From assembly GCA_029256575.1 (NCBI GenBank), contig JAQSXR010000005.1:1-64000 (forward strand): a DNA stretch of 64,000 nucleotides. Reading direction: 5' to 3'. Below the pieces are notes generated by a model. That model did no database searches. It was not told where the DNA came from and saw only the letters and a list, made by a program, of their open reading frames with translations. Below, piece by piece: positions 1 through 64,000 of this stretch. A program made the translations under genes and the position numbers. Within the stretch, counting starts at the first letter, position 1; every line of letters begins with the position of its first letter. The stretch comes from Clostridiales bacterium (lineage in GTDB: Bacteria > Bacillota > Clostridia > Lachnospirales > JAQSXR01).

Positions 1-239
1 TCTTTAAATAATTTATAGAAAATATCTTCAATCTGAATCTCCGCGTTTTCCTCACCAGATACTTTTGAGAATGCCTTATTTACAAGCTCAAAAAATCTTT
101 CCTTCAGTTCCTCTGCAGTGTATCTAGCTCCATGATACCCGTAAAACAGACTCATCTTATCCCATAGCATTTGCTTTTCTTCATCTGTTTTAATTCCCAC
201 TAATGTTCCATACAGGTCGAAAATATAATTTTTAAACAT
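1..239 (-). CDS. HAD-superfamily hydrolase (N-terminal part, cut by window edge)
   Basis: This is the first 79 or so residues of a haloacid-dehalogenase-type hydrolase. The frame opens with an N-terminal FDLYGTL box, the HAD motif I in which the first Asp forms the phospho-aspartyl intermediate; a Tyr replaces the usual second Asp (DxYGT), so it may be a dehalogenase-like or atypical member rather than a classic phosphatase. The ATG at 239 overlaps the stop codon of the upstream permease gene by eight bases, which suggests translational coupling in one operon. The rest of the gene, with motifs II-IV, lies outside the window, so the substrate cannot be judged. Confidence 0.7.
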   Translation of the reverse strand, partial: MFKNYIFDLYGTLVGIKTDEEKQMLWDKMSLFYGYHGARYTAEELKERFFELVNKAFSKVSGEENAEIQIEDIFYKLFK

Positions 240-1488
240 TTTTTTTCCTTTCTTTCTCTTCTTCTTTTATCTGCCTCGGTGTCCTTAAATCATTCAGTTC
301 AACACCCAATGATTCTTTTCTATATGCAACCCACCTTTTAATAAAAACATTTATAATACCTGCAATAGGAATAGCAAATATCATTCCTGTTAATCCTTTT
401 ATCGACCCAAGTATAACTACTGCTAAAAGAGTAAAAAAAGGATGAATTCCAATACTCTTTCCTTGAATCTTTGGTGATACTACAACTATATATACTTGTT
501 GCACAGCAACAATGTAAATACCAACAAAAATTGCTTCTTTAACGCCACCCGTTACTAATCCAATAATAACTGCCGGTATTATTCCAATCCACGTCCCAAG
601 ATACGGTATTATGTTTGTGTATCCAGCAAATAATCCATTTAAAATAGCAAAATCAAAATCAATTGCTATTAATGTTAGAGATGTAAAGATTGATAATAAC
701 GTTAAATCCAATATCTTACCGCGAATAAATCCAAGAATTACATCATTAATATCCATAGCTATATCTTTAATTGATTTTCTAGTCTTATCTTTCACGGATA
801 ATCTTAATAAATTATCTCCTATCTTTGCAAAATATTCTTGGTTAAATAGAATGCTTCCTGCAAAAACCATACCAAAAAAGATATTTCCTAACACTTGACC
901 TATCCCTGCAAAGGAATTAATTATAGAATTAAGTATCCCTTGTAATGCTCCGGTAACAGTAGATGTAATTCCTCCAAACTGTTCCGCCATTGTAGTTGAT
1001 ATTCCATACTCCTCTAGCATTCCGTCAATACTTTCAACTTGCCTAGAAAAATCAGTAAAATAGGAAGACAAATTCTTAGTAAGTTCTTCTAAACTGAAAT
1101 TACCAAAAGTTCCCCCTACCATTACAAACGTACTATAGCATAAAAATGTAACAGCAGAAATAACTACGCTTGTAGCTAAAAAAATTGATATTAGCCTCGT
1201 AATTTTCTTCTTTTCCGGACTAAATGTGATAACTTCCTTTTTCTTTCCGAATCTAATGTGACCTATCTGGTGCTCAAAAAATCGAACCAAAGGAAACAAT
1301 AGATACGCAATTATTATCCCGTATATAAGCGGTGATAGCATAGATAAAATACGAGCAAAAAATCCAGTTACCGTATCAACAACAATCGCCAAATTTGATA
1401 CAGTGGCATATATTCCATATAAAATCACAAAACAAATGGTTATATACTTTATCTTTTTCATGTATGCTTTATCCAACTCGCGTTTCAT
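232..1488 (-). CDS. AI-2E family transporter / UPF0118 permease
   Basis: A 418-residue polytopic membrane protein with about eight hydrophobic segments, of the normal length and pattern of the AI-2E exporter family (PF01594, YtvI/YhhQ-like). The C-terminal half carries the characteristic run of Gly- and Pro-rich helices (around GTWIGIIPAVIIGLVTGG) and the short charged tail. Family members have been linked to autoinducer-2 export or Na+/H+ exchange, but the substrate is unknown here. The ATG at 1488 has an AGGAG ribosome site seven bases upstream. It is followed immediately, with overlap, by a HAD hydrolase gene. Confidence 0.8.
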   Translation of the reverse strand: MKRELDKAYMKKIKYITICFVILYGIYATVSNLAIVVDTVTGFFARILSMLSPLIYGIIIAYLLFPLVRFFEHQIGHIRFGKKKEVITFSPEKKKITRLISIFLATSVVISAVTFLCYSTFVMVGGTFGNFSLEELTKNLSSYFTDFSRQVESIDGMLEEYGISTTMAEQFGGITSTVTGALQGILNSIINSFAGIGQVLGNIFFGMVFAGSILFNQEYFAKIGDNLLRLSVKDKTRKSIKDIAMDINDVILGFIRGKILDLTLLSIFTSLTLIAIDFDFAILNGLFAGYTNIIPYLGTWIGIIPAVIIGLVTGGVKEAIFVGIYIVAVQQVYIVVVSPKIQGKSIGIHPFFTLLAVVILGSIKGLTGMIFAIPIAGIINVFIKRWVAYRKESLGVELNDLRTPRQIKEEEKERKKNV

Positions 1489-1541
1489 GTAAACACTCCT
1501 ACCTATATCGTATTTAATAATAATATCATTTCTTTACTTTT

Positions 1542-2201
1542 TTACAAAGTACATTTTGTTGATTTAAACGTTACGTGCTTTTTCGTTATTGGATGTACAA
1601 ATCCTAACTCATTAGAGTGGAGGGCTAGTTTTACAAATCCTTTTATACCCGATATACTCTTATTATACTTTGTATCGCCAACTATTGGAGTATTATTATT
1701 TGCAAATTGTACTCTTATTTGATGATGTCTTCCTGAAATAAGATTAATCATAATTTTGCTGATTGTTTGTTCATTCTCTATTTTTGTCTCTATTAAACTA
1801 TATTCTAATTTTGCAAACTTAGCACCATTTGTCCCCTTATTTACCACGAAAGACATATTACTAATAGGATCTTTTAAAAGCCAATCTTCTAGTTTCCCAT
1901 TTTGAGGAACCTGTCCACAAACTTTTGCTATATAGATTTTTTTCATCATACCCAACCTTATTTGTTCACTCAATAATGCATTCGTTTCTTTTGTCTTTGC
2001 AAATACCATTAGCCCACTTACAGGTCTATCAAGTCTATGAACTAACCCTATATAATATTCATCTTTCTCAGTGCTTGTTTTTTTTAAATAATATCTTAAC
2101 ATGCTTACCATATCTACATCTTTTGATTTATCACTTTGCACTGGTGTATTCTCTGGTTTCTCAACTACAATTATATCTTCATCTTCATATACTATATCCA
2201 T
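1542..2201 (-). CDS. RluA-family RNA pseudouridine synthase
   Basis: A 219-residue protein that isomerises uridine to pseudouridine in rRNA or tRNA. It carries the family's catalytic box HRLDRPVSG, with Asp58 the expected nucleophile, and the later RHHQIRVQFA motif of the RluA class. There is no N-terminal S4 RNA-binding domain, so it is a short, single-domain member like YlyB relatives or RluA itself. Which nucleotide it modifies cannot be told from sequence. It lies 31 bases downstream of a zinc-ribbon protein gene on the same strand. Confidence 0.85.
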   Translation of the reverse strand: MDIVYEDEDIIVVEKPENTPVQSDKSKDVDMVSMLRYYLKKTSTEKDEYYIGLVHRLDRPVSGLMVFAKTKETNALLSEQIRLGMMKKIYIAKVCGQVPQNGKLEDWLLKDPISNMSFVVNKGTNGAKFAKLEYSLIETKIENEQTISKIMINLISGRHHQIRVQFANNNTPIVGDTKYNKSISGIKGFVKLALHSNELGFVHPITKKHVTFKSTKCTL

Positions 2202-2232
2202 TATTTGCTTCTTCTCCGATTTTATATGCTAT

Positions 2233-2484
2233 TTATTTTGATGGTATTTGAACTTTTTCGTTTATGATAACTAATCTTCCTTCATCAATATACTGTAAAA
2301 TTTCTTGTATCTTTATATCTAACGCAGCTGACAATTGTATTGCATTTGATCTAGGATGATCCAATAAGAATTTCTCAACTATTTGAAATCTCGCAATATC
2401 TTTGTATGCACATTCTCTGCAACTAGTTGACTTAATACGAGAATTGTATAACTTTCCACAATGTTTACATACACATACTTCCAT
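2233..2484 (-). CDS. Small zinc-ribbon/helix-turn-helix protein, YvyF-like
   Basis: An 83-residue protein with an N-terminal CxxC...CxxC zinc ribbon (CKHCGKLY ... CRECAY) followed by a helix-turn-helix-like segment (PRSNAIQLSAALDI). This is the arrangement of the flagellar-operon protein YvyF (TIGR03826), of unsettled role, found near flagellar genes in Firmicutes. A strong GAGGTGG ribosome site precedes the ATG at 2484. There is no flagellar gene beside it here; the flagellin cluster of this window lies 50 kb away. The family assignment rests on architecture only. Confidence 0.6.
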   Translation of the reverse strand: MEVCVCKHCGKLYNSRIKSTSCRECAYKDIARFQIVEKFLLDHPRSNAIQLSAALDIKIQEILQYIDEGRLVIINEKVQIPSK

Positions 2485-2572
2485 GCCTAAACCACCTCAT
2501 CTTAATTTCGTTTTCATCTTGCCACATATTAAGGTATTGTTATAGTCTCTATCCCTTTTAGTGTATCACATG

Positions 2573-2601
2573 TTGACAAATATCTCTATATAAAATATAA
2601 T
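2573..2601 (+). promoter_or_regulatory. Sigma-A promoter of the ABC-F gene
   Basis: TTGACA (2573-2578), 17-base spacer, TATAAT (2596-2601): a perfect vegetative promoter, about 30 bases upstream of the ABC-F start codon. Confidence 0.85.
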
Positions 2602-2631
2602 TTTACCACATCATCAAGATAGGAGATTTTT

Positions 2632-4185
2632 ATGATACTTTCAGTTTCAAACTTAAGTCACGGTTTCGGTGACCGTGCTATTTTTAATAATGTATCTTTT
2701 CGACTTTTAAAAGGCGAGCACATTGGTTTAATCGGTGCTAATGGAGAAGGAAAATCAACCTTCTTAAATATAGTAATAGGAAAATTGCAACCGGATGAAG
2801 GAAAGGTTGAATGGAATAAAAATGTTCGTGTTGGATACCTTGACCAACACACAGTGTTAGAGCGTGGCATGACAGTTCGTGATGTCTTGAAATCAGCTTT
2901 CAAATATTTATTTGATATGGAGGCTAGGCAGAATGAATTATATGACAAAATGGGCTTAGTAGAAGCAGATGAATTAAATTCAATGCTAGAAGAAACTGGC
3001 TTGATTCAAGATTTATTAACGCATAATGACTTTTATTCTATCGATGTTAAAGTAGAAGAAATAGGACGTGCATTAGGCCTAGATGATGTTGGTCTTGACA
3101 AAGATGTTAATGATTTGAGTGGAGGACAGCGAACTAAAGTTCTACTCGGAAAATTATTACTTGAAAAACCAGATATCCTTTTACTAGATGAACCAACAAA
3201 TTACCTTGACGAACAACATATTGAGTGGCTAAAAAGATATTTGCAAGAATATGAGAATGCTTTTATTCTAATATCTCATGATATTCCATTCTTAAATAAT
3301 GTTGTAAATCTTATTTATCATATGGAAAACCAAGAGCTAAATCGATATGTTGGCGATTACAATACCTTTATGGGTATATATGAAATGAGAAAAACACAAT
3401 TAGAATCAGCTTATAAACGTCAACAGCAAGAAATCGCTGACTTAGAGGACTTTGTTGCACGTAATAAAGCTAGAGTATCAACAAGAAATATGGCAATGTC
3501 TAGACAAAAAAAACTTGATAAAATGGATGTCATTGAATTGTCAAAGGAAAAGCCGAAACCAGAATTCAACTTTAAAGAAGCGCGTGCTGCAAGCCGGTAC
3601 ATTTTTGAGACAAAAGATTTAGTAATCGGCTATGATGAACCTCTTTCAAGACCTCTTACCTTACAAATGGAACGCGGACAAAAATTAGCACTAACAGGAG
3701 CTAACGGAATAGGAAAAACTACTCTACTTAAGAGTATCTTAGGAATTATCCCACCACTTTCCGGAACGGTTACCCTAGGGGATTATCTATACAAGGGTTA
3801 TTTCGAGCAAGAACTAAAAGGTGCAAATAACAATTCATGTATAGAGGAAATATGGAAAGAATATCCTTCTTATTCTCAATATGAAGTTCGAACTGCTCTC
3901 GCAAAATGCGGTCTAACCACAAAACATATCGAAAGTAAAGTTATGGTATTAAGTGGTGGAGAGCAGGCCAAAGTTCGTTTATGTAAACTTATCAATCGAG
4001 AAACTAATATTTTATTACTAGACGAACCTACAAATCACTTAGATGTAGATGCAAAAGAAGAATTAAAACGTGCGTTAAAACAGTACAAAGGCAGTATCCT
4101 CTTAATAAGTCATGAACCTGAATTTTACAAAGATATTGTAACCGATGTATGGAACTGTGAAGATTGGACAACAAAAACAATCTAA
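2632..4185 (+). CDS. ABC-F family ATP-binding protein
   Basis: A 517-residue soluble protein with two ABC ATPase domains and no membrane segment, the hallmark of ABC-F translation factors that act on the ribosomal E site. Domain 1 has Walker A GANGEGKST, signature LSGGQ and Walker B ILLLDEPTNYLD; domain 2 has GANGIGKTT, LSGGE and ILLLDEPTNHLD. The charged linker (about residues 240-320) matches the ABC-F P-site tRNA interaction motif region. The length and domains fit the YkpA/YdiF-type housekeeping group; an antibiotic-resistance member cannot be excluded. It is monocistronic, between its own promoter and a strong terminator. Confidence 0.85.
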   Translation: MILSVSNLSHGFGDRAIFNNVSFRLLKGEHIGLIGANGEGKSTFLNIVIGKLQPDEGKVEWNKNVRVGYLDQHTVLERGMTVRDVLKSAFKYLFDMEARQNELYDKMGLVEADELNSMLEETGLIQDLLTHNDFYSIDVKVEEIGRALGLDDVGLDKDVNDLSGGQRTKVLLGKLLLEKPDILLLDEPTNYLDEQHIEWLKRYLQEYENAFILISHDIPFLNNVVNLIYHMENQELNRYVGDYNTFMGIYEMRKTQLESAYKRQQQEIADLEDFVARNKARVSTRNMAMSRQKKLDKMDVIELSKEKPKPEFNFKEARAASRYIFETKDLVIGYDEPLSRPLTLQMERGQKLALTGANGIGKTTLLKSILGIIPPLSGTVTLGDYLYKGYFEQELKGANNNSCIEEIWKEYPSYSQYEVRTALAKCGLTTKHIESKVMVLSGGEQAKVRLCKLINRETNILLLDEPTNHLDVDAKEELKRALKQYKGSILLISHEPEFYKDIVTDVWNCEDWTTKTI

Positions 4186-4222
4186 AAAAGAGCTGTAAAC
4201 TAATAATAGTTTACAGCTTTTT
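4186..4222. terminator. Bidirectional terminator between ABC-F gene and murA
   Basis: A perfect 12-bp stem (4191-4202 with 4207-4218, loop ATAA) with A-rich and T-rich flanks, placed between two convergent genes, so it can serve both. Confidence 0.85.
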
Positions 4223-4253
4223 ATAAAATCCCCCGATTTTATTTGATCGCATT

Positions 4254-5552
4254 TTAAGATGTTTTCTTAAGTCTAAATTTCTGTTCCTCTTTATCCGTAG
4301 TTACTCTTTGAATTTGAGCACCTAAACCACATAATTTACCTACAAAATCTTCATATCCACGTTCGATATAATCTATTCTCTCAACAACCGTAAATCCATC
4401 TGCAATAATTCCTGCTATAACTAATGCTGCCCCAGCTCTTAAATCAGGTGCTGATACTGTTGCTCCTGTAAATTTTGAAGATTTTTCAATTATAGCAGTA
4501 TTGCCTTCAACTTTAATTGTTGCACCCATTCTACTCAATTCATCTACATATTTAAATCTATTTTCAAAAATACTCTCTGTAATAATGCTTGTCCCTTGTG
4601 CAAAACACAAAGCTACCGTCATTTGTGGTTGCATATCTGTTGGAAATCCAGGATAAGGCAATGTCTTAATGTTGGTAGGTTTATACTCTTGATTACCAAC
4701 AACTCTTATACTATCGTCACCTTCTGTAACGACAGCTCCCATTTCTTGCAATTTAGCAGAAATTGCTTCCATATGCTTTGGTATTACATTTTTAACAACA
4801 ATGTCCCCACCAGTTGCTGCTGCCGCTACCATAAAGGTCCCTGCTTCTATTTGATCTGGTATTATCATATATTGTGTTCCATGTAATTTTTGTACACCAT
4901 TTATTTTTATTAAGTCTGTACCAGCACCTTTAATCTCGGCACCCATACTATTCAAGAAATTAGCTACGTCTACGATATGTGGTTCTTTTGCTGCATTCTC
5001 TATAATAGTTGTACCTTCAGCGAGTACACTGGCAAGCATTATATTAATAGTTGCTCCTACTGTAACCACATCTAAATAAATATTTGTACCAACTAATCTA
5101 TCTGCTGATGCTATTATCATACCATGTTCAAGTTTAACAGTTGCACCTAGTGCTTCAAATCCTTTAATATGTTGATCAATAGGACGACTACCTATATTAC
5201 ATCCGCCCGGTAGTGCAACTTCTGCATTTTTGTATTTTCCTAATAATGATCCAAGCAAGTAATAAGAAGCTCTTATTTTTCTTATGAAATCATAATCGAT
5301 ACTCTTTGTAGAAACTGTTTTTCCACAAATCTTAACCGTATGATCATCAACTCTATCAACTTTGGCGCCCGTTTGCTCTATTGCACTTAATAAAACACTT
5401 ATGTCACTAACTTTTGGTAAGTTCTCTATTGTACATGTTTCATCTGATAAAATAGCCGCTGCAAGTATAGCTAGTGCTGCATTCTTTGCACCACCAATCG
5501 ATACTTCACCAACTAATTTAGTATTCCCTTTAATAATATATCTATCTCCCAT
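4254..5552 (-). CDS. murA: UDP-N-acetylglucosamine 1-carboxyvinyltransferase
   Basis: A 432-residue enzyme that transfers enolpyruvate from PEP to UDP-GlcNAc, the first committed step of peptidoglycan synthesis in the cytoplasm. The conserved Lys23-Asn24 pair (GGAKNA) and the catalytic cysteine Cys118 in LPGGCNIGSRP are present; Cys at this position is the fosfomycin target. The length is typical. The ATG at 5552 follows GAGGTG. It lies just downstream of the wal operon but has a separate sigma-A promoter. Firmicutes usually have two copies (murAA and murAB); which one this is cannot be told. Confidence 0.95.
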   Translation of the reverse strand: MGDRYIIKGNTKLVGEVSIGGAKNAALAILAAAILSDETCTIENLPKVSDISVLLSAIEQTGAKVDRVDDHTVKICGKTVSTKSIDYDFIRKIRASYYLLGSLLGKYKNAEVALPGGCNIGSRPIDQHIKGFEALGATVKLEHGMIIASADRLVGTNIYLDVVTVGATINIMLASVLAEGTTIIENAAKEPHIVDVANFLNSMGAEIKGAGTDLIKINGVQKLHGTQYMIIPDQIEAGTFMVAAAATGGDIVVKNVIPKHMEAISAKLQEMGAVVTEGDDSIRVVGNQEYKPTNIKTLPYPGFPTDMQPQMTVALCFAQGTSIITESIFENRFKYVDELSRMGATIKVEGNTAIIEKSSKFTGATVSAPDLRAGAALVIAGIIADGFTVVERIDYIERGYEDFVGKLCGLGAQIQRVTTDKEEQKFRLKKTS

Positions 5553-5587
5553 AGTACACCTCTTATTATTTTATAACGCACATTCAC

Positions 5588-5616
5588 ATTATAGCAACCA
5601 ATGTTCGATTTGTAAA
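5588..5616 (-). promoter_or_regulatory. Sigma-A promoter of murA
   Basis: On the minus strand TTTACA (5616-5611), 17 bases, TATAAT (5593-5588), 36 bases before the murA start. Confidence 0.8.
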
Positions 5617-5657
5617 CACTAACAATTTTGGTATTTTCGCGTTTTTCTAACAAATGA

Positions 5658-6521
5658 CTAATTTACAATTTCGTTTGTATATGCATTTATATAAAATATT
5701 TTTCCATTTACTAACTCAACTCTATAATATGGTTCAATATAATCTTGCTTCATATCCTCATATTTTCGAATTCCAGCATCATATCCTATTTCTATTTTCA
5801 TAATTATAGTTTGTTCCGTAACACCATCTTTTATTCTTTCACCAACATTGTACAGCATTTCTTCTGGCTCTACTAAGTAGTGTTTTTCCTTAATTAAGCC
5901 TTTAATTTCTAAATATTTTATAGTTGCATTCACTTCACCATTCATACCTATACTGATTCTTATATAGCTTCCAAATATCGGTGTTTTTTCATAATATCCC
6001 ATATAATTAAATTCATAAGAATTTTCATCATTGGTAGATAATACTAATTTCATATTATTATTATTACTAATTATTTTTTTAACTAAGTTATTTGCATATG
6101 TCTTAATTGCCGTTTCAGAATTACCAATTTCATTAATATTTTCAATAATATTTTTATAAGTATACTCTTCTTTGTCTACTGGATTTTCATTAAAAGTTAA
6201 ACTTTCATCTCCATTTGAATATATAATTATATCATTATTGGTTTCCATAATGTACGAATTATTCTCAAAAACATTATATACAATTTGTTCAATATCCAAA
6301 TCTTTTTTTGCCAATCCTAATCGTTGCATTGGCGCATAATTAGGAATAAAATCATACATTGCAATATGATATCTGTCCAAATTTACTTGTAGCTCAGTAA
6401 GTCTATTCCCTGTTACTTCATATTTAGTCTTTGCATTTTCATTTGAAAGAATAAGACCTAAACAAATGTTTATTAGTAAAAAAGCACAAATTAATATTCC
6501 ATTGACTTTTCCCCAGTTCAT
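5658..6521 (-). CDS. yycI: YycI-like regulator of the WalK kinase
   Basis: A 287-residue protein with one N-terminal membrane anchor (residues about 7-25) and an extracytoplasmic domain, last gene of the walR-walK-yycH-yycI set. In Bacillus, YycH and YycI form a membrane-bound complex with WalK and modulate its activity. The position, topology, length and the PNYAPMQRLGL segment fit YycI; overall sequence conservation of this family is low, so the identification depends partly on context. The usual next gene, the MBL-fold walJ/yycJ, is not here; murA follows instead. Confidence 0.75.
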   Translation of the reverse strand: MNWGKVNGILICAFLLINICLGLILSNENAKTKYEVTGNRLTELQVNLDRYHIAMYDFIPNYAPMQRLGLAKKDLDIEQIVYNVFENNSYIMETNNDIIIYSNGDESLTFNENPVDKEEYTYKNIIENINEIGNSETAIKTYANNLVKKIISNNNNMKLVLSTNDENSYEFNYMGYYEKTPIFGSYIRISIGMNGEVNATIKYLEIKGLIKEKHYLVEPEEMLYNVGERIKDGVTEQTIIMKIEIGYDAGIRKYEDMKQDYIEPYYRVELVNGKIFYINAYTNEIVN

Positions 6522-6541
6522 TTGGTTACTCCTTTCTTCCT

Positions 6542-7909
6542 CTACTTAATCGGTATTAAAAAACGTTGGTCATTCTCAGCAACCCAACTAATTTCACATT
6601 CTTTGCGGTCACTATAATAAATATAGGCGATGTAAGCATCACTAATTGGCTTTATCTTAACACTATCTTTTTTAATTGAGTCAAGGACATATTGATAATC
6701 TAAATTTACACTTTCAAAGGTCCCCATTGTAATATTATAATTAAATATCAACCGCTTATAAAAACTAACTTTACCATTGCTCACTACTACTTCAATAGGA
6801 GCACTAATACCAAGATCTGATTTGGTTGCGTACGGGATGACGATATCATAATCATCATATGTATATTCGAAATAAAAATACGCTTCATTATCAACTACCT
6901 TATAATTTGATAAATGAATTTCTTGATTCGCTACTAATAAATCCTTTTCCATAAATGAAATTGCACTCTTATAAGCACTAGAAAGATTAAGTGCAGCCCC
7001 TTTTCCTACTGATATATCTGAATACTCAATAATTCCTTGTTCCAAATTATACTTAACAATTAGTCTTTCATCTCTATATGTTAAGATTTTTGAATTGTCC
7101 CCTTCTACCATATATTTGCTAGCTGAATTAGGGAAAAAAGGATTAACAAATGCCTCAACATCAGATAGATTAACTTGCGTTTCCGCTTCGATAAACGGAG
7201 TATAGATTTCAAAAACAGGATTCGATATTACACCACTTTTTTCTTTTTGAAAAAAGATATTGTTACTAAATTCCATAATTCCACTATATTTCGTTGACTC
7301 TACTATCTCTAAGTTACCTTTTTCCGATAGAGAGATAACTCTTTGTAAAACTGTTTGGTTTAGTTGCGCTGTTGTTTTATCATTTGCAATTATCTCTAAC
7401 GTTTTATTCTCTTCTTCATTAATTAAATAGGCACTGCAACTGGAATCATGCATTTGTATTACTACCGTATCAAATTCAAAATTACTATAATCGTTTTTTT
7501 TCTTCTTTACGTGTAAATCCTCAATCCATTCATCTAGTTGTACTTTTATGCCTAAATCCAGATTAATCGCATTGGTCTCCCATAACTTAGTCCAATTAAT
7601 TCCTTCTATTAGCTCATATTTTCCATTTAGGAATACCTGTTGCATTAGTTTTCTAGTCGTGAAATTTAATTCATCAAATTCTGCTCTAGTTCGCTTTATT
7701 AAGTAAAATTCTTTATTAACATTATCAAATATAGTTAACTTTGATGGCGTAACAAATGTTATTTCTCGATCTATTAATTCTGTATAGGAATCCTTTGTTT
7801 TTGTATTAAATACCCACATTGAGGATATTCCATCAAACCATACATTTGCAGTCAATATTAAGCTTGAAGTTACTAATATACACAAAATTATCACTTTCGC
7901 TTTATTCAT
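6542..7909 (-). CDS. yycH: YycH-like regulator of the WalK kinase
   Basis: A 455-residue protein with a single N-terminal membrane anchor and a large extracytoplasmic domain. It sits between walK (15 bases upstream) and yycI (20 bases downstream), the canonical place of YycH, which with YycI holds WalK in check at the septal membrane in Bacillus. Sequence motifs of this family are weak, so context carries the call. A GGAGGG ribosome site precedes the ATG at 7909. Confidence 0.8.
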   Translation of the reverse strand: MNKAKVIILCILVTSSLILTANVWFDGISSMWVFNTKTKDSYTELIDREITFVTPSKLTIFDNVNKEFYLIKRTRAEFDELNFTTRKLMQQVFLNGKYELIEGINWTKLWETNAINLDLGIKVQLDEWIEDLHVKKKKNDYSNFEFDTVVIQMHDSSCSAYLINEEENKTLEIIANDKTTAQLNQTVLQRVISLSEKGNLEIVESTKYSGIMEFSNNIFFQKEKSGVISNPVFEIYTPFIEAETQVNLSDVEAFVNPFFPNSASKYMVEGDNSKILTYRDERLIVKYNLEQGIIEYSDISVGKGAALNLSSAYKSAISFMEKDLLVANQEIHLSNYKVVDNEAYFYFEYTYDDYDIVIPYATKSDLGISAPIEVVVSNGKVSFYKRLIFNYNITMGTFESVNLDYQYVLDSIKKDSVKIKPISDAYIAYIYYSDRKECEISWVAENDQRFLIPIK

Positions 7910-7924
7910 CTAATCCCTCCAAAC

Positions 7925-9676
7925 CTACTTAAGGAGCTTTAACTTAATATAAAAGGTTGTTCCTTTATCTATTTCGCTTTCAACACTTATCATTCCACCG
8001 TGGTGTTCAATAATCTCTTTTGCTATCGCAAGACCTAGTCCTGTTCCACCCATAGCACGCGACCTTGCCTTATCAACTCTATAAAAACGTTCAAATATTC
8101 TAGGTAAATCTTCTGCTGGTATACCAAATCCATTATCACTAACTTTAATAACTGCATAATTATCCTGTTGCGTAACACTTACCTTAATATTTGCACCTTC
8201 TTGGCTATATTTTATAGCATTTCCTACGATATTTCTAACTACTTGAATAATTCTATTTGCATCACCTTGTACTGTAAGCTTTTCTTTAGATTCTTCATAC
8301 TGAATTGTTTGTGCCTTCTTAATTGCTTCCGCCTTATATTTTTCTACAACATCTGAAGTTAATAATGAAATATTAAGAGGTTCCATCTCAAAATTAATTT
8401 GTCTGTTATCTAATTTTGATAGCTCAAGTAGATCATGAACTAATACTGTCATTCTATCACTTTCACTATTAATAACACCTAAGAATCTTTTGGATATTTC
8501 AGGGTCGTCAATTTCTCCCACTAATAATGTCTCTGCATAACTTTTAATTGTTGTAATTGGTGTTCTTAATTCATGAGAAACATTTGCAACAAATTCTTTT
8601 TGTAATTCTTCTAATTTTTTATGTTTGGTAATATCTTGAATAACTACTATTATTCCTATATCATTTTCTTCAACAACGAATTTGTACGGAGCTAAACATA
8701 TATTTAAGTATCTATTCTTGATGCTTATAACATGCTGTTTTGTCTCCTCTGTTTCATTTAGTTCTATATCTTCTAAGTCTAGCCAATCCTCAAATACTTC
8801 CTTAAAAGTACTTTTCTTACCAATGTCAAAAAACTCACCTGATGCAGGGTTTTGATGTACAAGGCAACCTTTACTATCAAACACTAATATTCCATCCGTC
8901 ATATGACCAAATACAGCTTCTAACTTGTTCTTCTCAGCATATACTTCTGATAGTGTCTTATTTAGCTCTTTTGCCATTGTATTAAATGTCAGCGTTAATT
9001 CACCAATTTCATCCCCTGACATTGGATCCATAACTATATTAAGTTCTCCACCTGCTATTTTCTTTGCATTTTTGGTTAATTCTCTTATTGGTTGTGTGAG
9101 GGTATTCGCAAGTAATAAACCTAGTATGGATGCTAGGACCAATGCTACCACAACAGATGTAGCAATGATTAGTATTGATTGCCTTAAATTGTCCTCTACA
9201 CTTGAAGTGGTTGCCTTAGAATAAATTACATAAGCTACTTTATCTTCTACTAGAACTGGTTCAGCATAATCTCTATACTTCGTTATTGTACCATCTGTAT
9301 TTTCCATAACCCCTTTTGCTACTTCTGCAGGTTTTTTCCCGCTTATAGAAGTTACAATTACGTGCCTTAAATTCTTAGTTTTCCCCTCCATCGGGAAAAT
9401 CTCATAACCTTCATAATCATATAGTAACACTTCATAATCACTTGCAAGACTGGCTCTCCCTGAAATCGTATTAATTAATTCTTGTCTTAAGTCCCCATCA
9501 CTTGTATCACTTTCGAGACCTCGTTGAATTACCTCGATTGCTTGTTTAAGCTGATTGTCCAAGGTTTTATACGCACTGTTTCTTATTAATGTAATAATTA
9601 ACGTTCCACTTACAATCATAACAAGAATAACCATAATTACATAAAACAAAACTAACCGCGTTCTAACACTTTTCAT
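7925..9676 (-). CDS. walK: Sensor histidine kinase WalK (VicK/YycG)
   Basis: A 583-residue membrane kinase of the WalRK system that controls peptidoglycan hydrolases in low-GC Gram-positives. Two membrane segments (about 9-30 and 167-190) bracket an extracytoplasmic domain; then HAMP (190-243), PAS (about 250-350), the HisKA dimerisation box SHELRTP with phosphoacceptor His368, and a HATPase domain with an N box (NIVGNAIKYS), G1 (DNGFGIP) and G2 (GGTGLGLA). Length and architecture match WalK. It begins three bases after walR with its GAGGTG ribosome site inside the end of walR. Confidence 0.92.
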   Translation of the reverse strand: MKSVRTRLVLFYVIMVILVMIVSGTLIITLIRNSAYKTLDNQLKQAIEVIQRGLESDTSDGDLRQELINTISGRASLASDYEVLLYDYEGYEIFPMEGKTKNLRHVIVTSISGKKPAEVAKGVMENTDGTITKYRDYAEPVLVEDKVAYVIYSKATTSSVEDNLRQSILIIATSVVVALVLASILGLLLANTLTQPIRELTKNAKKIAGGELNIVMDPMSGDEIGELTLTFNTMAKELNKTLSEVYAEKNKLEAVFGHMTDGILVFDSKGCLVHQNPASGEFFDIGKKSTFKEVFEDWLDLEDIELNETEETKQHVISIKNRYLNICLAPYKFVVEENDIGIIVVIQDITKHKKLEELQKEFVANVSHELRTPITTIKSYAETLLVGEIDDPEISKRFLGVINSESDRMTVLVHDLLELSKLDNRQINFEMEPLNISLLTSDVVEKYKAEAIKKAQTIQYEESKEKLTVQGDANRIIQVVRNIVGNAIKYSQEGANIKVSVTQQDNYAVIKVSDNGFGIPAEDLPRIFERFYRVDKARSRAMGGTGLGLAIAKEIIEHHGGMISVESEIDKGTTFYIKLKLLK

Positions 9677-9679
9677 TGT

Positions 9680-10384
9680 CTACACCTCTTCATTATTAAA
9701 GTAATAGCCAATCCCTCTTTTAGTCAATACATACATTGGTTCCGCAGGGTTATCCTCTAACTTTTCTCTTAACCTTCTTATCGTAACATCAACTGTCCTG
9801 ACATCACCAAAGTATTCATATCCCCATACCTTTTCAAGCAACTGCTCTCTAGAAAAAATTTGATCTTTATTTCCTGCCAAAAATTTTACTAGTTCAAATT
9901 CTCTAACTGTTAAATCAACGGTTTTCCCTCGTTTTAATATTTCAAACCTTTCTATATCTATTACAATACTTCCGTATTTCGTTTTTTTACCATCACTTAT
10001 TTCTACTTTATGTAATGTATCAACAACCGTCCTTCTTAAGTTGGCTTTCACTCTCGCCATTAGTTCTCTAACTCCAAATGGTTTCGTTACATAATCATCC
10101 GCACCGAGTTCTAATCCAAGTACTTTATCAACTTCTTCCGCTTTTGCTGTAAGCATTATGATAGGAGTACTAAAGTTTTTTCTTAATCTCTTACAAGTTT
10201 CGATCCCATCTAGTCTTGGCATCATCAAGTCAAGTAGAATCAATTCAGGGTTTTCTTTCTCAACTTTCTCGATAGCCTCAATTCCGTCATAGGCTAGAAC
10301 AACTTCATGTCCTTCTTTTTTTAAGTTAAATTCTAATATGTCAACAATTGCTCTTTCATCATCCACAACTAATATTTTTGCCAT
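9680..10384 (-). CDS. walR: Response regulator WalR (VicR/YycF)
   Basis: A 234-residue OmpR/PhoB-family regulator: receiver domain with the acidic pair Asp8/Asp9 and phosphoacceptor Asp52 (LLDLMMP), then a winged-helix DNA-binding domain ending in VRTVDVTIRRLREKLE and RGIGYYF. In Bacillus the protein binds two TGTWAH hexamers spaced by five bases and controls wall hydrolase genes. It opens the walRK-yycHI operon and is directly downstream of an M23 endopeptidase gene of the kind WalR commonly controls. Confidence 0.92.
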   Translation of the reverse strand: MAKILVVDDERAIVDILEFNLKKEGHEVVLAYDGIEAIEKVEKENPELILLDLMMPRLDGIETCKRLRKNFSTPIIMLTAKAEEVDKVLGLELGADDYVTKPFGVRELMARVKANLRRTVVDTLHKVEISDGKKTKYGSIVIDIERFEILKRGKTVDLTVREFELVKFLAGNKDQIFSREQLLEKVWGYEYFGDVRTVDVTIRRLREKLEDNPAEPMYVLTKRGIGYYFNNEEV

Positions 10385-10417
10385 TCAATATACCTTTCCC
10401 TTCTGCATATATGTTCA

Positions 10418-10446
10418 ATTGTAACCTTTTATGTGTTTATAGTCAA
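10418..10446 (-). promoter_or_regulatory. Sigma-A promoter of the walRK operon
   Basis: On the minus strand TTGACT (10446-10441), 17 bases, TACAAT (10423-10418), 34 bases before the walR start. Confidence 0.85.
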
Positions 10447-10485
10447 TAACGCCATACCAGAGTTTTTTGTTAAAATATGCAACAT

Positions 10486-10510
10486 AAAGGCGGCGATTAC
10501 TCGCCGCCTA
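10486..10510 (-). terminator. GC-rich terminator of the M23 gene
   Basis: A perfect 8-bp GC stem (GGCGGCGA at 10489-10496, TCGCCGCC at 10501-10508, loop of four) eight bases after the endopeptidase stop. The downstream U-tract on the minus strand is short. Confidence 0.7.
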
Positions 10511-10517
10511 GAAATTC

Positions 10518-12083
10518 TTAGTTACTAATATATTTTACTGGATTTACTGTTACTGAATCAAAAATTAATTCGAAATGTAGGTGATTTCCTGTACTTCTTC
10601 CAGTTGAGCCTACTGCACCCAATTTTTCATTTTGTGCTAACTTTTGTCCAACTGAAACTGAAATCGAGCTAAGATGTGCATATCTTGTTTTAATTCCATT
10701 TCCATGGTTAATAACAACACATTTACCGTAAGTTCCATTCCAGCCTGCTGCTATTACCGTTCCTCCATCAGATGCAACTACTGTTGTACCATATGGTGCT
10801 GACCAGTCTACACCTGAATGAAATGCGCCATTTCTATATCCGTATGAAGAGCTTGTTACGCCACCTTTGATTGGTCTTATATATTTGCCTGTTGCTACTC
10901 TTTGTGGCAATGCTTTTGTTCCTTTTTCAACTTTTTTTGCTACTGCTTCTTTTATAATTGTTTCAGAAGTAATTTCTGTTTCAATTACTTTTCCATTTGA
11001 TTTCTTTTGAATCGCTTCAAATTCTTTTACACCTTGTGAGCCATTTCGTATAACATTTTGGTTACCTTTATATAGACTTGCATTCTCAACATATTCAACT
11101 GGAACAGAATAATTCTCAGTATAAGTTATAGCTTCTAAAGTAATAAATGATAGTTTTGGTTCTGGAACAACAACTGTTATTTCTTGATCTATTGCTAGAA
11201 CTGATGTTTCCGTCATACCTGCATTAATCGCAATCAAACCTTCAATTGATGTATTATAATTTCTAGCTATTCCAGATAATGTATCGCCAGCTTTAATAAC
11301 ATATGTTTTATTCGCTTCTTTTTCCATTGTTATGTCTGCTACCGCATCTTCAATTGTTTTAATTTGATCTGATTTTACAAATACTTGACTTATCATAACG
11401 TTACTTCCAAATTCAAGACCTAATATTGGTGCTTCTGAAATTGGGTCAGCTGATGCAACTGGTTCTCCTGTTGATGCTGTTGTCATAACAAATGATTTTG
11501 CTTGAATCTCATTTTTAATAATACTTGATTTGAGTACAGCTTGCGTATATGCACTTTCCTCTAATTCAATATAAAACTGATTTGCAGGATCGTATTTTCC
11601 TTTAGAATAGTTCAGTACTGCTTCTGCAGCTTCTTGATTTTCAAGTACTACAGAATAATCATCTATAGTTATCATAATTGCTTTTTGTTTACTTTTATCA
11701 ACATTAGAGTTCATTACTTTATATACTTTATCTTTAATACTAACTTTCAAGACATCTGCATATGCTTCTTCCGCGATAAATTCTATTTCTGATTCAAGTA
11801 ATAAGTCCTTACCTGTTTTCTCTATTATCTGAGCTTTTACTTCGGATACAATTGTGTAGGCATCGAGTTCGTTTGAAACGAATCCAACTTCTTCTCCTTG
11901 TACAAGTACTCTATATACAGGAATTTGTGTCTTAACAAAAGCACTCATCATTCCATTCCCATTATTATTAACTATCACATTATTTATAGTAAATATTGAG
12001 GCCGCTGCCACTGACAACGTAACCGCTATTACTTTGAACTTCTTGAAAACTCTCAGCTCACTATATTTCGATATACCGTTCAT
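10518..12083 (-). CDS. Secreted LysM/G5/M23 cell-wall endopeptidase
   Basis: A 521-residue exported protein: an N-terminal membrane or signal segment (about 18-37), a LysM peptidoglycan-binding motif (YVIKAGDTLSGIARNYNTS, about 260-305), a G5 domain (about 310-390) and a C-terminal M23 metallopeptidase. The peptidase keeps the zinc ligands in HSGVDW and NHLHFE. Such proteins cut peptide cross-links in peptidoglycan and are typical targets of WalR. It lies just upstream of walR in the same direction but has its own terminator. Confidence 0.9.
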   Translation of the reverse strand: MNGISKYSELRVFKKFKVIAVTLSVAAASIFTINNVIVNNNGNGMMSAFVKTQIPVYRVLVQGEEVGFVSNELDAYTIVSEVKAQIIEKTGKDLLLESEIEFIAEEAYADVLKVSIKDKVYKVMNSNVDKSKQKAIMITIDDYSVVLENQEAAEAVLNYSKGKYDPANQFYIELEESAYTQAVLKSSIIKNEIQAKSFVMTTASTGEPVASADPISEAPILGLEFGSNVMISQVFVKSDQIKTIEDAVADITMEKEANKTYVIKAGDTLSGIARNYNTSIEGLIAINAGMTETSVLAIDQEITVVVPEPKLSFITLEAITYTENYSVPVEYVENASLYKGNQNVIRNGSQGVKEFEAIQKKSNGKVIETEITSETIIKEAVAKKVEKGTKALPQRVATGKYIRPIKGGVTSSSYGYRNGAFHSGVDWSAPYGTTVVASDGGTVIAAGWNGTYGKCVVINHGNGIKTRYAHLSSISVSVGQKLAQNEKLGAVGSTGRSTGNHLHFELIFDSVTVNPVKYISN

Positions 12084-12458
12084 TCTTGACCCCCTGAAAA
12101 TTTAAATTTAATATTCTTAATACTTTCGTAACATCTATAATTCTATTTTAACACATTTTGTTCAAAAGTAAACCTTTTTTTGAAATTTATTTGTGATAGT
12201 TGTACAACATTTACATTTTATGACATAAAAATGGTGACTTTTACAAAAGTCACCATTAATTTTTGGTAAATTATTTAATTATTTCCAAGTTAAAGCTAAA
12301 TAAATTATTTGTTAAATTCAATCTTATTAGTATAATTCGAATATTTGTACCCGACTATTTTAATTAAATATTAGTATCTTACTTATAAAATAAGTTTATT
12401 TTTCCAAATATAGTACTTTACTATTTAATAACATCATAGCTTACTATTTTAAATATTA
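12084..12458. other. 375-base intergenic region
   Basis: This gap holds the upstream region of the M23 gene (minus strand: TTTACT at 12172-12167, 16 bases, TAAAAT at 12150-12145, a moderate promoter) and the terminator at 12230-12262. The remaining part, 12263-12458, is a very AT-rich 3' tail of the SLH gene with no frame or structure I can support. Confidence 0.5.
12230..12262 (-). terminator. Terminator downstream of the first SLH gene
   Basis: A 13-bp inverted repeat (AATGGTGACTTTT at 12230-12242, complement 12245-12257) followed on the minus strand by a T-run; about 200 bases past the stop of the SLH gene. Confidence 0.75.
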
Positions 12459-15224
12459 CTATCTAACTGTTTTTTCTATCGTGAAATCTTTTACAAGGTT
12501 TCCAGATGCATCTTTTAAATAATTTGGATTTTGAACATAAATCTTAACGATATCTCCTGCTTGAACATATTTACCTTTATTAAAACCAGTTGATAATTTT
12601 ATTACTGCAGTATCACTGCTACTAGAATCTGCTCTCATTTCCACACTATAATCATTGCCTGGTATTAGTTTACTTCCATTAATTTCAATAATAATATCTG
12701 TAGCAAAATACACTTGATTCATCGGAGTTAACCCCTCATCAAATTTTATCCTGATTAGCTCTGGAATATCTCTATTTATTAAGGCATTTCCAGAAGTAGT
12801 TAATACTGTAGGTGCTATTCCATCTCTTATTGTGTATAACATTTCAGATGAAACAAAATTTCCTTTTTCAGTCTTAATTGTTTCTGGCATAACGGATATT
12901 CCCCTAGAAACTTTACTTGATGAAAATTGCATGTCAAATGTCGTAGTCAATAATAATGTTGTTTTTCCTTCAACTATATCTTTAATCACAGCCTTAGCAA
13001 TATATTCTTTGGCAACTCCATTATTGTCTAATAGTCTAAAGTTTTGTGCCTCAATTCCACTTGCTAATACTCCGTCTACTACTAGTTCTAATTGGTTATT
13101 TGAAACAGTTTTAGAACTAATTAAATTTGCATATCCCATCTTAGTCCATACAACAGTAGTTGATAGTTGCTTAATCTTGTTTCCCATTAAATCTTCAATT
13201 TGACCCATTTGAAGGGCTTGACCATCAATGATTCTGTCTGCAAAAGTTAATTTTAACGTTCTTGGTTCTGAAGCATTTTCAATTAAGATAGGAAAATTAT
13301 TACCCAACACCCAATTCTTTAGTACATATGCCGTTCCATTTACCTCTTCACTGAATGTTATAAATATGGTCTTATCAGCGACAATTGCTTCAGCTTTTAC
13401 AACTACTGGTGGAGTTGTATCTGGTATCATCGTCTCTATGGTTGTCGTTACTATTTTATTTCTTAGTGCAGAAATATCCTCTATATTTTGTACTAATATA
13501 GTGTATTTACCACCTTGAATAGCATTTATAAAACGAATTGTTACCGTTTTTGATGCATTATCATAAACCTGTACTCTACTATCGGTTACAATTTTATTAT
13601 TCGAATCTTTAATTACATAATTAACTCCATTGATAGCTGAACTAGGTTCTAATTCTTCACTAAAATATAGCACTACGTCTCTGTTATCTTTAATATTATT
13701 TTTCAAGATAACCGGAGGAATATCATCCGCGTATGCTCTTATTTTTATAGCTACTGTAGTCTGTGTCTTTATTCCCCAGTATGTTTCAAGTTTTGATGAT
13801 AAAACAAATAATTCTTGTTCATATTGAGGTGCAATCGGATATTTCAAAAATAGAAGATCATATGTTGTCTCATTAATCTTGAATACTTGATCTGGTTTAT
13901 TATTAGGATTTCCCCAATAAAAATCATCAACTGTTAATGCGTTCTTAATCTCTTTATCTAATACTATAGTTAATTTGTTTGGTGTAACTTGCCCTTTTAC
14001 AGATATCGTAACAGGTTCAACGTCAACTTTATATATAAATGATCCTGCATAATCTTGCATGATTAAACTTTCATAATCACGAGCACCACTAACTTTTATT
14101 TCATTATTTGAATTTGGTGGGACAGATGAACTAAGTTGTACTTTCACTTTTCTTCCAACTGGTTGAGCTACGATACAATAATATTCTCCATTGTTTATCT
14201 TTACGGTTGGTTTCTCAGCAGTGAATATTGGTTCTGAAAAAGTTATCTCGATAACATCCTTCTTAACAGTTTCAATTTTAGTTACTGTAGGAGGTGTAGA
14301 ATCAATAATGTTCGATAATATTACTTGTTTGTCGGAAGGAATTCCCACTTCCTTCTTCACAGTTACAACCATATTACCTTGTCTTTCAATCTTACTCTTC
14401 ATTAATAATATTGCTGTATTGTTCTCTAGTGTTACATCAACAACATTGTTATTATTAATTATGTAATTATCCTTTTGTAATACTGTTTCTTCATTAATTG
14501 TTCCAGTATAAGTAACTGCAACTTCATAATAATTAGAAACAACAATATCCTTAACAGCTAATTGTTTTTGAAGTTTTGAGACTAACCCAAATTCTTCTGC
14601 TTTAGATTGTAATGATGGTTTAACGGCAATTATTTGCTCAATAAGAGTCTTGTCACTACCATTTGGTTTGACTAACAATGAAGCATAGAAATATTCAACG
14701 ATATCATCTCTAATCAATGTTTTTTCAGCTTTATTCTTAATATCACTATCAATACGAACAGCTGTTGCATAATCAATCAGACCAATTTGTCTTGCTATAA
14801 ATATATTATTATATGGATTTTCATATCCAAGTTCTCTCGTAATCCATGAAATAACTTGTCGTTCCGTTACTTCACTATTGCCACCGAATCGTCCATTTCC
14901 AATACCACTTGTAACCCCTCTGTCATAGGCAGTTGCAACTGCTGACTTCGCCCAATCCGATACATCTAGAAATGTGCAATTTTCTGATCCTAATAATTGC
15001 CACCCAAATATCTTTGACAACATTATCATTGCTTGTTCTCTATCCGTTTCACCCTCTAGATATGGCACATAAGAAATTGAACTTTGGCCAGAGAATAATC
15101 CCAATTGATAAAGTCGTAAAGCCTTTTCGTCGTTTATTGTTTCCGCACTTGAACTGATACTTAATGTCGGAATACACATAACAACTGCAATTAAGATTAC
15201 TAATAATTTCTTTAATTTATTCAT
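12459..15224 (-). CDS. SLH-domain surface protein with Ig-like repeats
   Basis: A 921-residue exported protein: signal peptide (about 1-27), SLH-type region (about 30-190) that would bind secondary wall polymer, then several SbsA-type Ig-like units, each opened by a TPPxV-type turn (DSTPPTVTKIE, DDIPPVILK, DTTPPVVVKAE, DGIAPTVLT). It shares layout and length with the two tandem S-layer proteins upstream but is clearly diverged and less Ala/Thr-rich. The AAGGGGG ribosome site and the 57-base gap to the O-antigen ligase gene suggest co-transcription with it. Function: a minor S-layer or cell-surface structural protein, by inference. Confidence 0.8.
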   Translation of the reverse strand: MNKLKKLLVILIAVVMCIPTLSISSSAETINDEKALRLYQLGLFSGQSSISYVPYLEGETDREQAMIMLSKIFGWQLLGSENCTFLDVSDWAKSAVATAYDRGVTSGIGNGRFGGNSEVTERQVISWITRELGYENPYNNIFIARQIGLIDYATAVRIDSDIKNKAEKTLIRDDIVEYFYASLLVKPNGSDKTLIEQIIAVKPSLQSKAEEFGLVSKLQKQLAVKDIVVSNYYEVAVTYTGTINEETVLQKDNYIINNNNVVDVTLENNTAILLMKSKIERQGNMVVTVKKEVGIPSDKQVILSNIIDSTPPTVTKIETVKKDVIEITFSEPIFTAEKPTVKINNGEYYCIVAQPVGRKVKVQLSSSVPPNSNNEIKVSGARDYESLIMQDYAGSFIYKVDVEPVTISVKGQVTPNKLTIVLDKEIKNALTVDDFYWGNPNNKPDQVFKINETTYDLLFLKYPIAPQYEQELFVLSSKLETYWGIKTQTTVAIKIRAYADDIPPVILKNNIKDNRDVVLYFSEELEPSSAINGVNYVIKDSNNKIVTDSRVQVYDNASKTVTIRFINAIQGGKYTILVQNIEDISALRNKIVTTTIETMIPDTTPPVVVKAEAIVADKTIFITFSEEVNGTAYVLKNWVLGNNFPILIENASEPRTLKLTFADRIIDGQALQMGQIEDLMGNKIKQLSTTVVWTKMGYANLISSKTVSNNQLELVVDGVLASGIEAQNFRLLDNNGVAKEYIAKAVIKDIVEGKTTLLLTTTFDMQFSSSKVSRGISVMPETIKTEKGNFVSSEMLYTIRDGIAPTVLTTSGNALINRDIPELIRIKFDEGLTPMNQVYFATDIIIEINGSKLIPGNDYSVEMRADSSSSDTAVIKLSTGFNKGKYVQAGDIVKIYVQNPNYLKDASGNLVKDFTIEKTVR

Positions 15225-15281
15225 AGTTGTTCCCCCTTGATAATAGATTAATTATACATTTTAAATAGTTATACGTTTGTT

Positions 15282-16922
15282 CTAGTTAAAAGTTCCATTT
15301 TTATCTGCAATCTCTTTTGTAACTCCACTATTTGTTAAAGACATTGTTATTGCAAGAAGCGGCCATAACATAACTTGAATAGCTATCATATTGTCATTTG
15401 CAAGTCCCTGTATAAGGTACGTAACTAATAGAAGTAAAACTGCAGTTACAAATGTACCTACTTCTTTGTTGTTTTGACCCTTTAGTTTGTCTGCTATTTT
15501 CCACATCAACCCTATGATTACTGTAAAAAATCCAATTAATCCGATAAACCCAATGTCTGTAATATACTGTAAATACATGTTATGTGGTCTATCTATTACT
15601 ACATCAATTTGATACACATCATTCTCTGCTTCCTGCGGGAATTCATAATAAAATTTATCCGGTCCAACCCCGACTAACGGATTTTTCTTTATTACATCCT
15701 GTGTATAATGCCATATATATCCTCTTTGTGAAAATATCTCTTTATTATTTGGAATTACTGTTTTTAATACGATTACAAATCCAATAATTCCGATTATTAT
15801 CCCTAGTACACTTGATATTTTGATTATTTCACTAACGTATTTTTTGATAAGTGGTCTAACAATTATAATTACTACTATAAATATTACTGCAGTAACTATT
15901 AATATCTTACCCATTTTATTTGCTACAACTTTCTTCAAAAATTCAATTACTTCATTCAATGCTAATCCCAGTGTCATACTATTGACTTTATAAATTATGT
16001 AAGAACCAATACCACACAACAATACGAATTCAATGATATTTTTTCTATTCACAGCTACAACTATAAGTAATGGGACAATTATTAATAGTGTTAATACAGC
16101 AGTAAATGCCTGCGCTATCGCTAAACCAGTAATTGTCAAAAGTACCCCTATATAATAATAACTTTTTAAAATAATATTGCGTTGTTTAAGAGCGAGGGTT
16201 GCGATAAATGGGAAATATATTATACAGAAGGCTCCAAAATAATTCAAATTCTGTAGCATTGATTCAACTTTAAAATACTTTGTTCCATTAAAAGGCAGTT
16301 TGGATGTAGTCAATGTCAATTTTATCCCTTTCGGTGTGACAATTGTCTCAAACAACTTTGTCTCTGCTATATTATGTCCGAAAAATTGAAATATTCCGAT
16401 TACGCACATTGCTATTACTACAAAGTTAATAATCACTACTATATACGTTAAGTTCTTTTTACTTATGCAAAGCTGAGAGATGGCATACGTTAACATATAA
16501 ATCACTAAATATGCTAATAATCCATTTCCTTTCTCATATGATCCCCACCATTTATTTTCTTGTACAGGTGACATGAGCGTAGATATTATCGATATTACAA
16601 CTATAATACCAAGTCCAATCGTTATGTAATCTAACCTAGGCATAATATTGTACACGATAGTCCTATATAATAAATAGCACAGTATAGCCCCCACTAATAA
16701 TGCTAATAAATATACTTTTATATGAGTATATAAATTTACAAGACTTAATCTGTTTATTTTATCATAATATAAAAAATCACTTAAGATAGTTGCATGTACT
16801 GCAAAGCTTATTAATGCTAGAATTGGCATTAGTATGTATATTATTATTTCGTCTTCATGAGCTATTTTCTTGGCATAATTTTTAAATAAATATTTCTTTT
16901 GTTTGGTAACTTTATGTTTCAT
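15282..16922 (-). CDS. O-antigen ligase / polymerase family membrane protein
   Basis: A 546-residue integral membrane protein with about 12-14 hydrophobic segments and, between late helices, the large extracytoplasmic loop of the Wzy_C family (PF04932), with the conserved VGVGPDKFYYEFP and RPHNMYLQYITDIGFIGL stretches; the Arg-x-His pair is the family's key motif. Members ligate or polymerise lipid-linked glycans, and some transfer them to proteins. Its place inside a set of S-layer genes suggests S-layer or wall-polymer glycosylation, which is inference. It has its own strong promoter. Confidence 0.8.
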   Translation of the reverse strand: MKHKVTKQKKYLFKNYAKKIAHEDEIIIYILMPILALISFAVHATILSDFLYYDKINRLSLVNLYTHIKVYLLALLVGAILCYLLYRTIVYNIMPRLDYITIGLGIIVVISIISTLMSPVQENKWWGSYEKGNGLLAYLVIYMLTYAISQLCISKKNLTYIVVIINFVVIAMCVIGIFQFFGHNIAETKLFETIVTPKGIKLTLTTSKLPFNGTKYFKVESMLQNLNYFGAFCIIYFPFIATLALKQRNIILKSYYYIGVLLTITGLAIAQAFTAVLTLLIIVPLLIVVAVNRKNIIEFVLLCGIGSYIIYKVNSMTLGLALNEVIEFLKKVVANKMGKILIVTAVIFIVVIIIVRPLIKKYVSEIIKISSVLGIIIGIIGFVIVLKTVIPNNKEIFSQRGYIWHYTQDVIKKNPLVGVGPDKFYYEFPQEAENDVYQIDVVIDRPHNMYLQYITDIGFIGLIGFFTVIIGLMWKIADKLKGQNNKEVGTFVTAVLLLLVTYLIQGLANDNMIAIQVMLWPLLAITMSLTNSGVTKEIADKNGTFN

Positions 16923-16962
16923 ATTTCCCCTCTCCCATTACAATTATTTCTTCCTATGTATT

Positions 16963-16991
16963 ATTTTACTTTTAAGACTTGATTGTGTCAA
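16963..16991 (-). promoter_or_regulatory. Sigma-A promoter of the O-antigen ligase gene
   Basis: On the minus strand TTGACA (16991-16986), 17 bases, TAAAAT (16968-16963). Confidence 0.8.
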
Positions 16992-17010
16992 TGAAATAAT
17001 TTTTTGCATA

Positions 17011-17042
17011 AAAAAAAGACTAGGTTGCCCTAGTCTTTTTAA
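17011..17042 (-). terminator. Terminator of the downstream tandem S-layer gene
   Basis: Stem GACTAGG (17018-17024) / CCTAGTC (17029-17035) extended by A/T pairs, with a T-run on the minus strand; 17 bases after the stop. Confidence 0.85.
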
Positions 17043-17058
17043 AAGTTTTAACTAAAAA

Positions 17059-19812
17059 TTAGTCAACTACTTTAATTGTTTTTTCGAATGCTGCTAATGC
17101 GTTACCTGCTGCATCTTTAGCATAGTTTGAAGATTTAACTAATGAAACTGTTACTTCTTTATCTTTTTCTACTTTATCAATTGTTAAAGTAATTGTTAAG
17201 TTAGCTCCAACTGCAACTGTGTAATCATTACCAGCTACTAGTACTTTGCCATCATATTTAACTACTAATTCAGTTGCAAGTAATCCTTTTGCATCTAAAA
17301 CTGTTTCAGTAAATGCTACTGTTGCAGTCTTGCTTGCTACTGTTGCTTTTAAGTCGCCAGTAACTGTAGGTGCAATTTTATCTGCTACTGTTTGAACCAT
17401 AGCTTCTAATTTAACTCCACTGCTAAGAACTAAGCCAGTAGCTTCAACTCTTACTTGTTTTGAAGTGTTTAATGCTTCTGCATTAACTTTGTATAATTCT
17501 GGAAGAGCTATTGTTATTACTGTACAAGTTACATCATTGATATCTTTAACTTCTACATTCTTAACTGCTGCTGCAGTTGCAGTCTTAGTTGCAGTATCTC
17601 CAACGAAGTCTACTAAGAAAGCTGTAGTTGCAATACCTTCAGTAACTCTACCTGTAACTACTAATTCAACTGTTTGAGCATCTAATGCTGCAGCTGTCAT
17701 TGTAGTTGTGCTAGCAATTACGTCTGAAGCTGTTAAAGCTGCAAATGTAACACTAAGTTTAGCGCCTTTTAATGAATTTCCATCTACGTCATTGATTGCT
17801 GTTGTAGTTACTACTAAACCAGCAATTGCAGTATCTTCTTTTAATGTGATTACAACAACTTTAGTTGAACCTTCATCAAATGATACTGATTTAATTTCGC
17901 CAGCTGATACTGCCCATTTAGCAGCGTCAGTTGTTGTAGCTAACATACTGTTTGTATATGTTACATAAATTTTGCTTGTTTTTGTTGCATCAGCAGCTTT
18001 AACAGCTTTAACTGTTGCATCTAATAATCTCATATATTTAGTAGCGAAAGTGATCTTTGTTTCTGCAACTTTGTTTCCTGAAGCATCAGCGATTACATCT
18101 TTCTTAACTACTAATGTACAATTTTCTGATGCGAATGCATCTTTATTGATTGCTAATGTAAATTCTTTAGCATCTTTGTTTGTGATAGCTGTACCAGTTA
18201 CAAATGCGCTAGAAATAACTTTGCCATCTGCACCTTGGATTTCATAGTTAGCATATGTTGAAGCTCCAGTTGTAACAACTGCTTCGTTATAAACTACTAC
18301 TAATTTACCATCTGCTTGTTTAACTTCTTTAATTCCAACTGTAGGAGCTGTTTTATCAATTACAACTGTAAATGATAATGTGATATCTGCAGCTGATTTA
18401 TTTCCCCATGAATCTTCGAACATTTCGTCTGCTTTTTTGATTGTTAATGTCCAAGTACCTTCTGGAGCATTATATCCTGTAAAGTCAAGAGTTACTTCTT
18501 TTTTATCTGCTGATAATGTTGCTGAAGTTGGAACTTGATTTAAGATATAAGTAAAGTTTGCTACGTTAAGAGCTTTAACAGTTGCTGCGCTTAAAGAAAG
18601 AACAACTTTCTTTGAGTCTGCTTCTTTAACTGTTACTGTTATAGGAGCTTTAACTGCTTCATATTTGTAAGCTTCGATTGTCTTTGGAGCCATTGTGTAA
18701 CCAGCGAAGTCTTTAGCGCCAGAGATTTCAAGTTTGTATTCTTTTCCATCTGTTGCTGAAGAAACTGTAGCTACTACTGTTCTAAAGTCAGCACTTACTG
18801 CACTAACTGAAGCATATAACATACCATTGTCAACTTTTACTGAAATAACTGATGCTGGATCAATTGCTTCTGAGAAAGTTACTGTTAACTTACCTTTGTC
18901 AGTTGTTTTAACATCAACTACTACAGGTAATGTTGCATCAATGATTGATAAGTCTTTCTTTTCAAATTTGTAAGTATCTTTTTCGTAGTTAAATGTAACT
19001 TTAGCTTGTGCAGTTAATGCAGTTGCTAATACTACTGTAGCTTCTTTTTTGTCAGCGCTTAAAGTAACGTTAGTTACTGCAACACCAGCAAATTTGTAAG
19101 CTGCTTTGTCATCAGATGCTTCTTTAGAAAAAGTAACTTTTGCTTCTTTGTAGTTTAATAATTCTACTGAAGTAATTACGTTTTCAGTTACAGGAGCTTC
19201 TTTTAATCCAGCTGCTACTGCAGCTTCTTCTGTTACAACGCCAGCTTCGATTAATTTATCAAGTTGAGTTGTTCCAGCGATTTCAGTTGTAAGAATTGTA
19301 ACCATACCTGTAAAGATATCGCTTCTCTTAGCTGGAGTTCCTTTTGTTGCGATAACTGCTGCTACTTGATCAGCTGATAATATAGCTGATAATAATGATG
19401 GGTTAGCCCATGCGCTTGCAGTATCACCAGTTAATGCTGCATAGATCCAAGCATATACTTGTAATGCATCCATTTTAACTGTTCCACCGAATTTGTTGTT
19501 TCCAACGCCTGCAGTGATACCTTTTTTAACTAATGTAGCTGCTTGAGCTTTAGCCCAAGTTGCATCTGCAAATGTGTAAGCTGTAGCTGGTTCTACGTCC
19601 CAGTTCATAACTTTAACAACGATTTGAGCTGCTTCTGCTCTTGTGATTGTACCGTTTTCCATTAAGTCTCCAGCTTCGTTACCAGCTATTAAACCTAATG
19701 CTTTAAGTTTTTCACCACTAGTTTTTTCTTCTGCAGCAAATGCAACTGTAAATGTAGATACAGTCATAACAACCGCTAAAACTAGGGCAAGAATTTTTCT
19801 AAAATTCTTCAT
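17059..19812 (-). CDS. S-layer protein with SLH region and Ig-like domains (copy B)
   Basis: A 917-residue exported protein with a signal peptide ending near AFAAE (about residue 27), an SLH-type region (about 30-200) for wall anchoring, and a long array of Ig-like/SbsA-type domains (for example DKTAPTVGIKE and DKIAPTVTGD). It is very rich in Ala, Thr, Val and Lys with few Trp and almost no Cys, and uses a narrow codon set (GCT, GTT, ACT), as strongly expressed S-layer genes do. A near-perfect promoter, a GGAGG ribosome site and a strong terminator surround it. It is a tandem paralogue of the gene upstream. Confidence 0.85.
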   Translation of the reverse strand: MKNFRKILALVLAVVMTVSTFTVAFAAEEKTSGEKLKALGLIAGNEAGDLMENGTITRAEAAQIVVKVMNWDVEPATAYTFADATWAKAQAATLVKKGITAGVGNNKFGGTVKMDALQVYAWIYAALTGDTASAWANPSLLSAILSADQVAAVIATKGTPAKRSDIFTGMVTILTTEIAGTTQLDKLIEAGVVTEEAAVAAGLKEAPVTENVITSVELLNYKEAKVTFSKEASDDKAAYKFAGVAVTNVTLSADKKEATVVLATALTAQAKVTFNYEKDTYKFEKKDLSIIDATLPVVVDVKTTDKGKLTVTFSEAIDPASVISVKVDNGMLYASVSAVSADFRTVVATVSSATDGKEYKLEISGAKDFAGYTMAPKTIEAYKYEAVKAPITVTVKEADSKKVVLSLSAATVKALNVANFTYILNQVPTSATLSADKKEVTLDFTGYNAPEGTWTLTIKKADEMFEDSWGNKSAADITLSFTVVIDKTAPTVGIKEVKQADGKLVVVYNEAVVTTGASTYANYEIQGADGKVISSAFVTGTAITNKDAKEFTLAINKDAFASENCTLVVKKDVIADASGNKVAETKITFATKYMRLLDATVKAVKAADATKTSKIYVTYTNSMLATTTDAAKWAVSAGEIKSVSFDEGSTKVVVITLKEDTAIAGLVVTTTAINDVDGNSLKGAKLSVTFAALTASDVIASTTTMTAAALDAQTVELVVTGRVTEGIATTAFLVDFVGDTATKTATAAAVKNVEVKDINDVTCTVITIALPELYKVNAEALNTSKQVRVEATGLVLSSGVKLEAMVQTVADKIAPTVTGDLKATVASKTATVAFTETVLDAKGLLATELVVKYDGKVLVAGNDYTVAVGANLTITLTIDKVEKDKEVTVSLVKSSNYAKDAAGNALAAFEKTIKVVD

Positions 19813-19870
19813 TCTTTATTCCTCCTTGAAATTTGGTTTTTACATGGCATTACTGTCCATGTCTTAGTTG

Positions 19871-19899
19871 ATTATAACACCCCATTTTTAACCAGTCAA
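19871..19899 (-). promoter_or_regulatory. Sigma-A promoter of S-layer gene copy B
   Basis: On the minus strand TTGACT (19899-19894), 17 bases, TATAAT (19876-19871). It lies about 60 bases before the start. Confidence 0.85.
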
Positions 19900-19914
19900 T
19901 AATATACCATCATT

Positions 19915-19931
19915 TGTAATATTGTTGTAAT
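19915..19931 (+). promoter_or_regulatory. 11-bp-spaced TGTAAT repeat (WalR- or PhoP-type box) at S-layer copy B
   Basis: TGTAAT, five bases, TGTAAT, reading on the plus strand (ATTACA repeats on the coding strand), 15 bases upstream of the -35 element. This matches the known WalR consensus TGTWAH-N5-TGTWAH; the reverse reading resembles PhoP repeats. Confidence 0.6.
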
Positions 19932-19992
19932 TTTTCCATTTTTGTATGTAATATTTCCCTTTGTACTCGTCCTTATCAATATTTTAGCATAG

Positions 19993-20022
19993 CAAAAGAG
20001 GCCAAATACTTGGCCTCTTTTG
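19993..20022 (-). terminator. Terminator of the upstream tandem S-layer gene
   Basis: A perfect 13-bp stem (19993-20005 with 20010-20022, loop ATAC), with GGCC core and A/T ends. Confidence 0.88.
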
Positions 20023-20058
20023 TCTATAATAACCTGTTTCGATATTGTTGATTTTTAA

Positions 20059-22815
20059 TTATTGTGCTTTAGCAGTTAATTCAAATGCGTTTAATGCGTT
20101 TTGGTTAGCATCTTTGATGTATTTTGAACTTGATGCTAATTTAACTGTTAAGTCTTTACCTGTAATATCAGTTGTAGTGTCTACTAATGATACTGTAATT
20201 GCTGATCCGCTTACTAATACTGTGTATTCGTTACCAGCTACAAGTACTTTACCATCTAATGTAACTACTAATTCAGTTGCGAATAATGCGTTCTTAGTTG
20301 CATCACTTACAAGTGCTTCATTTACAGCAAGTGTTGCTGAATGAGTTGCAGCTGTAGCTGTGATAGCTGTTACTGTTGAAGCGATTCCATCAGCGATTGC
20401 TATTGATGATGCTGTATCTAATGCTACGCCATTGTTTAATTTTAATCCAGCTACTTCTAATGTTACAGCACCTTTTGTGTTTTCTCCATTAGAGTCAAAT
20501 TTCATTTGTTCTGGAACTGCTACTGTAAATACTGTAGTTACAACTCCGCCTTCTTCTTTAACATCTACGTTTGTAATTACTGCTGCTGTTGCAGTTTCAG
20601 TTGCTACTGTAAATTTGAATGCGTCTGTTGAGATACCAGTTGTTACTTTACCATTTACTGTTACTTGTACAGTTTGAGTTGCTGTAGCTTTAGCAATAAT
20701 TGTTGGTACTGATGTTTCAAATGTTACTGCTGCATTGTTTACTACTACTGCGCTTAATGTAGCACCTGCTAATTTATTTCCATCAACGTCTGTGAAAGCT
20801 GTTGTTTCAAGAGATACGTTAGCATTTGTAAATTCTGCTTTTGTTGTTACAACGATTGTCTTTGTTGAACCTTCGTCAAATACGATTGAAGTAATTTCTT
20901 GTGATACTCCACCTACAGATAGAACCCATTTAGAAGCGTCTACTGTTGATGATGGCATATTGTTTGAGAATGTAATGTATAATTTGTTTGTTTTTCCAGC
21001 TGTAGTTTGGATAGCTTTAACTGATGCAATTAAAGTATTCATATATTTTGCTGCGAAAGGAAGTTTAACGCCTTCTGCTAAAGCATTTCCTGCTTTGTCA
21101 GTAATCGCTTTATTAACAACTAATGTATATCCTTCTGAAACAAATTTTGTTTTGTCGATTGATAATGTGTATTCGTTATCAACTACTGTGATAGCTGTTC
21201 CAGTTGCTAATGCGCCTGTTACAGATTTACCGTCTTTATCTTGGATATCATAGTTAGCATAGTTTGTAGCATTTAATACTGTTTCACTAAACTTAACTAC
21301 TAATTTGTTATTTGCTTGGTCTAAAGATTTGATTTCAACTGTAGGAACTACTTTATCGATAGTTACTGTGAAAGTTAAAGTGATATCTTTAGCTGCTTTA
21401 TTTCCCCATGAATCTACGAACATTGTATCTGCATTAGCAACTTTTAATGTCCAAGTACCTTCTGGAGCTGCGTAGTTTGATAAGTCAAGAGTGATTAATT
21501 TACCATCAGCTGAAACAGTTGCAGCGTTAACTGCTTTGTTTAAGATGTGAGTAAAGTTAGCTGCAAGAACGTCAGCTTGTAATTTAACTGTAGCTGCGCT
21601 TAATTCTAATACTACTTCTGAAGTGTTTGCTTCTTTAACTGATACAGTTACAGGAGTTTTTACTGCTTCATATTTGTAGCTTTCAAATGTCTTTGGAGCC
21701 ATTGTGTAACCTGCAAAGTCAACTGCGCCACTTACTTCTAGTTTGTAAGATTGACCGTCTACTGCTGAGTTAATTGTAACTTTTACTTGTCTTGAATTTA
21801 ATTTAGCTACTGATGCATATAACATTCCATTATCTACTTTAACTGCTGGTAAAGTTTCAATTGCTTCTGAGAAAGTAACTGTTAATTCACCTTTGTTTGT
21901 AGTTTGGATATTAGCTACTGTAGGTAATGTTGCGTCAATAATTGTTAAATCAGTTTTTTCGAATTTATATTCGCCATTTACGAATGCTACTGTTGCTTTT
22001 GCTTGAGGTGCAACTTTAGTAGCGATTTCTACGATAGCTTCTTTTTTGTCTTCGCTTACTTTAACTGCAGTTGCTGCAACGCCATTGATTGTATATTTTG
22101 CTGCATCATCTGAAGCTTCGTTTGTGAATACAAATTTAACTTCTTTATAGTTTAATAGTTCTGCTGAAACAACAACGTTTTCAGTTACAACTACTTCTTC
22201 AACTAATCCTGAAGCAAGAGCAGCTTCTTCTGTTACTTTGCCAGCTTCGATTAATTTGTCAAGTTGAGTTGTTCCGTCAGTACCTTCAGTTGTAAGAATT
22301 GTAACCATACCGCCAAATACTTCGCTTCTCTTAGCGTTAGTACCCTTTGCTTCGATTACTTCTGCAACTTTATCTGCTGGAAGAATAGCTGATAATAATT
22401 GTGGATTAGCCCAAGCACTTGCAGTATCACCTGTTAATGCAGCATAGATCCAAGCATATACTTGTAATTGATCCATCTTTTGAGTTCCACCAAATTTGTT
22501 GTTACCAATACCATTTGTTATTTTGTTCTTTACTAATGTAGCTGCTTGAGCTTTTGCCCAAGTATCATCTGAAAATGTGTAGCTGCTAGCTGCTTCTAAA
22601 TCCCAGCCCATTACTACTGATACGATTTGAGATGCTTCTGCTCTAGTTATTGTAGAGCTTTCCATTAAGTCGCCACTTTCATTTCCCTTAATTAGTCCAA
22701 GGACCTTAAGAGCTTCGCCGTCTGTCTTTTCTGCTGCAAATGCTACTGTGAAAGTAGATACTGACATTGCTACAGCTAAAACAAGGGCAAGAACTTTTCT
22801 AAAATTCTTTTTCAT
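20059..22815 (-). CDS. S-layer protein with SLH region and Ig-like domains (copy A)
   Basis: A 918-residue exported protein, colinear with the gene downstream from signal peptide to C-terminus: nearly identical leader, the same SLH region (TRAEASQIVSVVMGWDLE, NNKFGGTQKMDQLQVYAWIY), then Ig-like domains. Shared blocks such as VDNGMLYASV and GYTMAPKTFESYKYEAVK show recent common origin, with the C-terminal third more diverged. Codon use is biased as in the other copy. Its upstream region carries two further 11-bp-spaced repeats. The pair probably supplies the main S-layer lattice, perhaps under different conditions. Confidence 0.85.
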   Translation of the reverse strand: MKKNFRKVLALVLAVAMSVSTFTVAFAAEKTDGEALKVLGLIKGNESGDLMESSTITRAEASQIVSVVMGWDLEAASSYTFSDDTWAKAQAATLVKNKITNGIGNNKFGGTQKMDQLQVYAWIYAALTGDTASAWANPQLLSAILPADKVAEVIEAKGTNAKRSEVFGGMVTILTTEGTDGTTQLDKLIEAGKVTEEAALASGLVEEVVVTENVVVSAELLNYKEVKFVFTNEASDDAAKYTINGVAATAVKVSEDKKEAIVEIATKVAPQAKATVAFVNGEYKFEKTDLTIIDATLPTVANIQTTNKGELTVTFSEAIETLPAVKVDNGMLYASVAKLNSRQVKVTINSAVDGQSYKLEVSGAVDFAGYTMAPKTFESYKYEAVKTPVTVSVKEANTSEVVLELSAATVKLQADVLAANFTHILNKAVNAATVSADGKLITLDLSNYAAPEGTWTLKVANADTMFVDSWGNKAAKDITLTFTVTIDKVVPTVEIKSLDQANNKLVVKFSETVLNATNYANYDIQDKDGKSVTGALATGTAITVVDNEYTLSIDKTKFVSEGYTLVVNKAITDKAGNALAEGVKLPFAAKYMNTLIASVKAIQTTAGKTNKLYITFSNNMPSSTVDASKWVLSVGGVSQEITSIVFDEGSTKTIVVTTKAEFTNANVSLETTAFTDVDGNKLAGATLSAVVVNNAAVTFETSVPTIIAKATATQTVQVTVNGKVTTGISTDAFKFTVATETATAAVITNVDVKEEGGVVTTVFTVAVPEQMKFDSNGENTKGAVTLEVAGLKLNNGVALDTASSIAIADGIASTVTAITATAATHSATLAVNEALVSDATKNALFATELVVTLDGKVLVAGNEYTVLVSGSAITVSLVDTTTDITGKDLTVKLASSSKYIKDANQNALNAFELTAKAQ

Positions 22816-22931
22816 GTTTACTTCCTCCTATGATGTCTCGCGTTGTTTTTTACAGACTAATGCCTGCACTAATATGTGTCCACCAATATCTTCACTTACA
22901 TAATACTATGTAGTAACTACAATCAATTGTT

Positions 22932-22948
22932 TGTAGTATTGATGTAAT
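22932..22948 (+). promoter_or_regulatory. Degenerate TGTAGT-N5-TGTAAT box at S-layer copy A
   Basis: Same layout as the box at copy B with one departure (TGTAGT). It is followed, toward the gene, by only a weak promoter (TTGATT, short spacer, TATTAT), as expected when an activator is needed. Confidence 0.45.
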
Positions 22949-22995
22949 GTGATTATATCTTGGAACAATATTTTTTACAATACTTTTTGACAACT

Positions 22996-23012
22996 TGTAA
23001 TGTTATTGTAAT
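22996..23012 (+). promoter_or_regulatory. TGTAAT-N5-TGTAAT box at S-layer copy A
   Basis: A perfect pair of TGTAAT hexamers five bases apart on the plus strand, 64 bases upstream of the previous box (start to start). WalR-type by consensus; PhoP-type is the alternative. Confidence 0.55.
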
Positions 23013-23041
23013 TTTGGTGGAAGCCCTTGGTAATTAACAGT

Positions 23042-23901
23042 TTAATTGTTCCATATGTTGGTAATTGCACTTCCAAAATATGTCGTAAACTTCTTTGCGC
23101 CAGCTTCATTTAAGTGTCCTTTATCATAAAAGTCCTTATCTATATCAATTCCTATCTCTTCATACAGCAAGTTATAATTAATAAATTCAACTCCATATTC
23201 CTTTGCAAATTTATCTACACTATTATATAACATCTGTTCTTCTTTACTTGGATTGCTTGGACTCTTAATTAATAATAGTTCAATTCCCTTCTCATTCAAT
23301 AGCTTAACTATTTTCTCAAGATACTCTAAACATACCCTCGTTCACTGTCCGTCTGTTTTAAATAATCGATTGAAAAATCTGATTTCTTAAGTTCTTTCCA
23401 TCTAGAATGATACTTAATAAATGAGAAGTAGTAGGATGCCCTATCTTTTTTGGGGATACTCACTTTAATTGCCTGTATCTTTGTTTCAGAAAAAGTAATA
23501 TTGTCCAATGCAGTCCTGTTCGTTCCTTCTGCTGCGTATTCATCTTCAAGTGCTAATTCTCGAACATCAAGAACAATTAGTTTTGGACTTTGGTATTTTA
23601 AAAACTCTTCTATATAGAAATAAGTAACCCACATTGGTTGTTGCGATGTCGTAAATGTATACCCCTTAACCCCTGTTTCTTCCTCTAGTTGACGCGGAAT
23701 TATGGAGCAATACATATGACTTGTTCCGCCAAACATAATATCATAAGAATCTTTCTTTTCATTGTATATTCCATTCACTTTAATTGTTGTATTCCAAGGA
23801 ACTGATAGTAATTTTTGTTTAAATATCTGCGTTAAAATCCCGAATATTATAGAAAACAAGGCAATAAAAATTATTGGCTTTATTATATGTTTTATCTTCA
23901 T
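23042..23901 (-). pseudogene. SGNH/DltD-like cell-surface protein, frameshifted
   Basis: Two frames make up one gene. The N-terminal frame (23326-23901, 191 residues) has a membrane anchor (about 8-25) and the SGNH block-I-like GGTSHMYCSI (Ser61); the C-terminal frame (23042-23299 and further upstream in frame) has LEYLEKIVKLLNEKGIELLL and the catalytic DKGHLNEAGAKKF. The first frame ends in RGYV, where intact relatives, as far as I know them, continue for several dozen residues before the LEYLEKI helix, so an out-of-frame internal deletion near 23325-23340 is likely. The protein would have worked with the MBOAT enzyme encoded 26 bases upstream to acylate a wall polymer. Confidence 0.7.
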
Positions 23902-23927
23902 ATGTCCTCCTTAATAGAATTTAGCAA

Positions 23928-25397
23928 TTAGAATTGAAAATATATAAATTGTGATGCATCGTACCCTGGTCCATATATGCCAAAAATTAATATTGCAAAT
24001 ATTGCAACTAAATAGATTGACCATCTTACTATTATATTTTGTTTGTTTAGCTTGTCCCTAAAACTATTATTTCTACGAATCAAACTTACGATAAACAAAA
24101 TTAATATTGCAATCATTGCCACAATAATATCGTATTTATCCAATCCTAATTTTATCAAGGTCGATATGTTTAGTGTAGAGAAGTCTATAATAAACATATT
24201 TGCTATTAACTTCTTTGCATCTGCTAAACTGTTTGCCCTGAAAAATATCCAACCGAAATTTACTAATGCAAATGTAAATAAGATCATAAATAATTTATGA
24301 ATCTTATTGTTTCTATTTATATGAAGAAACCCAATTATTTTATCTCTTGCTGGCTTTGTAATACTCCCTATTATTTGATAAATTCCATGTAGAGCTCCCC
24401 ATATTACGAATGTCCAATTTGCTCCGTGCCATAGTCCGCTCGTAATGAATACTATCAATATATTTCTATATTGTTTTAATTTTCCCTTCCTATTCCCACC
24501 AAGCGGGATATAAAGGTAGTCTTTAAACCATGTACTCAATGAAATGTGCCAACGACGCCAAAATTCAGCTATTGATTTTGAAAAATAAGGTCTCTTGAAG
24601 TTTTGCATAAGTCTGAATCCCATTACTTCTGCTGCACCTCTTGCAATATCAGAATACGAGGAAAAATCACAGTAAATTTGAACAGCAAACAAAACAGTCG
24701 CTATCATAATTGCGATTCCTTTGTTTTCGTTTGGATGATTGTAAACTGAATTTACTAATATGGCTACTCTATCGGCTATTACAAGCTTTTGAAAGAACCC
24801 CCATAGCATTAATAGTAGTCCTCGCTTAATTCGATTGTATTCCATATAATGTCTTTCGTTAAACTGATCTAATAAGTCTTTGGATCTCTCAATAGGTCCC
24901 GCTACAAGTTGAGGAAAAAAAGATACAAATAATGCATACTTACCTAAATTTCTTTCTGTTTTTACATCTCCTCTATACACATCCATTGTATAACTAAGCG
25001 CTTGAAAGGTATAAAAAGAAATGCCTACTGGCAACAAATAGTTAAAAGCCGGCATTTCAATAATTATATCAATTTTCCCTAGTGTCAGGGAAATACTTGA
25101 CATTAAGAAATTATAGTATTTAAAAGTGAATAAGATTGCCAAGTTAATTGCAAAACAAAGGAACACCCACAGCTTCTTTTTAGCTTTTGAGTCTCCTGCT
25201 TTTTCTATTAAAAGACCACTTAAATAAGTGATAAAAGTTGAAAGCGCCATTAGTAGAGCGTATTTCGGGTTCCAACACATATAAAAATAATAACTTGCAA
25301 CAAGTAGCCATACCCATCTTATTTTATGTGGAATTAGAAAATATACGAATACTACGATTGGAAAAAATATAAGAAATTGCAATGAATTAAATAACAT
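23928..25397 (-). CDS. MBOAT family O-acyltransferase (AlgI/DltB/PatA-like)
   Basis: A 489-residue polytopic membrane enzyme that moves an acyl group across the membrane onto an extracellular polymer. It shows the family landmarks: FPQLVAGPIER, FCDFSSYSDIARG, FWRRWHISLSTWFKDYLYIPLGG and the WHGANW motif containing the active-site His. Length is normal. The partner SGNH gene next to it is broken, so this enzyme may lack its cognate transfer protein. A second MBOAT with an intact partner lies at 28.6-31.2 kb. Start ATG at 25397 with AGGAG. Confidence 0.88.
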   Translation of the reverse strand: MLFNSLQFLIFFPIVVFVYFLIPHKIRWVWLLVASYYFYMCWNPKYALLMALSTFITYLSGLLIEKAGDSKAKKKLWVFLCFAINLAILFTFKYYNFLMSSISLTLGKIDIIIEMPAFNYLLPVGISFYTFQALSYTMDVYRGDVKTERNLGKYALFVSFFPQLVAGPIERSKDLLDQFNERHYMEYNRIKRGLLLMLWGFFQKLVIADRVAILVNSVYNHPNENKGIAIMIATVLFAVQIYCDFSSYSDIARGAAEVMGFRLMQNFKRPYFSKSIAEFWRRWHISLSTWFKDYLYIPLGGNRKGKLKQYRNILIVFITSGLWHGANWTFVIWGALHGIYQIIGSITKPARDKIIGFLHINRNNKIHKLFMILFTFALVNFGWIFFRANSLADAKKLIANMFIIDFSTLNISTLIKLGLDKYDIIVAMIAILILFIVSLIRRNNSFRDKLNKQNIIVRWSIYLVAIFAILIFGIYGPGYDASQFIYFQF

Positions 25398-25441
25398 TTT
25401 TGTCTCCTATTAAATGCCTGTACTTCTAAATATAAATACTC

Positions 25442-25997
25442 TTAATCATTAGGAAGCGTAATCGTAAAGGTTGTTCCTTCACCAACAACAGAATCAACTT
25501 CTATCTTCCCACAATGTGCCTCTACTAAATTCTTAACAACTGCTAACCCAAGGCCTGTTCCACAACTCTTAGTCGTTACAAATGGTTCATAAATGCTAGC
25601 AAGCCTTTCTTTCTCAATTCCCATTCCTGTATCTTTAACTAATGACTTGTCGCATGCTTGTTCCATCACATTTTACCTTATGCAATGGTTGCTCAATATC
25701 AACCTTTAATACTTTTTTATCTCTCTCAACAATTGAGCTGTAATTATTTGCTACATTACTCACAAGGCTACCAATACAAACATCTTCAAATATCATTCGT
25801 TTTTCATTTTTCCCATAGCTTGATATTTGCGTTAATATATCATCAATAAAACTAACTTCATCATAAATAGATTGTAAGTAGTAATTATTCTCCAATCCAT
25901 CTATCTGTTTCTCTAATAATTGCAATGAGCTCTTTATTATAGTTAATGGATTTCTAATTTCATGAGATAGATTCGACATAATTCTTATAACCCTCAT
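25442..25997 (-). pseudogene. Histidine kinase remnant (truncated and frameshifted)
   Basis: Only the catalytic core is left. The first frame (25635-25997) has the HisKA box SHEIRNPLTI (His12) and runs to MRQVIS; the second (from about 25669 down to 25442) resumes at VKDTGMGIEKERLASIYEP with the G1 and G2 (TGLGLAVV) boxes of HATPase. The N-box segment that should link them (about NLIKNACDA and following residues) is missing and the frame changes, so an internal deletion is likely. An in-frame stop sits directly before the first ATG and no sensor domain remains. The closest type is the sporulation/PAS kinase group. Confidence 0.75.
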
Positions 25998-26113
25998 CTA
26001 GCATTATTGGCCACCCCCCCAACATAAAAATCTTATCACATCCATATTTTCTTTGCAATAAATATTATTCGCAATTACTGACATGTATAGTCGTTTAATT
26101 TTCAAAAAATTTG

Positions 26114-26142
26114 TTGCTTACTCTACTTAAAAATAGTAAAAT
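26114..26142 (+). promoter_or_regulatory. Sigma-A promoter of the HIT gene
   Basis: TTGCTT (26114-26119), 17 bases, TAAAAT (26137-26142), 37 bases upstream of the start codon. Confidence 0.7.
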
Positions 26143-26179
26143 ACGTTATATACTATTTTATTTAAAAGGAGGTATAACA

Positions 26180-26599
26180 ATGGATAAGAACAATTGTATT
26201 TTTTGCAAAATAACTTCTGGTGAAATTAAATCAATTACTATATTTGAAAATACAGAATTCAAAGTTATCATGGATCTTTTCCCTGCAACCAAAGGGCATA
26301 CTTTAATCATTACAAAAGAACATTTTGATAACATATATGAAATAGACTCTGATACCGCTGGCAGATTATTTGCTTTAGCTACTCATATATCTAGAGCACT
26401 AAAAGCAGAATTAAACTGTGATGGTCTTAATGTTTTACAAAATAATGGTGTTGTAGCAAACCAATCTATCCCACATTTCCACTTACATTTAATTCCTCGT
26501 TATTTAAACGATGGACTAAATATGACCTTTGATACAAAAGAGGCCGCTATACAAGAAGAATTGACAGAACTTGCAACCAAAATACGATTACACATATAA
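26180..26599 (+). CDS. HIT family (histidine triad) nucleotide-binding protein
   Basis: A 139-residue cytosolic nucleotide hydrolase/transferase of the Hint/HIT branch. It has the N-terminal CIFCKI zinc-type motif and the histidine triad HFHLHLIPR. The start is set at 26180 because AGGAGGT stands six bases before it; an upstream ATG at 26111 would include the promoter region. Substrates are probably AMP-lysine or adenylylated compounds, as in the family generally. It is monocistronic, with a weak A/T-flanked terminator at 26600-26622 shared with convergent murG. Confidence 0.9.
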   Translation: MDKNNCIFCKITSGEIKSITIFENTEFKVIMDLFPATKGHTLIITKEHFDNIYEIDSDTAGRLFALATHISRALKAELNCDGLNVLQNNGVVANQSIPHFHLHLIPRYLNDGLNMTFDTKEAAIQEELTELATKIRLHI

Positions 26600-26622
26600 A
26601 AAAAGGGGTAATACCCTTTTTT
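26600..26622. terminator. Weak bidirectional terminator between HIT gene and murG
   Basis: A-run, GGGT-AAT-ACCC hairpin, T-run. It spans the two convergent stops; the stem is short. Confidence 0.6.
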
Positions 26623-27685
26623 ATTTTGTCACTTCAACAATTATTTTAACTATTTTTTCAATCGCGTTACTTGCTTCACTTCTAGACATTTCTTTCATAT
26701 AACTTCCTCTTCTTTCGTATAGTTCATCTATACTGCTAACCAAACTTGCAGGCGTTAACTCTTCCTCGAGCAAAACTGCTGAATACCCGTGTTTTCTAAA
26801 TGATTCGGCATTCAATATTTGGTCACCTCGACTAGCTGAGGTGGATAAAGGAATTAGTAATGTTGGTTTCTTTAGCGCTAGCAATTCACATATAACATTT
26901 GCCCCTGCCCTAGATATAACAAGGTCAGAAAGCGCAAATAAATCTGAAAGTTCATTCTTCGCATACTCTATTTGAAAATATCCAATTAAGTCCTTATGTT
27001 TATCCGAAATATTCCCTTTTCCACATATATGGATTATATTATACTGTTTCAAAAACATTTCTAAGGCGTTTCTAACTGTTTCATTTATTTTAACGGATCC
27101 AAGACTTCCTCCGATAATAAGTAATACTGGCTTCTGAGTATGAAACCCACAAATCTTTTTCGCATTCTCTTTATCACCTTTTAGTAGCTGCACTCTAATT
27201 GGAGTGCCCGTATGAACTCCCTTTTCTGTCGGAATGTATTGCAATGTTTCTGCAAAATTGGTACATACTTTTGTTGCTTTTGGAATTGAAAGTTTGTTCG
27301 CGAGACCTGGTGTCATATCAGATTCATGTATAATTACCGGTATTTTTTTTCGACTAGCTGCGAAGATAACCGGTACCGATACATATCCACCCTTTGAAAA
27401 AACAACATCTGGTTTAATTTTTTTTATTAATTTCTTTGCTTCAAAATATCCCTTTATTACTTTAAAAGGATCACTTATGTTTTTTAGCGCAAAATATCGT
27501 CTCAACTTACCTGATGATATCGGATAATATGTTATACCTTGTTCTGTTATCAATTTCTTTTCTATCCCATCATAAGAGCCAATGTAATTAATTTCATACC
27601 CAGCTTTCTTAAGTTCATCAACCAATGCAATGTTTGGTGTTACATGTCCTGCTGTCCCCCCACCAGTTAAAACAATCCTCTTCAT
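26621..27685 (-). CDS. murG: UDP-GlcNAc:lipid I N-acetylglucosaminyltransferase
   Basis: A 354-residue peripheral membrane GT-B glycosyltransferase that converts lipid I to lipid II in peptidoglycan synthesis. The N-terminal [11 protein letters not shown] loop, the [11 protein letters not shown] segment and the C-terminal donor-site motifs ([25 protein letters not shown]) are intact. Length is typical. It stands alone here, outside a dcw cluster, as in many clostridia. Confidence 0.92.
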
Positions 27686-28038
27686 TTTAGTTCCTCCAGT
27701 TTATATCTCACATATATATTATATTCATTATCACTAATATTAATCGTTCCAAATCAAAAGTCAAGAGAAAATAAAACTATTTTACTGCATTGTATTTTAT
27801 AAATTCAAGTTGTTGACACTACCTATATGGTGTGTGATAATGTTTACATAAAAATATTGATTATAGTGTTAAAAGTAAGTTTTACATAATCGCACACTAC
27901 AAATGAGGTTTGTTGAAACGTCGAGTGTGAAAGTGAAACTAAATACTTTTGTCACCATAATCCATATTACATAGGTAATTTAAAATCAACTTTCAATTTT
28001 ATTAATTACCTAAATTATTATCTTAGGAGGAAACAAAA
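27686..28038. other. 353-base intergenic region with PPIase leader
   Basis: It holds the upstream ends of the divergent murG and cyclophilin genes. A perfect promoter at 27813-27841 would give a leader of about 190 bases for the cyclophilin. The leader ends with an inverted repeat TAGGTAATT (27972-27980) / AATTACCTA (28014-28022) directly before the TTAGGAGG ribosome site. I do not recognise a known riboswitch. Confidence 0.5.
27813..27841 (+). promoter_or_regulatory. Sigma-A promoter of the cyclophilin operon
   Basis: TTGACA (27813-27818), 17 bases, GATAAT (27836-27841). Confidence 0.8.
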
Positions 28039-28587
28039 ATGTCTTTTAATCAATTTAAAGCTCCAGAAAAAGGGGACTTAGTTGCTGAGTTACATGTACA
28101 AGTGGAGAATTTTGCAACTCATTCTAAAAACGGATATTATAATGGAGTTACCTTTCATAGAGTAATGCAAGATTTTATGATACAAGGTGGAGATCCTGAT
28201 GGAAACGGAACAGGCGGAGAGAGTATTTGGGGAGAATCATTTGAAGATGAATATGATGATAATGCATTCCCTTATTGCGGCGCCCTTTGCATGGCGAATA
28301 GAGGCCCAAACACAAACGGAAGCCAATTCTTTATTGTAGAGTTAGAAAACGTAGATACAGGTTCTATCGGACAAATGGAAAGAGCTGATTTTCCAGCAGA
28401 AGTAATCGAAAACTATAAAACTCATGGTGGAACACCTTGGTTATTCTATAAACACACAGTTTTTGGACAAGTATTCGAAGGACAAGATATCGTAAAACGT
28501 ATTGCTAGGGTACCTGTAACAAGTCCAATGACTAACAAACCAAAAGAAGCAGTTGTGATCGAAAAAGTTGACATTATAGAACTATAG
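28039..28587 (+). CDS. Cyclophilin-type peptidyl-prolyl isomerase, shortened N-terminus
   Basis: A 182-residue cytosolic proline isomerase. The core [15 protein letters not shown] (with the catalytic Arg), [22 protein letters not shown] and [10 protein letters not shown] are intact. After KGDLVAELH, however, the chain goes straight to [11 protein letters not shown]; the usual beta-hairpin of about 17 residues (including the LFPE.AP segment) is absent, without loss of frame. This could be an in-frame deletion that damages the fold. AGGAGG precedes the ATG. It heads a probable operon with the AlgJ-like and MBOAT genes, 15 bases away. Confidence 0.85.
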
Positions 28588-28602
28588 TCGCGGAGGCTTT
28601 AT

Positions 28603-29751
28603 ATGAAGAAGAAAAAGCTATCCATAAATAGATATACTACTACTGCAGGCTTATTTATTGCCTGCATAGTATTTTTTTTCTTTGCTAATTTTACAACAAG
28701 TTCTATCGTTATTGGCAAGAAAATAGTTGCTAGTAAAGAATTAACTGTAAACTCACTAATCGATTCTATTGAATCCGGCTATACCGAAGGGTTTTTTGCG
28801 AAACTTAATTTTGTAGATATCTATGGTGGAGTCCAGAAATTAATGAATAAGAATGTAGTTGGTGACTTTGATGTGATAAGAGATGATCAAGGAAGACTTC
28901 ATCTTGGAATTGATAACTACAAAATTACTTCTTTCAATTCTGATTTAATTCTCGAATTTCAGAAGGCCGCTGGAAACATTCCTATTTTATATCTTCACAC
29001 CGGTAATAAAATATTAGAAAATTATACTACCTTTGAAACAGGGCTGATCTCTAATAAAGTAGAAAATTCTAAATTCATAATTAATTATGTAAGGGATTTG
29101 GGTGTTGATGTAATAGATTTGCAAGCAACATTTCAACAAGAACATGCTGATTATTCTAAATTATTTTATATAACTGATCATCATTGGAGAATTGAAACCG
29201 CCTTCAATACTTATAAAAATCTTCTACAAATATTTGAAGATGACTATTCGCTTACTTTTCCAAACAAGAACCAAATAATTGATGATAATAATTTTGAATT
29301 CATTCAATATGAGGATTTCTTTTTAGGCTCATCCGGAAAACGTGTGGGTAGATGGTATGCTGGTATGGATGACTTTACTTTAATCTTACCAAGGTTTGAT
29401 ACCAACTATACTGCTTATGATTATAATCGTTTCCAGGAACCACTTGATGGTTCATTTCGTGACGTTATTATTTCTGAAGAACGTCTAAGTGACCCTGCTA
29501 TCGACACCAATCGATATACCTCATATTTATATGGTGATTATGCAAAAAGAAAGTTTGTAAATCATGATGGTAAAAATAATATTTTAATAATAGAAGATTC
29601 CTATGGATTACCTTTAAGTTCTTTCCTTTCATTGGCTTTTAACGAGTTAACAATTATTGATTTTCGTTTATTCAAAGATTCCATATCTACACTAATTGAG
29701 GAAGGCGATTTTGATGTAATTCTGTTTGTGAATCAAATTCAGTATCCATAA
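28603..29751 (+). CDS. AlgJ/AlgX-like (DHHW) SGNH protein for polymer acylation
   Basis: A 382-residue protein with one N-terminal membrane anchor (about 14-33) and an extracytoplasmic SGNH-type domain. The catalytic elements are visible: TDHHW (Asp192, His194) and EDSYGLP (Ser333). Such proteins take the acyl group delivered by an MBOAT protein and put it on a polysaccharide or wall polymer. The MBOAT gene follows after 32 bases. The acceptor polymer is unknown; secondary wall polymer used to anchor SLH proteins is one possibility. Confidence 0.8.
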   Translation: MKKKKLSINRYTTTAGLFIACIVFFFFANFTTSSIVIGKKIVASKELTVNSLIDSIESGYTEGFFAKLNFVDIYGGVQKLMNKNVVGDFDVIRDDQGRLHLGIDNYKITSFNSDLILEFQKAAGNIPILYLHTGNKILENYTTFETGLISNKVENSKFIINYVRDLGVDVIDLQATFQQEHADYSKLFYITDHHWRIETAFNTYKNLLQIFEDDYSLTFPNKNQIIDDNNFEFIQYEDFFLGSSGKRVGRWYAGMDDFTLILPRFDTNYTAYDYNRFQEPLDGSFRDVIISEERLSDPAIDTNRYTSYLYGDYAKRKFVNHDGKNNILIIEDSYGLPLSSFLSLAFNELTIIDFRLFKDSISTLIEEGDFDVILFVNQIQYP

Positions 29752-29783
29752 ACATTATATTTATTATCCTTATGGAGGTTATT

Positions 29784-31205
29784 ATGTTATTTTCGAGCTC
29801 AATATTTTTATTCTTATTTTTACCGCCTGTACTTATCATTTATTACTTATTAATAAAATATAGAGTTGCCCAAAATGTATTTTTACTTGGGGCAAGTTTA
29901 TTCTTCTATGCTTGGGGTGAACCCAAATTCGTAATCGTTATGATTGCCTCAATCATTATTAATTATGTATTAGGTTTATTCGTCGATAAATACCGAGAAA
30001 ATAAATTTAAATCTAAATTAATAATTGCTATTACTGTAGTTGTAAATTTATCGTTAATGTTTATTTTTAAATATCTTAACTTTGCGATATTCAATTTAAA
30101 CAAAGCTGGCTTAAATATTCCTCAAACTAATATACTTTTGCCAATTGGCATCTCCTTCTTTACATTTCAGGCCTTATCTTATGTAATAGATGTTTATCGT
30201 CAAGATGGTAAAGTTCAAAAGAATCCATTGTATGTTGGTTTATATATCGCTCTTTTTCCACAACTAATTGCAGGTCCTATTGTTCGATATGAAACGGTAG
30301 CAGATCAGATACTTAATAGAAGAGAAAGCTTAGAAGATTTTTCTAAAGGATGCTGTAGATTCCTTGCAGGATTGACAAAGAAAATGCTTATATCCAATAC
30401 AATGGCATTACTTGCAGATACTGCTTTTAAAATGAACTCTAGCAGTTTAACCGTAACCTTTGCTTGGCTTGGTGCAATTGCATATACACTTCAAATATAC
30501 TATGACTTCTCAGGTTACTCAGATATGGCTATTGGACTAGGACAAATGTTTGGATTTAAATTTCTTGAAAACTTCAACTATCCTTACATTGCAAAATCAG
30601 TTTCTGATTTCTGGAGACGTTGGCATATTTCTTTAAGTACATGGTTTCGAGATTATGTTTACTTCCCACTTGGAGGCTCAAGAGTAAAATCAAAGTTCCG
30701 ACTCATATTTAACCTATTTATAGTATGGGGACTAACTGGAATATGGCATGGAGCTAGTTGGAACTTTATTGCTTGGGGATTATTTTATTTTGCAATTCTA
30801 GTAATAGAAAAACTTACAGGATTTATAGATAAGATTCCAAAGATGTTTTCTTTTTTAACTCATATATACGCTTTGCTAGCAGTTATAATTGGATGGGTGT
30901 TATTTAGAGCAGCTAACTTATCTGCTGCAATCGATTACCTTAAAACGATGTTTGGAATCGATGCTACCGCTTTCACATCTGATACGACCATTCTTTACTT
31001 AAAAGAGAACATGTTCTATTTATTATCCGGAATAATTTTTGCAATTCCGACCACTAGAATATTTATGAAATACACATCCAAAAAACCAATACTTAATAAA
31101 ACAGTAGGTTATTTATATCCTGTCGTATACATAATCCTATTTATTATTTGTACCTCGTATATTGTAAAAGGAACCTACAATCCATTTATCTACTTTAATT
31201 TCTAA
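29784..31205 (+). CDS. MBOAT family O-acyltransferase (second copy)
   Basis: A 473-residue membrane enzyme with the same landmarks as the copy at 23.9 kb: FPQLIAGPIVRYE, YYDFSGYSDMAIG, FWRRWHISLSTWFRDYVYFPLGG and IWHGASWNF with the active-site His. The start is placed at 29784 because GGAGG lies five bases before it; an ATG twelve bases upstream overlaps that ribosome site. Paired with an intact AlgJ-like gene, it should form a working acylation unit. Confidence 0.88.
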   Translation: MLFSSSIFLFLFLPPVLIIYYLLIKYRVAQNVFLLGASLFFYAWGEPKFVIVMIASIIINYVLGLFVDKYRENKFKSKLIIAITVVVNLSLMFIFKYLNFAIFNLNKAGLNIPQTNILLPIGISFFTFQALSYVIDVYRQDGKVQKNPLYVGLYIALFPQLIAGPIVRYETVADQILNRRESLEDFSKGCCRFLAGLTKKMLISNTMALLADTAFKMNSSSLTVTFAWLGAIAYTLQIYYDFSGYSDMAIGLGQMFGFKFLENFNYPYIAKSVSDFWRRWHISLSTWFRDYVYFPLGGSRVKSKFRLIFNLFIVWGLTGIWHGASWNFIAWGLFYFAILVIEKLTGFIDKIPKMFSFLTHIYALLAVIIGWVLFRAANLSAAIDYLKTMFGIDATAFTSDTTILYLKENMFYLLSGIIFAIPTTRIFMKYTSKKPILNKTVGYLYPVVYIILFIICTSYIVKGTYNPFIYFNF

Positions 31206-31221
31206 ACAAACCAAGCACCGC

Positions 31222-31300
31222 CCTTTTTGTATCATAGTGATACAATGGGGACGGTTCTTTTTGTATCATAGTGATACAAAAAGAACCGTCCCCATTGTAT
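31222..31300. repeat. Perfect 29-bp palindrome with a repeated inner unit
   Basis: Arms at 31240-31268 and 31272-31300 pair perfectly around a TAG loop, with AAAAAGAACCGTCCCC in one arm. The inner unit GTATCATAGTGATAC also occurs once more just upstream (31229-31243). It lies between convergent genes and touches the stop codon of the flavoprotein gene. It can act as a bidirectional terminator, but its length and the GGGGACGGTTC core resemble dispersed REP/MITE-like elements seen in clostridia. Confidence 0.75.
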
Positions 31301-32298
31301 TATTTAAATTTAAATACTTGATCTAGTGAATACAAAGTCTTAAAATTCCCTTTAACTGATATCTCACCTGTCATAAATCCTCGTTGAAAACTCATTCGTC
31401 CATCCACAATTTTACTTAGGACATCAGAGGTAAGACTAATAATAACATCCACTTCCTCCATCTCTCCAATGAAGCAATTAAACCCACCTTTACTGATTTG
31501 AAGAATAAGGTTCTTTGATTTATCTGAAATACTTATTTTAAAAGCTGCTTCAAATCCTAATTGTCCCTTAAACGAAGACCTCAGTTTTCCTATTATATAT
31601 TCTATTGTATCTATTTTCTTTTCGTCCGAATTCATTTTTAACTTAAAGAAGCTACTTAACTCTTCAATATCTTCTTTTTGTTTCTTAACAAATTCATCAT
31701 TATTAACTAATTTCGAAAGTTGTTCTGTCTCTTGTGGACTAAAGTCAATTCCACCTGTCCCATTAATCATATCTTTAATTAAGTGTGCGCTTGATGGTAA
31801 TTGTAATGGTTTTTGGAGTAATGTTCTATAAAACTTTTCGATTGATTTTTCTATTATTTCCAATGTAACCTTACTTGTCTCAAATTCAGCTGCGTTCTTA
31901 ACATAACCAACAAGTCCTGGGCTAGGAATACCACCTATTAAATCCCAAGCCTTTATCAATTGCAGTTCAGCTTCACGTTCCCCATAGCTAGTTGATATTA
32001 TCATCGGAAGCATATATACTTTTGCAATTTCATTCTTATCTCCATAGTACCAGCATGCATCTAGAAATGTTTGCATATAACCACCGATACCCAACCATTC
32101 TACTGTTGTGGCAAGTATAATTCCATCTGATCCATTAATTATTTGTGGCAATGTATTTATTGTTCCTTTAAATTCAAATAAATTTATTCTTTCAACATCA
32201 ACTTCTAATTCCCTAAGTACTTTCTCAGTTTGCTTTAACATAAATAGCATAGGATCCTCTATTAATCCTCTGCCCCCATAAAATAATACTACCTTCAT
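31300..32298 (-). CDS. Flavodoxin-like NAD(P)H-dependent reductase fused to SCP2 domain
   Basis: A 332-residue two-domain protein. The N-terminal half (1-170) is a flavodoxin-fold FMN reductase (VVLFYGGRG, DGIILATTVEWLGIGGYMQTFLD). After a helical linker, the C-terminal 100 residues look like an SCP2 sterol-carrier domain (GRMSFQRGFMTGEISVKGN, then YSLDQVF). Known SCP2 domains bind lipids or fatty acyls; the combination suggests reduction of a hydrophobic substrate, but none can be named. It has its own upstream region with a 12-bp direct repeat. Confidence 0.7.
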   Translation of the reverse strand: MKVVLFYGGRGLIEDPMLFMLKQTEKVLRELEVDVERINLFEFKGTINTLPQIINGSDGIILATTVEWLGIGGYMQTFLDACWYYGDKNEIAKVYMLPMIISTSYGEREAELQLIKAWDLIGGIPSPGLVGYVKNAAEFETSKVTLEIIEKSIEKFYRTLLQKPLQLPSSAHLIKDMINGTGGIDFSPQETEQLSKLVNNDEFVKKQKEDIEELSSFFKLKMNSDEKKIDTIEYIIGKLRSSFKGQLGFEAAFKISISDKSKNLILQISKGGFNCFIGEMEEVDVIISLTSDVLSKIVDGRMSFQRGFMTGEISVKGNFKTLYSLDQVFKFK

Positions 32299-32354
32299 AT
32301 GTCCACCTCTATCTTACAGTATAATATATTATTATATATTACATTCTCATATAA

Positions 32355-32385
32355 GTACAATATTTTTGGTAATATATTTGGTAAT
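32355..32385 (-). promoter_or_regulatory. Putative operator at the flavoprotein promoter
   Basis: TTTGGTAAT occurs twice (32365-32373, 32377-32385), 12 bases apart, just upstream of a minus-strand -35-like TTGTAC (32360-32355) with TATAAT 18 bases on. It looks like a regulator site; the factor is unknown. Confidence 0.35.
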
Positions 32386-32426
32386 AATGCGAAAAATATC
32401 CTTTTATGTTACTCTATACCATTATT

Positions 32427-33812
32427 TTAAATGATATGGTATTGAAATTGTACTTCTGCGATTGTTATTATTTCATTATTAGTTAATTTCCTTTGTTCAC
32501 CAGGATCAAGTCGTACACCATCAACATATGTCCCATTTTTAGAATTAAGGTCTTGAATAATTACCTCTTGATCTATTTTGCTTAATTGAGCATGAAGTCT
32601 GCTTACCACGGTATTATCTATTCTAAGATTAACGGTCCCTTCTAACTTACCAATTATAAAGGGGTGATCTCCAATTTTGTGTCTGAGTCCCGTTTCTACG
32701 TCAATTAAGAGAGTTTGCTTATTCTCCGCAGAATTTACATCGATAAATTGTGTAAAGCACGGTTCAGCAATAACTTTATTATCAACAATTGTATTGTCTA
32801 TAAATTCAAATACTGGAACAAACTCAATTTCATCCTCTTCTTCATTATCCCCATTCTTCTTATCAAGTAGATTCGAAACAAAATAGATAATTAACCCCAT
32901 AATTACTAAAGTTGATATATTGACTATTGCAGAAGTTTTTGTATCTATTAACCCACTCTTATCTTTAAAACACAATAGATTCATTGTTAAAATAATACTT
33001 GAGAATATAATTATTATCCCCCCTATATAAAACACTTTATTATTCCTTAACTTTGACAACATATTATGTACACTAGTATTCATTGATATTGTACCGTTAC
33101 TTACATTCTTAAATGTCCCTTTGCTCTCCTCTGTTACGATAATATTCTTATCCTCTTTCTCATTCTTAATTGCTAATGAGTTATGAGATATATAATTTTT
33201 ATCATTTATATCACTTTCAAATTTATTTTCATCATATGTCATTGCCTCAAATTTATTTTGAAGATTTATATTTGTATTATCTGAATATGAACTCTCCATT
33301 ATTTGCTTTAAATTAGCAACCGTTTTATCTTTTACTTTTGAGAACCGATACAAACAATATGCCATCTTATCCTCTTCTTTTGCAATAAGCATTTCTGAAA
33401 ACATATTTGCTAAGTCTATCAATCCATTGTCCACTCCCTCTTTGGGAATTACACATATACTTGGAAGCAAAGTTTCGGCGTCTACATATACATATTGAGG
33501 TGAAAACATACAGATTTCTTCTCCTATCATATAATTTTTGAGTTCTTCTATAATAATGATAATATCATTCATTAAATTGTAAATTTCCCCTGGAGATAGT
33601 TGTCGTATCTCAAAGAGTTGATTTAAGGACTGTTTTGATGTAATATCATAATATATTTTTTGTTTCATATTTACCGTTCTAGTACTTGTACACAGAACCC
33701 CTTTTATATTATTGTTAACAAGCATTTGTATTTGATATGAATTAAAGTCTAGGTCATTGTCTTGTACTACTAAATAATTATTTCCTTGTTCCCTTTCAAA
33801 TTTAATCTCCAA
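32427..33812 (-). CDS. FHA-domain membrane protein at the end of the Tad operon
   Basis: A 461-residue protein: an N-terminal cytosolic domain (about 1-190, DUF6382-like), a low-complexity stretch, two membrane helices (about 265-285 and 300-320) and a C-terminal FHA domain (about 365-460) with the phosphothreonine-binding residues in SRLHAQLSK and SKNGTYVDG. FHA domains recognise phospho-Thr, so it may link the pilus to Ser/Thr kinase signalling. The start is taken as the TTG at 33812 behind GAGGGGGG, overlapping the upstream stop by 11 bases; a TTG at 33827 would lie inside that ribosome site. Confidence 0.8.
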   Translation of the reverse strand: MEIKFEREQGNNYLVVQDNDLDFNSYQIQMLVNNNIKGVLCTSTRTVNMKQKIYYDITSKQSLNQLFEIRQLSPGEIYNLMNDIIIIIEELKNYMIGEEICMFSPQYVYVDAETLLPSICVIPKEGVDNGLIDLANMFSEMLIAKEEDKMAYCLYRFSKVKDKTVANLKQIMESSYSDNTNINLQNKFEAMTYDENKFESDINDKNYISHNSLAIKNEKEDKNIIVTEESKGTFKNVSNGTISMNTSVHNMLSKLRNNKVFYIGGIIIIFSSIILTMNLLCFKDKSGLIDTKTSAIVNISTLVIMGLIIYFVSNLLDKKNGDNEEEDEIEFVPVFEFIDNTIVDNKVIAEPCFTQFIDVNSAENKQTLLIDVETGLRHKIGDHPFIIGKLEGTVNLRIDNTVVSRLHAQLSKIDQEVIIQDLNSKNGTYVDGVRLDPGEQRKLTNNEIITIAEVQFQYHII

Positions 33813-34329
33813 GTTTTCCCCCCTCAATAAGTTTTTCTATCACTTTATTAAACTCATCTAAGTACTTTTTCTTAATATCTCCGATTTGTGTTACCTTACT
33901 TGAAAGTTCGTCAATTGCAGCTATTGGTATCACTAAATTTTTCCCTTTTAAATATGTTGTTTTCGTATTGATAGTATACTCAAAGTTATCACCATTGATT
34001 ATCTCATTTACATAGTTAAATGGAGTATTCAATAATATTACGGTAACTATCTTTACATTATTATCAAATAACCCTTTGTCCACCTCGATGCTTACACTCT
34101 TGGCAGTACATAAAATCATTTGATTTGATAGAATCAATTGCAACTTATTTTCAATTTCCTTATTTTCCATAGTTTCTAAATAAGCAATCTCACTAACATA
34201 TTTATTTACAATTATTTTAGTGGTAACATAATCATGCAAAAAAACTATAAAATACAACATACATACAAAAACAATTATTATTACTTGTAGTACCAGAACT
34301 GCTTCAATTGAAATACTTGCACGTTTTAT
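33802..34329 (-). CDS. TadE-like pseudopilin with no usual start codon
   Basis: The frame read from 34329 begins IKRASISIEAVLVLQVI: a TadE-type leader with a cleavage-like A/S junction, Glu at +5 of the mature part, and a hydrophobic helix. No ATG, GTG or TTG precedes this leader in frame; an ATA at 34329-34327 lies five bases after GGGGGTG and overlaps the stop of the peptidase gene. The first in-frame ATG (34260) would discard most of the leader. So either AUA starts translation, or the start codon has mutated and a shorter, probably inactive protein is made. Full length would be 175 residues. Confidence 0.65.
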   Translation of the reverse strand: MKRASISIEAVLVLQVIIIVFVCMLYFIVFLHDYVTTKIIVNKYVSEIAYLETMENKEIENKLQLILSNQMILCTAKSVSIEVDKGLFDNNVKIVTVILLNTPFNYVNEIINGDNFEYTINTKTTYLKGKNLVIPIAAIDELSSKVTQIGDIKKKYLDEFNKVIEKLIEGGKLGD

Positions 34330-34721
34330 AGCAACACCCCCATAATATACCCTACCAGCATAAATGGGACAAATGGCAATTGTGACTTCATTGATCCTTT
34401 TTTAGCAAATAATAAAATAGCTCCAAAAATACTAGCAAGAATACTAGCATACATTAACATCTTAAGAAGAATTATTAACCCTACAAGAAATCCTATCGTT
34501 AGAATAATAATGGCATCTCCAGTCCCAAAAGATTTACTGATTCTAGAAATTCCTATGACAATTATTCCAAATGCGATTCCTAATATCTTGTCCTTACTTA
34601 TTCCTATGGCTAAAAAACTAATTAAAGTAACAACTAGCACTGTCATTAAGCATATTTCTCTTTTAATAATATCTGTTACCGAATTAAACACTAAAAAGAC
34701 TAACGCTAATATATATTCCAA
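34326..34721 (-). CDS. tadV: Prepilin peptidase of the Tad locus (A24 family, TadV/CpaA-like)
   Basis: A 131-residue polytopic membrane aspartic protease that cuts the leaders of Flp and TadE-type prepilins. Both catalytic Asp sites are present: VTDIIKREI early and the FGTGDAIIIL (GxGD) motif in the middle. It is a short version without the methyltransferase domain, as usual for Tad loci. Its start is a TTG at 34721 behind GGAGGGGG. It sits between two TadE-type genes that are likely substrates. Confidence 0.85.
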   Translation of the reverse strand: MEYILALVFLVFNSVTDIIKREICLMTVLVVTLISFLAIGISKDKILGIAFGIIVIGISRISKSFGTGDAIIILTIGFLVGLIILLKMLMYASILASIFGAILLFAKKGSMKSQLPFVPFMLVGYIMGVLL

Positions 34722-34722
34722 C

Positions 34723-35577
34723 TTATTCCCCCTCCAATTTACCGCATCTAGAGCAGGGCCTCAGGTCCCCTATCTCAATTTTCTTAATTTCTATTATTAC
34801 TCTTTTCAATCTTGAGCATTCTAACGAGCTATGAAATCTATCCCCTGTCCTAGTAACAAATACAGTGTCTCCCTCACTAAAATCTTTGCCTTCCGCACAG
34901 GTTTTACAGGGGCTTTTTCCTGATAATCGAGAATATGTAGTTTTAGAAACTTCAAAATTAATATAGCTACAAGTTTTTTTAGTATGGTATACCTCCCCAT
35001 TCTTAGTTTTATATACGACCTCATCTTCCGGTTCATCAACCCCGTAGCCCGTCCATGCTCTACACGTAGATACTTGTATCACATTAAATTCCAAGACCCC
35101 AAACCAGTTAAACAAGGGCACTGCTTTATACATAATAACGCCTTTTATGTCGTCATCTTCTAATAAAAACTTTGAATCGAAAAAATCTATTCCATCAAAG
35201 CCCCCAACAATAACCCCTGGTGCAAGATTATTTTCTTTAATATTATCGAAGAAGTAATTTTCTAAAAGTAGTGATCCTAAACCATCAACTACTTCTTCAA
35301 CTACGATACGCCTAATACTTTCCATTGAAATATCTTCGTCTATGGAACTTAATTTTTCATAACTATTTTGAACTACCTCTTTTGTCCCGATTGTATCATA
35401 TATATTTGCTTGAACTGCTAATCTTTGGGTGGCTTCATCCAATCCTTGTTGAATAACCTCATGCGTATAGATTAATTGCATAAAAAACAAAATTGTAATG
35501 ATAAACATAACAAATATAGGTAAAACCACTGCTGCCTCTACTGTAATGCTTCCACACCTATGATTATTCTTTCTCAA
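34723..35577 (-). CDS. TadE-type pseudopilin with duplicated Cys/His C-terminal motif
   Basis: A 284-residue protein. The N-terminus has the prepilin-like site G/SITVE (Glu at +5) and a hydrophobic helix typical of TadE. The C-terminal 90 residues contain two copies of a unit of the form H-x4-C ... C-x2-C: YHTKKTCSYI with SPCKTC, and FHSSLECSRL with RPCSRC. These could bind zinc or form disulfides at the cell surface. Start TTG at 35577 behind AAGGAGG, overlapping the upstream TGA stop. Confidence 0.75.
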   Translation of the reverse strand: MRKNNHRCGSITVEAAVVLPIFVMFIITILFFMQLIYTHEVIQQGLDEATQRLAVQANIYDTIGTKEVVQNSYEKLSSIDEDISMESIRRIVVEEVVDGLGSLLLENYFFDNIKENNLAPGVIVGGFDGIDFFDSKFLLEDDDIKGVIMYKAVPLFNWFGVLEFNVIQVSTCRAWTGYGVDEPEDEVVYKTKNGEVYHTKKTCSYINFEVSKTTYSRLSGKSPCKTCAEGKDFSEGDTVFVTRTGDRFHSSLECSRLKRVIIEIKKIEIGDLRPCSRCGKLEGE

Positions 35578-37988
35578 TATGCCCTCCTTTTCCTAGCTTT
35601 TATGAAATACGTATTATTAGAATCTGTAAAAAAGTTAAATGCTTTTGGTAAAAATATACTCTTTATAGAAGTAGTACCCTCTATATCAAATTCATACAGC
35701 ATATTTTCCATCTGATGAGTACCTTCACCATACTGTTTTTGTAGATTAAGTTGCATTAAATCCATACTTCGATATAGACGTTCTTGTTCTGAAGTTGAAG
35801 TCATTAATATTAACCTTAAATAATCCTCGTACCCTACATTAAACCCTTTCTCCTCCTCATTATCAATCGTTTCTTTGATTGCTCCTGTAATACTTGTTTT
35901 CCAATCTTCCTTACTTTTAATAATTGGTAACTTCTCACCTTTAAATAACTGTTGTACATCGTAAGCAGATTCTGCAAGTGCCCAAGCCCCTAATAAGAGA
36001 AATTGAACTATATAATTCATTCCAAATGCAGAAGCAGGCCCTACAATAGCAGTAGCTAACGATAAAGCAATCCCTCTTTTTTCACTATCTGCAATTGCAT
36101 GGATAAAGTTAAAACAAAATCTTATCAACAATAGCTTTGCTGCAACACTTACTTTATTTTTTAAATCACTATTTTTACCTGCTATAATGTATTCGATTTC
36201 ATAATTTAAAGCCCTATCCTCAAAAGGAACATCACATAGAATCGTCTTATTTCCACTCTTAGAATAATCTGAAATACTCATAAAAGTGCCCATGATATAT
36301 TCATTAACAAGAGTAGCTTCTAGCATGTTTGAAACCGTACCCGATGTATCTGCACTAGTAGCAAACCCTGTAAAAGCATCTTTTGTGTATTGCTGTTCAT
36401 CAAAATCAGGTTCACTTATTTCATTCGTAGCCACTTCAAGAAGCTTCGACGGAAGACCCTCTATATCAATATTCTTCTCCCCTGTTAAATCTTCATAGTC
36501 TTCAAGTTTCCCGCTTGCAATACTGGATAAAGTATCTCTTGGATCATCTTCTTCTATCCCCTTTATCGAATAACCACTATAATCAAACTCCAAATAATCA
36601 TTTGATAATTTACTTAATATTTTTTTTGCATTCTCAATAATTTTAATTTCGAGACCGATTTGGTATGTACTCGATATATTAGATTTTGAATTATTACTTG
36701 TATTAAGGTTCAACAATATTGTTATTTCATTTGAATTATATAATCTAACATTTTCAGATATTGTCTCATCTATTTTTTGTATGTTTCCGTACTTAGAATT
36801 CCCGCCACTACTATCTGGATACAAAGAGGTATATATCTCCTCCGTTAAATCCTTTTTATTTTCCTCCAGAAATATTTTATATAGTTCTTCCATACTTATT
36901 AAATCAACTGCTGCTGTCTTATATTGATTTACTTTAGTTTGTGTCGTTACATTCGCTTTTGCATTATCTTGTATTAGGGTTTTCAATGTATTATATTTCT
37001 CCCTAATTTGTTCATTACTTTCTTCAATGAGCGTATCATACGATTTTATATAATCATCTAATTCTTTGATTTTTGCTTTTAGTTTATCTATTTGCTCTTG
37101 GGTAGAATCAGTCGAACTGTTTAAAATCAGTTTGAATTCCGTCTTTTGATTGTCAATAGAATCACGAGATTCTATTAGATTTTGTAATGTTCTATACTCA
37201 TTTATAAGTAAGTCAAACAGTTCAACTATATTATAAACAGTTGGATTAATGTCCTCGAATAATTCTAGGTTATTAATTTTTTGTGATTCCATTGTTGGAT
37301 TTGTAATACTAAGCTTTTTCACAAAACTGTCTACGATGCAATACTGTCCTTTATTAACTTTTGGTCTTCCTTTTTTAAACTCAATCCCATCAATACCTTG
37401 AATCAAGTCAATTAATTCAGTTGATAGTTTTTGAGCTACCGCATCAACTTCTGCTTTTTTTTCTATAGCCGTACTCGTAACTTTTGATTTCTCTACTGCT
37501 TCCGATAAATCTGTAAATTTATTTATCCCCACCAATACTATTTTATATTTCATGTTATCAACAATTTGTTGCTTCAAGTACTCTGCCTTGTTATCAACTA
37601 TACTCTGATTTTCTATACTACTTATTTTATCAATGTTAAACTGATAGAGGTCTATAAAATTACCCTGATACTTAAGATTTGTAATAAAACTTGTTTCATT
37701 AACCCCTTTCATCGTATTCTTGACAATATATTCGTAAACCAGGTTCTGCAAATTATCTTCATTTACAGTATTTCCTTCAAGAGCAGAGTCAAAAGCCAAT
37801 ATTCCATAATCATCAAATAAATGTTGATCGTAATTCGCCATAACAGAATTAAGTGCAACCTGTAATTTACGGTCAAAGGCTGTATAAGCTGATCTTATCC
37901 TTACTACTTCAGTTAACGAAGATACTACTATCATAACAGTGCTTAAAATTAAACATAAAAATATTGTAATGCTACCCCTTTTTACCAT
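35574..37988 (-). CDS. DUF5702-like Tad locus protein
   Basis: An 804-residue protein with a prepilin-like N-terminus (KRG/SITIFLCLILSTVMIV) but Phe instead of Glu at +5. A long extracytoplasmic part follows, with a coiled-coil stretch near residues 275-350, and hydrophobic segments near 620-680. This layout matches DUF5702 proteins found in Firmicutes Tad loci, probably structural or assembly parts in the place of TadG; the exact role is unknown. It begins one base after the Flp pilin gene. Confidence 0.7.
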   Translation of the reverse strand: MVKRGSITIFLCLILSTVMIVVSSLTEVVRIRSAYTAFDRKLQVALNSVMANYDQHLFDDYGILAFDSALEGNTVNEDNLQNLVYEYIVKNTMKGVNETSFITNLKYQGNFIDLYQFNIDKISSIENQSIVDNKAEYLKQQIVDNMKYKIVLVGINKFTDLSEAVEKSKVTSTAIEKKAEVDAVAQKLSTELIDLIQGIDGIEFKKGRPKVNKGQYCIVDSFVKKLSITNPTMESQKINNLELFEDINPTVYNIVELFDLLINEYRTLQNLIESRDSIDNQKTEFKLILNSSTDSTQEQIDKLKAKIKELDDYIKSYDTLIEESNEQIREKYNTLKTLIQDNAKANVTTQTKVNQYKTAAVDLISMEELYKIFLEENKKDLTEEIYTSLYPDSSGGNSKYGNIQKIDETISENVRLYNSNEITILLNLNTSNNSKSNISSTYQIGLEIKIIENAKKILSKLSNDYLEFDYSGYSIKGIEEDDPRDTLSSIASGKLEDYEDLTGEKNIDIEGLPSKLLEVATNEISEPDFDEQQYTKDAFTGFATSADTSGTVSNMLEATLVNEYIMGTFMSISDYSKSGNKTILCDVPFEDRALNYEIEYIIAGKNSDLKNKVSVAAKLLLIRFCFNFIHAIADSEKRGIALSLATAIVGPASAFGMNYIVQFLLLGAWALAESAYDVQQLFKGEKLPIIKSKEDWKTSITGAIKETIDNEEEKGFNVGYEDYLRLILMTSTSEQERLYRSMDLMQLNLQKQYGEGTHQMENMLYEFDIEGTTSIKSIFLPKAFNFFTDSNNTYFIKARKRRAY

Positions 37989-37989
37989 G

Positions 37990-38157
37990 CTAAAACCCCA
38001 ATAAATCAGTCTTTACTTTCTGAAGCACTTCCGTTACAATATTCGAAATTTGTTGTCTAAATATGATTGCTATTGCTAATAAAATTAAAATAATTATTAT
38101 TATTTCAATCATACCCATTCCGTTATTTTGAGTTAATTTCTTTTTAAATTTCTTCAT
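37990..38157 (-). CDS. Flp-type pilin (55 residues)
   Basis: A short gene of 55 residues: basic leader, cleavage site NNG/MGMIE with Glu at +5, then a hydrophobic helix (IIIIILILLAIAIIF) and a short amphipathic tail. This is the Flp1-like pilin pattern, so it probably supplies the main subunit of the Tad fibre. Good ribosome site (AGGGGGAAATGA) before the ATG at 38157. It lies between tadC and the DUF5702 gene. Confidence 0.85.
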   Translation of the reverse strand: MKKFKKKLTQNNGMGMIEIIIIILILLAIAIIFRQQISNIVTEVLQKVKTDLLGF

Positions 38158-38167
38158 TCATTTCCCC

Positions 38168-39505
38168 CTAAAATTTTATTGACATGAAAGTAGGTACAAC
38201 AACTATGAGTAGTACAATGATTAATAATAGCATCATTGGTAACAAAAGCTTTGTACTTGCTTTTTCTCCTAATATCTTTGCTATTGCTTTCTTTTGTTGA
38301 AAAGCATCTATTGTTAATTCATCTAATGTTATCGCTAATTCCGCTGTCCCCTTTTTTAAATTCTGACTTAGAATACTTGTTAATCTTAGATATTCTGGCA
38401 TTCCACATCGCAAACCATAATATTCAAGAACTTCTTGCTCCGTTTTTCCATTGTTTAAGCTAGAACAACAAATTAATAGTTCCTCAAATGCATATCTTAT
38501 TTTATTTTTCTTAGTTTTAGAGTAATCTGCTGCTACTTTTTGAATTGCAGCTCCAGTTGTTAACCCTGCACTTATTAGTAATGATAGTTTTGCTACTATT
38601 TCAGAATAATCTACAAGCATCTGTTGCTTTCTTTTCTTAACCTTCTCTTCTAACTCATAGTCTTTTATCTTAAAAATAACCGCCATAAAAATAATTGTGA
38701 ATGCAAATATCTTAAGTGATAAGTTTTGGCTTTTTACACTCCACTTTAATGGTTTATCTCCAATCTTAGTCGGCAACATAATATTGCTTTCATAAATATT
38801 CTTATTGTCAATAAGTTTAATCTCATCTAAAATACTGTTAATCATTAATTCTTCATTCGTTTGTGTTGGTGGCTTTACAATAACTTCAAAAGACGTCTCA
38901 GCCTTCTTCCCGTAATAATCTAGCTTTGCTGTTAAAGTTACAAGCTCTCCGTTCTCAGAAACATTTGCATTATTTACATTGCCTTGATAATCAACGATTG
39001 AAGGACTATTACTTTCCCATTTCACAGTAATATTACTTTCATCAATTCTATCAATTAAATTTAAGCTACTTTGAACATTACTTAACTCCTTATTACCCTT
39101 TAAAATTAGTCTCGGTAAATCCATCGCCAATTGTTCAAACATTTGATCTAACTCTTGATTTTGCATTCTAACTTCATCAAGTGAAAAAGTGATTGGAAAT
39201 ACTGAATTATCAACTTCAACGTTAGCATTAACTTCTTTGGAAACCTCCCCCTTGTTTGGTCTACTTACTGTGTTTTTCTGAATGGTTTTCTTTTCCGTAC
39301 CAAACATCGTTAGTATCGTTAGAATAAATCCCACGCAAAGTATTACACTGAGTAATGCTAATTTTTCAGCTAAAAATCGTTTCGCTAGCGTTTCAGTTTT
39401 CTCTCCAACATATATAGCCGATAAATTCTCCAGGGTTTGTCTCTTTGAAATCTTAATATTATACTTATTTACAAGGTATTTCATAAATTTTTCAATTTCT
39501 TTCAT
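38168..39505 (-). CDS. tadC: TadC-like platform protein with inserted Ig-like region
   Basis: A 445-residue inner-membrane platform protein of the Tad secretion machine. The C-terminal 170 residues are a GspF/T2SSF domain ending in a strong helix (LLLPMMLLLIIVLLIVVVP). Between an early helix (about 50-70) and a second one (about 270-285) lies an extracytoplasmic stretch of some 190 residues with an atrophied bacterial Ig-like fold signature (VKWESNSPSIVDYQGNVN, then VTLTAKL). Start ATG at 39505, behind GAGGTG; the frame is also open to a TTG at 39517 that overlaps tadB. Confidence 0.8.
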   Translation of the reverse strand: MKEIEKFMKYLVNKYNIKISKRQTLENLSAIYVGEKTETLAKRFLAEKLALLSVILCVGFILTILTMFGTEKKTIQKNTVSRPNKGEVSKEVNANVEVDNSVFPITFSLDEVRMQNQELDQMFEQLAMDLPRLILKGNKELSNVQSSLNLIDRIDESNITVKWESNSPSIVDYQGNVNNANVSENGELVTLTAKLDYYGKKAETSFEVIVKPPTQTNEELMINSILDEIKLIDNKNIYESNIMLPTKIGDKPLKWSVKSQNLSLKIFAFTIIFMAVIFKIKDYELEEKVKKRKQQMLVDYSEIVAKLSLLISAGLTTGAAIQKVAADYSKTKKNKIRYAFEELLICCSSLNNGKTEQEVLEYYGLRCGMPEYLRLTSILSQNLKKGTAELAITLDELTIDAFQQKKAIAKILGEKASTKLLLPMMLLLIIVLLIVVVPTFMSIKF

Positions 39506-39506
39506 A

Positions 39507-40244
39507 TCACACCTCAATATCTAGTATTTTCTTTCCCAAAAATATAGCTAAGATAAATACCCCAAGACATATTGACATAATTATTCGTCCCACAATTGTC
39601 TCATATAGCGGGCTAACAAATTCAGGTGATGAAAATTTCATAAATGCGATCGTTGCAAACGGGAACATAAGCATAACATTTTGCTCAAATTTTTTTCCTG
39701 CTACCATTAAATCTATTTCCCTTTTTGTATCAATCTTCTCTCCAATTGTTTTGGAAGCAGTCTTAACAGCTCGTACAATATTGCCTCCAGTTTTTCTACA
39801 GGTTATTACTGTATTTGTAAAATTCTCAGCTTCTTCAAGTCCCGTTTGTTTTGTAAAATCACTTAGGACTTTATCAATTGGGACATTAAGCTCAACTTGT
39901 TTTTTCATAATTGCAACATAATAAAGAATTTGAACTTTTCTATTACAATATATCTGACTTAAATCTTTTTCTAAGAGCTTAATCGAATTTTCTAAGGAGT
40001 AACCCGCTCCAAGAGAACTCGATAATGCGTAAAGCATATCTTTAAATTGTAAGTTCAACTCTTTATTCTTCTTAGTAATCCGATTTCTTGTTATCATTTT
40101 AGATATTGGTATCAAGAGTGGTAACGCAACTATAAAAGCCATGAATGAGTTAAAAAAAAAGTAAATGATAACGCCAAGAAACCCACCTGCTTGTAGATAG
40201 TTAATTCCTTTAACTTCTATAATGTGCTTTATTTTATCCCACAT
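39507..40244 (-). CDS. tadB: TadB-like platform protein
   Basis: A 245-residue membrane protein with helices near the N-terminus and the C-terminus around a GspF/T2SSF domain (about 70-200; LSSSLGAGYSLENSIKLLEKDL, CRKTGGNIVRAVKTASKTI). With TadC it forms the inner-membrane base that the TadA ATPase drives. The ATG at 40244 follows AAGGTGG and overlaps the end of tadA by 11 bases; an ATG 27 bases upstream has no ribosome site. Confidence 0.85.
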   Translation of the reverse strand: MWDKIKHIIEVKGINYLQAGGFLGVIIYFFFNSFMAFIVALPLLIPISKMITRNRITKKNKELNLQFKDMLYALSSSLGAGYSLENSIKLLEKDLSQIYCNRKVQILYYVAIMKKQVELNVPIDKVLSDFTKQTGLEEAENFTNTVITCRKTGGNIVRAVKTASKTIGEKIDTKREIDLMVAGKKFEQNVMLMFPFATIAFMKFSSPEFVSPLYETIVGRIIMSICLGVFILAIFLGKKILDIEV

Positions 40245-41433
40245 TTGATCCCACCTTATTAAGTTTTTCATTGTTTACTAATTCTCCGCACTTTATCAGT
40301 TCATCTTTTTCCAACTTGAATAATGTGTTTAGTACAGGTCCGCTATCCCCTATCTCTTTAACAACTTCACAAATCTCACTTATTTTCCTTGTCTTATCTT
40401 TTTGTCTTGCAAGGTGAACAATAATATCAATTGCGCTTACTATTTGTCGTTGAATTGCCACTAAAGGAATATCAATCCCTTGCAATATCATTACTTCAAG
40501 TCTCGATAATAAATCTTTTGGTGAATTTGCATGTCCTGTAGATAATGACCCATCATGGCCAGTATTCATTGCTTGTAACATATCGATTGCCTCGGCTCCC
40601 CTCACTTCTCCGACAATTATTCTATCTGGTCTCATTCGCAGTGCTGCTTTTATTAATCCCTTAATTGTAATTTCATTTTTCCCCTCTGAGTTTGCATTTC
40701 TTGCCTCTAACCGTACCAAATTTTCAATTTGCTTAATTTGAAGCTCTGCAGAGTCTTCAATTGTTATAACTCTCTCATCACCAGGAACATAATTTGATAG
40801 CACATTTAAAAAGGTTGTTTTTCCAGAACCTGTTCCACCACTTATGAAGATATTATATCGCGCTCTGACTAGTTGCTCTAGAAGTAATGCTGCCTCTATT
40901 GTAATTGCTCCAATACTTATTAGTTTATCTATCGAATATGGTTGGTTTGGGAATTTTCTGATTGTTATAAAGGGACCATTCAGCGCAATTGGTGGCAACA
41001 CAATATTTACTCTTGATCCATCCTCTAATCTTGCATCTACTATCGGACTTGATTCATTTACCATTCTATTAACCTTAGAAACGATACGTTGCGCAATGTC
41101 CTCTAATTTATCAATATCACTAAAATAAATATCTGTCTTACTTACTTTACCGTTTCTCTCAATAAAAATATCGTTCGGCCCGTTAACCATAATTTCTGAA
41201 ATACTATCATCCTCAACGAGCGGTTGCAAAATATCTAGTTTACGAATACTGTTAAAAATCTGATTCGCTAACGTATCCTTTTTATTAATTGGTATATAGT
41301 TATCTTTACTAATGAATTGAATCTGTTCAAGTATCAATTCCTTGATTTCATCATCTTCCATATCTCTTGATAAATCTATTTTCTCTAATACACCTGCTTT
41401 TAGTTGGTTTCCCAAAACATCTATAGCCTGCAC
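40234..41433 (-). CDS. cpaF: Tad pilus assembly ATPase TadA/CpaF
   Basis: A secretion ATPase of up to 399 residues that powers Tad pilin assembly. Motifs: Walker A GGTGSGKTTFL, the Asp box (RVITIEDSAELQI), Walker B-like RMRPDRIIVGEVRGAEA and a His box (TGHDGSLSTGHANS). The start is unclear: the GTG at 41433 lies on top of the GGGAGG site, an in-frame ATA lies eight bases after it, and a TTG at 41415 is 17 bases away. The first 20 residues are therefore uncertain. Confidence 0.9.
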   Translation of the reverse strand: MQAIDVLGNQLKAGVLEKIDLSRDMEDDEIKELILEQIQFISKDNYIPINKKDTLANQIFNSIRKLDILQPLVEDDSISEIMVNGPNDIFIERNGKVSKTDIYFSDIDKLEDIAQRIVSKVNRMVNESSPIVDARLEDGSRVNIVLPPIALNGPFITIRKFPNQPYSIDKLISIGAITIEAALLLEQLVRARYNIFISGGTGSGKTTFLNVLSNYVPGDERVITIEDSAELQIKQIENLVRLEARNANSEGKNEITIKGLIKAALRMRPDRIIVGEVRGAEAIDMLQAMNTGHDGSLSTGHANSPKDLLSRLEVMILQGIDIPLVAIQRQIVSAIDIIVHLARQKDKTRKISEICEVVKEIGDSGPVLNTLFKLEKDELIKCGELVNNEKLNKVGSNVG

Positions 41434-42416
41434 CTCCCAATTAAGTCTTGTAGCTCACTAGGGTATGTTGCCTGACACTGTAAATACGGCATATTAATGC
41501 AACCTGGAATATCACAAGGCATTGTATTTCCTTCTTTAAAACCTGTTACTATTGTAATTAGATTTTTTTCTTGGCTTAGTCTTTTCTCTTGGTTTTCTAC
41601 CATCCATTTTCGGAATTTTGTAAGTGATGTTACAGATAAGCTGATTGGTACTATGATTGTATTGCAAAGTTTAAATAGATGTGTGTTTTCTCCTATATCA
41701 AAAATAATATATTTATAATCTAGTTTCTGAATGATTTGGTCAATGATGAATTGCCAATCTTCCAATGAAGTATCCAATAAATCTTCATTGTGAAAAACAG
41801 TAGGGAGAAAATCAAAATTAGATTTGTGTTTTTTTATTAGTTCTACCTTTAATGCTAAGTTCGCATATTTTTGTTTTGCATATAGCAAAAGTTCCCCTAA
41901 ATCGGAGTCAATTTCTGTCCCCATAAAATTCTCAAGCGAACTATATTTCTCAAGATTAATGAGTAAAACTTTTGCTTCTTTCGATATTTCTTCTGCCATT
42001 GCGATGGATAAAGCAGTTTTTCCAACCTGCCCAACAGGTGAATATATCCCAAGTACCTTGGTATGATACAAACACTTTTTTGATAATAATATATCTAAAT
42101 CTGAGATAATTTTAAGAATCTGTCTCCATATATCTTGCAATCTACTATACTTGAAAACATACGGATAATTGGAATACTCTTTTTGAACATTCCCTCTTGA
42201 TAAATTAATAATGTTTTTAGACATTATTGTTTCATCCAAAAACTCTGTACAAACTAACAAGATATCATTTTGATTGTACTTTACGTAATCTAAAAAAATA
42301 GCTTTATCAGAAAATCCAAATACCTCAATTGGTAAATCCTTTTGCGTAAGCACATATGAAATAAGCCCATTTACATATTGTTCCTCGCTATCAGCAATCA
42401 CTAGTTTATATTTCAC
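41421..42416 (-). CDS. TadZ/CpaE-like MinD-family ATPase
   Basis: A 331-residue protein with an atypical receiver-like N-terminal domain (about 1-110) and a MinD/ParA-type ATPase domain with Walker A SPVGQVGKTALS. Such proteins position the Tad machine at a pole or membrane site. It starts with GTG at 42416 behind GGGGGGAG, and is the first gene of the Tad operon. A promoter candidate is TTTACA (42466-42461), 15 bases, TATAAT (42445-42440). Confidence 0.78.
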   Translation of the reverse strand: MKYKLVIADSEEQYVNGLISYVLTQKDLPIEVFGFSDKAIFLDYVKYNQNDILLVCTEFLDETIMSKNIINLSRGNVQKEYSNYPYVFKYSRLQDIWRQILKIISDLDILLSKKCLYHTKVLGIYSPVGQVGKTALSIAMAEEISKEAKVLLINLEKYSSLENFMGTEIDSDLGELLLYAKQKYANLALKVELIKKHKSNFDFLPTVFHNEDLLDTSLEDWQFIIDQIIQKLDYKYIIFDIGENTHLFKLCNTIIVPISLSVTSLTKFRKWMVENQEKRLSQEKNLITIVTGFKEGNTMPCDIPGCINMPYLQCQATYPSELQDLIGRCRL

Positions 42417-42439
42417 TCACTCCCCCCCTTTGTATAAAT

Positions 42440-42466
42440 ATTATACAAATTTATAGCCTTTGTAAA
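42440..42466 (-). promoter_or_regulatory. Candidate promoter of the Tad operon
   Basis: Minus strand TATAAT with TTTACA 15 bases upstream; the spacer is shorter than ideal. Confidence 0.4.
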
Positions 42467-42535
42467 CCAAACTAATACCATGGAACTATAAATATTACAA
42501 TGATACTCTTATGAATAACATTAGGATTATTGAAT

Positions 42536-42572
42536 ATAAAAAAATAAGCAGAAATTTTCTCTGCTTATTCTA
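42536..42572 (-). terminator. Terminator of the pst-pho operon
   Basis: Ten-bp stem AATAAGCAGA (42543-42552) / TCTGCTTATT (42560-42569) with a T-run on the minus strand, downstream of phoR. Confidence 0.85.
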
Positions 42573-42645
42573 GTATATCGTATTCGAAAAAACTGTAAAC
42601 CATTAAATTGAAGAAACTTAGCCCTCGTAAACTTGATCTTCTCCT

Positions 42646-44373
42646 TTATAATATCTTCGGAAGAATTATCTCAATCTTACATCCTTTTCCTTCACGGCTG
42701 TATAAAGTGATTTCCCCTTTATATTTAGCAACTGTGTGTTTTACAATCGAAAGCCCAAGTCCTGTCCCTCCAACTTTACGACTTCTTCCTTTATCTATCC
42801 GGAAAAAGCGTTCAAATACTCTAGTCTGAAATGCTCGAGGAATACCAATCCCACTATCCGTAACAATCAATTTGACGCTTTGATTATTTTCTGAAATATC
42901 AATCTTTACATACCCATTTTCAACATTGTATTTAATTGCATTATCAATTAAATTCTGAATAATATGCTTAATATCTTCCCGTGCTATATTATAATAAATG
43001 TCTCTTTCTGTAATTTCTAACTTAATACTCTTTGCCTTAACCTGAGGTAATAATCCATTAACAACCTCATCTACAACTGTTCTTAAGTTTAACCTTACAA
43101 TTTCTGAGCTTGCATCTCCTTCTTCTAACTGATAGATATTCAAAATATCATTAATTAATGTTATCATTCTATCTGTTTCATTTTGAATTCTCTTTAAATA
43201 ATCATTCATAACTTCACTATCTGTTATCATTCCTGAGGCTAGTATTTCCGTGAACCCTTTTACCGAGGTAAGTGGCGTCTTTAATTCATGTGATGCATTT
43301 GCAACGAACTCTGATCTAATTTGTTCTGTTTTTCTAACATGCGTAACATCTGATAATACCATTAGTATTCCTTTTGTATCTCGTTTTCCATCTTCTTTAA
43401 AGTATGCAGGTATGATCTTAACTGAAATGACAGCCCCTTCTTGCGTCTCTTCACTATCAAAAAGTACTGATTGCAACTTTTCTTTAGAAGAAATTATAGC
43501 ACTTGTAATTTTCTCATCTCTAGACAAATAGCTTAAGTCTTGCCCTATCGAATTACCCCCTACATTAAAATATTGTTTGGCCGCTCTATTTATATGTAAG
43601 ATCTTTAAATCCATACCGATTAAAACTAATCCTTCATTTACATTTTCAAGTATAAAACTATATTTGTTTTTTTCATCCTCAAGCATATTAAGGGAACTTG
43701 TAAGGTTTTCTGACATGCTATTAAGTCTATAAATAATTGGATTAATTTCTTCATATTTTGTTGGTTCTATTTTAATGATCTGCTCAACGGTACCAACATT
43801 TTTAATAGCCAATTCTACTGACTTTAACGGTTTTATAATATCATTCGCTGTTTTTCTAGCAACGCCTTGTGAAAATAATATAGCAGCAAAACATCCAATA
43901 ATTATCGCCGGTATCAAACTTACCATGCTATGTTTTACAAAATCAATCGGAACTGCTAACCTAATTACGGTTCCTTCTTCTGTGGCTTTTGCTACATAAA
44001 GCATACTTGAATTCAAAGTAGTAGAAAATCTCTTAACAATAGAAAATTTATCACTAGAAGCATTTTTAATTTCCTCTCGATCAATATGATTTTCCATATT
44101 TGTTATATCTGCTCGTGAATCTCCAATTACCGTTCCGTCTTGTGAAATTATTGTTACTCTATTATTTCCTATTAATTCATCTAGTTTTTCGGCTGTTTGG
44201 TTTGGAGAGGTTGTTAAGTTGTATTCAACTAAAATAACATTTATCATGCTTTTCATATTGCGGGTTAGTTCTTTTTCTCTAATATTACCAACCGTTATGG
44301 CACTAATTAACCCGCTTAATATTACAGCAGATACCGATATCAAAAAACATCTTATTATGACCATTCTCTTCAT
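42646..44373 (-). CDS. phoR: Phosphate sensor histidine kinase PhoR
   Basis: A 575-residue membrane kinase with two membrane segments (about 8-28 and 148-170), HAMP-like and PAS domains (about 240-340), HisKA box SHELKTPLTSVKG and HATPase with IDNAIKYN, DSGIGIP and GGTGLGLS. It is the last gene of pstSCAB-phoU-phoB-phoR, 36 bases after phoB, so the PhoR identity comes from both sequence and context. It responds to phosphate through the Pst transporter and PhoU. Confidence 0.88.
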   Translation of the reverse strand: MKRMVIIRCFLISVSAVILSGLISAITVGNIREKELTRNMKSMINVILVEYNLTTSPNQTAEKLDELIGNNRVTIISQDGTVIGDSRADITNMENHIDREEIKNASSDKFSIVKRFSTTLNSSMLYVAKATEEGTVIRLAVPIDFVKHSMVSLIPAIIIGCFAAILFSQGVARKTANDIIKPLKSVELAIKNVGTVEQIIKIEPTKYEEINPIIYRLNSMSENLTSSLNMLEDEKNKYSFILENVNEGLVLIGMDLKILHINRAAKQYFNVGGNSIGQDLSYLSRDEKITSAIISSKEKLQSVLFDSEETQEGAVISVKIIPAYFKEDGKRDTKGILMVLSDVTHVRKTEQIRSEFVANASHELKTPLTSVKGFTEILASGMITDSEVMNDYLKRIQNETDRMITLINDILNIYQLEEGDASSEIVRLNLRTVVDEVVNGLLPQVKAKSIKLEITERDIYYNIAREDIKHIIQNLIDNAIKYNVENGYVKIDISENNQSVKLIVTDSGIGIPRAFQTRVFERFFRIDKGRSRKVGGTGLGLSIVKHTVAKYKGEITLYSREGKGCKIEIILPKIL

Positions 44374-44409
44374 AAGTAACCCCTCTCCCTTTGCCTCATT
44401 TTCAAAATA

Positions 44410-45105
44410 TTACTCAATGGAAAATGTGTAACCTACACCTCTTACCGTTTTAATGTATTGAGTAGATTCTGCAGTCAATCCAAGCTTAGATCTCAGGCTT
44501 TTAATATGTACATCTAAGGTTCTTGTTTCTCCTATAAAATCGATTCCCCATACTATATTTAAGAGTTCTTCTCTTGGAACAACTCTTTGTCTATTGTTAA
44601 CTAATATCTTAAGTAAGTCATATTCTTTTAGCGTTAACTCAATTTGGTTACCATTCTTATATACCGCATGTTTATTTAAATCAATTTGCAAATCGTATAC
44701 TTCAATTGATTCTTCTAACTTTTGTCCTCTACCTTCACTTCTTCTTAATACCGCTCTAATTCTGGCACCAATTTCTAGGATTCCAAAAGGTTTTGCAATA
44801 TAATCATCAGCTCCTAAATCCAATCCCTTTACTTTGTCTGTTTCATTCCCTTTTGCTGTTAATATTATTACTGGTATATCAACATAATTTTTATTTGATT
44901 TAAGTCTTTTTAATGTTTCCATTCCATCAATTCCAGGAAGCATTATATCTAACAAGATTAATTTAGGGATTACTTCTTCTATCTTAATCAGCATCTCTTC
45001 TGCACATTCAAATGCTTGAACTTGATAGGAAAATGAAGTAATTGTACATTTTAAGACTTCTCTAATATTTTCATCATCCTCAACTACAAAAATTGGTTGA
45101 TCCAT
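44410..45105 (-). CDS. phoB: Response regulator PhoB/PhoP
   Basis: A 231-residue OmpR-family regulator: receiver domain with Asp10/Asp11 and phosphoacceptor Asp53 (LLDIMLP) and a winged helix with TRTLDVHIKSLRSKLG and RGVGYTF. It is linked to phoU and phoR, so it should bind the tandem repeats upstream of pstS. In Firmicutes the same protein is usually named PhoP. Confidence 0.88.
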   Translation of the reverse strand: MDQPIFVVEDDENIREVLKCTITSFSYQVQAFECAEEMLIKIEEVIPKLILLDIMLPGIDGMETLKRLKSNKNYVDIPVIILTAKGNETDKVKGLDLGADDYIAKPFGILEIGARIRAVLRRSEGRGQKLEESIEVYDLQIDLNKHAVYKNGNQIELTLKEYDLLKILVNNRQRVVPREELLNIVWGIDFIGETRTLDVHIKSLRSKLGLTAESTQYIKTVRGVGYTFSIE

Positions 45106-45125
45106 ACAATTCCCCCCTACTCTCT

Positions 45126-45788
45126 TTAGAATATCCTAGTTTTTTTGTGTTCTCCTGTAACATACAATGTAACCCATTCACAAATATTTGTTGCATGATC
45201 GCCTATTCTCTCAAGATATTTTGCAATCATCATAATATCAATGGCCTGTTCTGCTTTAGCAGGTGATTTAGATAGATATTCAATTACATCCATTCTAACT
45301 TTCAAAAATAAATTATCTACGATATCATCATCAACGATTGTCTCTTCCGCAAGGGTTAGGTCACTTCTTATAAATGCATCAATTGAAGAATGAACCATTG
45401 CTATTGCTGCTTTTGCCATTGGAGTCAAGTGAGTAGCAATTTCGATAAGATCACTTCCATCGAAATGCAAGCTAAGGTCTGCTATATCTGCAGCTTGGTC
45501 GCCTATTCGTTCCATATCTGTTATTATCTTTAAAGCAGTAGATATTGCCCTAAGGTCAGTTGCTACCGGTTGTTGACGAAGAAGTAGTGTAATACATCTT
45601 TGTTCGATAGATTTTTCCATTTCATCAACATCATTATCATTCATAATAATTTCTTTTGCAAGTACTTTGTCTCTATTTTCTAGTGCCATCACCGACTGCT
45701 CTATTCTTTTTTCTACTAGGTTACCCATTCTTACAAGTTCATTATTTAATTCTTCAAGTTGGCTTTCAAAACTAGCTCTTCTTGTCAT
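45126..45788 (-). CDS. phoU: Phosphate signalling protein PhoU
   Basis: A 220-residue all-helical protein of two PhoU repeats (each with the E/D-rich metal-binding pattern, for example ITDMERIGDQAADIA and AKYLERIGDHATNICEW). It couples the Pst transporter to PhoR and limits phosphate uptake. It lies between pstB and phoB in the same operon. Confidence 0.93.
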   Translation of the reverse strand: MTRRASFESQLEELNNELVRMGNLVEKRIEQSVMALENRDKVLAKEIIMNDNDVDEMEKSIEQRCITLLLRQQPVATDLRAISTALKIITDMERIGDQAADIADLSLHFDGSDLIEIATHLTPMAKAAIAMVHSSIDAFIRSDLTLAEETIVDDDIVDNLFLKVRMDVIEYLSKSPAKAEQAIDIMMIAKYLERIGDHATNICEWVTLYVTGEHKKTRIF

Positions 45789-45850
45789 ATTACTAACCTC
45801 CTAATATTATATATTTATACTATTTTTATATTTATATCTAATTTTATATA

Positions 45851-46612
45851 TCAACCAAATCTTCCTGTAATATAATCTTCCGTTTTTTTCTCTTTTGGCA
45901 TACTAAATATTTGTTGTGTATTATCATATTCTATCACTTCACCTACGAGAAAAAAAGCTGTTTTATCTGAAATTCTTGCTGCCTGCTGCATATTATGCGT
46001 TACTATTGCTATAGTATACTTTTCTTTTAGATCACTCATTAACTCTTCAATTTTAATAGTAGAAATCGGGTCAAGTGCAGAAGTTGGTTCATCCATCAGC
46101 AATACTTCTGGTTGTACCGCTAATGCTCTAGCAATACATAAACGTTGTTGCTGACCACCTGATAGTCCCAAAGCTGATTTCCGAAGCCTATCCTTCACTT
46201 CATCCCAAAGAGCCGCTCCTTTTAATGACTCCTCTACAATTTTATCAAGTTCAGTTTTATTTTTAATTCCATGTATTCTAGGAGCATAAGCTACGTTGTC
46301 ATAAATACTCATAGGAAATGGATTTGGTTTTTGAAATACCATACCTATTTTTTTTCTGAGTAGCGTTACATCCACCCTCGAATCATATATATTTTCCTCA
46401 TCCAACAAAATCTTTCCTGTTATTTTTATATCTTCTACTAAATCGTTCATTCTATTTATAGTTTTTAAACATGTGGATTTTCCACAGCCAGATGGTCCTA
46501 TAAATGCAGTAATTTTGTTCGTCTCAATATCCATAGACACATTTTTTAACGCATGGTTGTCTCCGTAATAAACACTAAGTCCATCTATTTTAATTTTAAT
46601 ATTGTTATCCAT
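45851..46612 (-). CDS. pstB: Phosphate ABC transporter ATP-binding protein
   Basis: A 253-residue ABC ATPase: Walker [11 protein letters not shown]-loop [17 protein letters not shown] (typical PstB), signature LSGGQQQR, Walker [14 protein letters not shown], switch His in IVTHNM. It powers high-affinity phosphate import with PstA and PstC. Confidence 0.96.
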
Positions 46613-46616
46613 CCTA

Positions 46617-47471
46617 TCACCCTTTCTTTAGGGCAGCTGCAAATTTCTTAGCTGCAAAATTAATAATTAAAACTATTATCATAAGTACTGATGCAATTGC
46701 ATACGTTATTTCTAAATTTTCACCACGCATAGCATATTGGTATAGCTGAACAGTCAGTGTTGCTCCAGAACTTCTCAAGTGTGTAAAGAATCCTTTGGGT
46801 AACATATATCCTATTCCTGCCGTAAATATAAGAGCCGCAGATTCTCCAACAATTCTACCAATACTTAAAATAATAGAAGTCATTATTCCTGGTAGTGCTG
46901 ACGGAAGAAGAATAGTTCTTATTAGGTATAGTCTTGTTGCTCCTAATCCAATGGCTCCTTCTCTATAGCTATTTGGCACAGTTTTCAATGCTTCTTGTGT
47001 TGTTCTAACAATCGTCGGCATTACCATAATTGCTAACGTCAAGGCACCGGATAATAATGAATACCCCATTTTTAGAAATACTCCAAAAAATACAAATCCA
47101 AATAGTCCAAATATGATAGACGGAATTCCTGCTAATGTTTGTGTCGTAAATTCTATGACCTTTACAAACTTGTTATTCTTTTTCGAATATTCACTTAAAT
47201 AGATCGCTGCTCCAATTGATATAGGGGTAGTAACCACAAGCGTTACAACAATAATATATATTGTATTGATAATCATAGGTAAAATTCCAACTGTTCCTTT
47301 GAGTTCACTTGGTGCAGTTGTTAATAATTCTGTGTTAATAGCAGGAATACCTCTTACGAAGATATATCCCATTATATAAACAACCATAGCTATTGTAAAA
47401 AATGCGCAAAATTTTATTAATGTTTTAATTAATAAATCACTGATACGCAATTTCTTTCTCTGTAGTTTCAT
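46617..47471 (-). CDS. pstA: Phosphate ABC transporter permease PstA
   Basis: A 284-residue permease with six helices and the ABC-coupling loop ([24 protein letters not shown]). The start is put at 47471, where AGGAGGT lies five bases upstream; a start at 47498 would overlap pstC and lacks a site. Confidence 0.93.
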
Positions 47472-47484
47472 GTGATACCTCCTA

Positions 47485-48435
47485 CTATTTTCTTTCACTC
47501 TTAATTAATCTGGTTAGTACTATGTTAATTATCATAATAAATAAAAATAATACCAAACCAATTCCAAATAGTGCTTGTCTATGAAGACCGGTCGAATACG
47601 ACATTTCGGATACAATTCCGGTTGTTAAAAAACGAACGCTTTCAAATATTTTTGGCATATTAACTGCATTACCTGCAACCATAATTACTGCCATCGTCTC
47701 TCCGACTGCACGACCAATACCTAATACAACACCGGTTAATATTGTTGACTTAGCTGCTGGTATTTGAACTTTGAATATTGTCTGTATTTGTGTGGCCCCT
47801 AATCCTAATGATGCTTCTTTATATTCAATTGGTACACTTCGAAGTCCTGTTTCTGTAATGCTAATTACTGTAGGTAAAATCATAATTGCTAGAATAATTA
47901 TCGCTGAAAACAAACATGCTCCTAGTGATAAATCAAATGTTTTTGCAACAAAGGGTACAATAACCATCATACCAATAAGACCATATATTACAGAAGGTAT
48001 TCCTGCCAATAGCTCAATCGCTGGTTTTAAAATCTTTGTTAACCATTTGGGAGCTAACTCTACAATATATACCGCAACCAATATTCCAACTGGTACACCG
48101 ATTACAATTGCCCCTAAAGTTGCATAGACCGATGATAATATTAATGGTAAAATACCAAACTTTGGATCTCCCGCCGTTGGCTTCCACTCTTGTCCAAAAA
48201 TAAAATCACCTACTCCAATTTTTAGAATAGCTGGACCCCCAGAAAAAACCATATAAGCTGTAATTAAAATTACTGCTATTACCGCAATGCTTGCACAAAA
48301 CATGAATATTATTTTAGCTGAAATATCTATTTTATTTTTATTATTTTTAGTTGAATTTATAGTATTTTTATTAAAGTTAGAGGGCTTTATGTTATTACTA
48401 TTTAAAGCTAAACTCTCTGTTGTCTTTGTTATCAT
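47485..48435 (-). CDS. pstC: Phosphate ABC transporter permease PstC
   Basis: A 316-residue permease with about six helices, a long polar N-terminal tail, and the coupling loop EASLGLGATQIQTIFKVQIPAA. It partners PstA in the membrane. A stem-loop in the gap to pstS may lower its expression relative to the binding protein. Confidence 0.93.
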   Translation of the reverse strand: MITKTTESLALNSNNIKPSNFNKNTINSTKNNKNKIDISAKIIFMFCASIAVIAVILITAYMVFSGGPAILKIGVGDFIFGQEWKPTAGDPKFGILPLILSSVYATLGAIVIGVPVGILVAVYIVELAPKWLTKILKPAIELLAGIPSVIYGLIGMMVIVPFVAKTFDLSLGACLFSAIIILAIMILPTVISITETGLRSVPIEYKEASLGLGATQIQTIFKVQIPAAKSTILTGVVLGIGRAVGETMAVIMVAGNAVNMPKIFESVRFLTTGIVSEMSYSTGLHRQALFGIGLVLFLFIMIINIVLTRLIKSERK

Positions 48436-48494
48436 ACCGGTCTCCTCTCATAAATCTTTCACTCATACCAACCTTCTCAAATAAATCCTTAAAT

Positions 48495-48523
48495 GCACTG
48501 TAATCGCCATGCGAATACAGTGC
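48495..48523 (-). other. Stem-loop between pstS and pstC
   Basis: GCACTGTA and TACAGTGC arms with a TCGC/GCGA inner stem across one A-A mismatch, without a T-run. Likely an mRNA-stabilising or processing hairpin, or weak attenuator, that keeps pstS transcript abundant. Confidence 0.55.
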
Positions 48524-48549
48524 TAAGTAGGTTTTATTTAGATCTATAA

Positions 48550-49425
48550 TTAATCAAGAACAGATATGCAACCTTTTAAAACTATTATTTCTTGGCCTTC
48601 CGCACTTAATATATATTCAATAAATGCTTTTGCTTGTTCCGTTTCTGCCATCGTTATCATCATAAATGGTCTTTGTAATGGATATGCACCTGATTTAATA
48701 TTCTCAGCTGTCGCTTCTGCTCCATCAACTTTTACTGTAATAATTGAATCATCTACATAATCCAATGATACATACCCAATTGCACCCGGTGTCGTTGCTA
48801 CAAGATTCTTAACTTGACCAGTTTCATTTAATTCAGATTTATATTGGGCTTCATCTTTAACACCTACTATTTCTTCAAAGCCATCTCTTGTTCCTGATCC
48901 AGCTTCACGTCCAACAACTACTATCTCTGCATCATCTCCACCAACATCGCTCCAGTTTGTTATTTCTCCTTTGAATATTGATGCAATTTGGTCTTTTGAC
49001 AATTCTACAACTTTGTTATTCTTATTTACGATAACTGCGATGCCGTCAATCGCTACCTTATATTCATTTAGTCCTTCTTGTTTTTCTGAATCTTTAATTG
49101 CACGACTTACATTTCCAATATCAGAAACGCCATCCTTAACATTTACCACACCTGCACTTGAACCACCTAATTGTACATCTACTGTAACATTTTCATTTTT
49201 TAACATAAATCCTTCTGCTAATGCTTTTGCTATCTTTTCCATTGAAGTTGAACCACTCAAATTAATTTGTCCACTAAGAGTTTTCCCTTCTGTATCTGTG
49301 CCACCTACATCTGTAGTTTCTGTTTTCGTTTTGTCATTTGTTTCATCGTTAATTTCTGTTTTACATCCTGCCAATCCCACAGTTGCTAATGCAACTACCA
49401 TCAACATTGCTATAATCTTCTTCAT
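48550..49425 (-). CDS. pstS: Phosphate-binding lipoprotein PstS
   Basis: A 291-residue lipoprotein: signal peptide with lipobox LAGC (Cys21 anchor), acidic/Thr-rich linker, then the periplasmic-binding fold of PstS with SGSTSMEKIAKAL and GREAGSGTRDGFEE phosphate-binding loops. It captures phosphate outside the membrane. First gene of the operon, preceded by a Pho box. Confidence 0.94.
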   Translation of the reverse strand: MKKIIAMLMVVALATVGLAGCKTEINDETNDKTKTETTDVGGTDTEGKTLSGQINLSGSTSMEKIAKALAEGFMLKNENVTVDVQLGGSSAGVVNVKDGVSDIGNVSRAIKDSEKQEGLNEYKVAIDGIAVIVNKNNKVVELSKDQIASIFKGEITNWSDVGGDDAEIVVVGREAGSGTRDGFEEIVGVKDEAQYKSELNETGQVKNLVATTPGAIGYVSLDYVDDSIITVKVDGAEATAENIKSGAYPLQRPFMMITMAETEQAKAFIEYILSAEGQEIIVLKGCISVLD

Positions 49426-49506
49426 AAGATTATTCCTCCTATTTGTCTTTTATTTTGTTTACATTCTGATTGTATCTTCTTTCGAGTAGTTACAAAATCA
49501 TTACCT

Positions 49507-49545
49507 GGTAAATAGTTTGTAAAGTTTTTGTAAAGTTATGTATAA
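49507..49545 (-). promoter_or_regulatory. Pho box upstream of pstS
   Basis: On the coding (minus) strand: TTATAC, TTTACA, TTTACA and TTTACC, each separated by exactly five bases (49545-49540, 49534-49529, 49523-49518, 49512-49507). This is the PhoP/PhoB direct-repeat pattern TTHACA with 11-bp period. A -10-like TACAAT lies at 49474-49469. Confidence 0.8.
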
Positions 49546-49575
49546 AAAAACAACGTAAGAATTTCTTACGTTGTT
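49543..49575 (-). terminator. Terminator of the psd-pssA-pap2 operon
   Basis: A 12-bp stem (AACAACGTAAGA 49549-49560, TCTTACGTTGTT 49564-49575), followed on the minus strand by seven T. It overlaps the outer Pho repeat by a few bases. Confidence 0.85.
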
Positions 49576-49584
49576 ATAACTTTA

Positions 49585-50130
49585 CTATCTTATATATCCT
49601 TCATGCTTTATTTCAACTACTTTTTTTACAATTTTATGAGCAACGATAGCAAATAGTGTTCCTAATATAGCACCAAATAATACATCTGAAACATAGTGAA
49701 CATATAAATATATTCTTGAAAAAGCAATAGTAAAAGCAATAATAAGAGCTGGGATCCCAATTTTTTTGTTTATATAAAGTAAAGATACTGCTGCGGCAAA
49801 GGATGAGGTTGCATGCCCCGAAGGGAATGAATATTCACCTGGCATGTTAATCAACAATACAATATCATCCAATCCTGCAAACGGCCTAGGCCTTGCAACA
49901 AGATTCTTAATTAGCAAATTACACATAATTACTGATAATAGTAAAGATAAGGCCGTTGCATACCCACCCAATCTTGTTTTTTTATAAACAATCAACATAA
50001 TAGCTACAACAATCCAAATAAATCCTGCATTACCTAGCTTTGTTATCGTAGGAATAATATTATCTAAAAATTCACTTCTAATATTTTCTGTGATAAAATT
50101 TAACAGTCTTGTATCTATATTAGTTATCAT
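49585..50130 (-). CDS. PAP2-family membrane phosphatase
   Basis: A 181-residue membrane protein with the three PAP2 signature blocks: KNLVARPRPF, PSGHATSS and SRIYLYVHYVSDV. It removes phosphate from a lipid phosphate, such as phosphatidate or undecaprenyl pyrophosphate. The gene context with psd and pssA favours a lipid role; the substrate is not certain. Confidence 0.85.
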   Translation of the reverse strand: MITNIDTRLLNFITENIRSEFLDNIIPTITKLGNAGFIWIVVAIMLIVYKKTRLGGYATALSLLLSVIMCNLLIKNLVARPRPFAGLDDIVLLINMPGEYSFPSGHATSSFAAAVSLLYINKKIGIPALIIAFTIAFSRIYLYVHYVSDVLFGAILGTLFAIVAHKIVKKVVEIKHEGYIR

Positions 50131-50161
50131 AATTATCTTCCTTTATATTTGGAATTTAATT

Positions 50162-50800
50162 CTATAGCACTATCACAAATTTATATATTAAACCAATGTA
50201 TGAAAATAATGCAGTTAATCCAACAAAAAATGAAAATATTCCGTATTTCTTATGTTTCATACTAGAAACCATCATAAGTGCTAAAACTATAAAGAGCGGA
50301 GCTGTAAAATAATCTATATTATTTTTTAGAAAAGGTACCACGCCACTAAGTGTATACATACCAAAAATTGTTATGATTCCACTTGCAATCGGGGATGACA
50401 TCCCTGTAAAGAATCCTTTTTCACCTTTAGTCGTATTTAGATTATAGTATGCTAATCGAATAATTCCACAAACCATATAAATAACATATGAAATAACTGA
50501 CCACCACGTTCTTGAACCTAATATATACCCAAGTGCTGGAATTAATACGCAAAAATTAAAACAGTCATTTAAAGAATCTAACATTTCTCCAAACTCTGAA
50601 GTCTTCTTTATTTTCCTTGCTACGAAACCATCTGATAGGTCACAAAAATGTGTAAGACCAACTAATGTTACCATTAGAAGAAGTTCTCCTCTAATCCCAG
50701 CAAATAATGCAAGCAACCCTATTGTAGTGCCCGTTAACGTTATCAGGCATGGTACATTTAAACATGTTAATTGACCAAATGTTCTTCTAATTGTATTCAT
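50162..50800 (-). CDS. pssA: CDP-diacylglycerol--serine O-phosphatidyltransferase
   Basis: A 212-residue membrane enzyme of the CDP-alcohol phosphatidyltransferase family: DLSDGFVARKIKK with Asp54, Asp57, then Asp75 and Asp79 in GEMLDSLNDC, the full DGx2ARx8Gx3Dx3D motif. It makes phosphatidylserine from CDP-DAG; neighbour psd fixes the likely alcohol as serine. It ends one base from psd. Confidence 0.88.
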   Translation of the reverse strand: MNTIRRTFGQLTCLNVPCLITLTGTTIGLLALFAGIRGELLLMVTLVGLTHFCDLSDGFVARKIKKTSEFGEMLDSLNDCFNFCVLIPALGYILGSRTWWSVISYVIYMVCGIIRLAYYNLNTTKGEKGFFTGMSSPIASGIITIFGMYTLSGVVPFLKNNIDYFTAPLFIVLALMMVSSMKHKKYGIFSFFVGLTALFSYIGLIYKFVIVL

Positions 50801-50801
50801 T

Positions 50802-51677
50802 TTAACGTCTCCCTATCTTCTCTCCAACCTTTACTTTTGTCTCATATCCCAACTCTGTCTGTAGCAAGATGTCTTGATCAATCGTAACTGAATCTTTCTT
50901 AAGTAACATAATAATCATAGAACCACCGAACTTAAAATAGCTTAGTTCTTCACCCCTAGTATAATTTTTTTCCAAACCAGCGGAATGTATAATACTACCA
51001 ACAAATAAAGCACCTATCTCTATCATAATAACATCTTTGAAGTTATTTGTCTTAAGGATATTAACAACTCTTTTATTTTCACAATACATATTCTTAACTC
51101 TACTCCATGCCAAAGGGTTAACCGTATGCAGTGCCCCTTTGATGTTCTTGGAATACACAATTCGCGCATCATCAAAGAAGTGTGCCCTATGATAATGATA
51201 AGGAGAAAGTCTAAATCTAATACATGTTCCTCCATTATATTCTTCAGCAAGCTTGCTATCACCAATTAATTCTTCTAACTTGTATGTATGATTCTTAGCC
51301 TGTATAACAGAGTCCTTATTAATTCCTTGCCATACAGAAATATTTGCTTCACACGGAGAAACTAATACATCTTGTCTCATATCAAATTTCAAATTTAATT
51401 TTTCACGTGCGAAAAAAGAGTTTAACGTATTAAACCCTTGTTTATATTCAGATAAATTAATATTTAAATCCTTAACCATTCTGCCAATTAGTCGTTTGCT
51501 TATTGGTAAATCAGCATACTTACCATATAACTTGCTAGCAAATGTATTATATACAACGGGTTTACTAATAAACCTTCCAGCAGCTGTGTCGTACATAATC
51601 TTCAAGAATTTATCTCCCATTACTTTTTCGATCTCGTATCTTTGACTCTCCCTATCATATAAAATGATATTCCCCAA
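50802..51677 (-). CDS. psd: Phosphatidylserine decarboxylase
   Basis: A 291-residue proenzyme that converts phosphatidylserine to phosphatidylethanolamine. The self-cleavage site is FGGSMIIML near the C-terminus, with the Ser giving the pyruvoyl group; conserved His residues (HYHRAHFF, HTVNPLA) are present. It starts with TTG at 51677, behind AAGGA. Together with pssA it indicates PE-containing membranes. Confidence 0.9.
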   Translation of the reverse strand: MGNIILYDRESQRYEIEKVMGDKFLKIMYDTAAGRFISKPVVYNTFASKLYGKYADLPISKRLIGRMVKDLNINLSEYKQGFNTLNSFFAREKLNLKFDMRQDVLVSPCEANISVWQGINKDSVIQAKNHTYKLEELIGDSKLAEEYNGGTCIRFRLSPYHYHRAHFFDDARIVYSKNIKGALHTVNPLAWSRVKNMYCENKRVVNILKTNNFKDVIMIEIGALFVGSIIHSAGLEKNYTRGEELSYFKFGGSMIIMLLKKDSVTIDQDILLQTELGYETKVKVGEKIGRR

Positions 51678-51715
51678 TATGACACATCCTTACACTTGTA
51701 GATTGCATACATATA

Positions 51716-51744
51716 ATTATAGTATAGACATGCCTTTAAATCAA
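51716..51744 (-). promoter_or_regulatory. Sigma-A promoter of the psd operon
   Basis: Minus strand TTGATT (51744-51739), 17 bases, TATAAT (51721-51716). Confidence 0.8.
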
Positions 51745-51764
51745 GTTATATTTTACTGCGATAT

Positions 51765-52007
51765 TTATGAGATTAATAACAAAGTAAGCATTCCAGGAAG
51801 TCCTAATGTACCAATCGTACATATCGTTATTGGATTTATCCCAATCTCAATTCCAAGAGTTTGATTAAGTATGTAAATTGCTAGGCCACCGACTACAGCT
51901 CTGACAGCAAATATACCCAGAGCCTTTCTTTTCTTAATAAATAAGTAAACACCAAATATCAATACACAACTTATTATCATTAGTATGAGTATTTGATTCT
52001 CACTCAT
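51765..52007 (-). CDS. bofA: Pro-sigma-K processing inhibitor BofA-like protein
   Basis: An 80-residue membrane protein with two or three helices and the C-terminal conserved segment (LNQTLGIEIGINPITICTIGTLGLPG) of BofA, which in Bacillus holds back SpoIVFB during sporulation. It overlaps the yaaL stop by four bases (ATGA), and the yaaL-bofA order is the standard Firmicutes one. Confidence 0.85.
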   Translation of the reverse strand: MSENQILILMIISCVLIFGVYLFIKKRKALGIFAVRAVVGGLAIYILNQTLGIEIGINPITICTIGTLGLPGMLTLLLIS

Positions 52008-52261
52008 CCCATTACACCTCTTATTTGTTTTGTTTTCGCTATACCCATTAAGTAATTATACTTTGTTTGTAGTGCTTTTATTTCATAAATACAACTATCT
52101 ATGAGCTCAGGTTCGGTTACATTATGAAACTTAGTATATGCACATTCTAATGATAATTCCGTGTTTTTGATAGCTTTGAGAATTTCATCTTCTTCACTAA
52201 CAAAATTTACAACTATTAATTCTTCATTTATGTCATTTCTTATTTTTTTACTAAAACCCAT
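52004..52261 (-). CDS. yaaL: YaaL-like protein (DUF2508)
   Basis: An 85-residue acidic, helical cytosolic protein of the DUF2508 family, of unknown role, found between recR and bofA in many Firmicutes. The start is put at 52261 (MGFSKKIRND), with GGGTGTG upstream; earlier GTG/ATG codons overlap that site. A TATAAT at 52305-52300 may be the -10 of its promoter. Confidence 0.75.
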   Translation of the reverse strand: MGFSKKIRNDINEELIVVNFVSEEDEILKAIKNTELSLECAYTKFHNVTEPELIDSCIYEIKALQTKYNYLMGIAKTKQIRGVMG

Positions 52262-52367
52262 TATCATCACACCCACTTTTTTTATTTACTTCATGGTATA
52301 TTATAGTCATATACCGCTTGGCCTATTCAAAAAATGGGTATTTTTATGTAAAATAGCAAAAAAATTC

Positions 52368-52841
52368 CTAAGCTTTATATCCTCTTTGCTCTGAATACAG
52401 AGTTGTCTCATTTAAAGAATGTTTCCCATAAGTCAATCCTGCATATAATTGTTCCGTATTTGTCATTGCCGGAGATAAATCTCCCTTTTTCAATATACTA
52501 CTATAAGCACTATGTAGATTCGTTATTATTGTAGTTATAACTGTTAATGGTTCAGCAGATTTCTTAACAATAGCCAATACAAATTGCTTATTGCAGTATA
52601 TATAAAGAGCCATTAATTCTCTTGATATTGCTTGTTTCATATCTAAACTTGTTTGTAAATCCCTTAAAAATTTTTGTGCCTCTTTTATTTCGCTATTAAA
52701 GATAGATGTATCGTCATTGTCCAATGCATCTTTAGCGCTCTGAATATAGGATAATATAATTTCATAGGTTATCCCTACCAACCCCAACTTAGAAGCCTGT
52801 GTAATTCTTGTCGAAAATGTATTAATCTGTTCTTTAAGCAT
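52368..52841 (-). CDS. fliS: Flagellin chaperone FliS-like protein
   Basis: A 157-residue helical protein with the FliS pattern ITQASKLGLVGITYEIIL and FLRDLQTSLDMKQAISRELMALYIY. FliS binds flagellin C-termini and stops early polymerisation; its place right after the flagellin gene supports the call. The last 40 residues are less conserved. Confidence 0.82.
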   Translation of the reverse strand: MLKEQINTFSTRITQASKLGLVGITYEIILSYIQSAKDALDNDDTSIFNSEIKEAQKFLRDLQTSLDMKQAISRELMALYIYCNKQFVLAIVKKSAEPLTVITTIITNLHSAYSSILKKGDLSPAMTNTEQLYAGLTYGKHSLNETTLYSEQRGYKA

Positions 52842-52870
52842 TATCTCTCGCCCCTATATGTTGATTTCGA

Positions 52871-54331
52871 CTAGTTTTGTAGTAATTGCAATACTGTTTG
52901 CGGTCTTTGATTTGCTTGTGCCAACATTGATGTTCCCGCTTGTGCTAAAACATTTTTTTGAGTATATTCTGACATTTCAAGAGCCATATCGATGTCTTCG
53001 ATTCTAGATAAAGATTCTGTTAAATTTTCTGCTGCAACATTTAGATTTGATACGGTATATTCTAATCTATTTTGGTATGCTCCAAGTTTTGCTCTAACAT
53101 CTGAGACCATATTTATTGCTTCGTCCAAATAGCTTATAGCACTTTGTGCTCCCTCAACAGTTGTTATATTAACCGCGTCGATTCCAAGAGAATTGGCTGA
53201 CATATTTGGTATCCCTATCGTCATCGTTTGTCCTTCATTCGCCCCAATTTGTAATCTTAGTGGACCAGCATCTAATACATTGATTGTTGTCGTTGGTGTT
53301 GTTGCTGCTGTTCCTACAGATGTTGCCACTTTCATTTCAAAACCATTAATATCTCTTATTGATATCGTACTTCCTTTACCGATAACCGTTGCAGTTCCTG
53401 AGAAATCACTTGTAGAATCAATTGTAGCTTTCACATCTGTTCCTAGTATCTTAATTCCCTTTACAGGATTTCCAGAAATATCTACATCCAAGCCAAGTCT
53501 TGATAATAAATTCCCATTACTAGCATTAATAGTTAAGCCAAACTCTGATCCAAACTGTTTCATATCTAATTTAAGTGAAGTTGTTCCATCTAATTTAAAC
53601 GTAGTCGGTACAAGTGTAGCATTTACCGATATTACTTCCGCTCCTATCGTTTCAGATAAATCTCTTATCTTATCAAATACTTGAGCTGCTGTGTCAGTTG
53701 CTAATATTTCAATCTCTTCGCCATTTATGTTTATGTTCCCTGCTTCACCAATTTTGTCACTTAAACCTAAAGATCCATTATTTGCAAGTTTGCCTATAAC
53801 TTGAGCATTTGTTGCATCCGCTATTACTGTTAACTTATAAGCTCCAGGGGTAACTGTATCACTAAGGGATTTTACTGTAAATTTAGTGCTTTCTGGGTAA
53901 GCTCTTCTATCTATTTCACCATTCAAGAGTTTCTTTTCATTAAATTCAATGTCTGTTGATATTCTATCAACCTCTTCCATTAATGAATCTACTTCTTTTT
54001 GTGCTGTTTTTCTATCCTCTGGTGTGTATGTACCATTTGATACTTGGAGTGATAATTGTCTTATTCTTTTCAGCATTTCATGTACTTCTGATAATGCACC
54101 TTCCGCTGTTTGAATTAATGAAACTCCATCCAGTGCATTTCTTGATGCTTGTTGTAGTCCTGTAACCTGTGCATCCATTTTTTGAGAAATGGCAAGCCCT
54201 GCTGCATCATCAGAAGCTCTATTTATTCTTAAACCTGATGAAAGTCTCTCTAACGACTTGTCTAGTGCGTTATTTGTTTTTGATAATTGGTTATACGATC
54301 TTAATGCTGGAATATTGTGGTTTATCCTCAT
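52871..54331 (-). CDS. Flagellin
   Basis: A 486-residue flagellin. The N-terminal D0/D1 part (MRINHNIPALRSYNQL, ERLSSGLRINRASDDAAGLA) and the C-terminal part (SRIEDIDMALEMSEYTQKNVL) are fully conserved; the middle 200 residues form the variable, exposed domain. The GAGGTG ribosome site lies in the end of a small upstream gene whose stop is three bases away. Confidence 0.95.
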   Translation of the reverse strand: MRINHNIPALRSYNQLSKTNNALDKSLERLSSGLRINRASDDAAGLAISQKMDAQVTGLQQASRNALDGVSLIQTAEGALSEVHEMLKRIRQLSLQVSNGTYTPEDRKTAQKEVDSLMEEVDRISTDIEFNEKKLLNGEIDRRAYPESTKFTVKSLSDTVTPGAYKLTVIADATNAQVIGKLANNGSLGLSDKIGEAGNININGEEIEILATDTAAQVFDKIRDLSETIGAEVISVNATLVPTTFKLDGTTSLKLDMKQFGSEFGLTINASNGNLLSRLGLDVDISGNPVKGIKILGTDVKATIDSTSDFSGTATVIGKGSTISIRDINGFEMKVATSVGTAATTPTTTINVLDAGPLRLQIGANEGQTMTIGIPNMSANSLGIDAVNITTVEGAQSAISYLDEAINMVSDVRAKLGAYQNRLEYTVSNLNVAAENLTESLSRIEDIDMALEMSEYTQKNVLAQAGTSMLAQANQRPQTVLQLLQN

Positions 54332-54334
54332 TTT

Positions 54335-54496
54335 CTACACCTCTCTGGTTTCATTCACTATGGGTTTTTTAGTTAGTTCTTCTGTCTCACGAATGTATAC
54401 TATTAATGCTTTAGCTATGTTATATAAGTCTTTCGATGATTTTTCTTTCTCTTTTATAGACTTATCCAAATCATTATTATTGTTGGTTGCTTTCAT
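54335..54496 (-). CDS. Small hypothetical protein (53 residues) upstream of flagellin
   Basis: A short frame with a GGGAGA ribosome site, ATG at 54496 and stop TAG three bases before flagellin. The product is polar and helical with a Lys/Glu-rich core (DKSIKEKEKSSKDLY) and a TEELTKKP end. Spacing of 10 bases from the large upstream gene and 3 to flagellin makes it a likely operon member, perhaps a small flagellar regulator. I recognise no family. Confidence 0.6.
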   Translation of the reverse strand: MKATNNNNDLDKSIKEKEKSSKDLYNIAKALIVYIRETEELTKKPIVNETREV

Positions 54497-54506
54497 ATCA
54501 TTCTCC

Positions 54507-57500
54507 CTATATTACTACCTCAAAACCATTTCTTGCATATCCTATCGCTGTCTTTTCTAAAATTGATTCCGTTTTTACAGACATAATATAATCGACATCT
54601 CTAACTACTAATCCGATGTTTTCTAAAACCCCAACTAATTTCTCTTTTGTTTCCTTTAATATCTTAATACTCTCTGAGGATTCTGCTATCACTTGAATCG
54701 ATGCATTGCCTTTTTCAATCACAAGATTAAGATTTATGTTCCCTAATGTTTCTGTCTTAACAACTGCATTAATATTCTGAGTTTCTCCAGATCCTTTTTC
54801 TAACTTAATATTAAGTTGTTCGATATTTCCATTAATACGAAATGGAACTTGAAAATATTGCTGTTGTCCAAGTTCTTTTAGTAGACTTACGTTGTTTTTT
54901 ATATCTAAGATTTTATCTAAATCAGTAGAATATGCGTCTTTATTAATTGAAACTTGAAGCATATTATCAAGGATATTATCTACTTTCTCAAGATTTATTA
55001 ACATCGAGTCTACGTTTCCATTGTTTTCATCAACATTATTAATAATATCTTCTATCTTTTTATCATCACTACCTAAATCACTTAACTTCTTCTTAATATC
55101 TTTATATATGCTATAGTCTTGCTGTAATACCATTTGGGCTGCCAAAATATTCTTAACGCTATTTGGTATGTTATACTCATTAATTAGTGCAAATGTTCTT
55201 GCGTCAGCATTTTGTAGTTCTTGTAATTTAGTAACTTTCTCCGCAGCATATATTTTATCTTCTTTACTAAATTCCTCATTATCAAGTTTCGCTAAATACT
55301 CACTTAATTTTTCTAAACTCATATTAAGTATATCGTTGTTTTTAGCAATTTCCTTTAGTTTCGCAGGTGAAATACTCTCCATAATATTTGACAATAGCTC
55401 TTGTTGGTAGTTTATCTTTGCTTCTTCTCTTTCAAATGCCTGCCCTTGTGTAAGAGTTTCTAATTGAGCAGAAATAGGTTCTTTTTCATACTCTACCTTC
55501 TCAAGGGACCCAAATTTGTCATTTATTTCGACATTAACACCTTTTGTCTTTAATAATTTAGCAGCTGATAATAAATTGGTAAGAGTGATTTCTCTTCCTT
55601 GTTTCATCAACATCCCAACTGCTTTACCCTGTGTTTTATTAACTGTATTTATTAATCGATATAGCCCTAATAGGCTTTTCTTTTCCTCTTGGTTAATGTT
55701 CCCGCTTTTTTCTGCCTCTACAATAAATTTACCAATCTTCTCTTGTTCCGTTAAGCCATACTCGTCTTTCACCAAATTAATCTCTTTATTTAATTGATTA
55801 ATCTCTGTTTTTAATGGGTTAATGCCTTCCTTAATCATTAATGCTGCTACTCCTGGAGTAAAATTCTTTAGTGTGTGCATTACATTTTGATATAGTTGCT
55901 TAACTTTGGATATATTTCCTTCATTAATCTCGATTTGATTATATCCTAATATCTTTATTGCATTTTGATTAGCTTCATTTTTTTCTAGCCCTAAATCTGC
56001 TATAATGCTGTCAATATTAGCAAAAGCCTTATTCAATGAATCTCCCAGGTCCTGTCTTGGAGTCGTCATCATTGTATCATAGCTTGACGTTGCCATATGG
56101 TTCTTAAGTTGTTGAGAAAGATTATTACCTTCAGAATGAATTAAATTCAGCGTTGGCACTTCAGTCGAAATACTTACGCGTCCTATCGTGTATAAAGGCA
56201 AACTTTTTATTTCATTTACTTTATTTACTGTTTCCTGTAATAGCTCTACATTTTCTGGTGTTGTCTCAGCTTTTACATATTCCAATGTATTTCTTGCTAC
56301 ACCAAGTTCGATCTCTCTTAACTCCTTCACAATCTTATTAAGTTTTTCAGTCTCAATATTAAACCCTTTACTACTTAACTTTCTAGCCGCCTCTAATGTG
56401 AGCTTAAGTCGTATTTCTTCAAGCTCTCTTTTCGCTTTTATCTCATCATTTGTATATGTTTTCTTTATTTGATTCGGAGTTTCTTGCATTTTATTTCTAT
56501 TAGATGTGTATATTTCTTTTTTTAGTTGATCGATCGTAAGTTCACTGCCTGATTTAATTACTTCACTTATATGTGTATCTTCAACTTTTTCCAAGGTTTG
56601 TTTTACATCTTCATATATCTGTTCAACAGAATTAATAACCAACGCCTGATCCGCATTTTTTCCATTTTTTATTGCACCAGTAATATTATTGATAATCTTA
56701 TCTAAATTCTTAGTAATATCAATGTTATGTAGCTCCTGTGCTCTAACAATATTTTCTCTGTTAAGAAGAATATCTTTTGAAATTAAGTCCCTTGCCAAGT
56801 CTTTATTCTTCTTATCCGGCTCAAGTCCTTCTTGTTTTAAAATATTGTCTACTTGTGAGCTGAGCTTTTTCCACTCCTCATCCGTTATTTTGCTAGTGTT
56901 ATCCACATTTTCAGAGTTAGAATACTGCGCTTTGTAGATATTTTCGATTGTTGGTAATTTCCCTTGCTTAAGAAGATAATCGATTGCTTCACTACTTAAG
57001 TTCCCAAACTTATCAAGTTTGTTATAAGCATTTAGTCCATTCGTTAAATTCGTCTCATTAACAGGAACGTTATGATTTCCAAACGCATCTGCTAATTTAT
57101 TAATGATATCCGTATCCGGACATATTTTTTTTGCATTATTCAAAAGGTTATCATTCAAAGAAACTTTGCTGTTACCTAAAATACTTTCATTTCCACGTGT
57201 TTGCTTTATTTGTTCAATGGAAACCAGGAGATAATCAAGGCTCATGCTTTCTGGTGAAACGCCTTGACTTATTAATGATGCATAATCATCTTCCCCCATT
57301 TTAGAAAGAACAGATTGCACTGTATTTTTAATATCATCACTACTCATATCTGTCAAATTCGAAAATTCTTTTTTATAGTAGTTTACAATAGTATTTGCAT
57401 TAGAGTTAGAATTGGGTACATTACCTGTTAGGCTTCTGTCTTTGATATTACTTACGCTATTTTGCTTGTAATTTATAGTATTATTATATTCATATTTTGT

Positions 57501-57533
57501 GCCTTCGTTTTGGCCAAGTTGTGCGATATTCAT
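54507..57533 (-). CDS. Large helical flagellar-associated protein with FliK-like C-terminus
   Basis: A 1008-residue, mostly alpha-helical protein without signal peptide or membrane segment, rich in Asn, Lys and Glu. Repeated blocks mention residues such as ALMIKEGINPL, YLLKQGKLPT and MLMKQGREITL, with a helix-turn pattern of about 30-100 residues. The last 100 residues (QVPFRINGNIEQLNIKLE, LGNINLNLVIEKGNASIQV, then LKETKEKLVGVLENIGLVVRDV) resemble the hook-length control domain of FliK. It may be a DUF6240-type protein. Location just before flagellin supports a flagellar role, but this is inference. Confidence 0.6.
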   Translation of the reverse strand: MNIAQLGQNEGTKYEYNNTINYKQNSVSNIKDRSLTGNVPNSNSNANTIVNYYKKEFSNLTDMSSDDIKNTVQSVLSKMGEDDYASLISQGVSPESMSLDYLLVSIEQIKQTRGNESILGNSKVSLNDNLLNNAKKICPDTDIINKLADAFGNHNVPVNETNLTNGLNAYNKLDKFGNLSSEAIDYLLKQGKLPTIENIYKAQYSNSENVDNTSKITDEEWKKLSSQVDNILKQEGLEPDKKNKDLARDLISKDILLNRENIVRAQELHNIDITKNLDKIINNITGAIKNGKNADQALVINSVEQIYEDVKQTLEKVEDTHISEVIKSGSELTIDQLKKEIYTSNRNKMQETPNQIKKTYTNDEIKAKRELEEIRLKLTLEAARKLSSKGFNIETEKLNKIVKELREIELGVARNTLEYVKAETTPENVELLQETVNKVNEIKSLPLYTIGRVSISTEVPTLNLIHSEGNNLSQQLKNHMATSSYDTMMTTPRQDLGDSLNKAFANIDSIIADLGLEKNEANQNAIKILGYNQIEINEGNISKVKQLYQNVMHTLKNFTPGVAALMIKEGINPLKTEINQLNKEINLVKDEYGLTEQEKIGKFIVEAEKSGNINQEEKKSLLGLYRLINTVNKTQGKAVGMLMKQGREITLTNLLSAAKLLKTKGVNVEINDKFGSLEKVEYEKEPISAQLETLTQGQAFEREEAKINYQQELLSNIMESISPAKLKEIAKNNDILNMSLEKLSEYLAKLDNEEFSKEDKIYAAEKVTKLQELQNADARTFALINEYNIPNSVKNILAAQMVLQQDYSIYKDIKKKLSDLGSDDKKIEDIINNVDENNGNVDSMLINLEKVDNILDNMLQVSINKDAYSTDLDKILDIKNNVSLLKELGQQQYFQVPFRINGNIEQLNIKLEKGSGETQNINAVVKTETLGNINLNLVIEKGNASIQVIAESSESIKILKETKEKLVGVLENIGLVVRDVDYIMSVKTESILEKTAIGYARNGFEVVI

Positions 57534-57584
57534 TCAATCACCTCTGCACTATATTTCGACCATTTTGGTATAAAACATTAACTA

Positions 57585-57617
57585 AAAATGCAACTCTGTT
57601 ACGATTAACAGAGTTGC
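57585..57617 (-). terminator. Terminator of the chemoreceptor gene
   Basis: A perfect 12-bp stem (GCAACTCTGTTA 57590-57601, TAACAGAGTTGC 57606-57617, loop CGAT) and a short T-run. Confidence 0.82.
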
Positions 57618-57622
57618 AAATA

Positions 57623-58963
57623 TTATACTTGAAAAATATTAACCTTCGAATTTAGATTCTCAGCTGAAAGTGATATTTTTTTACTAAAACTTGCTGTTTT
57701 TTCTAGCGTTTCCGTATGTTCTTCTATCGAGGCAGTAACCTCTTGAGTTGATGCTGCATTCTCTTCAGCAATCGCTGATAAGTTTTGTAAAGTGCCTACG
57801 ATATCTATTTTCATTACTTCCATTTTGTTACTAGATATATTTAGTTCTTCTACTATATTTTTTGTTTCTTCTATTGCTTCAGCAATTTGCATGTATTCTT
57901 GATTACTATTTGCTACACTGTTTGCTTGTCCTTTTGATATAGAAGAAACTTTTTCAATGATTGTAACAACGGACTTCGAATTATATTGTAGTTCATTTAC
58001 AACCACATCTATCGACTTTGTTGATTGGGCTGATTGCTCTGCTAACTTTCTAATTTCTTCCGCTACAACTGCAAATCCTTTGCCAACATCCCCTGCTCTG
58101 GCAGCCTCTATTGCGGCATTTAATGCTAATAAATTAGTTTGTTTTGCTATTGATGCAATCACATTGCTGGCTTCACCAATCTGATTTGCATTTTCATTTG
58201 TTTTTAATATAACATCATAAACCTCACTTATTGCATTACTACTTTCCACTGTCGCTCTTGATAAATCATCCATTTCCTTTAGACCTACTTTAACCAATTG
58301 ATCAACTTTATGGGAAGAATCATTCAAGTTCTTCATATACGCTTGATTTTTTTCAATCATTTCTCCTAATTGAGTGGATTTAATTGAACCTACTTCAATA
58401 TTCTGGGCTTGTTCATTTGCTCCACTTGCAATGCCTTCCGCTGCTTGTTTGATTTTATTTTCGCTTGTTTTTATATTTTCTAAGCTTTTTGCTAAATTCG
58501 TTGTGGAATCATCAATTGTATTAGCACTTTTTTGAATATCTTTTATAAGATCATTTAACTTACTTACTGTTTTATTCGTTGCGATTGCAAGTTTTGAAAA
58601 TTCATCTTTTCCCTTAACTTCTACATATTCAGTTAAATCTCCCGAGCTAATTTTCTGAAGATGCTCTATATGTTTTTTTAAAGGAGTTATTATTACTCGT
58701 TTCATAAAAAATACAATTATTAAGTTTACGATTACTCCATTAACTAAAGTATTAATATAAGCACCTATACTTGGAGGTGGTGTCATCCCAAGTTCATTTA
58801 CAACGTTTAACAAAAATACTGTAATTCGCTCACTTAATATAAAAGCAAAAGAAACTACAACTATAATTTTTAATGTTATACTTTTAAAAATATTTAATTT
58901 TAATAATTCATTAATTCCTTTGATTGCTTTGCTGCCTTTGTATGTAGTAATATTGTCAGCCAT
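57623..58963 (-). CDS. Methyl-accepting chemotaxis protein without a large sensor domain
   Basis: A 446-residue receptor with two membrane helices (about 30-50 and 70-92) joined by only about 20 extracytoplasmic residues, a HAMP domain (about 90-140) and a long signalling coiled coil with the conserved hairpin tip [20 protein letters not shown]. The lack of a ligand domain suggests it senses membrane state or cytoplasmic signals through HAMP. It lies between recR and the flagellar genes. Confidence 0.88.
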
Positions 58964-59084
58964 TTAATCTCTCCTTAAGTTCTTTTGTCATTTTTCGTAT
59001 TATATTCCATGTTTATGACATGATTGTGAACAAATTAACAAGAAATAAAACTTTCAGAAAAATAATTTATTAGTAGGTGCATTT

Positions 59085-59130
59085 AAAAAAATAATAAAAA
59101 TAGGAAGCTTAGTCAATGACTATTGCTTCC
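59085..59130 (-). terminator. Terminator of the dnaX-ybaB-recR operon
   Basis: Stem GGAAGC (59103-59108) / GCTTCC (59125-59130) with an inner TAGTC/GACTA stem; T-rich run on the minus strand. Confidence 0.7.
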
Positions 59131-59141
59131 CATTTATTAAT

Positions 59142-59741
59142 CTATATCTCAGTTCTTCCTTCAAGTGCCCTAAGTAATGTTACTTCATCGATATACTCGA
59201 TATCTCCACCAACCGGAACACCACTGGCAATTCTAGTCACTTTCATACCTATAGGTTTGAGTAACTTACTAATGTACATTGCTGTTGTCTCGCCTTCAAG
59301 TGTAGAGCTCGTTGATATAATTACTTCTTTGATGTCTTCATTTTGGAATCTCTGAATTAATTCTTTTAATTTTATCTCTGATGGGCCGATCCCTAGCATA
59401 GGAGAAATAGCTCCATGCAATACATGGTATAATCCCTTATACTTTTGTGTTCTCTCATATGCTGCCATATCGCGTGGATTTTCTACTACCATAATAGTAC
59501 TTGAATCTCTTTTTGGATTTTTACAGATAAAGCATAAATCTCCATCTGTTAGTGTATGACATTTTGTGCAATAGTGAGTATTTCTCTTTGCATCTACAAT
59601 CGCCTTAGAAAGTATTTCCGTCTGTTCTTCAGGCATACTAATTATGTGGAATGCTAACCTCTGTGCAGTCTTGGCTCCTACTCCCGGTAAACGTGATAGT
59701 TGCTCTATTAACTTGGTTATTTGACCTCCAAAATACTCCAT
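59142..59741 (-). CDS. recR: Recombination protein RecR
   Basis: A 199-residue DNA-binding repair protein: helix-hairpin-helix (LSRLPGVGAKTAQRLAFH), four-Cys zinc site (CTKCHTLTDGDLCFIC) and Toprim domain (VVENPRDMAAYERT ... PVGGDIEYIDEVTL). It loads RecA with RecO and RecF. The order dnaX-ybaB-recR is conserved in bacteria. Confidence 0.96.
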   Translation of the reverse strand: MEYFGGQITKLIEQLSRLPGVGAKTAQRLAFHIISMPEEQTEILSKAIVDAKRNTHYCTKCHTLTDGDLCFICKNPKRDSSTIMVVENPRDMAAYERTQKYKGLYHVLHGAISPMLGIGPSEIKLKELIQRFQNEDIKEVIISTSSTLEGETTAMYISKLLKPIGMKVTRIASGVPVGGDIEYIDEVTLLRALEGRTEI

Positions 59742-59825
59742 AATTTAATCCTCCGTTCTATCAACTGGACGCATCTCGTCCATTTGACGGACGTAAATAA
59801 GTGTGAAGGGAATTTCCCTTTCACA

Positions 59826-60179
59826 CTATAATAACCCTCCTAATGAACCACCTAATCCACCTGTGATTTTGTTCATTTCTGAGCTTACACTTTCTTCCGC
59901 TTTTCTAATTGCTTCATTTACTGCAGCAACTATTAAATCTTGAAGCATCTCTATGTCATCTTTATCAACAACATCTTCTTTAAGAGTAATTGATATAACT
60001 TCTTTTTTTCCATTAACCACAACTGTGATTGCTCCGCCACCTGCAGTGCATTCAAAATGCTTTTGATTTAGATCTTCTTGCATGTCTTCCATTTGTTTTT
60101 GCATTTTTTGTGCTTGTTTCATTAAATTGCCCATGTTTCCAGGCATAGTTGGGAATCCCCCACGTTTAGACATATTCAA
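59826..60179 (-). CDS. YbaB/EbfC nucleoid-associated protein
   Basis: A 117-residue DNA-binding protein with Met/Gln-rich start (MPGNMGNLMKQAQKMQKQ), an acidic core and a Gly-rich tail (GGLGGSLGGLL). It dimerises and coats DNA. It sits between dnaX and recR, as expected. Confidence 0.95.
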   Translation of the reverse strand: MNMSKRGGFPTMPGNMGNLMKQAQKMQKQMEDMQEDLNQKHFECTAGGGAITVVVNGKKEVISITLKEDVVDKDDIEMLQDLIVAAVNEAIRKAEESVSSEMNKITGGLGGSLGGLL

Positions 60180-60206
60180 TTCCTCCTACATTATCATAAA
60201 TTTATG

Positions 60207-61784
60207 TTACTCATATGTTATATCAATATTTACAAGTTTTTGCAAGTCTGTTAGGTCAGTTTTCGAATCGACTTGCTTTGATTTTTCCTCGTGTTTTACT
60301 AATAAATTTATCTGCCCATCGATGACCGTATATATTTTCTCTAATATTTCATTTATATTTTCTTCCGCTGAAAGTCTTCCATATATCATTTCATCATCTG
60401 TTGTAATTGTAATCGTATTTCCACTATCATAGGAAGGTTTTGCTTTTTTTAAATAGGTTTGTATAAATGGTGATACTTGACTAATAATCTTACTCCAGTT
60501 TTGCCCCACTTTTCTAACGTCTTCTGGCAATGCCTTTGCTCTTTGTTTAAGTTCAATTTGTTTTTCTACATCTGTTTTCGTTGTTTCTGGTTCTACTACT
60601 CGTAATACGCTAGATTCCACCACAGTTACTCCAGATTTCATTTTTTCTTCTAATTGACTCATCCTAGCAAGAACAGCTTCATTGTTTGTTTCCATTTCGG
60701 GTCTACATAACTTTATTAATGCAATTTCAAGTAATATCCTTTTTTGTGTTGCATATTTTACTTGACTGGAAAGCTCTGAAAATACTCTGATATAATGCAT
60801 CAATTGTACATTATCTATTCTAAGTGCCTGCGCTTTCAAAACCTCTAAATTTTCCTCAGAAATATCTAGCAGGTTTTCTGCATTTTCTGCTGTCTTGGTT
60901 AACATCAAGTTTCTTAAATACCAAGTAAAGTCTAGAATAAGCTGCCCAATTTCTTTCCCTTTTATTATTAAATCTTCTAATTTCAGCATACATGCATTAA
61001 CGTCTTGCTTCCGAATATCTTCTAATAGACCACTAAATACCTCAACATCAACGGCTCCAACTACTTCAAGTACTTTATCTAGCGTTAATTCTTCGCCTAA
61101 ATAGAATGAGATACATTGTTCTAATATACTAAGTGCATCTCTCATCGCACCATCTGCTGCCTTTGCAATATATTTTATTGCTTTTTCCTGTACTGCTATT
61201 TGCTCTTTATTCATAAGATAATTTAATAGGTTAGATATCGTTTCTACTGTTATTCTTTTAAAATCATATCGTTGGCATCTTGATAAAATCGTTATAGGTA
61301 GTTTATGTGCTTCTGTGGTTGCCAAAATAAATATTACATAAGATGGTGGTTCTTCTAATGTCTTTAAAAGTGCATTAAATGCTCCTATTGATAGCATATG
61401 AACTTCATCAATTATATATACTTTGTATTTACCATCCGTAGGTGAATATTGTACTTCATTTCTAATTTCTCTTATATTATCAACACCATTATTTGAAGCA
61501 GCATCAATTTCTACTACATTTAATAGTGTTTGGTCATTAATTCCTCTGCATGTTGAACACTCATTACATGGATTTCCATTGTTAGGGTTTTTACAATTTA
61601 CTGCTTTCGCAAATATTTTTGCTACCGATGTCTTTCCCGTTCCTCTTGTTCCACAAAATAAATAGGCATGTCCAATTCTTTCAGCTTTTATTTGATTTGT
61701 TAATGTCTGCACTATATGTTCTTGGCCCTTAACATCATCAAAACTCTTCGGTCTCCACTTTCTATATAGAGCCACGTACGACAT
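60207..61784 (-). CDS. dnaX: DNA polymerase III subunit gamma/tau
   Basis: A 525-residue clamp-loader ATPase: Walker A GTRGTGKTS, zinc module with Cys residues in NPCNECSTC, Walker B YIIDEVHML, sensor ILATTEAHK. The C-terminal third is the tau-like variable tail. The start is put at 61784 (MSYVALYRKWRP), which has GAGGTGG six bases upstream; a more distal ATG has none. Confidence 0.95.
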   Translation of the reverse strand: MSYVALYRKWRPKSFDDVKGQEHIVQTLTNQIKAERIGHAYLFCGTRGTGKTSVAKIFAKAVNCKNPNNGNPCNECSTCRGINDQTLLNVVEIDAASNNGVDNIREIRNEVQYSPTDGKYKVYIIDEVHMLSIGAFNALLKTLEEPPSYVIFILATTEAHKLPITILSRCQRYDFKRITVETISNLLNYLMNKEQIAVQEKAIKYIAKAADGAMRDALSILEQCISFYLGEELTLDKVLEVVGAVDVEVFSGLLEDIRKQDVNACMLKLEDLIIKGKEIGQLILDFTWYLRNLMLTKTAENAENLLDISEENLEVLKAQALRIDNVQLMHYIRVFSELSSQVKYATQKRILLEIALIKLCRPEMETNNEAVLARMSQLEEKMKSGVTVVESSVLRVVEPETTKTDVEKQIELKQRAKALPEDVRKVGQNWSKIISQVSPFIQTYLKKAKPSYDSGNTITITTDDEMIYGRLSAEENINEILEKIYTVIDGQINLLVKHEEKSKQVDSKTDLTDLQKLVNIDITYE

Positions 61785-61831
61785 ATTAACCCACCTCAAT
61801 TCTTTGCTTTTTCTCTTATTCACTACAGATT

Positions 61832-61860
61832 ATTGTAACACTTTTTTACATTATCTACAA
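61832..61860 (-). promoter_or_regulatory. Sigma-A promoter of dnaX-ybaB-recR
   Basis: Minus strand TTGTAG (61860-61855), 17 bases, TACAAT (61837-61832). Confidence 0.65.
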
Positions 61861-61863
61861 TAA

Positions 61864-61893
61864 AAAAGACTTCTAGTCAAGTAGAAGTCTTTG
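61864..61893 (-). terminator. Terminator of the SRP RNA
   Basis: An 11-bp stem (AAAGACTTCTA 61865-61875, TAGAAGTCTTT 61882-61892) with a T-run on the minus strand, 18 bases after the RNA 3' end. Confidence 0.88.
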
Positions 61894-61909
61894 CATGTTT
61901 TATATTAAA

Positions 61910-62175
61910 TTCCGTGCGCCTTACGTTGACATAATACCATAGACGTTACCAATACAGTTAACTCAATTAAGGTACCCTTACGGCACACAAAACGTCTTGC
62001 TTAGTGCTGCTTCCTTCCAGACCTGACACATTTCACAAGGTCTTGTTGCGTAAGACCCAAATATCATCGCCACTTGTACCGGGCTGCTCTACAGTAAGTA
62101 AGCCTATGTTCAGCATCACCCCTGCTGTAGCGGATTGCAGGTACAGGGCACCGCTATCTCCCCGGCTGCACGGAA
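61910..62175 (-). ncRNA. ffs: Signal recognition particle RNA (long, Firmicutes type)
   Basis: The minus strand shows the strictly conserved SRP helix 8 core: GTCAGGTCTGGAAGGAAGCA near 62030-62011, with its GGAA tetraloop and the AGCAGCACTAAG half. The two ends pair (TTCCGTGC at 62175-62168 with GCACGGAA at 61917-61910), giving a length of about 266 bases, the size of Bacillus-type SRP RNA with Alu domain. It targets nascent membrane proteins with Ffh. Promoter and terminator are both visible; place next to dnaX and tadA is the standard one. Exact ends are from the terminal stem. Confidence 0.93.
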
Positions 62176-62219
62176 ATCTTTTGACTTAAATAATTTTTTC
62201 TTTTTATAGTGCAATATTT

Positions 62220-62248
62220 AGTATATAACGTATCTACTAATATGTCAA
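62220..62248 (-). promoter_or_regulatory. Sigma-A promoter of the SRP RNA
   Basis: Minus strand TTGACA (62248-62243), 17 bases, TATACT (62225-62220). Transcription would start near 62212, so the precursor has a short 5' leader to be trimmed. Confidence 0.85.
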
Positions 62249-62303
62249 TCCAAATCAACTCAATATCAATAATTCCCTTGCCTTCCATGTATTGTATTCA
62301 CTA

Positions 62304-62753
62304 TTATGCCCGTAAATTTATAAAAAAATCCTTCATTATTTGGCTACACTCTTCCTCTAAGACGCCAGATATAATATCGACTTTATGATTAAATTCATCC
62401 ATTTGCAGGAGGTTTATTATTGATCCAGCACAACCAGCCTTTTTATTCATAGTACCAATTACCACACGGTCCATTCTTGCTTGTACGATTGCACCAGAAC
62501 ACATTTGGCATGGTTCAACTGTTACATACATAGTACATCCCTCTAAACGCCAATCCCCTATTATTTTACTTGCTTTATTTATTGCTATTATTTCAGCATG
62601 TGCCAATGCATTTTTCTTAATATTACGTTTATTATATGCTCTTGCAATTATTTTATCCTCATGTACTATTACACACCCAATTGGCACTTCTCCAATTTTA
62701 AAGGCTTTTTTTGCCTGTTTTAAGGCTTCTCTCATATATTTCACATTATTCAT
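62304..62753 (-). CDS. tadA: tRNA adenosine(34) deaminase TadA
   Basis: A 149-residue zinc deaminase converting A34 to inosine in tRNA-Arg. Zinc and catalytic residues: His52-Ala-Glu54 (HAEIIAI) and Cys82/Cys85 (PCQMC). The start region MREALKQAKKA is typical. It is not related to the Tad pilus gene named tadA. Confidence 0.94.
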   Translation of the reverse strand: MNNVKYMREALKQAKKAFKIGEVPIGCVIVHEDKIIARAYNKRNIKKNALAHAEIIAINKASKIIGDWRLEGCTMYVTVEPCQMCSGAIVQARMDRVVIGTMNKKAGCAGSIINLLQMDEFNHKVDIISGVLEEECSQIMKDFFINLRA

Positions 62754-62932
62754 GTTTTATTCTCCAATTTTACATTGAAATATTTTATTATAAATGCTAA
62801 CCTATATTTATAATAACTAAAAACAGATTATATAGCAATGTTATATTTATTACATATACGCTAAAGGGCTTCTTGCTCTTATAATTAGATGGAGACATCT
62901 CTTTCTCATAGCGAAGGGCAAAGGTGGTATTT

Positions 62933-63628
62933 TTGATTATACACGGACTCATCAAGACAACATTATTGGATTATCCCGGACATATAGCTAGCACCATATT
63001 TTTAGGTGGCTGTAATTTTCTATGCCCATTCTGTCATAACAAAGATTTAGTAGTAAATCCAAATATACTCCCTAGCATATCGGAAGAAGAAATTCTTACT
63101 TTCTTTAAAAAAAGGCGTGCCACTTTAGAAGGTGTTTGTATTACTGGTGGTGAACCAACCCTTCGAAAAGATTTGCCTCAGTTTATTTCTAAAATTAAGG
63201 ACCTTGGATTAAAGGTAAAGCTCGATACAAATGGAACAAACCCAGCATTGTTAAGATATTTAAGTGACAATCATTTAATTGACTATGTCGCTATGGATAT
63301 CAAAAATTGTATTCCTAAATATCAATTCACAGTCGGGGGCACTTCTCTTGATATACCCGCTCTTATAGAATCAATTAATTTTTTATTATCAAATACTATT
63401 CCTTATGAATTCCGAACTACAGTTGTAAAAGAATTACATTCCAAAGATAATATTATCGAAGTTGCGAAAAGTATTCAAGGAGAGTCAAAGTACTTCCTAC
63501 AATCATTTGTTAGTTCCAAAAATCAAATTGTTGATGGATTTACTAGCTATACTTCAGAAGAATTAATGGATATGCTTAATGCCATAAAATCATACTTACC
63601 AAATGCAAAACTAAGGGGGCAAGCATAG
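62933..63628 (+). CDS. Anaerobic ribonucleotide reductase activating protein (radical SAM)
   Basis: A 231-residue radical SAM enzyme with the cluster-binding Cys27-x3-Cys31-x2-Cys34 (GGCNFLCPFCHN) and the GGEPTL motif. The family (TIGR02495, NrdG2-type) makes the glycyl radical on anaerobic class III ribonucleotide reductase. The start is put at the TTG at 62933, behind AAAGGTGG; a GTG at 62924 overlaps that site. No nrdD is nearby in the window. Confidence 0.88.
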   Translation: MIIHGLIKTTLLDYPGHIASTIFLGGCNFLCPFCHNKDLVVNPNILPSISEEEILTFFKKRRATLEGVCITGGEPTLRKDLPQFISKIKDLGLKVKLDTNGTNPALLRYLSDNHLIDYVAMDIKNCIPKYQFTVGGTSLDIPALIESINFLLSNTIPYEFRTTVVKELHSKDNIIEVAKSIQGESKYFLQSFVSSKNQIVDGFTSYTSEELMDMLNAIKSYLPNAKLRGQA

Positions 63629-63650
63629 AGCTTGTCCCCTTAGTAGTTAT
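63611..63650. terminator. Terminator between the radical SAM gene and the Sel1 gene
   Basis: A 14-bp stem with one G-U pair (63611-63624 with 63630-63643). It overlaps the end of the radical SAM gene. Confidence 0.7.
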
Positions 63651-63653
63651 TGT

Positions 63654-64000
63654 TTATTCTTCTTTTCCGTCATTTGCTATATACTCTTGAGCAGAAGTAT
63701 TTCCACCTTCTGCAGCTGCTGCTATAAGCTCAGCACCTTTAGTTTCATCTTTTGTAACTCCATTACCCTCCATGTATAATAATCCTAATTCATACATAGA
63801 TTCGAAATCATCTAAGTCCGCTGCTCTTTGGAAATACTCAGCTGCCTTTGCATAATCTTGTTCAACAGCTTCACTTTCCTTATACAAAGATCCTAGAAGA
63901 TTTAATGCTGTTACATTTTCTTCATCTGCTGCTAAATTTAAGAATTTCAAACCTTCTTCTGGGTTATAGTATTCTAAGTCTTTTGTCAGATAGATATCAC
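63654..64000 (-). CDS. Sel1-repeat protein (C-terminal part, cut by window edge)
   Basis: The frame is open to the window end and carries at least three Sel1/TPR-like repeats (ALNLLGSLYKESEAVEQDY, AKAAEYFQRAADLDDFESMY, ELGLLYMEGNGVTKDETKGA). Sel1 proteins are protein-binding scaffolds. The N-terminus is outside the window. A TTG inside the frame is not needed as start, because coding sequence continues upstream of it (YYNPEEGLKFLNLA). Confidence 0.75.
   Translation of the reverse strand, partial: DIYLTKDLEYYNPEEGLKFLNLAADEENVTALNLLGSLYKESEAVEQDYAKAAEYFQRAADLDDFESMYELGLLYMEGNGVTKDETKGAELIAAAAEGGNTSAQEYIANDGKEE

Follow-up and report, generated by a model that had tools for sequence, protein, structure and literature searches.

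Throughout the class Clostridia, a single arrangement of two short repeats recurs before surface-layer (S-layer) genes at a fixed distance to their start signals. Its consensus layout is DTTACA-N5-DTTACA-N14/15-TTGAC-N18-TATAAT, mostly with an extended -10 TG. The paired repeats, called the box here, probably form a conserved S-layer promoter operator. A regulator of the OmpR/PhoB family, with phosphorylated WalR as the likeliest candidate, would bind there as a dimer and thereby activate the main S-layer gene.

The layout was analyzed from a 64,000-nt stretch of Clostridiales bacterium contig JAQSXR010000005.1 (the window, to whose positions all coordinates refer), which belongs to a genome of 3.11 Mb. 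Two tandem S-layer protein genes lie on its minus strand, gene 1 at 17059..19812 (917 aa, SLH-like by sequence) and gene 2 at 20059..22815 (918 aa), and their products are 60% identical. Neither gene gave a Pfam SLH match above the cut-off; the signal peptide, the SLH-like N-terminus, the tandem paralogy and the relatives point to the S-layer role of both. A diverged SLH + Big_5 paralog, the fourth of the set (12459..15224, minus strand, 921 aa), does have a Pfam SLH match. It lies 57 bp behind an O-antigen-ligase gene, and so directly after another gene, and no box was found upstream of it.

The ligase-like gene itself (Wzy_C, 15282-16922) sits amid the S-layer genes, with S-layer glycosylation or wall polymer ligation as possible roles. 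Between the S-layer cluster and walR is a gene for a LysM-G5-M23 peptidoglycan hydrolase (10518..12083, minus strand). An MBOAT acyltransferase gene (23928-25397, within the region 23326-25397) and a second gene that is MBOAT-like by sequence only (29772-31205, within 28603-31205) each adjoin a gene for a membrane or secreted partner, and both regions are probably concerned with wall-polymer acylation.

Read on the coding strand, here the minus strand, gene 1 is preceded by ATTACA-N5-ATTACA-N15-TTGACT-N17-TATAAT and gene 2 by ATTACA-N5-ATTACA-N15-TTGTAA-N17-TATAAT. At gene 1 the distal hexamer occupies 19926..19931 and the proximal one 19915..19920, 15 bp upstream of the -35 (TTGACT, 19894..19899); an extended -10 TG stands before the -10 (TATAAT, 19871..19876). 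The corresponding elements of gene 2 are a distal hexamer at 23007..23012, a proximal hexamer at 22996..23001, again 15 bp upstream of the -35 (TTGTAA, 22975..22980), and the -10 TATAAT at 22952..22957. A third paralog on contig C42, 49% identical, is headed by GTTACA-N5-ATTACA-N15-TTGTGT-N17-TATAAT. No extra in-phase repeat was seen on inspection within the 15-bp gap. When the upstream regions of genes 1 and 2 were compared, a 21-bp stretch covering the box was the sole common sequence, and the flanks were unrelated. Gene 2 carries a further pair, ATTACA-N5-ACTACA (22932..22948, minus strand), 3 bp past the -10 and over the inferred transcription start. As a weak candidate repressing site, this pair could possibly damp expression.

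On the opposite strand the repeats read TGTAAT-N5-TGTAAT. An earlier, sequence-only reading of the window had placed an exact copy of this pair at 19915-19931, another at 22996-23012 and a one-change copy at 22932-22948; all three were confirmed, the last as TGTAGT-N5-TGTAAT. Both genes satisfy the WalR consensus exactly, with two TGTWAH hexamers and 5 bp between them.

The repeats alone are not distinctive. Matches to the pair with up to two mismatches numbered 26 in the window against 26.9 expected. The genome-wide scan for TGTWAH-N5-TGTWAH that had been proposed as a check gave a divided answer, since the bare consensus behaved like chance (63 matches versus 64 in the reversed control), while the box combined with a promoter went far beyond chance. 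The exact TGTAAT-N5-TGTAAT pair occurs seven times in the genome versus once in the control, and four of the five copies outside the S-layer promoters are inside genes. The sole other intergenic copy (L001:1501-1517; G000:C42:265314-265330) has the WalR (direct) orientation and precedes a -10-like sequence.

The complete layout was followed through relatives. Homologs in other families of the order were picked by protein search alone, blind to the motif, and the box was present at L039, L041, L042 and L050 exactly and at L040 with two mismatches. When 39 genomes of the order were scanned for the pattern with up to three mismatches, each usually gave one to three matches, and control matches were few. 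Across the class, the box with its promoter was found at no more than one mismatch in 93 of 391 Clostridia genomes, at a frequency of about one per genome; the reversed control gave none. The extended -10 TG, which the pattern did not ask for, was kept in 73-74 of 76 cases.

A separate scan left the gap between box and -35 free to vary from 4 to 30, and at least 79 of its matches covered 60 bases. Among the 148 parsed matches listed, the gap was 15 in 91, 14 in 20 and 13 in 6, with a thin scatter otherwise, so that 111 of these 148 had a gap of 14 or 15. A minor group among the matches listed stood at 24-25, roughly a turn of the helix beyond the main peak. In a sample, the additional matches with gaps of 14-15 were chiefly before SLH genes, while gaps of 6, 21, 24 and 25 had other genes downstream, one of them encoding an NlpC/P60 hydrolase. 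Five near-identical copies of TTACA-N5-ATTACA with a gap of about 24-25, on contigs C43, C46, C72, C82 and C85 of genome G404, are probably a repeated element. A second conserved box with a gap of 14 was noted in several genomes of family f76 (L348-L350, for example G381:C1:1176569).

Genes downstream of the class-wide matches were classed by reading the N-terminus (a signal peptide followed by SLH-like or large secreted sequence), with Pfam applied to a sample. Among the 89 that could be read, the product was an SLH protein or another large secreted surface protein in 75. Several families of the order have a non-SLH gene behind the box, and its product has a C-terminal Cu_amine_oxidN1 domain in the Pfam sample. 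The box thus tracks a role rather than one protein family, because genes with this ending carry it also. At L258, L260-L264 and L276, large secreted proteins ending in Cu_amine_oxidN1 replace the SLH proteins behind the box; such proteins are candidates for a new S-layer protein type. The remaining 14 class matches precede non-surface genes, and those in families f41, f80 and f83 recur within the family. In f41 (L351 and L352), a box variant with a gap of 13 recurs before a membrane H+-pyrophosphatase gene. In f83 (L213 and L214), the box with a full promoter stands before a pseudopilin gene, and neither genome has a clear WalR ortholog.

The candidate WalR (YycF) ortholog is encoded at 9680..10384 and a WalK-like histidine kinase at 7925..9676, both on the minus strand. 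That walRK lies in the window had been claimed before, and the genes at 7925-10384 are indeed best matched by the WalK and WalR models, both below the curated cut-offs. WalR scored 337.6 bits against the YycF equivalog, 2.4 short of the cut-off of 340, with the next family at 243; the kinase scored 462.8 against a curated NCBIfam cut-off of 725. The two genes after walK match no Pfam or NCBIfam model, and their place in the operon fits YycH/YycI.

The box often lies near walR. The 51 box genomes compared include 30 in which the two are on different contigs, and the linkage counts rest on the other 21, where they share a contig. In 18 of these 21 the distance is 5-41 kb, and the remaining pairs are 93-188 kb apart. 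At L267, L268 and L106, walR adjoins the S-layer gene. This linkage may be inherited synteny. A clear WalR was missing from box genomes G053, G391 and G111, and from family f83, in which genes of other kinds follow the box.

The same hexamers appear at recognised Wal targets in the relatives, namely the wal locus and NlpC/P60 promoters. Within 80 named walR loci, 45 of 68 exact pairs lie just behind walK, and TGTAAT-N5-NGTAAG-N5-TGTAAY-N5-TGTAAY-N10-TATAAT stands directly behind walK in 42 of the 73 loci that reach that far. This four-repeat promoter, seen among L058-L137, is about 2.5-2.8 kb past the walR start and has a gene for a small exported protein (about 145-260 aa) downstream; it is likely to be an autoregulated wal promoter. 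The wal locus of the window lacks it, because the next gene starts 15 bp after walK. The hexamers of the S-layer promoters run in the direction opposite to those of the wal promoter. The arrangement TATAAT-N5-TGTAAY was found at six distinct NlpC/P60 promoters versus one of 1052 control upstream regions. At L313, L320, L321, L323, L324 and L329, TGTAAY stands 5 bp past the -10 of NlpC/P60 genes, in some with a further in-phase repeat, and looks like a repressing site. These hydrolase promoters were seen in relatives; a search of the window's own genome gave no NlpC/P60 match.

WalR of S. aureus activates from sites upstream of the -35 and represses from sites within or downstream of the promoter, and orientation is irrelevant (PMC10746227). 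By this rule, the position of the boxes at both S-layer genes, 15 bp upstream of the -35, fits activation by WalR. The promoter architecture and its neighborhood thus favor WalR over PhoB as the putative binder of the S-layer box. The sequence-only reading had held that a regulator of the OmpR/PhoB family is likely to act on these genes, which would connect the surface layer with wall or phosphate status. Conservation and linkage strongly support the regulator and the tie to the wall, but not the tie to phosphate.

A less probable reading, though the best placed of the alternatives, is that the box is bound by some other, perhaps uncharacterised, OmpR-family regulator specific to the S-layer. 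About one box per genome resembles a dedicated switch, and many genomes hold several WalR paralogs near 50% identity. Against this, the inspected loci showed no other response regulator that was regularly close to the S-layer gene, and both the walRK locus and hydrolase genes have the hexamers as well.

Somewhat less likely again is binding by the pst-linked PhoB (PhoP), with S-layer expression tracking phosphate status. PhoB belongs to the OmpR family and uses 11-bp repeats, and a PhoB-like response regulator, identified by model match (44410..45105, minus strand), forms with a PhoR-like partner a pair that lies with the pst genes at 42646-49425 in the window. DTTACA, the coding-strand form, is similar to TTAACA, the Pho repeat of Bacillus. 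Because the sites of WalR and of Bacillus PhoP are approximately each other's reverse complement, the hexamers alone cannot tell the two regulators apart. The layout and the distribution of the regulator speak against PhoB. The ATTACA repeats had been thought close to the Pho repeats upstream of pstS, and the pst promoter does carry TTTACA repeats (TTTACA-N5-TTTACA-N5-TTTACC, 49507..49534, minus strand); this array is nevertheless T-first, with three repeats in a row and no N15, unlike the S-layer box. In place of a TTAACA/CTGTCA-type array near the -35, as a Pho box would show, the boxes of this genome have two A- or G-first hexamers 15 bp away. Among the box genomes compared, 0.1-2.2 Mb separate PhoB from the box where both share a contig; elsewhere PhoB lies on a different contig or was not found. 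At E<=1e-50, 10 of 64 box genomes gave no PhoB match, and full-length PhoU is also missing from all 10 such genomes tested, including the one-contig G311, so that the box occurs in several genomes with neither; G363, a congener of G311, has PhoU together with the same box. Finding these hexamers again at hydrolase genes and in the wal locus further disfavors PhoB. A link of the S-layer to phosphate status is therefore not upheld, as PhoB is mostly distant from the S-layer gene or not found and the pst layout differs.

It is very unlikely that the repeats act like an UP element, contacted by the alpha subunit of RNA polymerase at a very strong promoter. The region is AT-rich and upstream of the -35, and S-layer promoters are strong, but the C that never varies within TTACA, the exact 11-bp spacing of the repeats and their place at -51 to -67 are unlike a usual UP element, and hydrolase promoters carry these hexamers downstream of the -10. 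An origin by chance in AT-rich DNA, or by copying in the tandem gene duplication, can be dismissed almost entirely: the loose motif is no commoner than in the control, but the layout spans many families with zero control matches and a sharply fixed gap, and duplication was rejected as the source of the motif when the promoter flanks of the two genes failed to align beyond 21 bp.

Compared with known systems, the box resembles WalR (YycF/VicR) sites, TGTWAH-N5-TGTWAH, in having two hexamers with an 11-bp period, RTTACA being the reverse complement of TGTAAY, and it shares a place upstream of the -35 with the sites of WalR-activated S. aureus genes. It differs in lying on the opposite strand, in its fixed 14-15 bp to the -35 and in being tied to S-layer genes, whereas WalR studies in Bacilli have dealt mainly with hydrolase targets. 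Bacillus PhoP and E. coli PhoB Pho boxes likewise consist of head-to-tail repeats of similar hexamers with an 11-bp period. Their arrays tend to be longer and to adjoin or overlap the -35, and three repeats are found at pstS in the window. The S-layer box has two hexamers and no more, set 15 bp from the -35, and PhoB appears dispensable by distribution. In C. difficile, according to the available part of PMC9210968, the WalR level alters expression of six S-layer-family (cwp) genes; these WalR-responsive proteins belong to the Cwp type rather than the SLH type. The site searches in that part of the report used WalR motifs from Bacilli. It describes no common S-layer promoter layout, and it cites a suggested influence of WalRK on S-layer genes in B. 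anthracis. No description of a class-wide S-layer promoter layout or of linkage between S-layer genes and walRK was found in the open-access literature searched. The regulator family and its site are already known; the conserved S-layer-specific architecture is the new part.

In the proposed mechanism, a head-to-tail WalR dimer would occupy the two hexamers at about -51 to -67 from the inferred start and, always on one helix face relative to RNA polymerase, contact the enzyme and activate transcription. If the signal of WalK is wall growth, S-layer output would follow wall growth, and NlpC/P60 hydrolase genes, with related sites that cover the start, would respond in the opposite way. Activation at the S-layer genes, repression at the hydrolase genes and the nature of the signal are all predictions of this model. 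We give even odds to a broader proposal: that in Clostridia the main S-layer gene has belonged to the core of the WalR regulon since ancestral times, that the box marks it whatever the protein family (SLH or Cu_amine_oxidN1), and that WalR raises S-layer proteins and lowers hydrolases by site position alone.

The finding bears on how bacteria keep production of their most abundant surface protein in step with growth of the wall. A class-wide promoter layout that often lies close to the genes for an essential regulator of the wall makes this question testable. If the box marks the S-layer gene across protein families, the promoter could be used to find unknown S-layer proteins, as a sequence tag for those with no recognisable domain.
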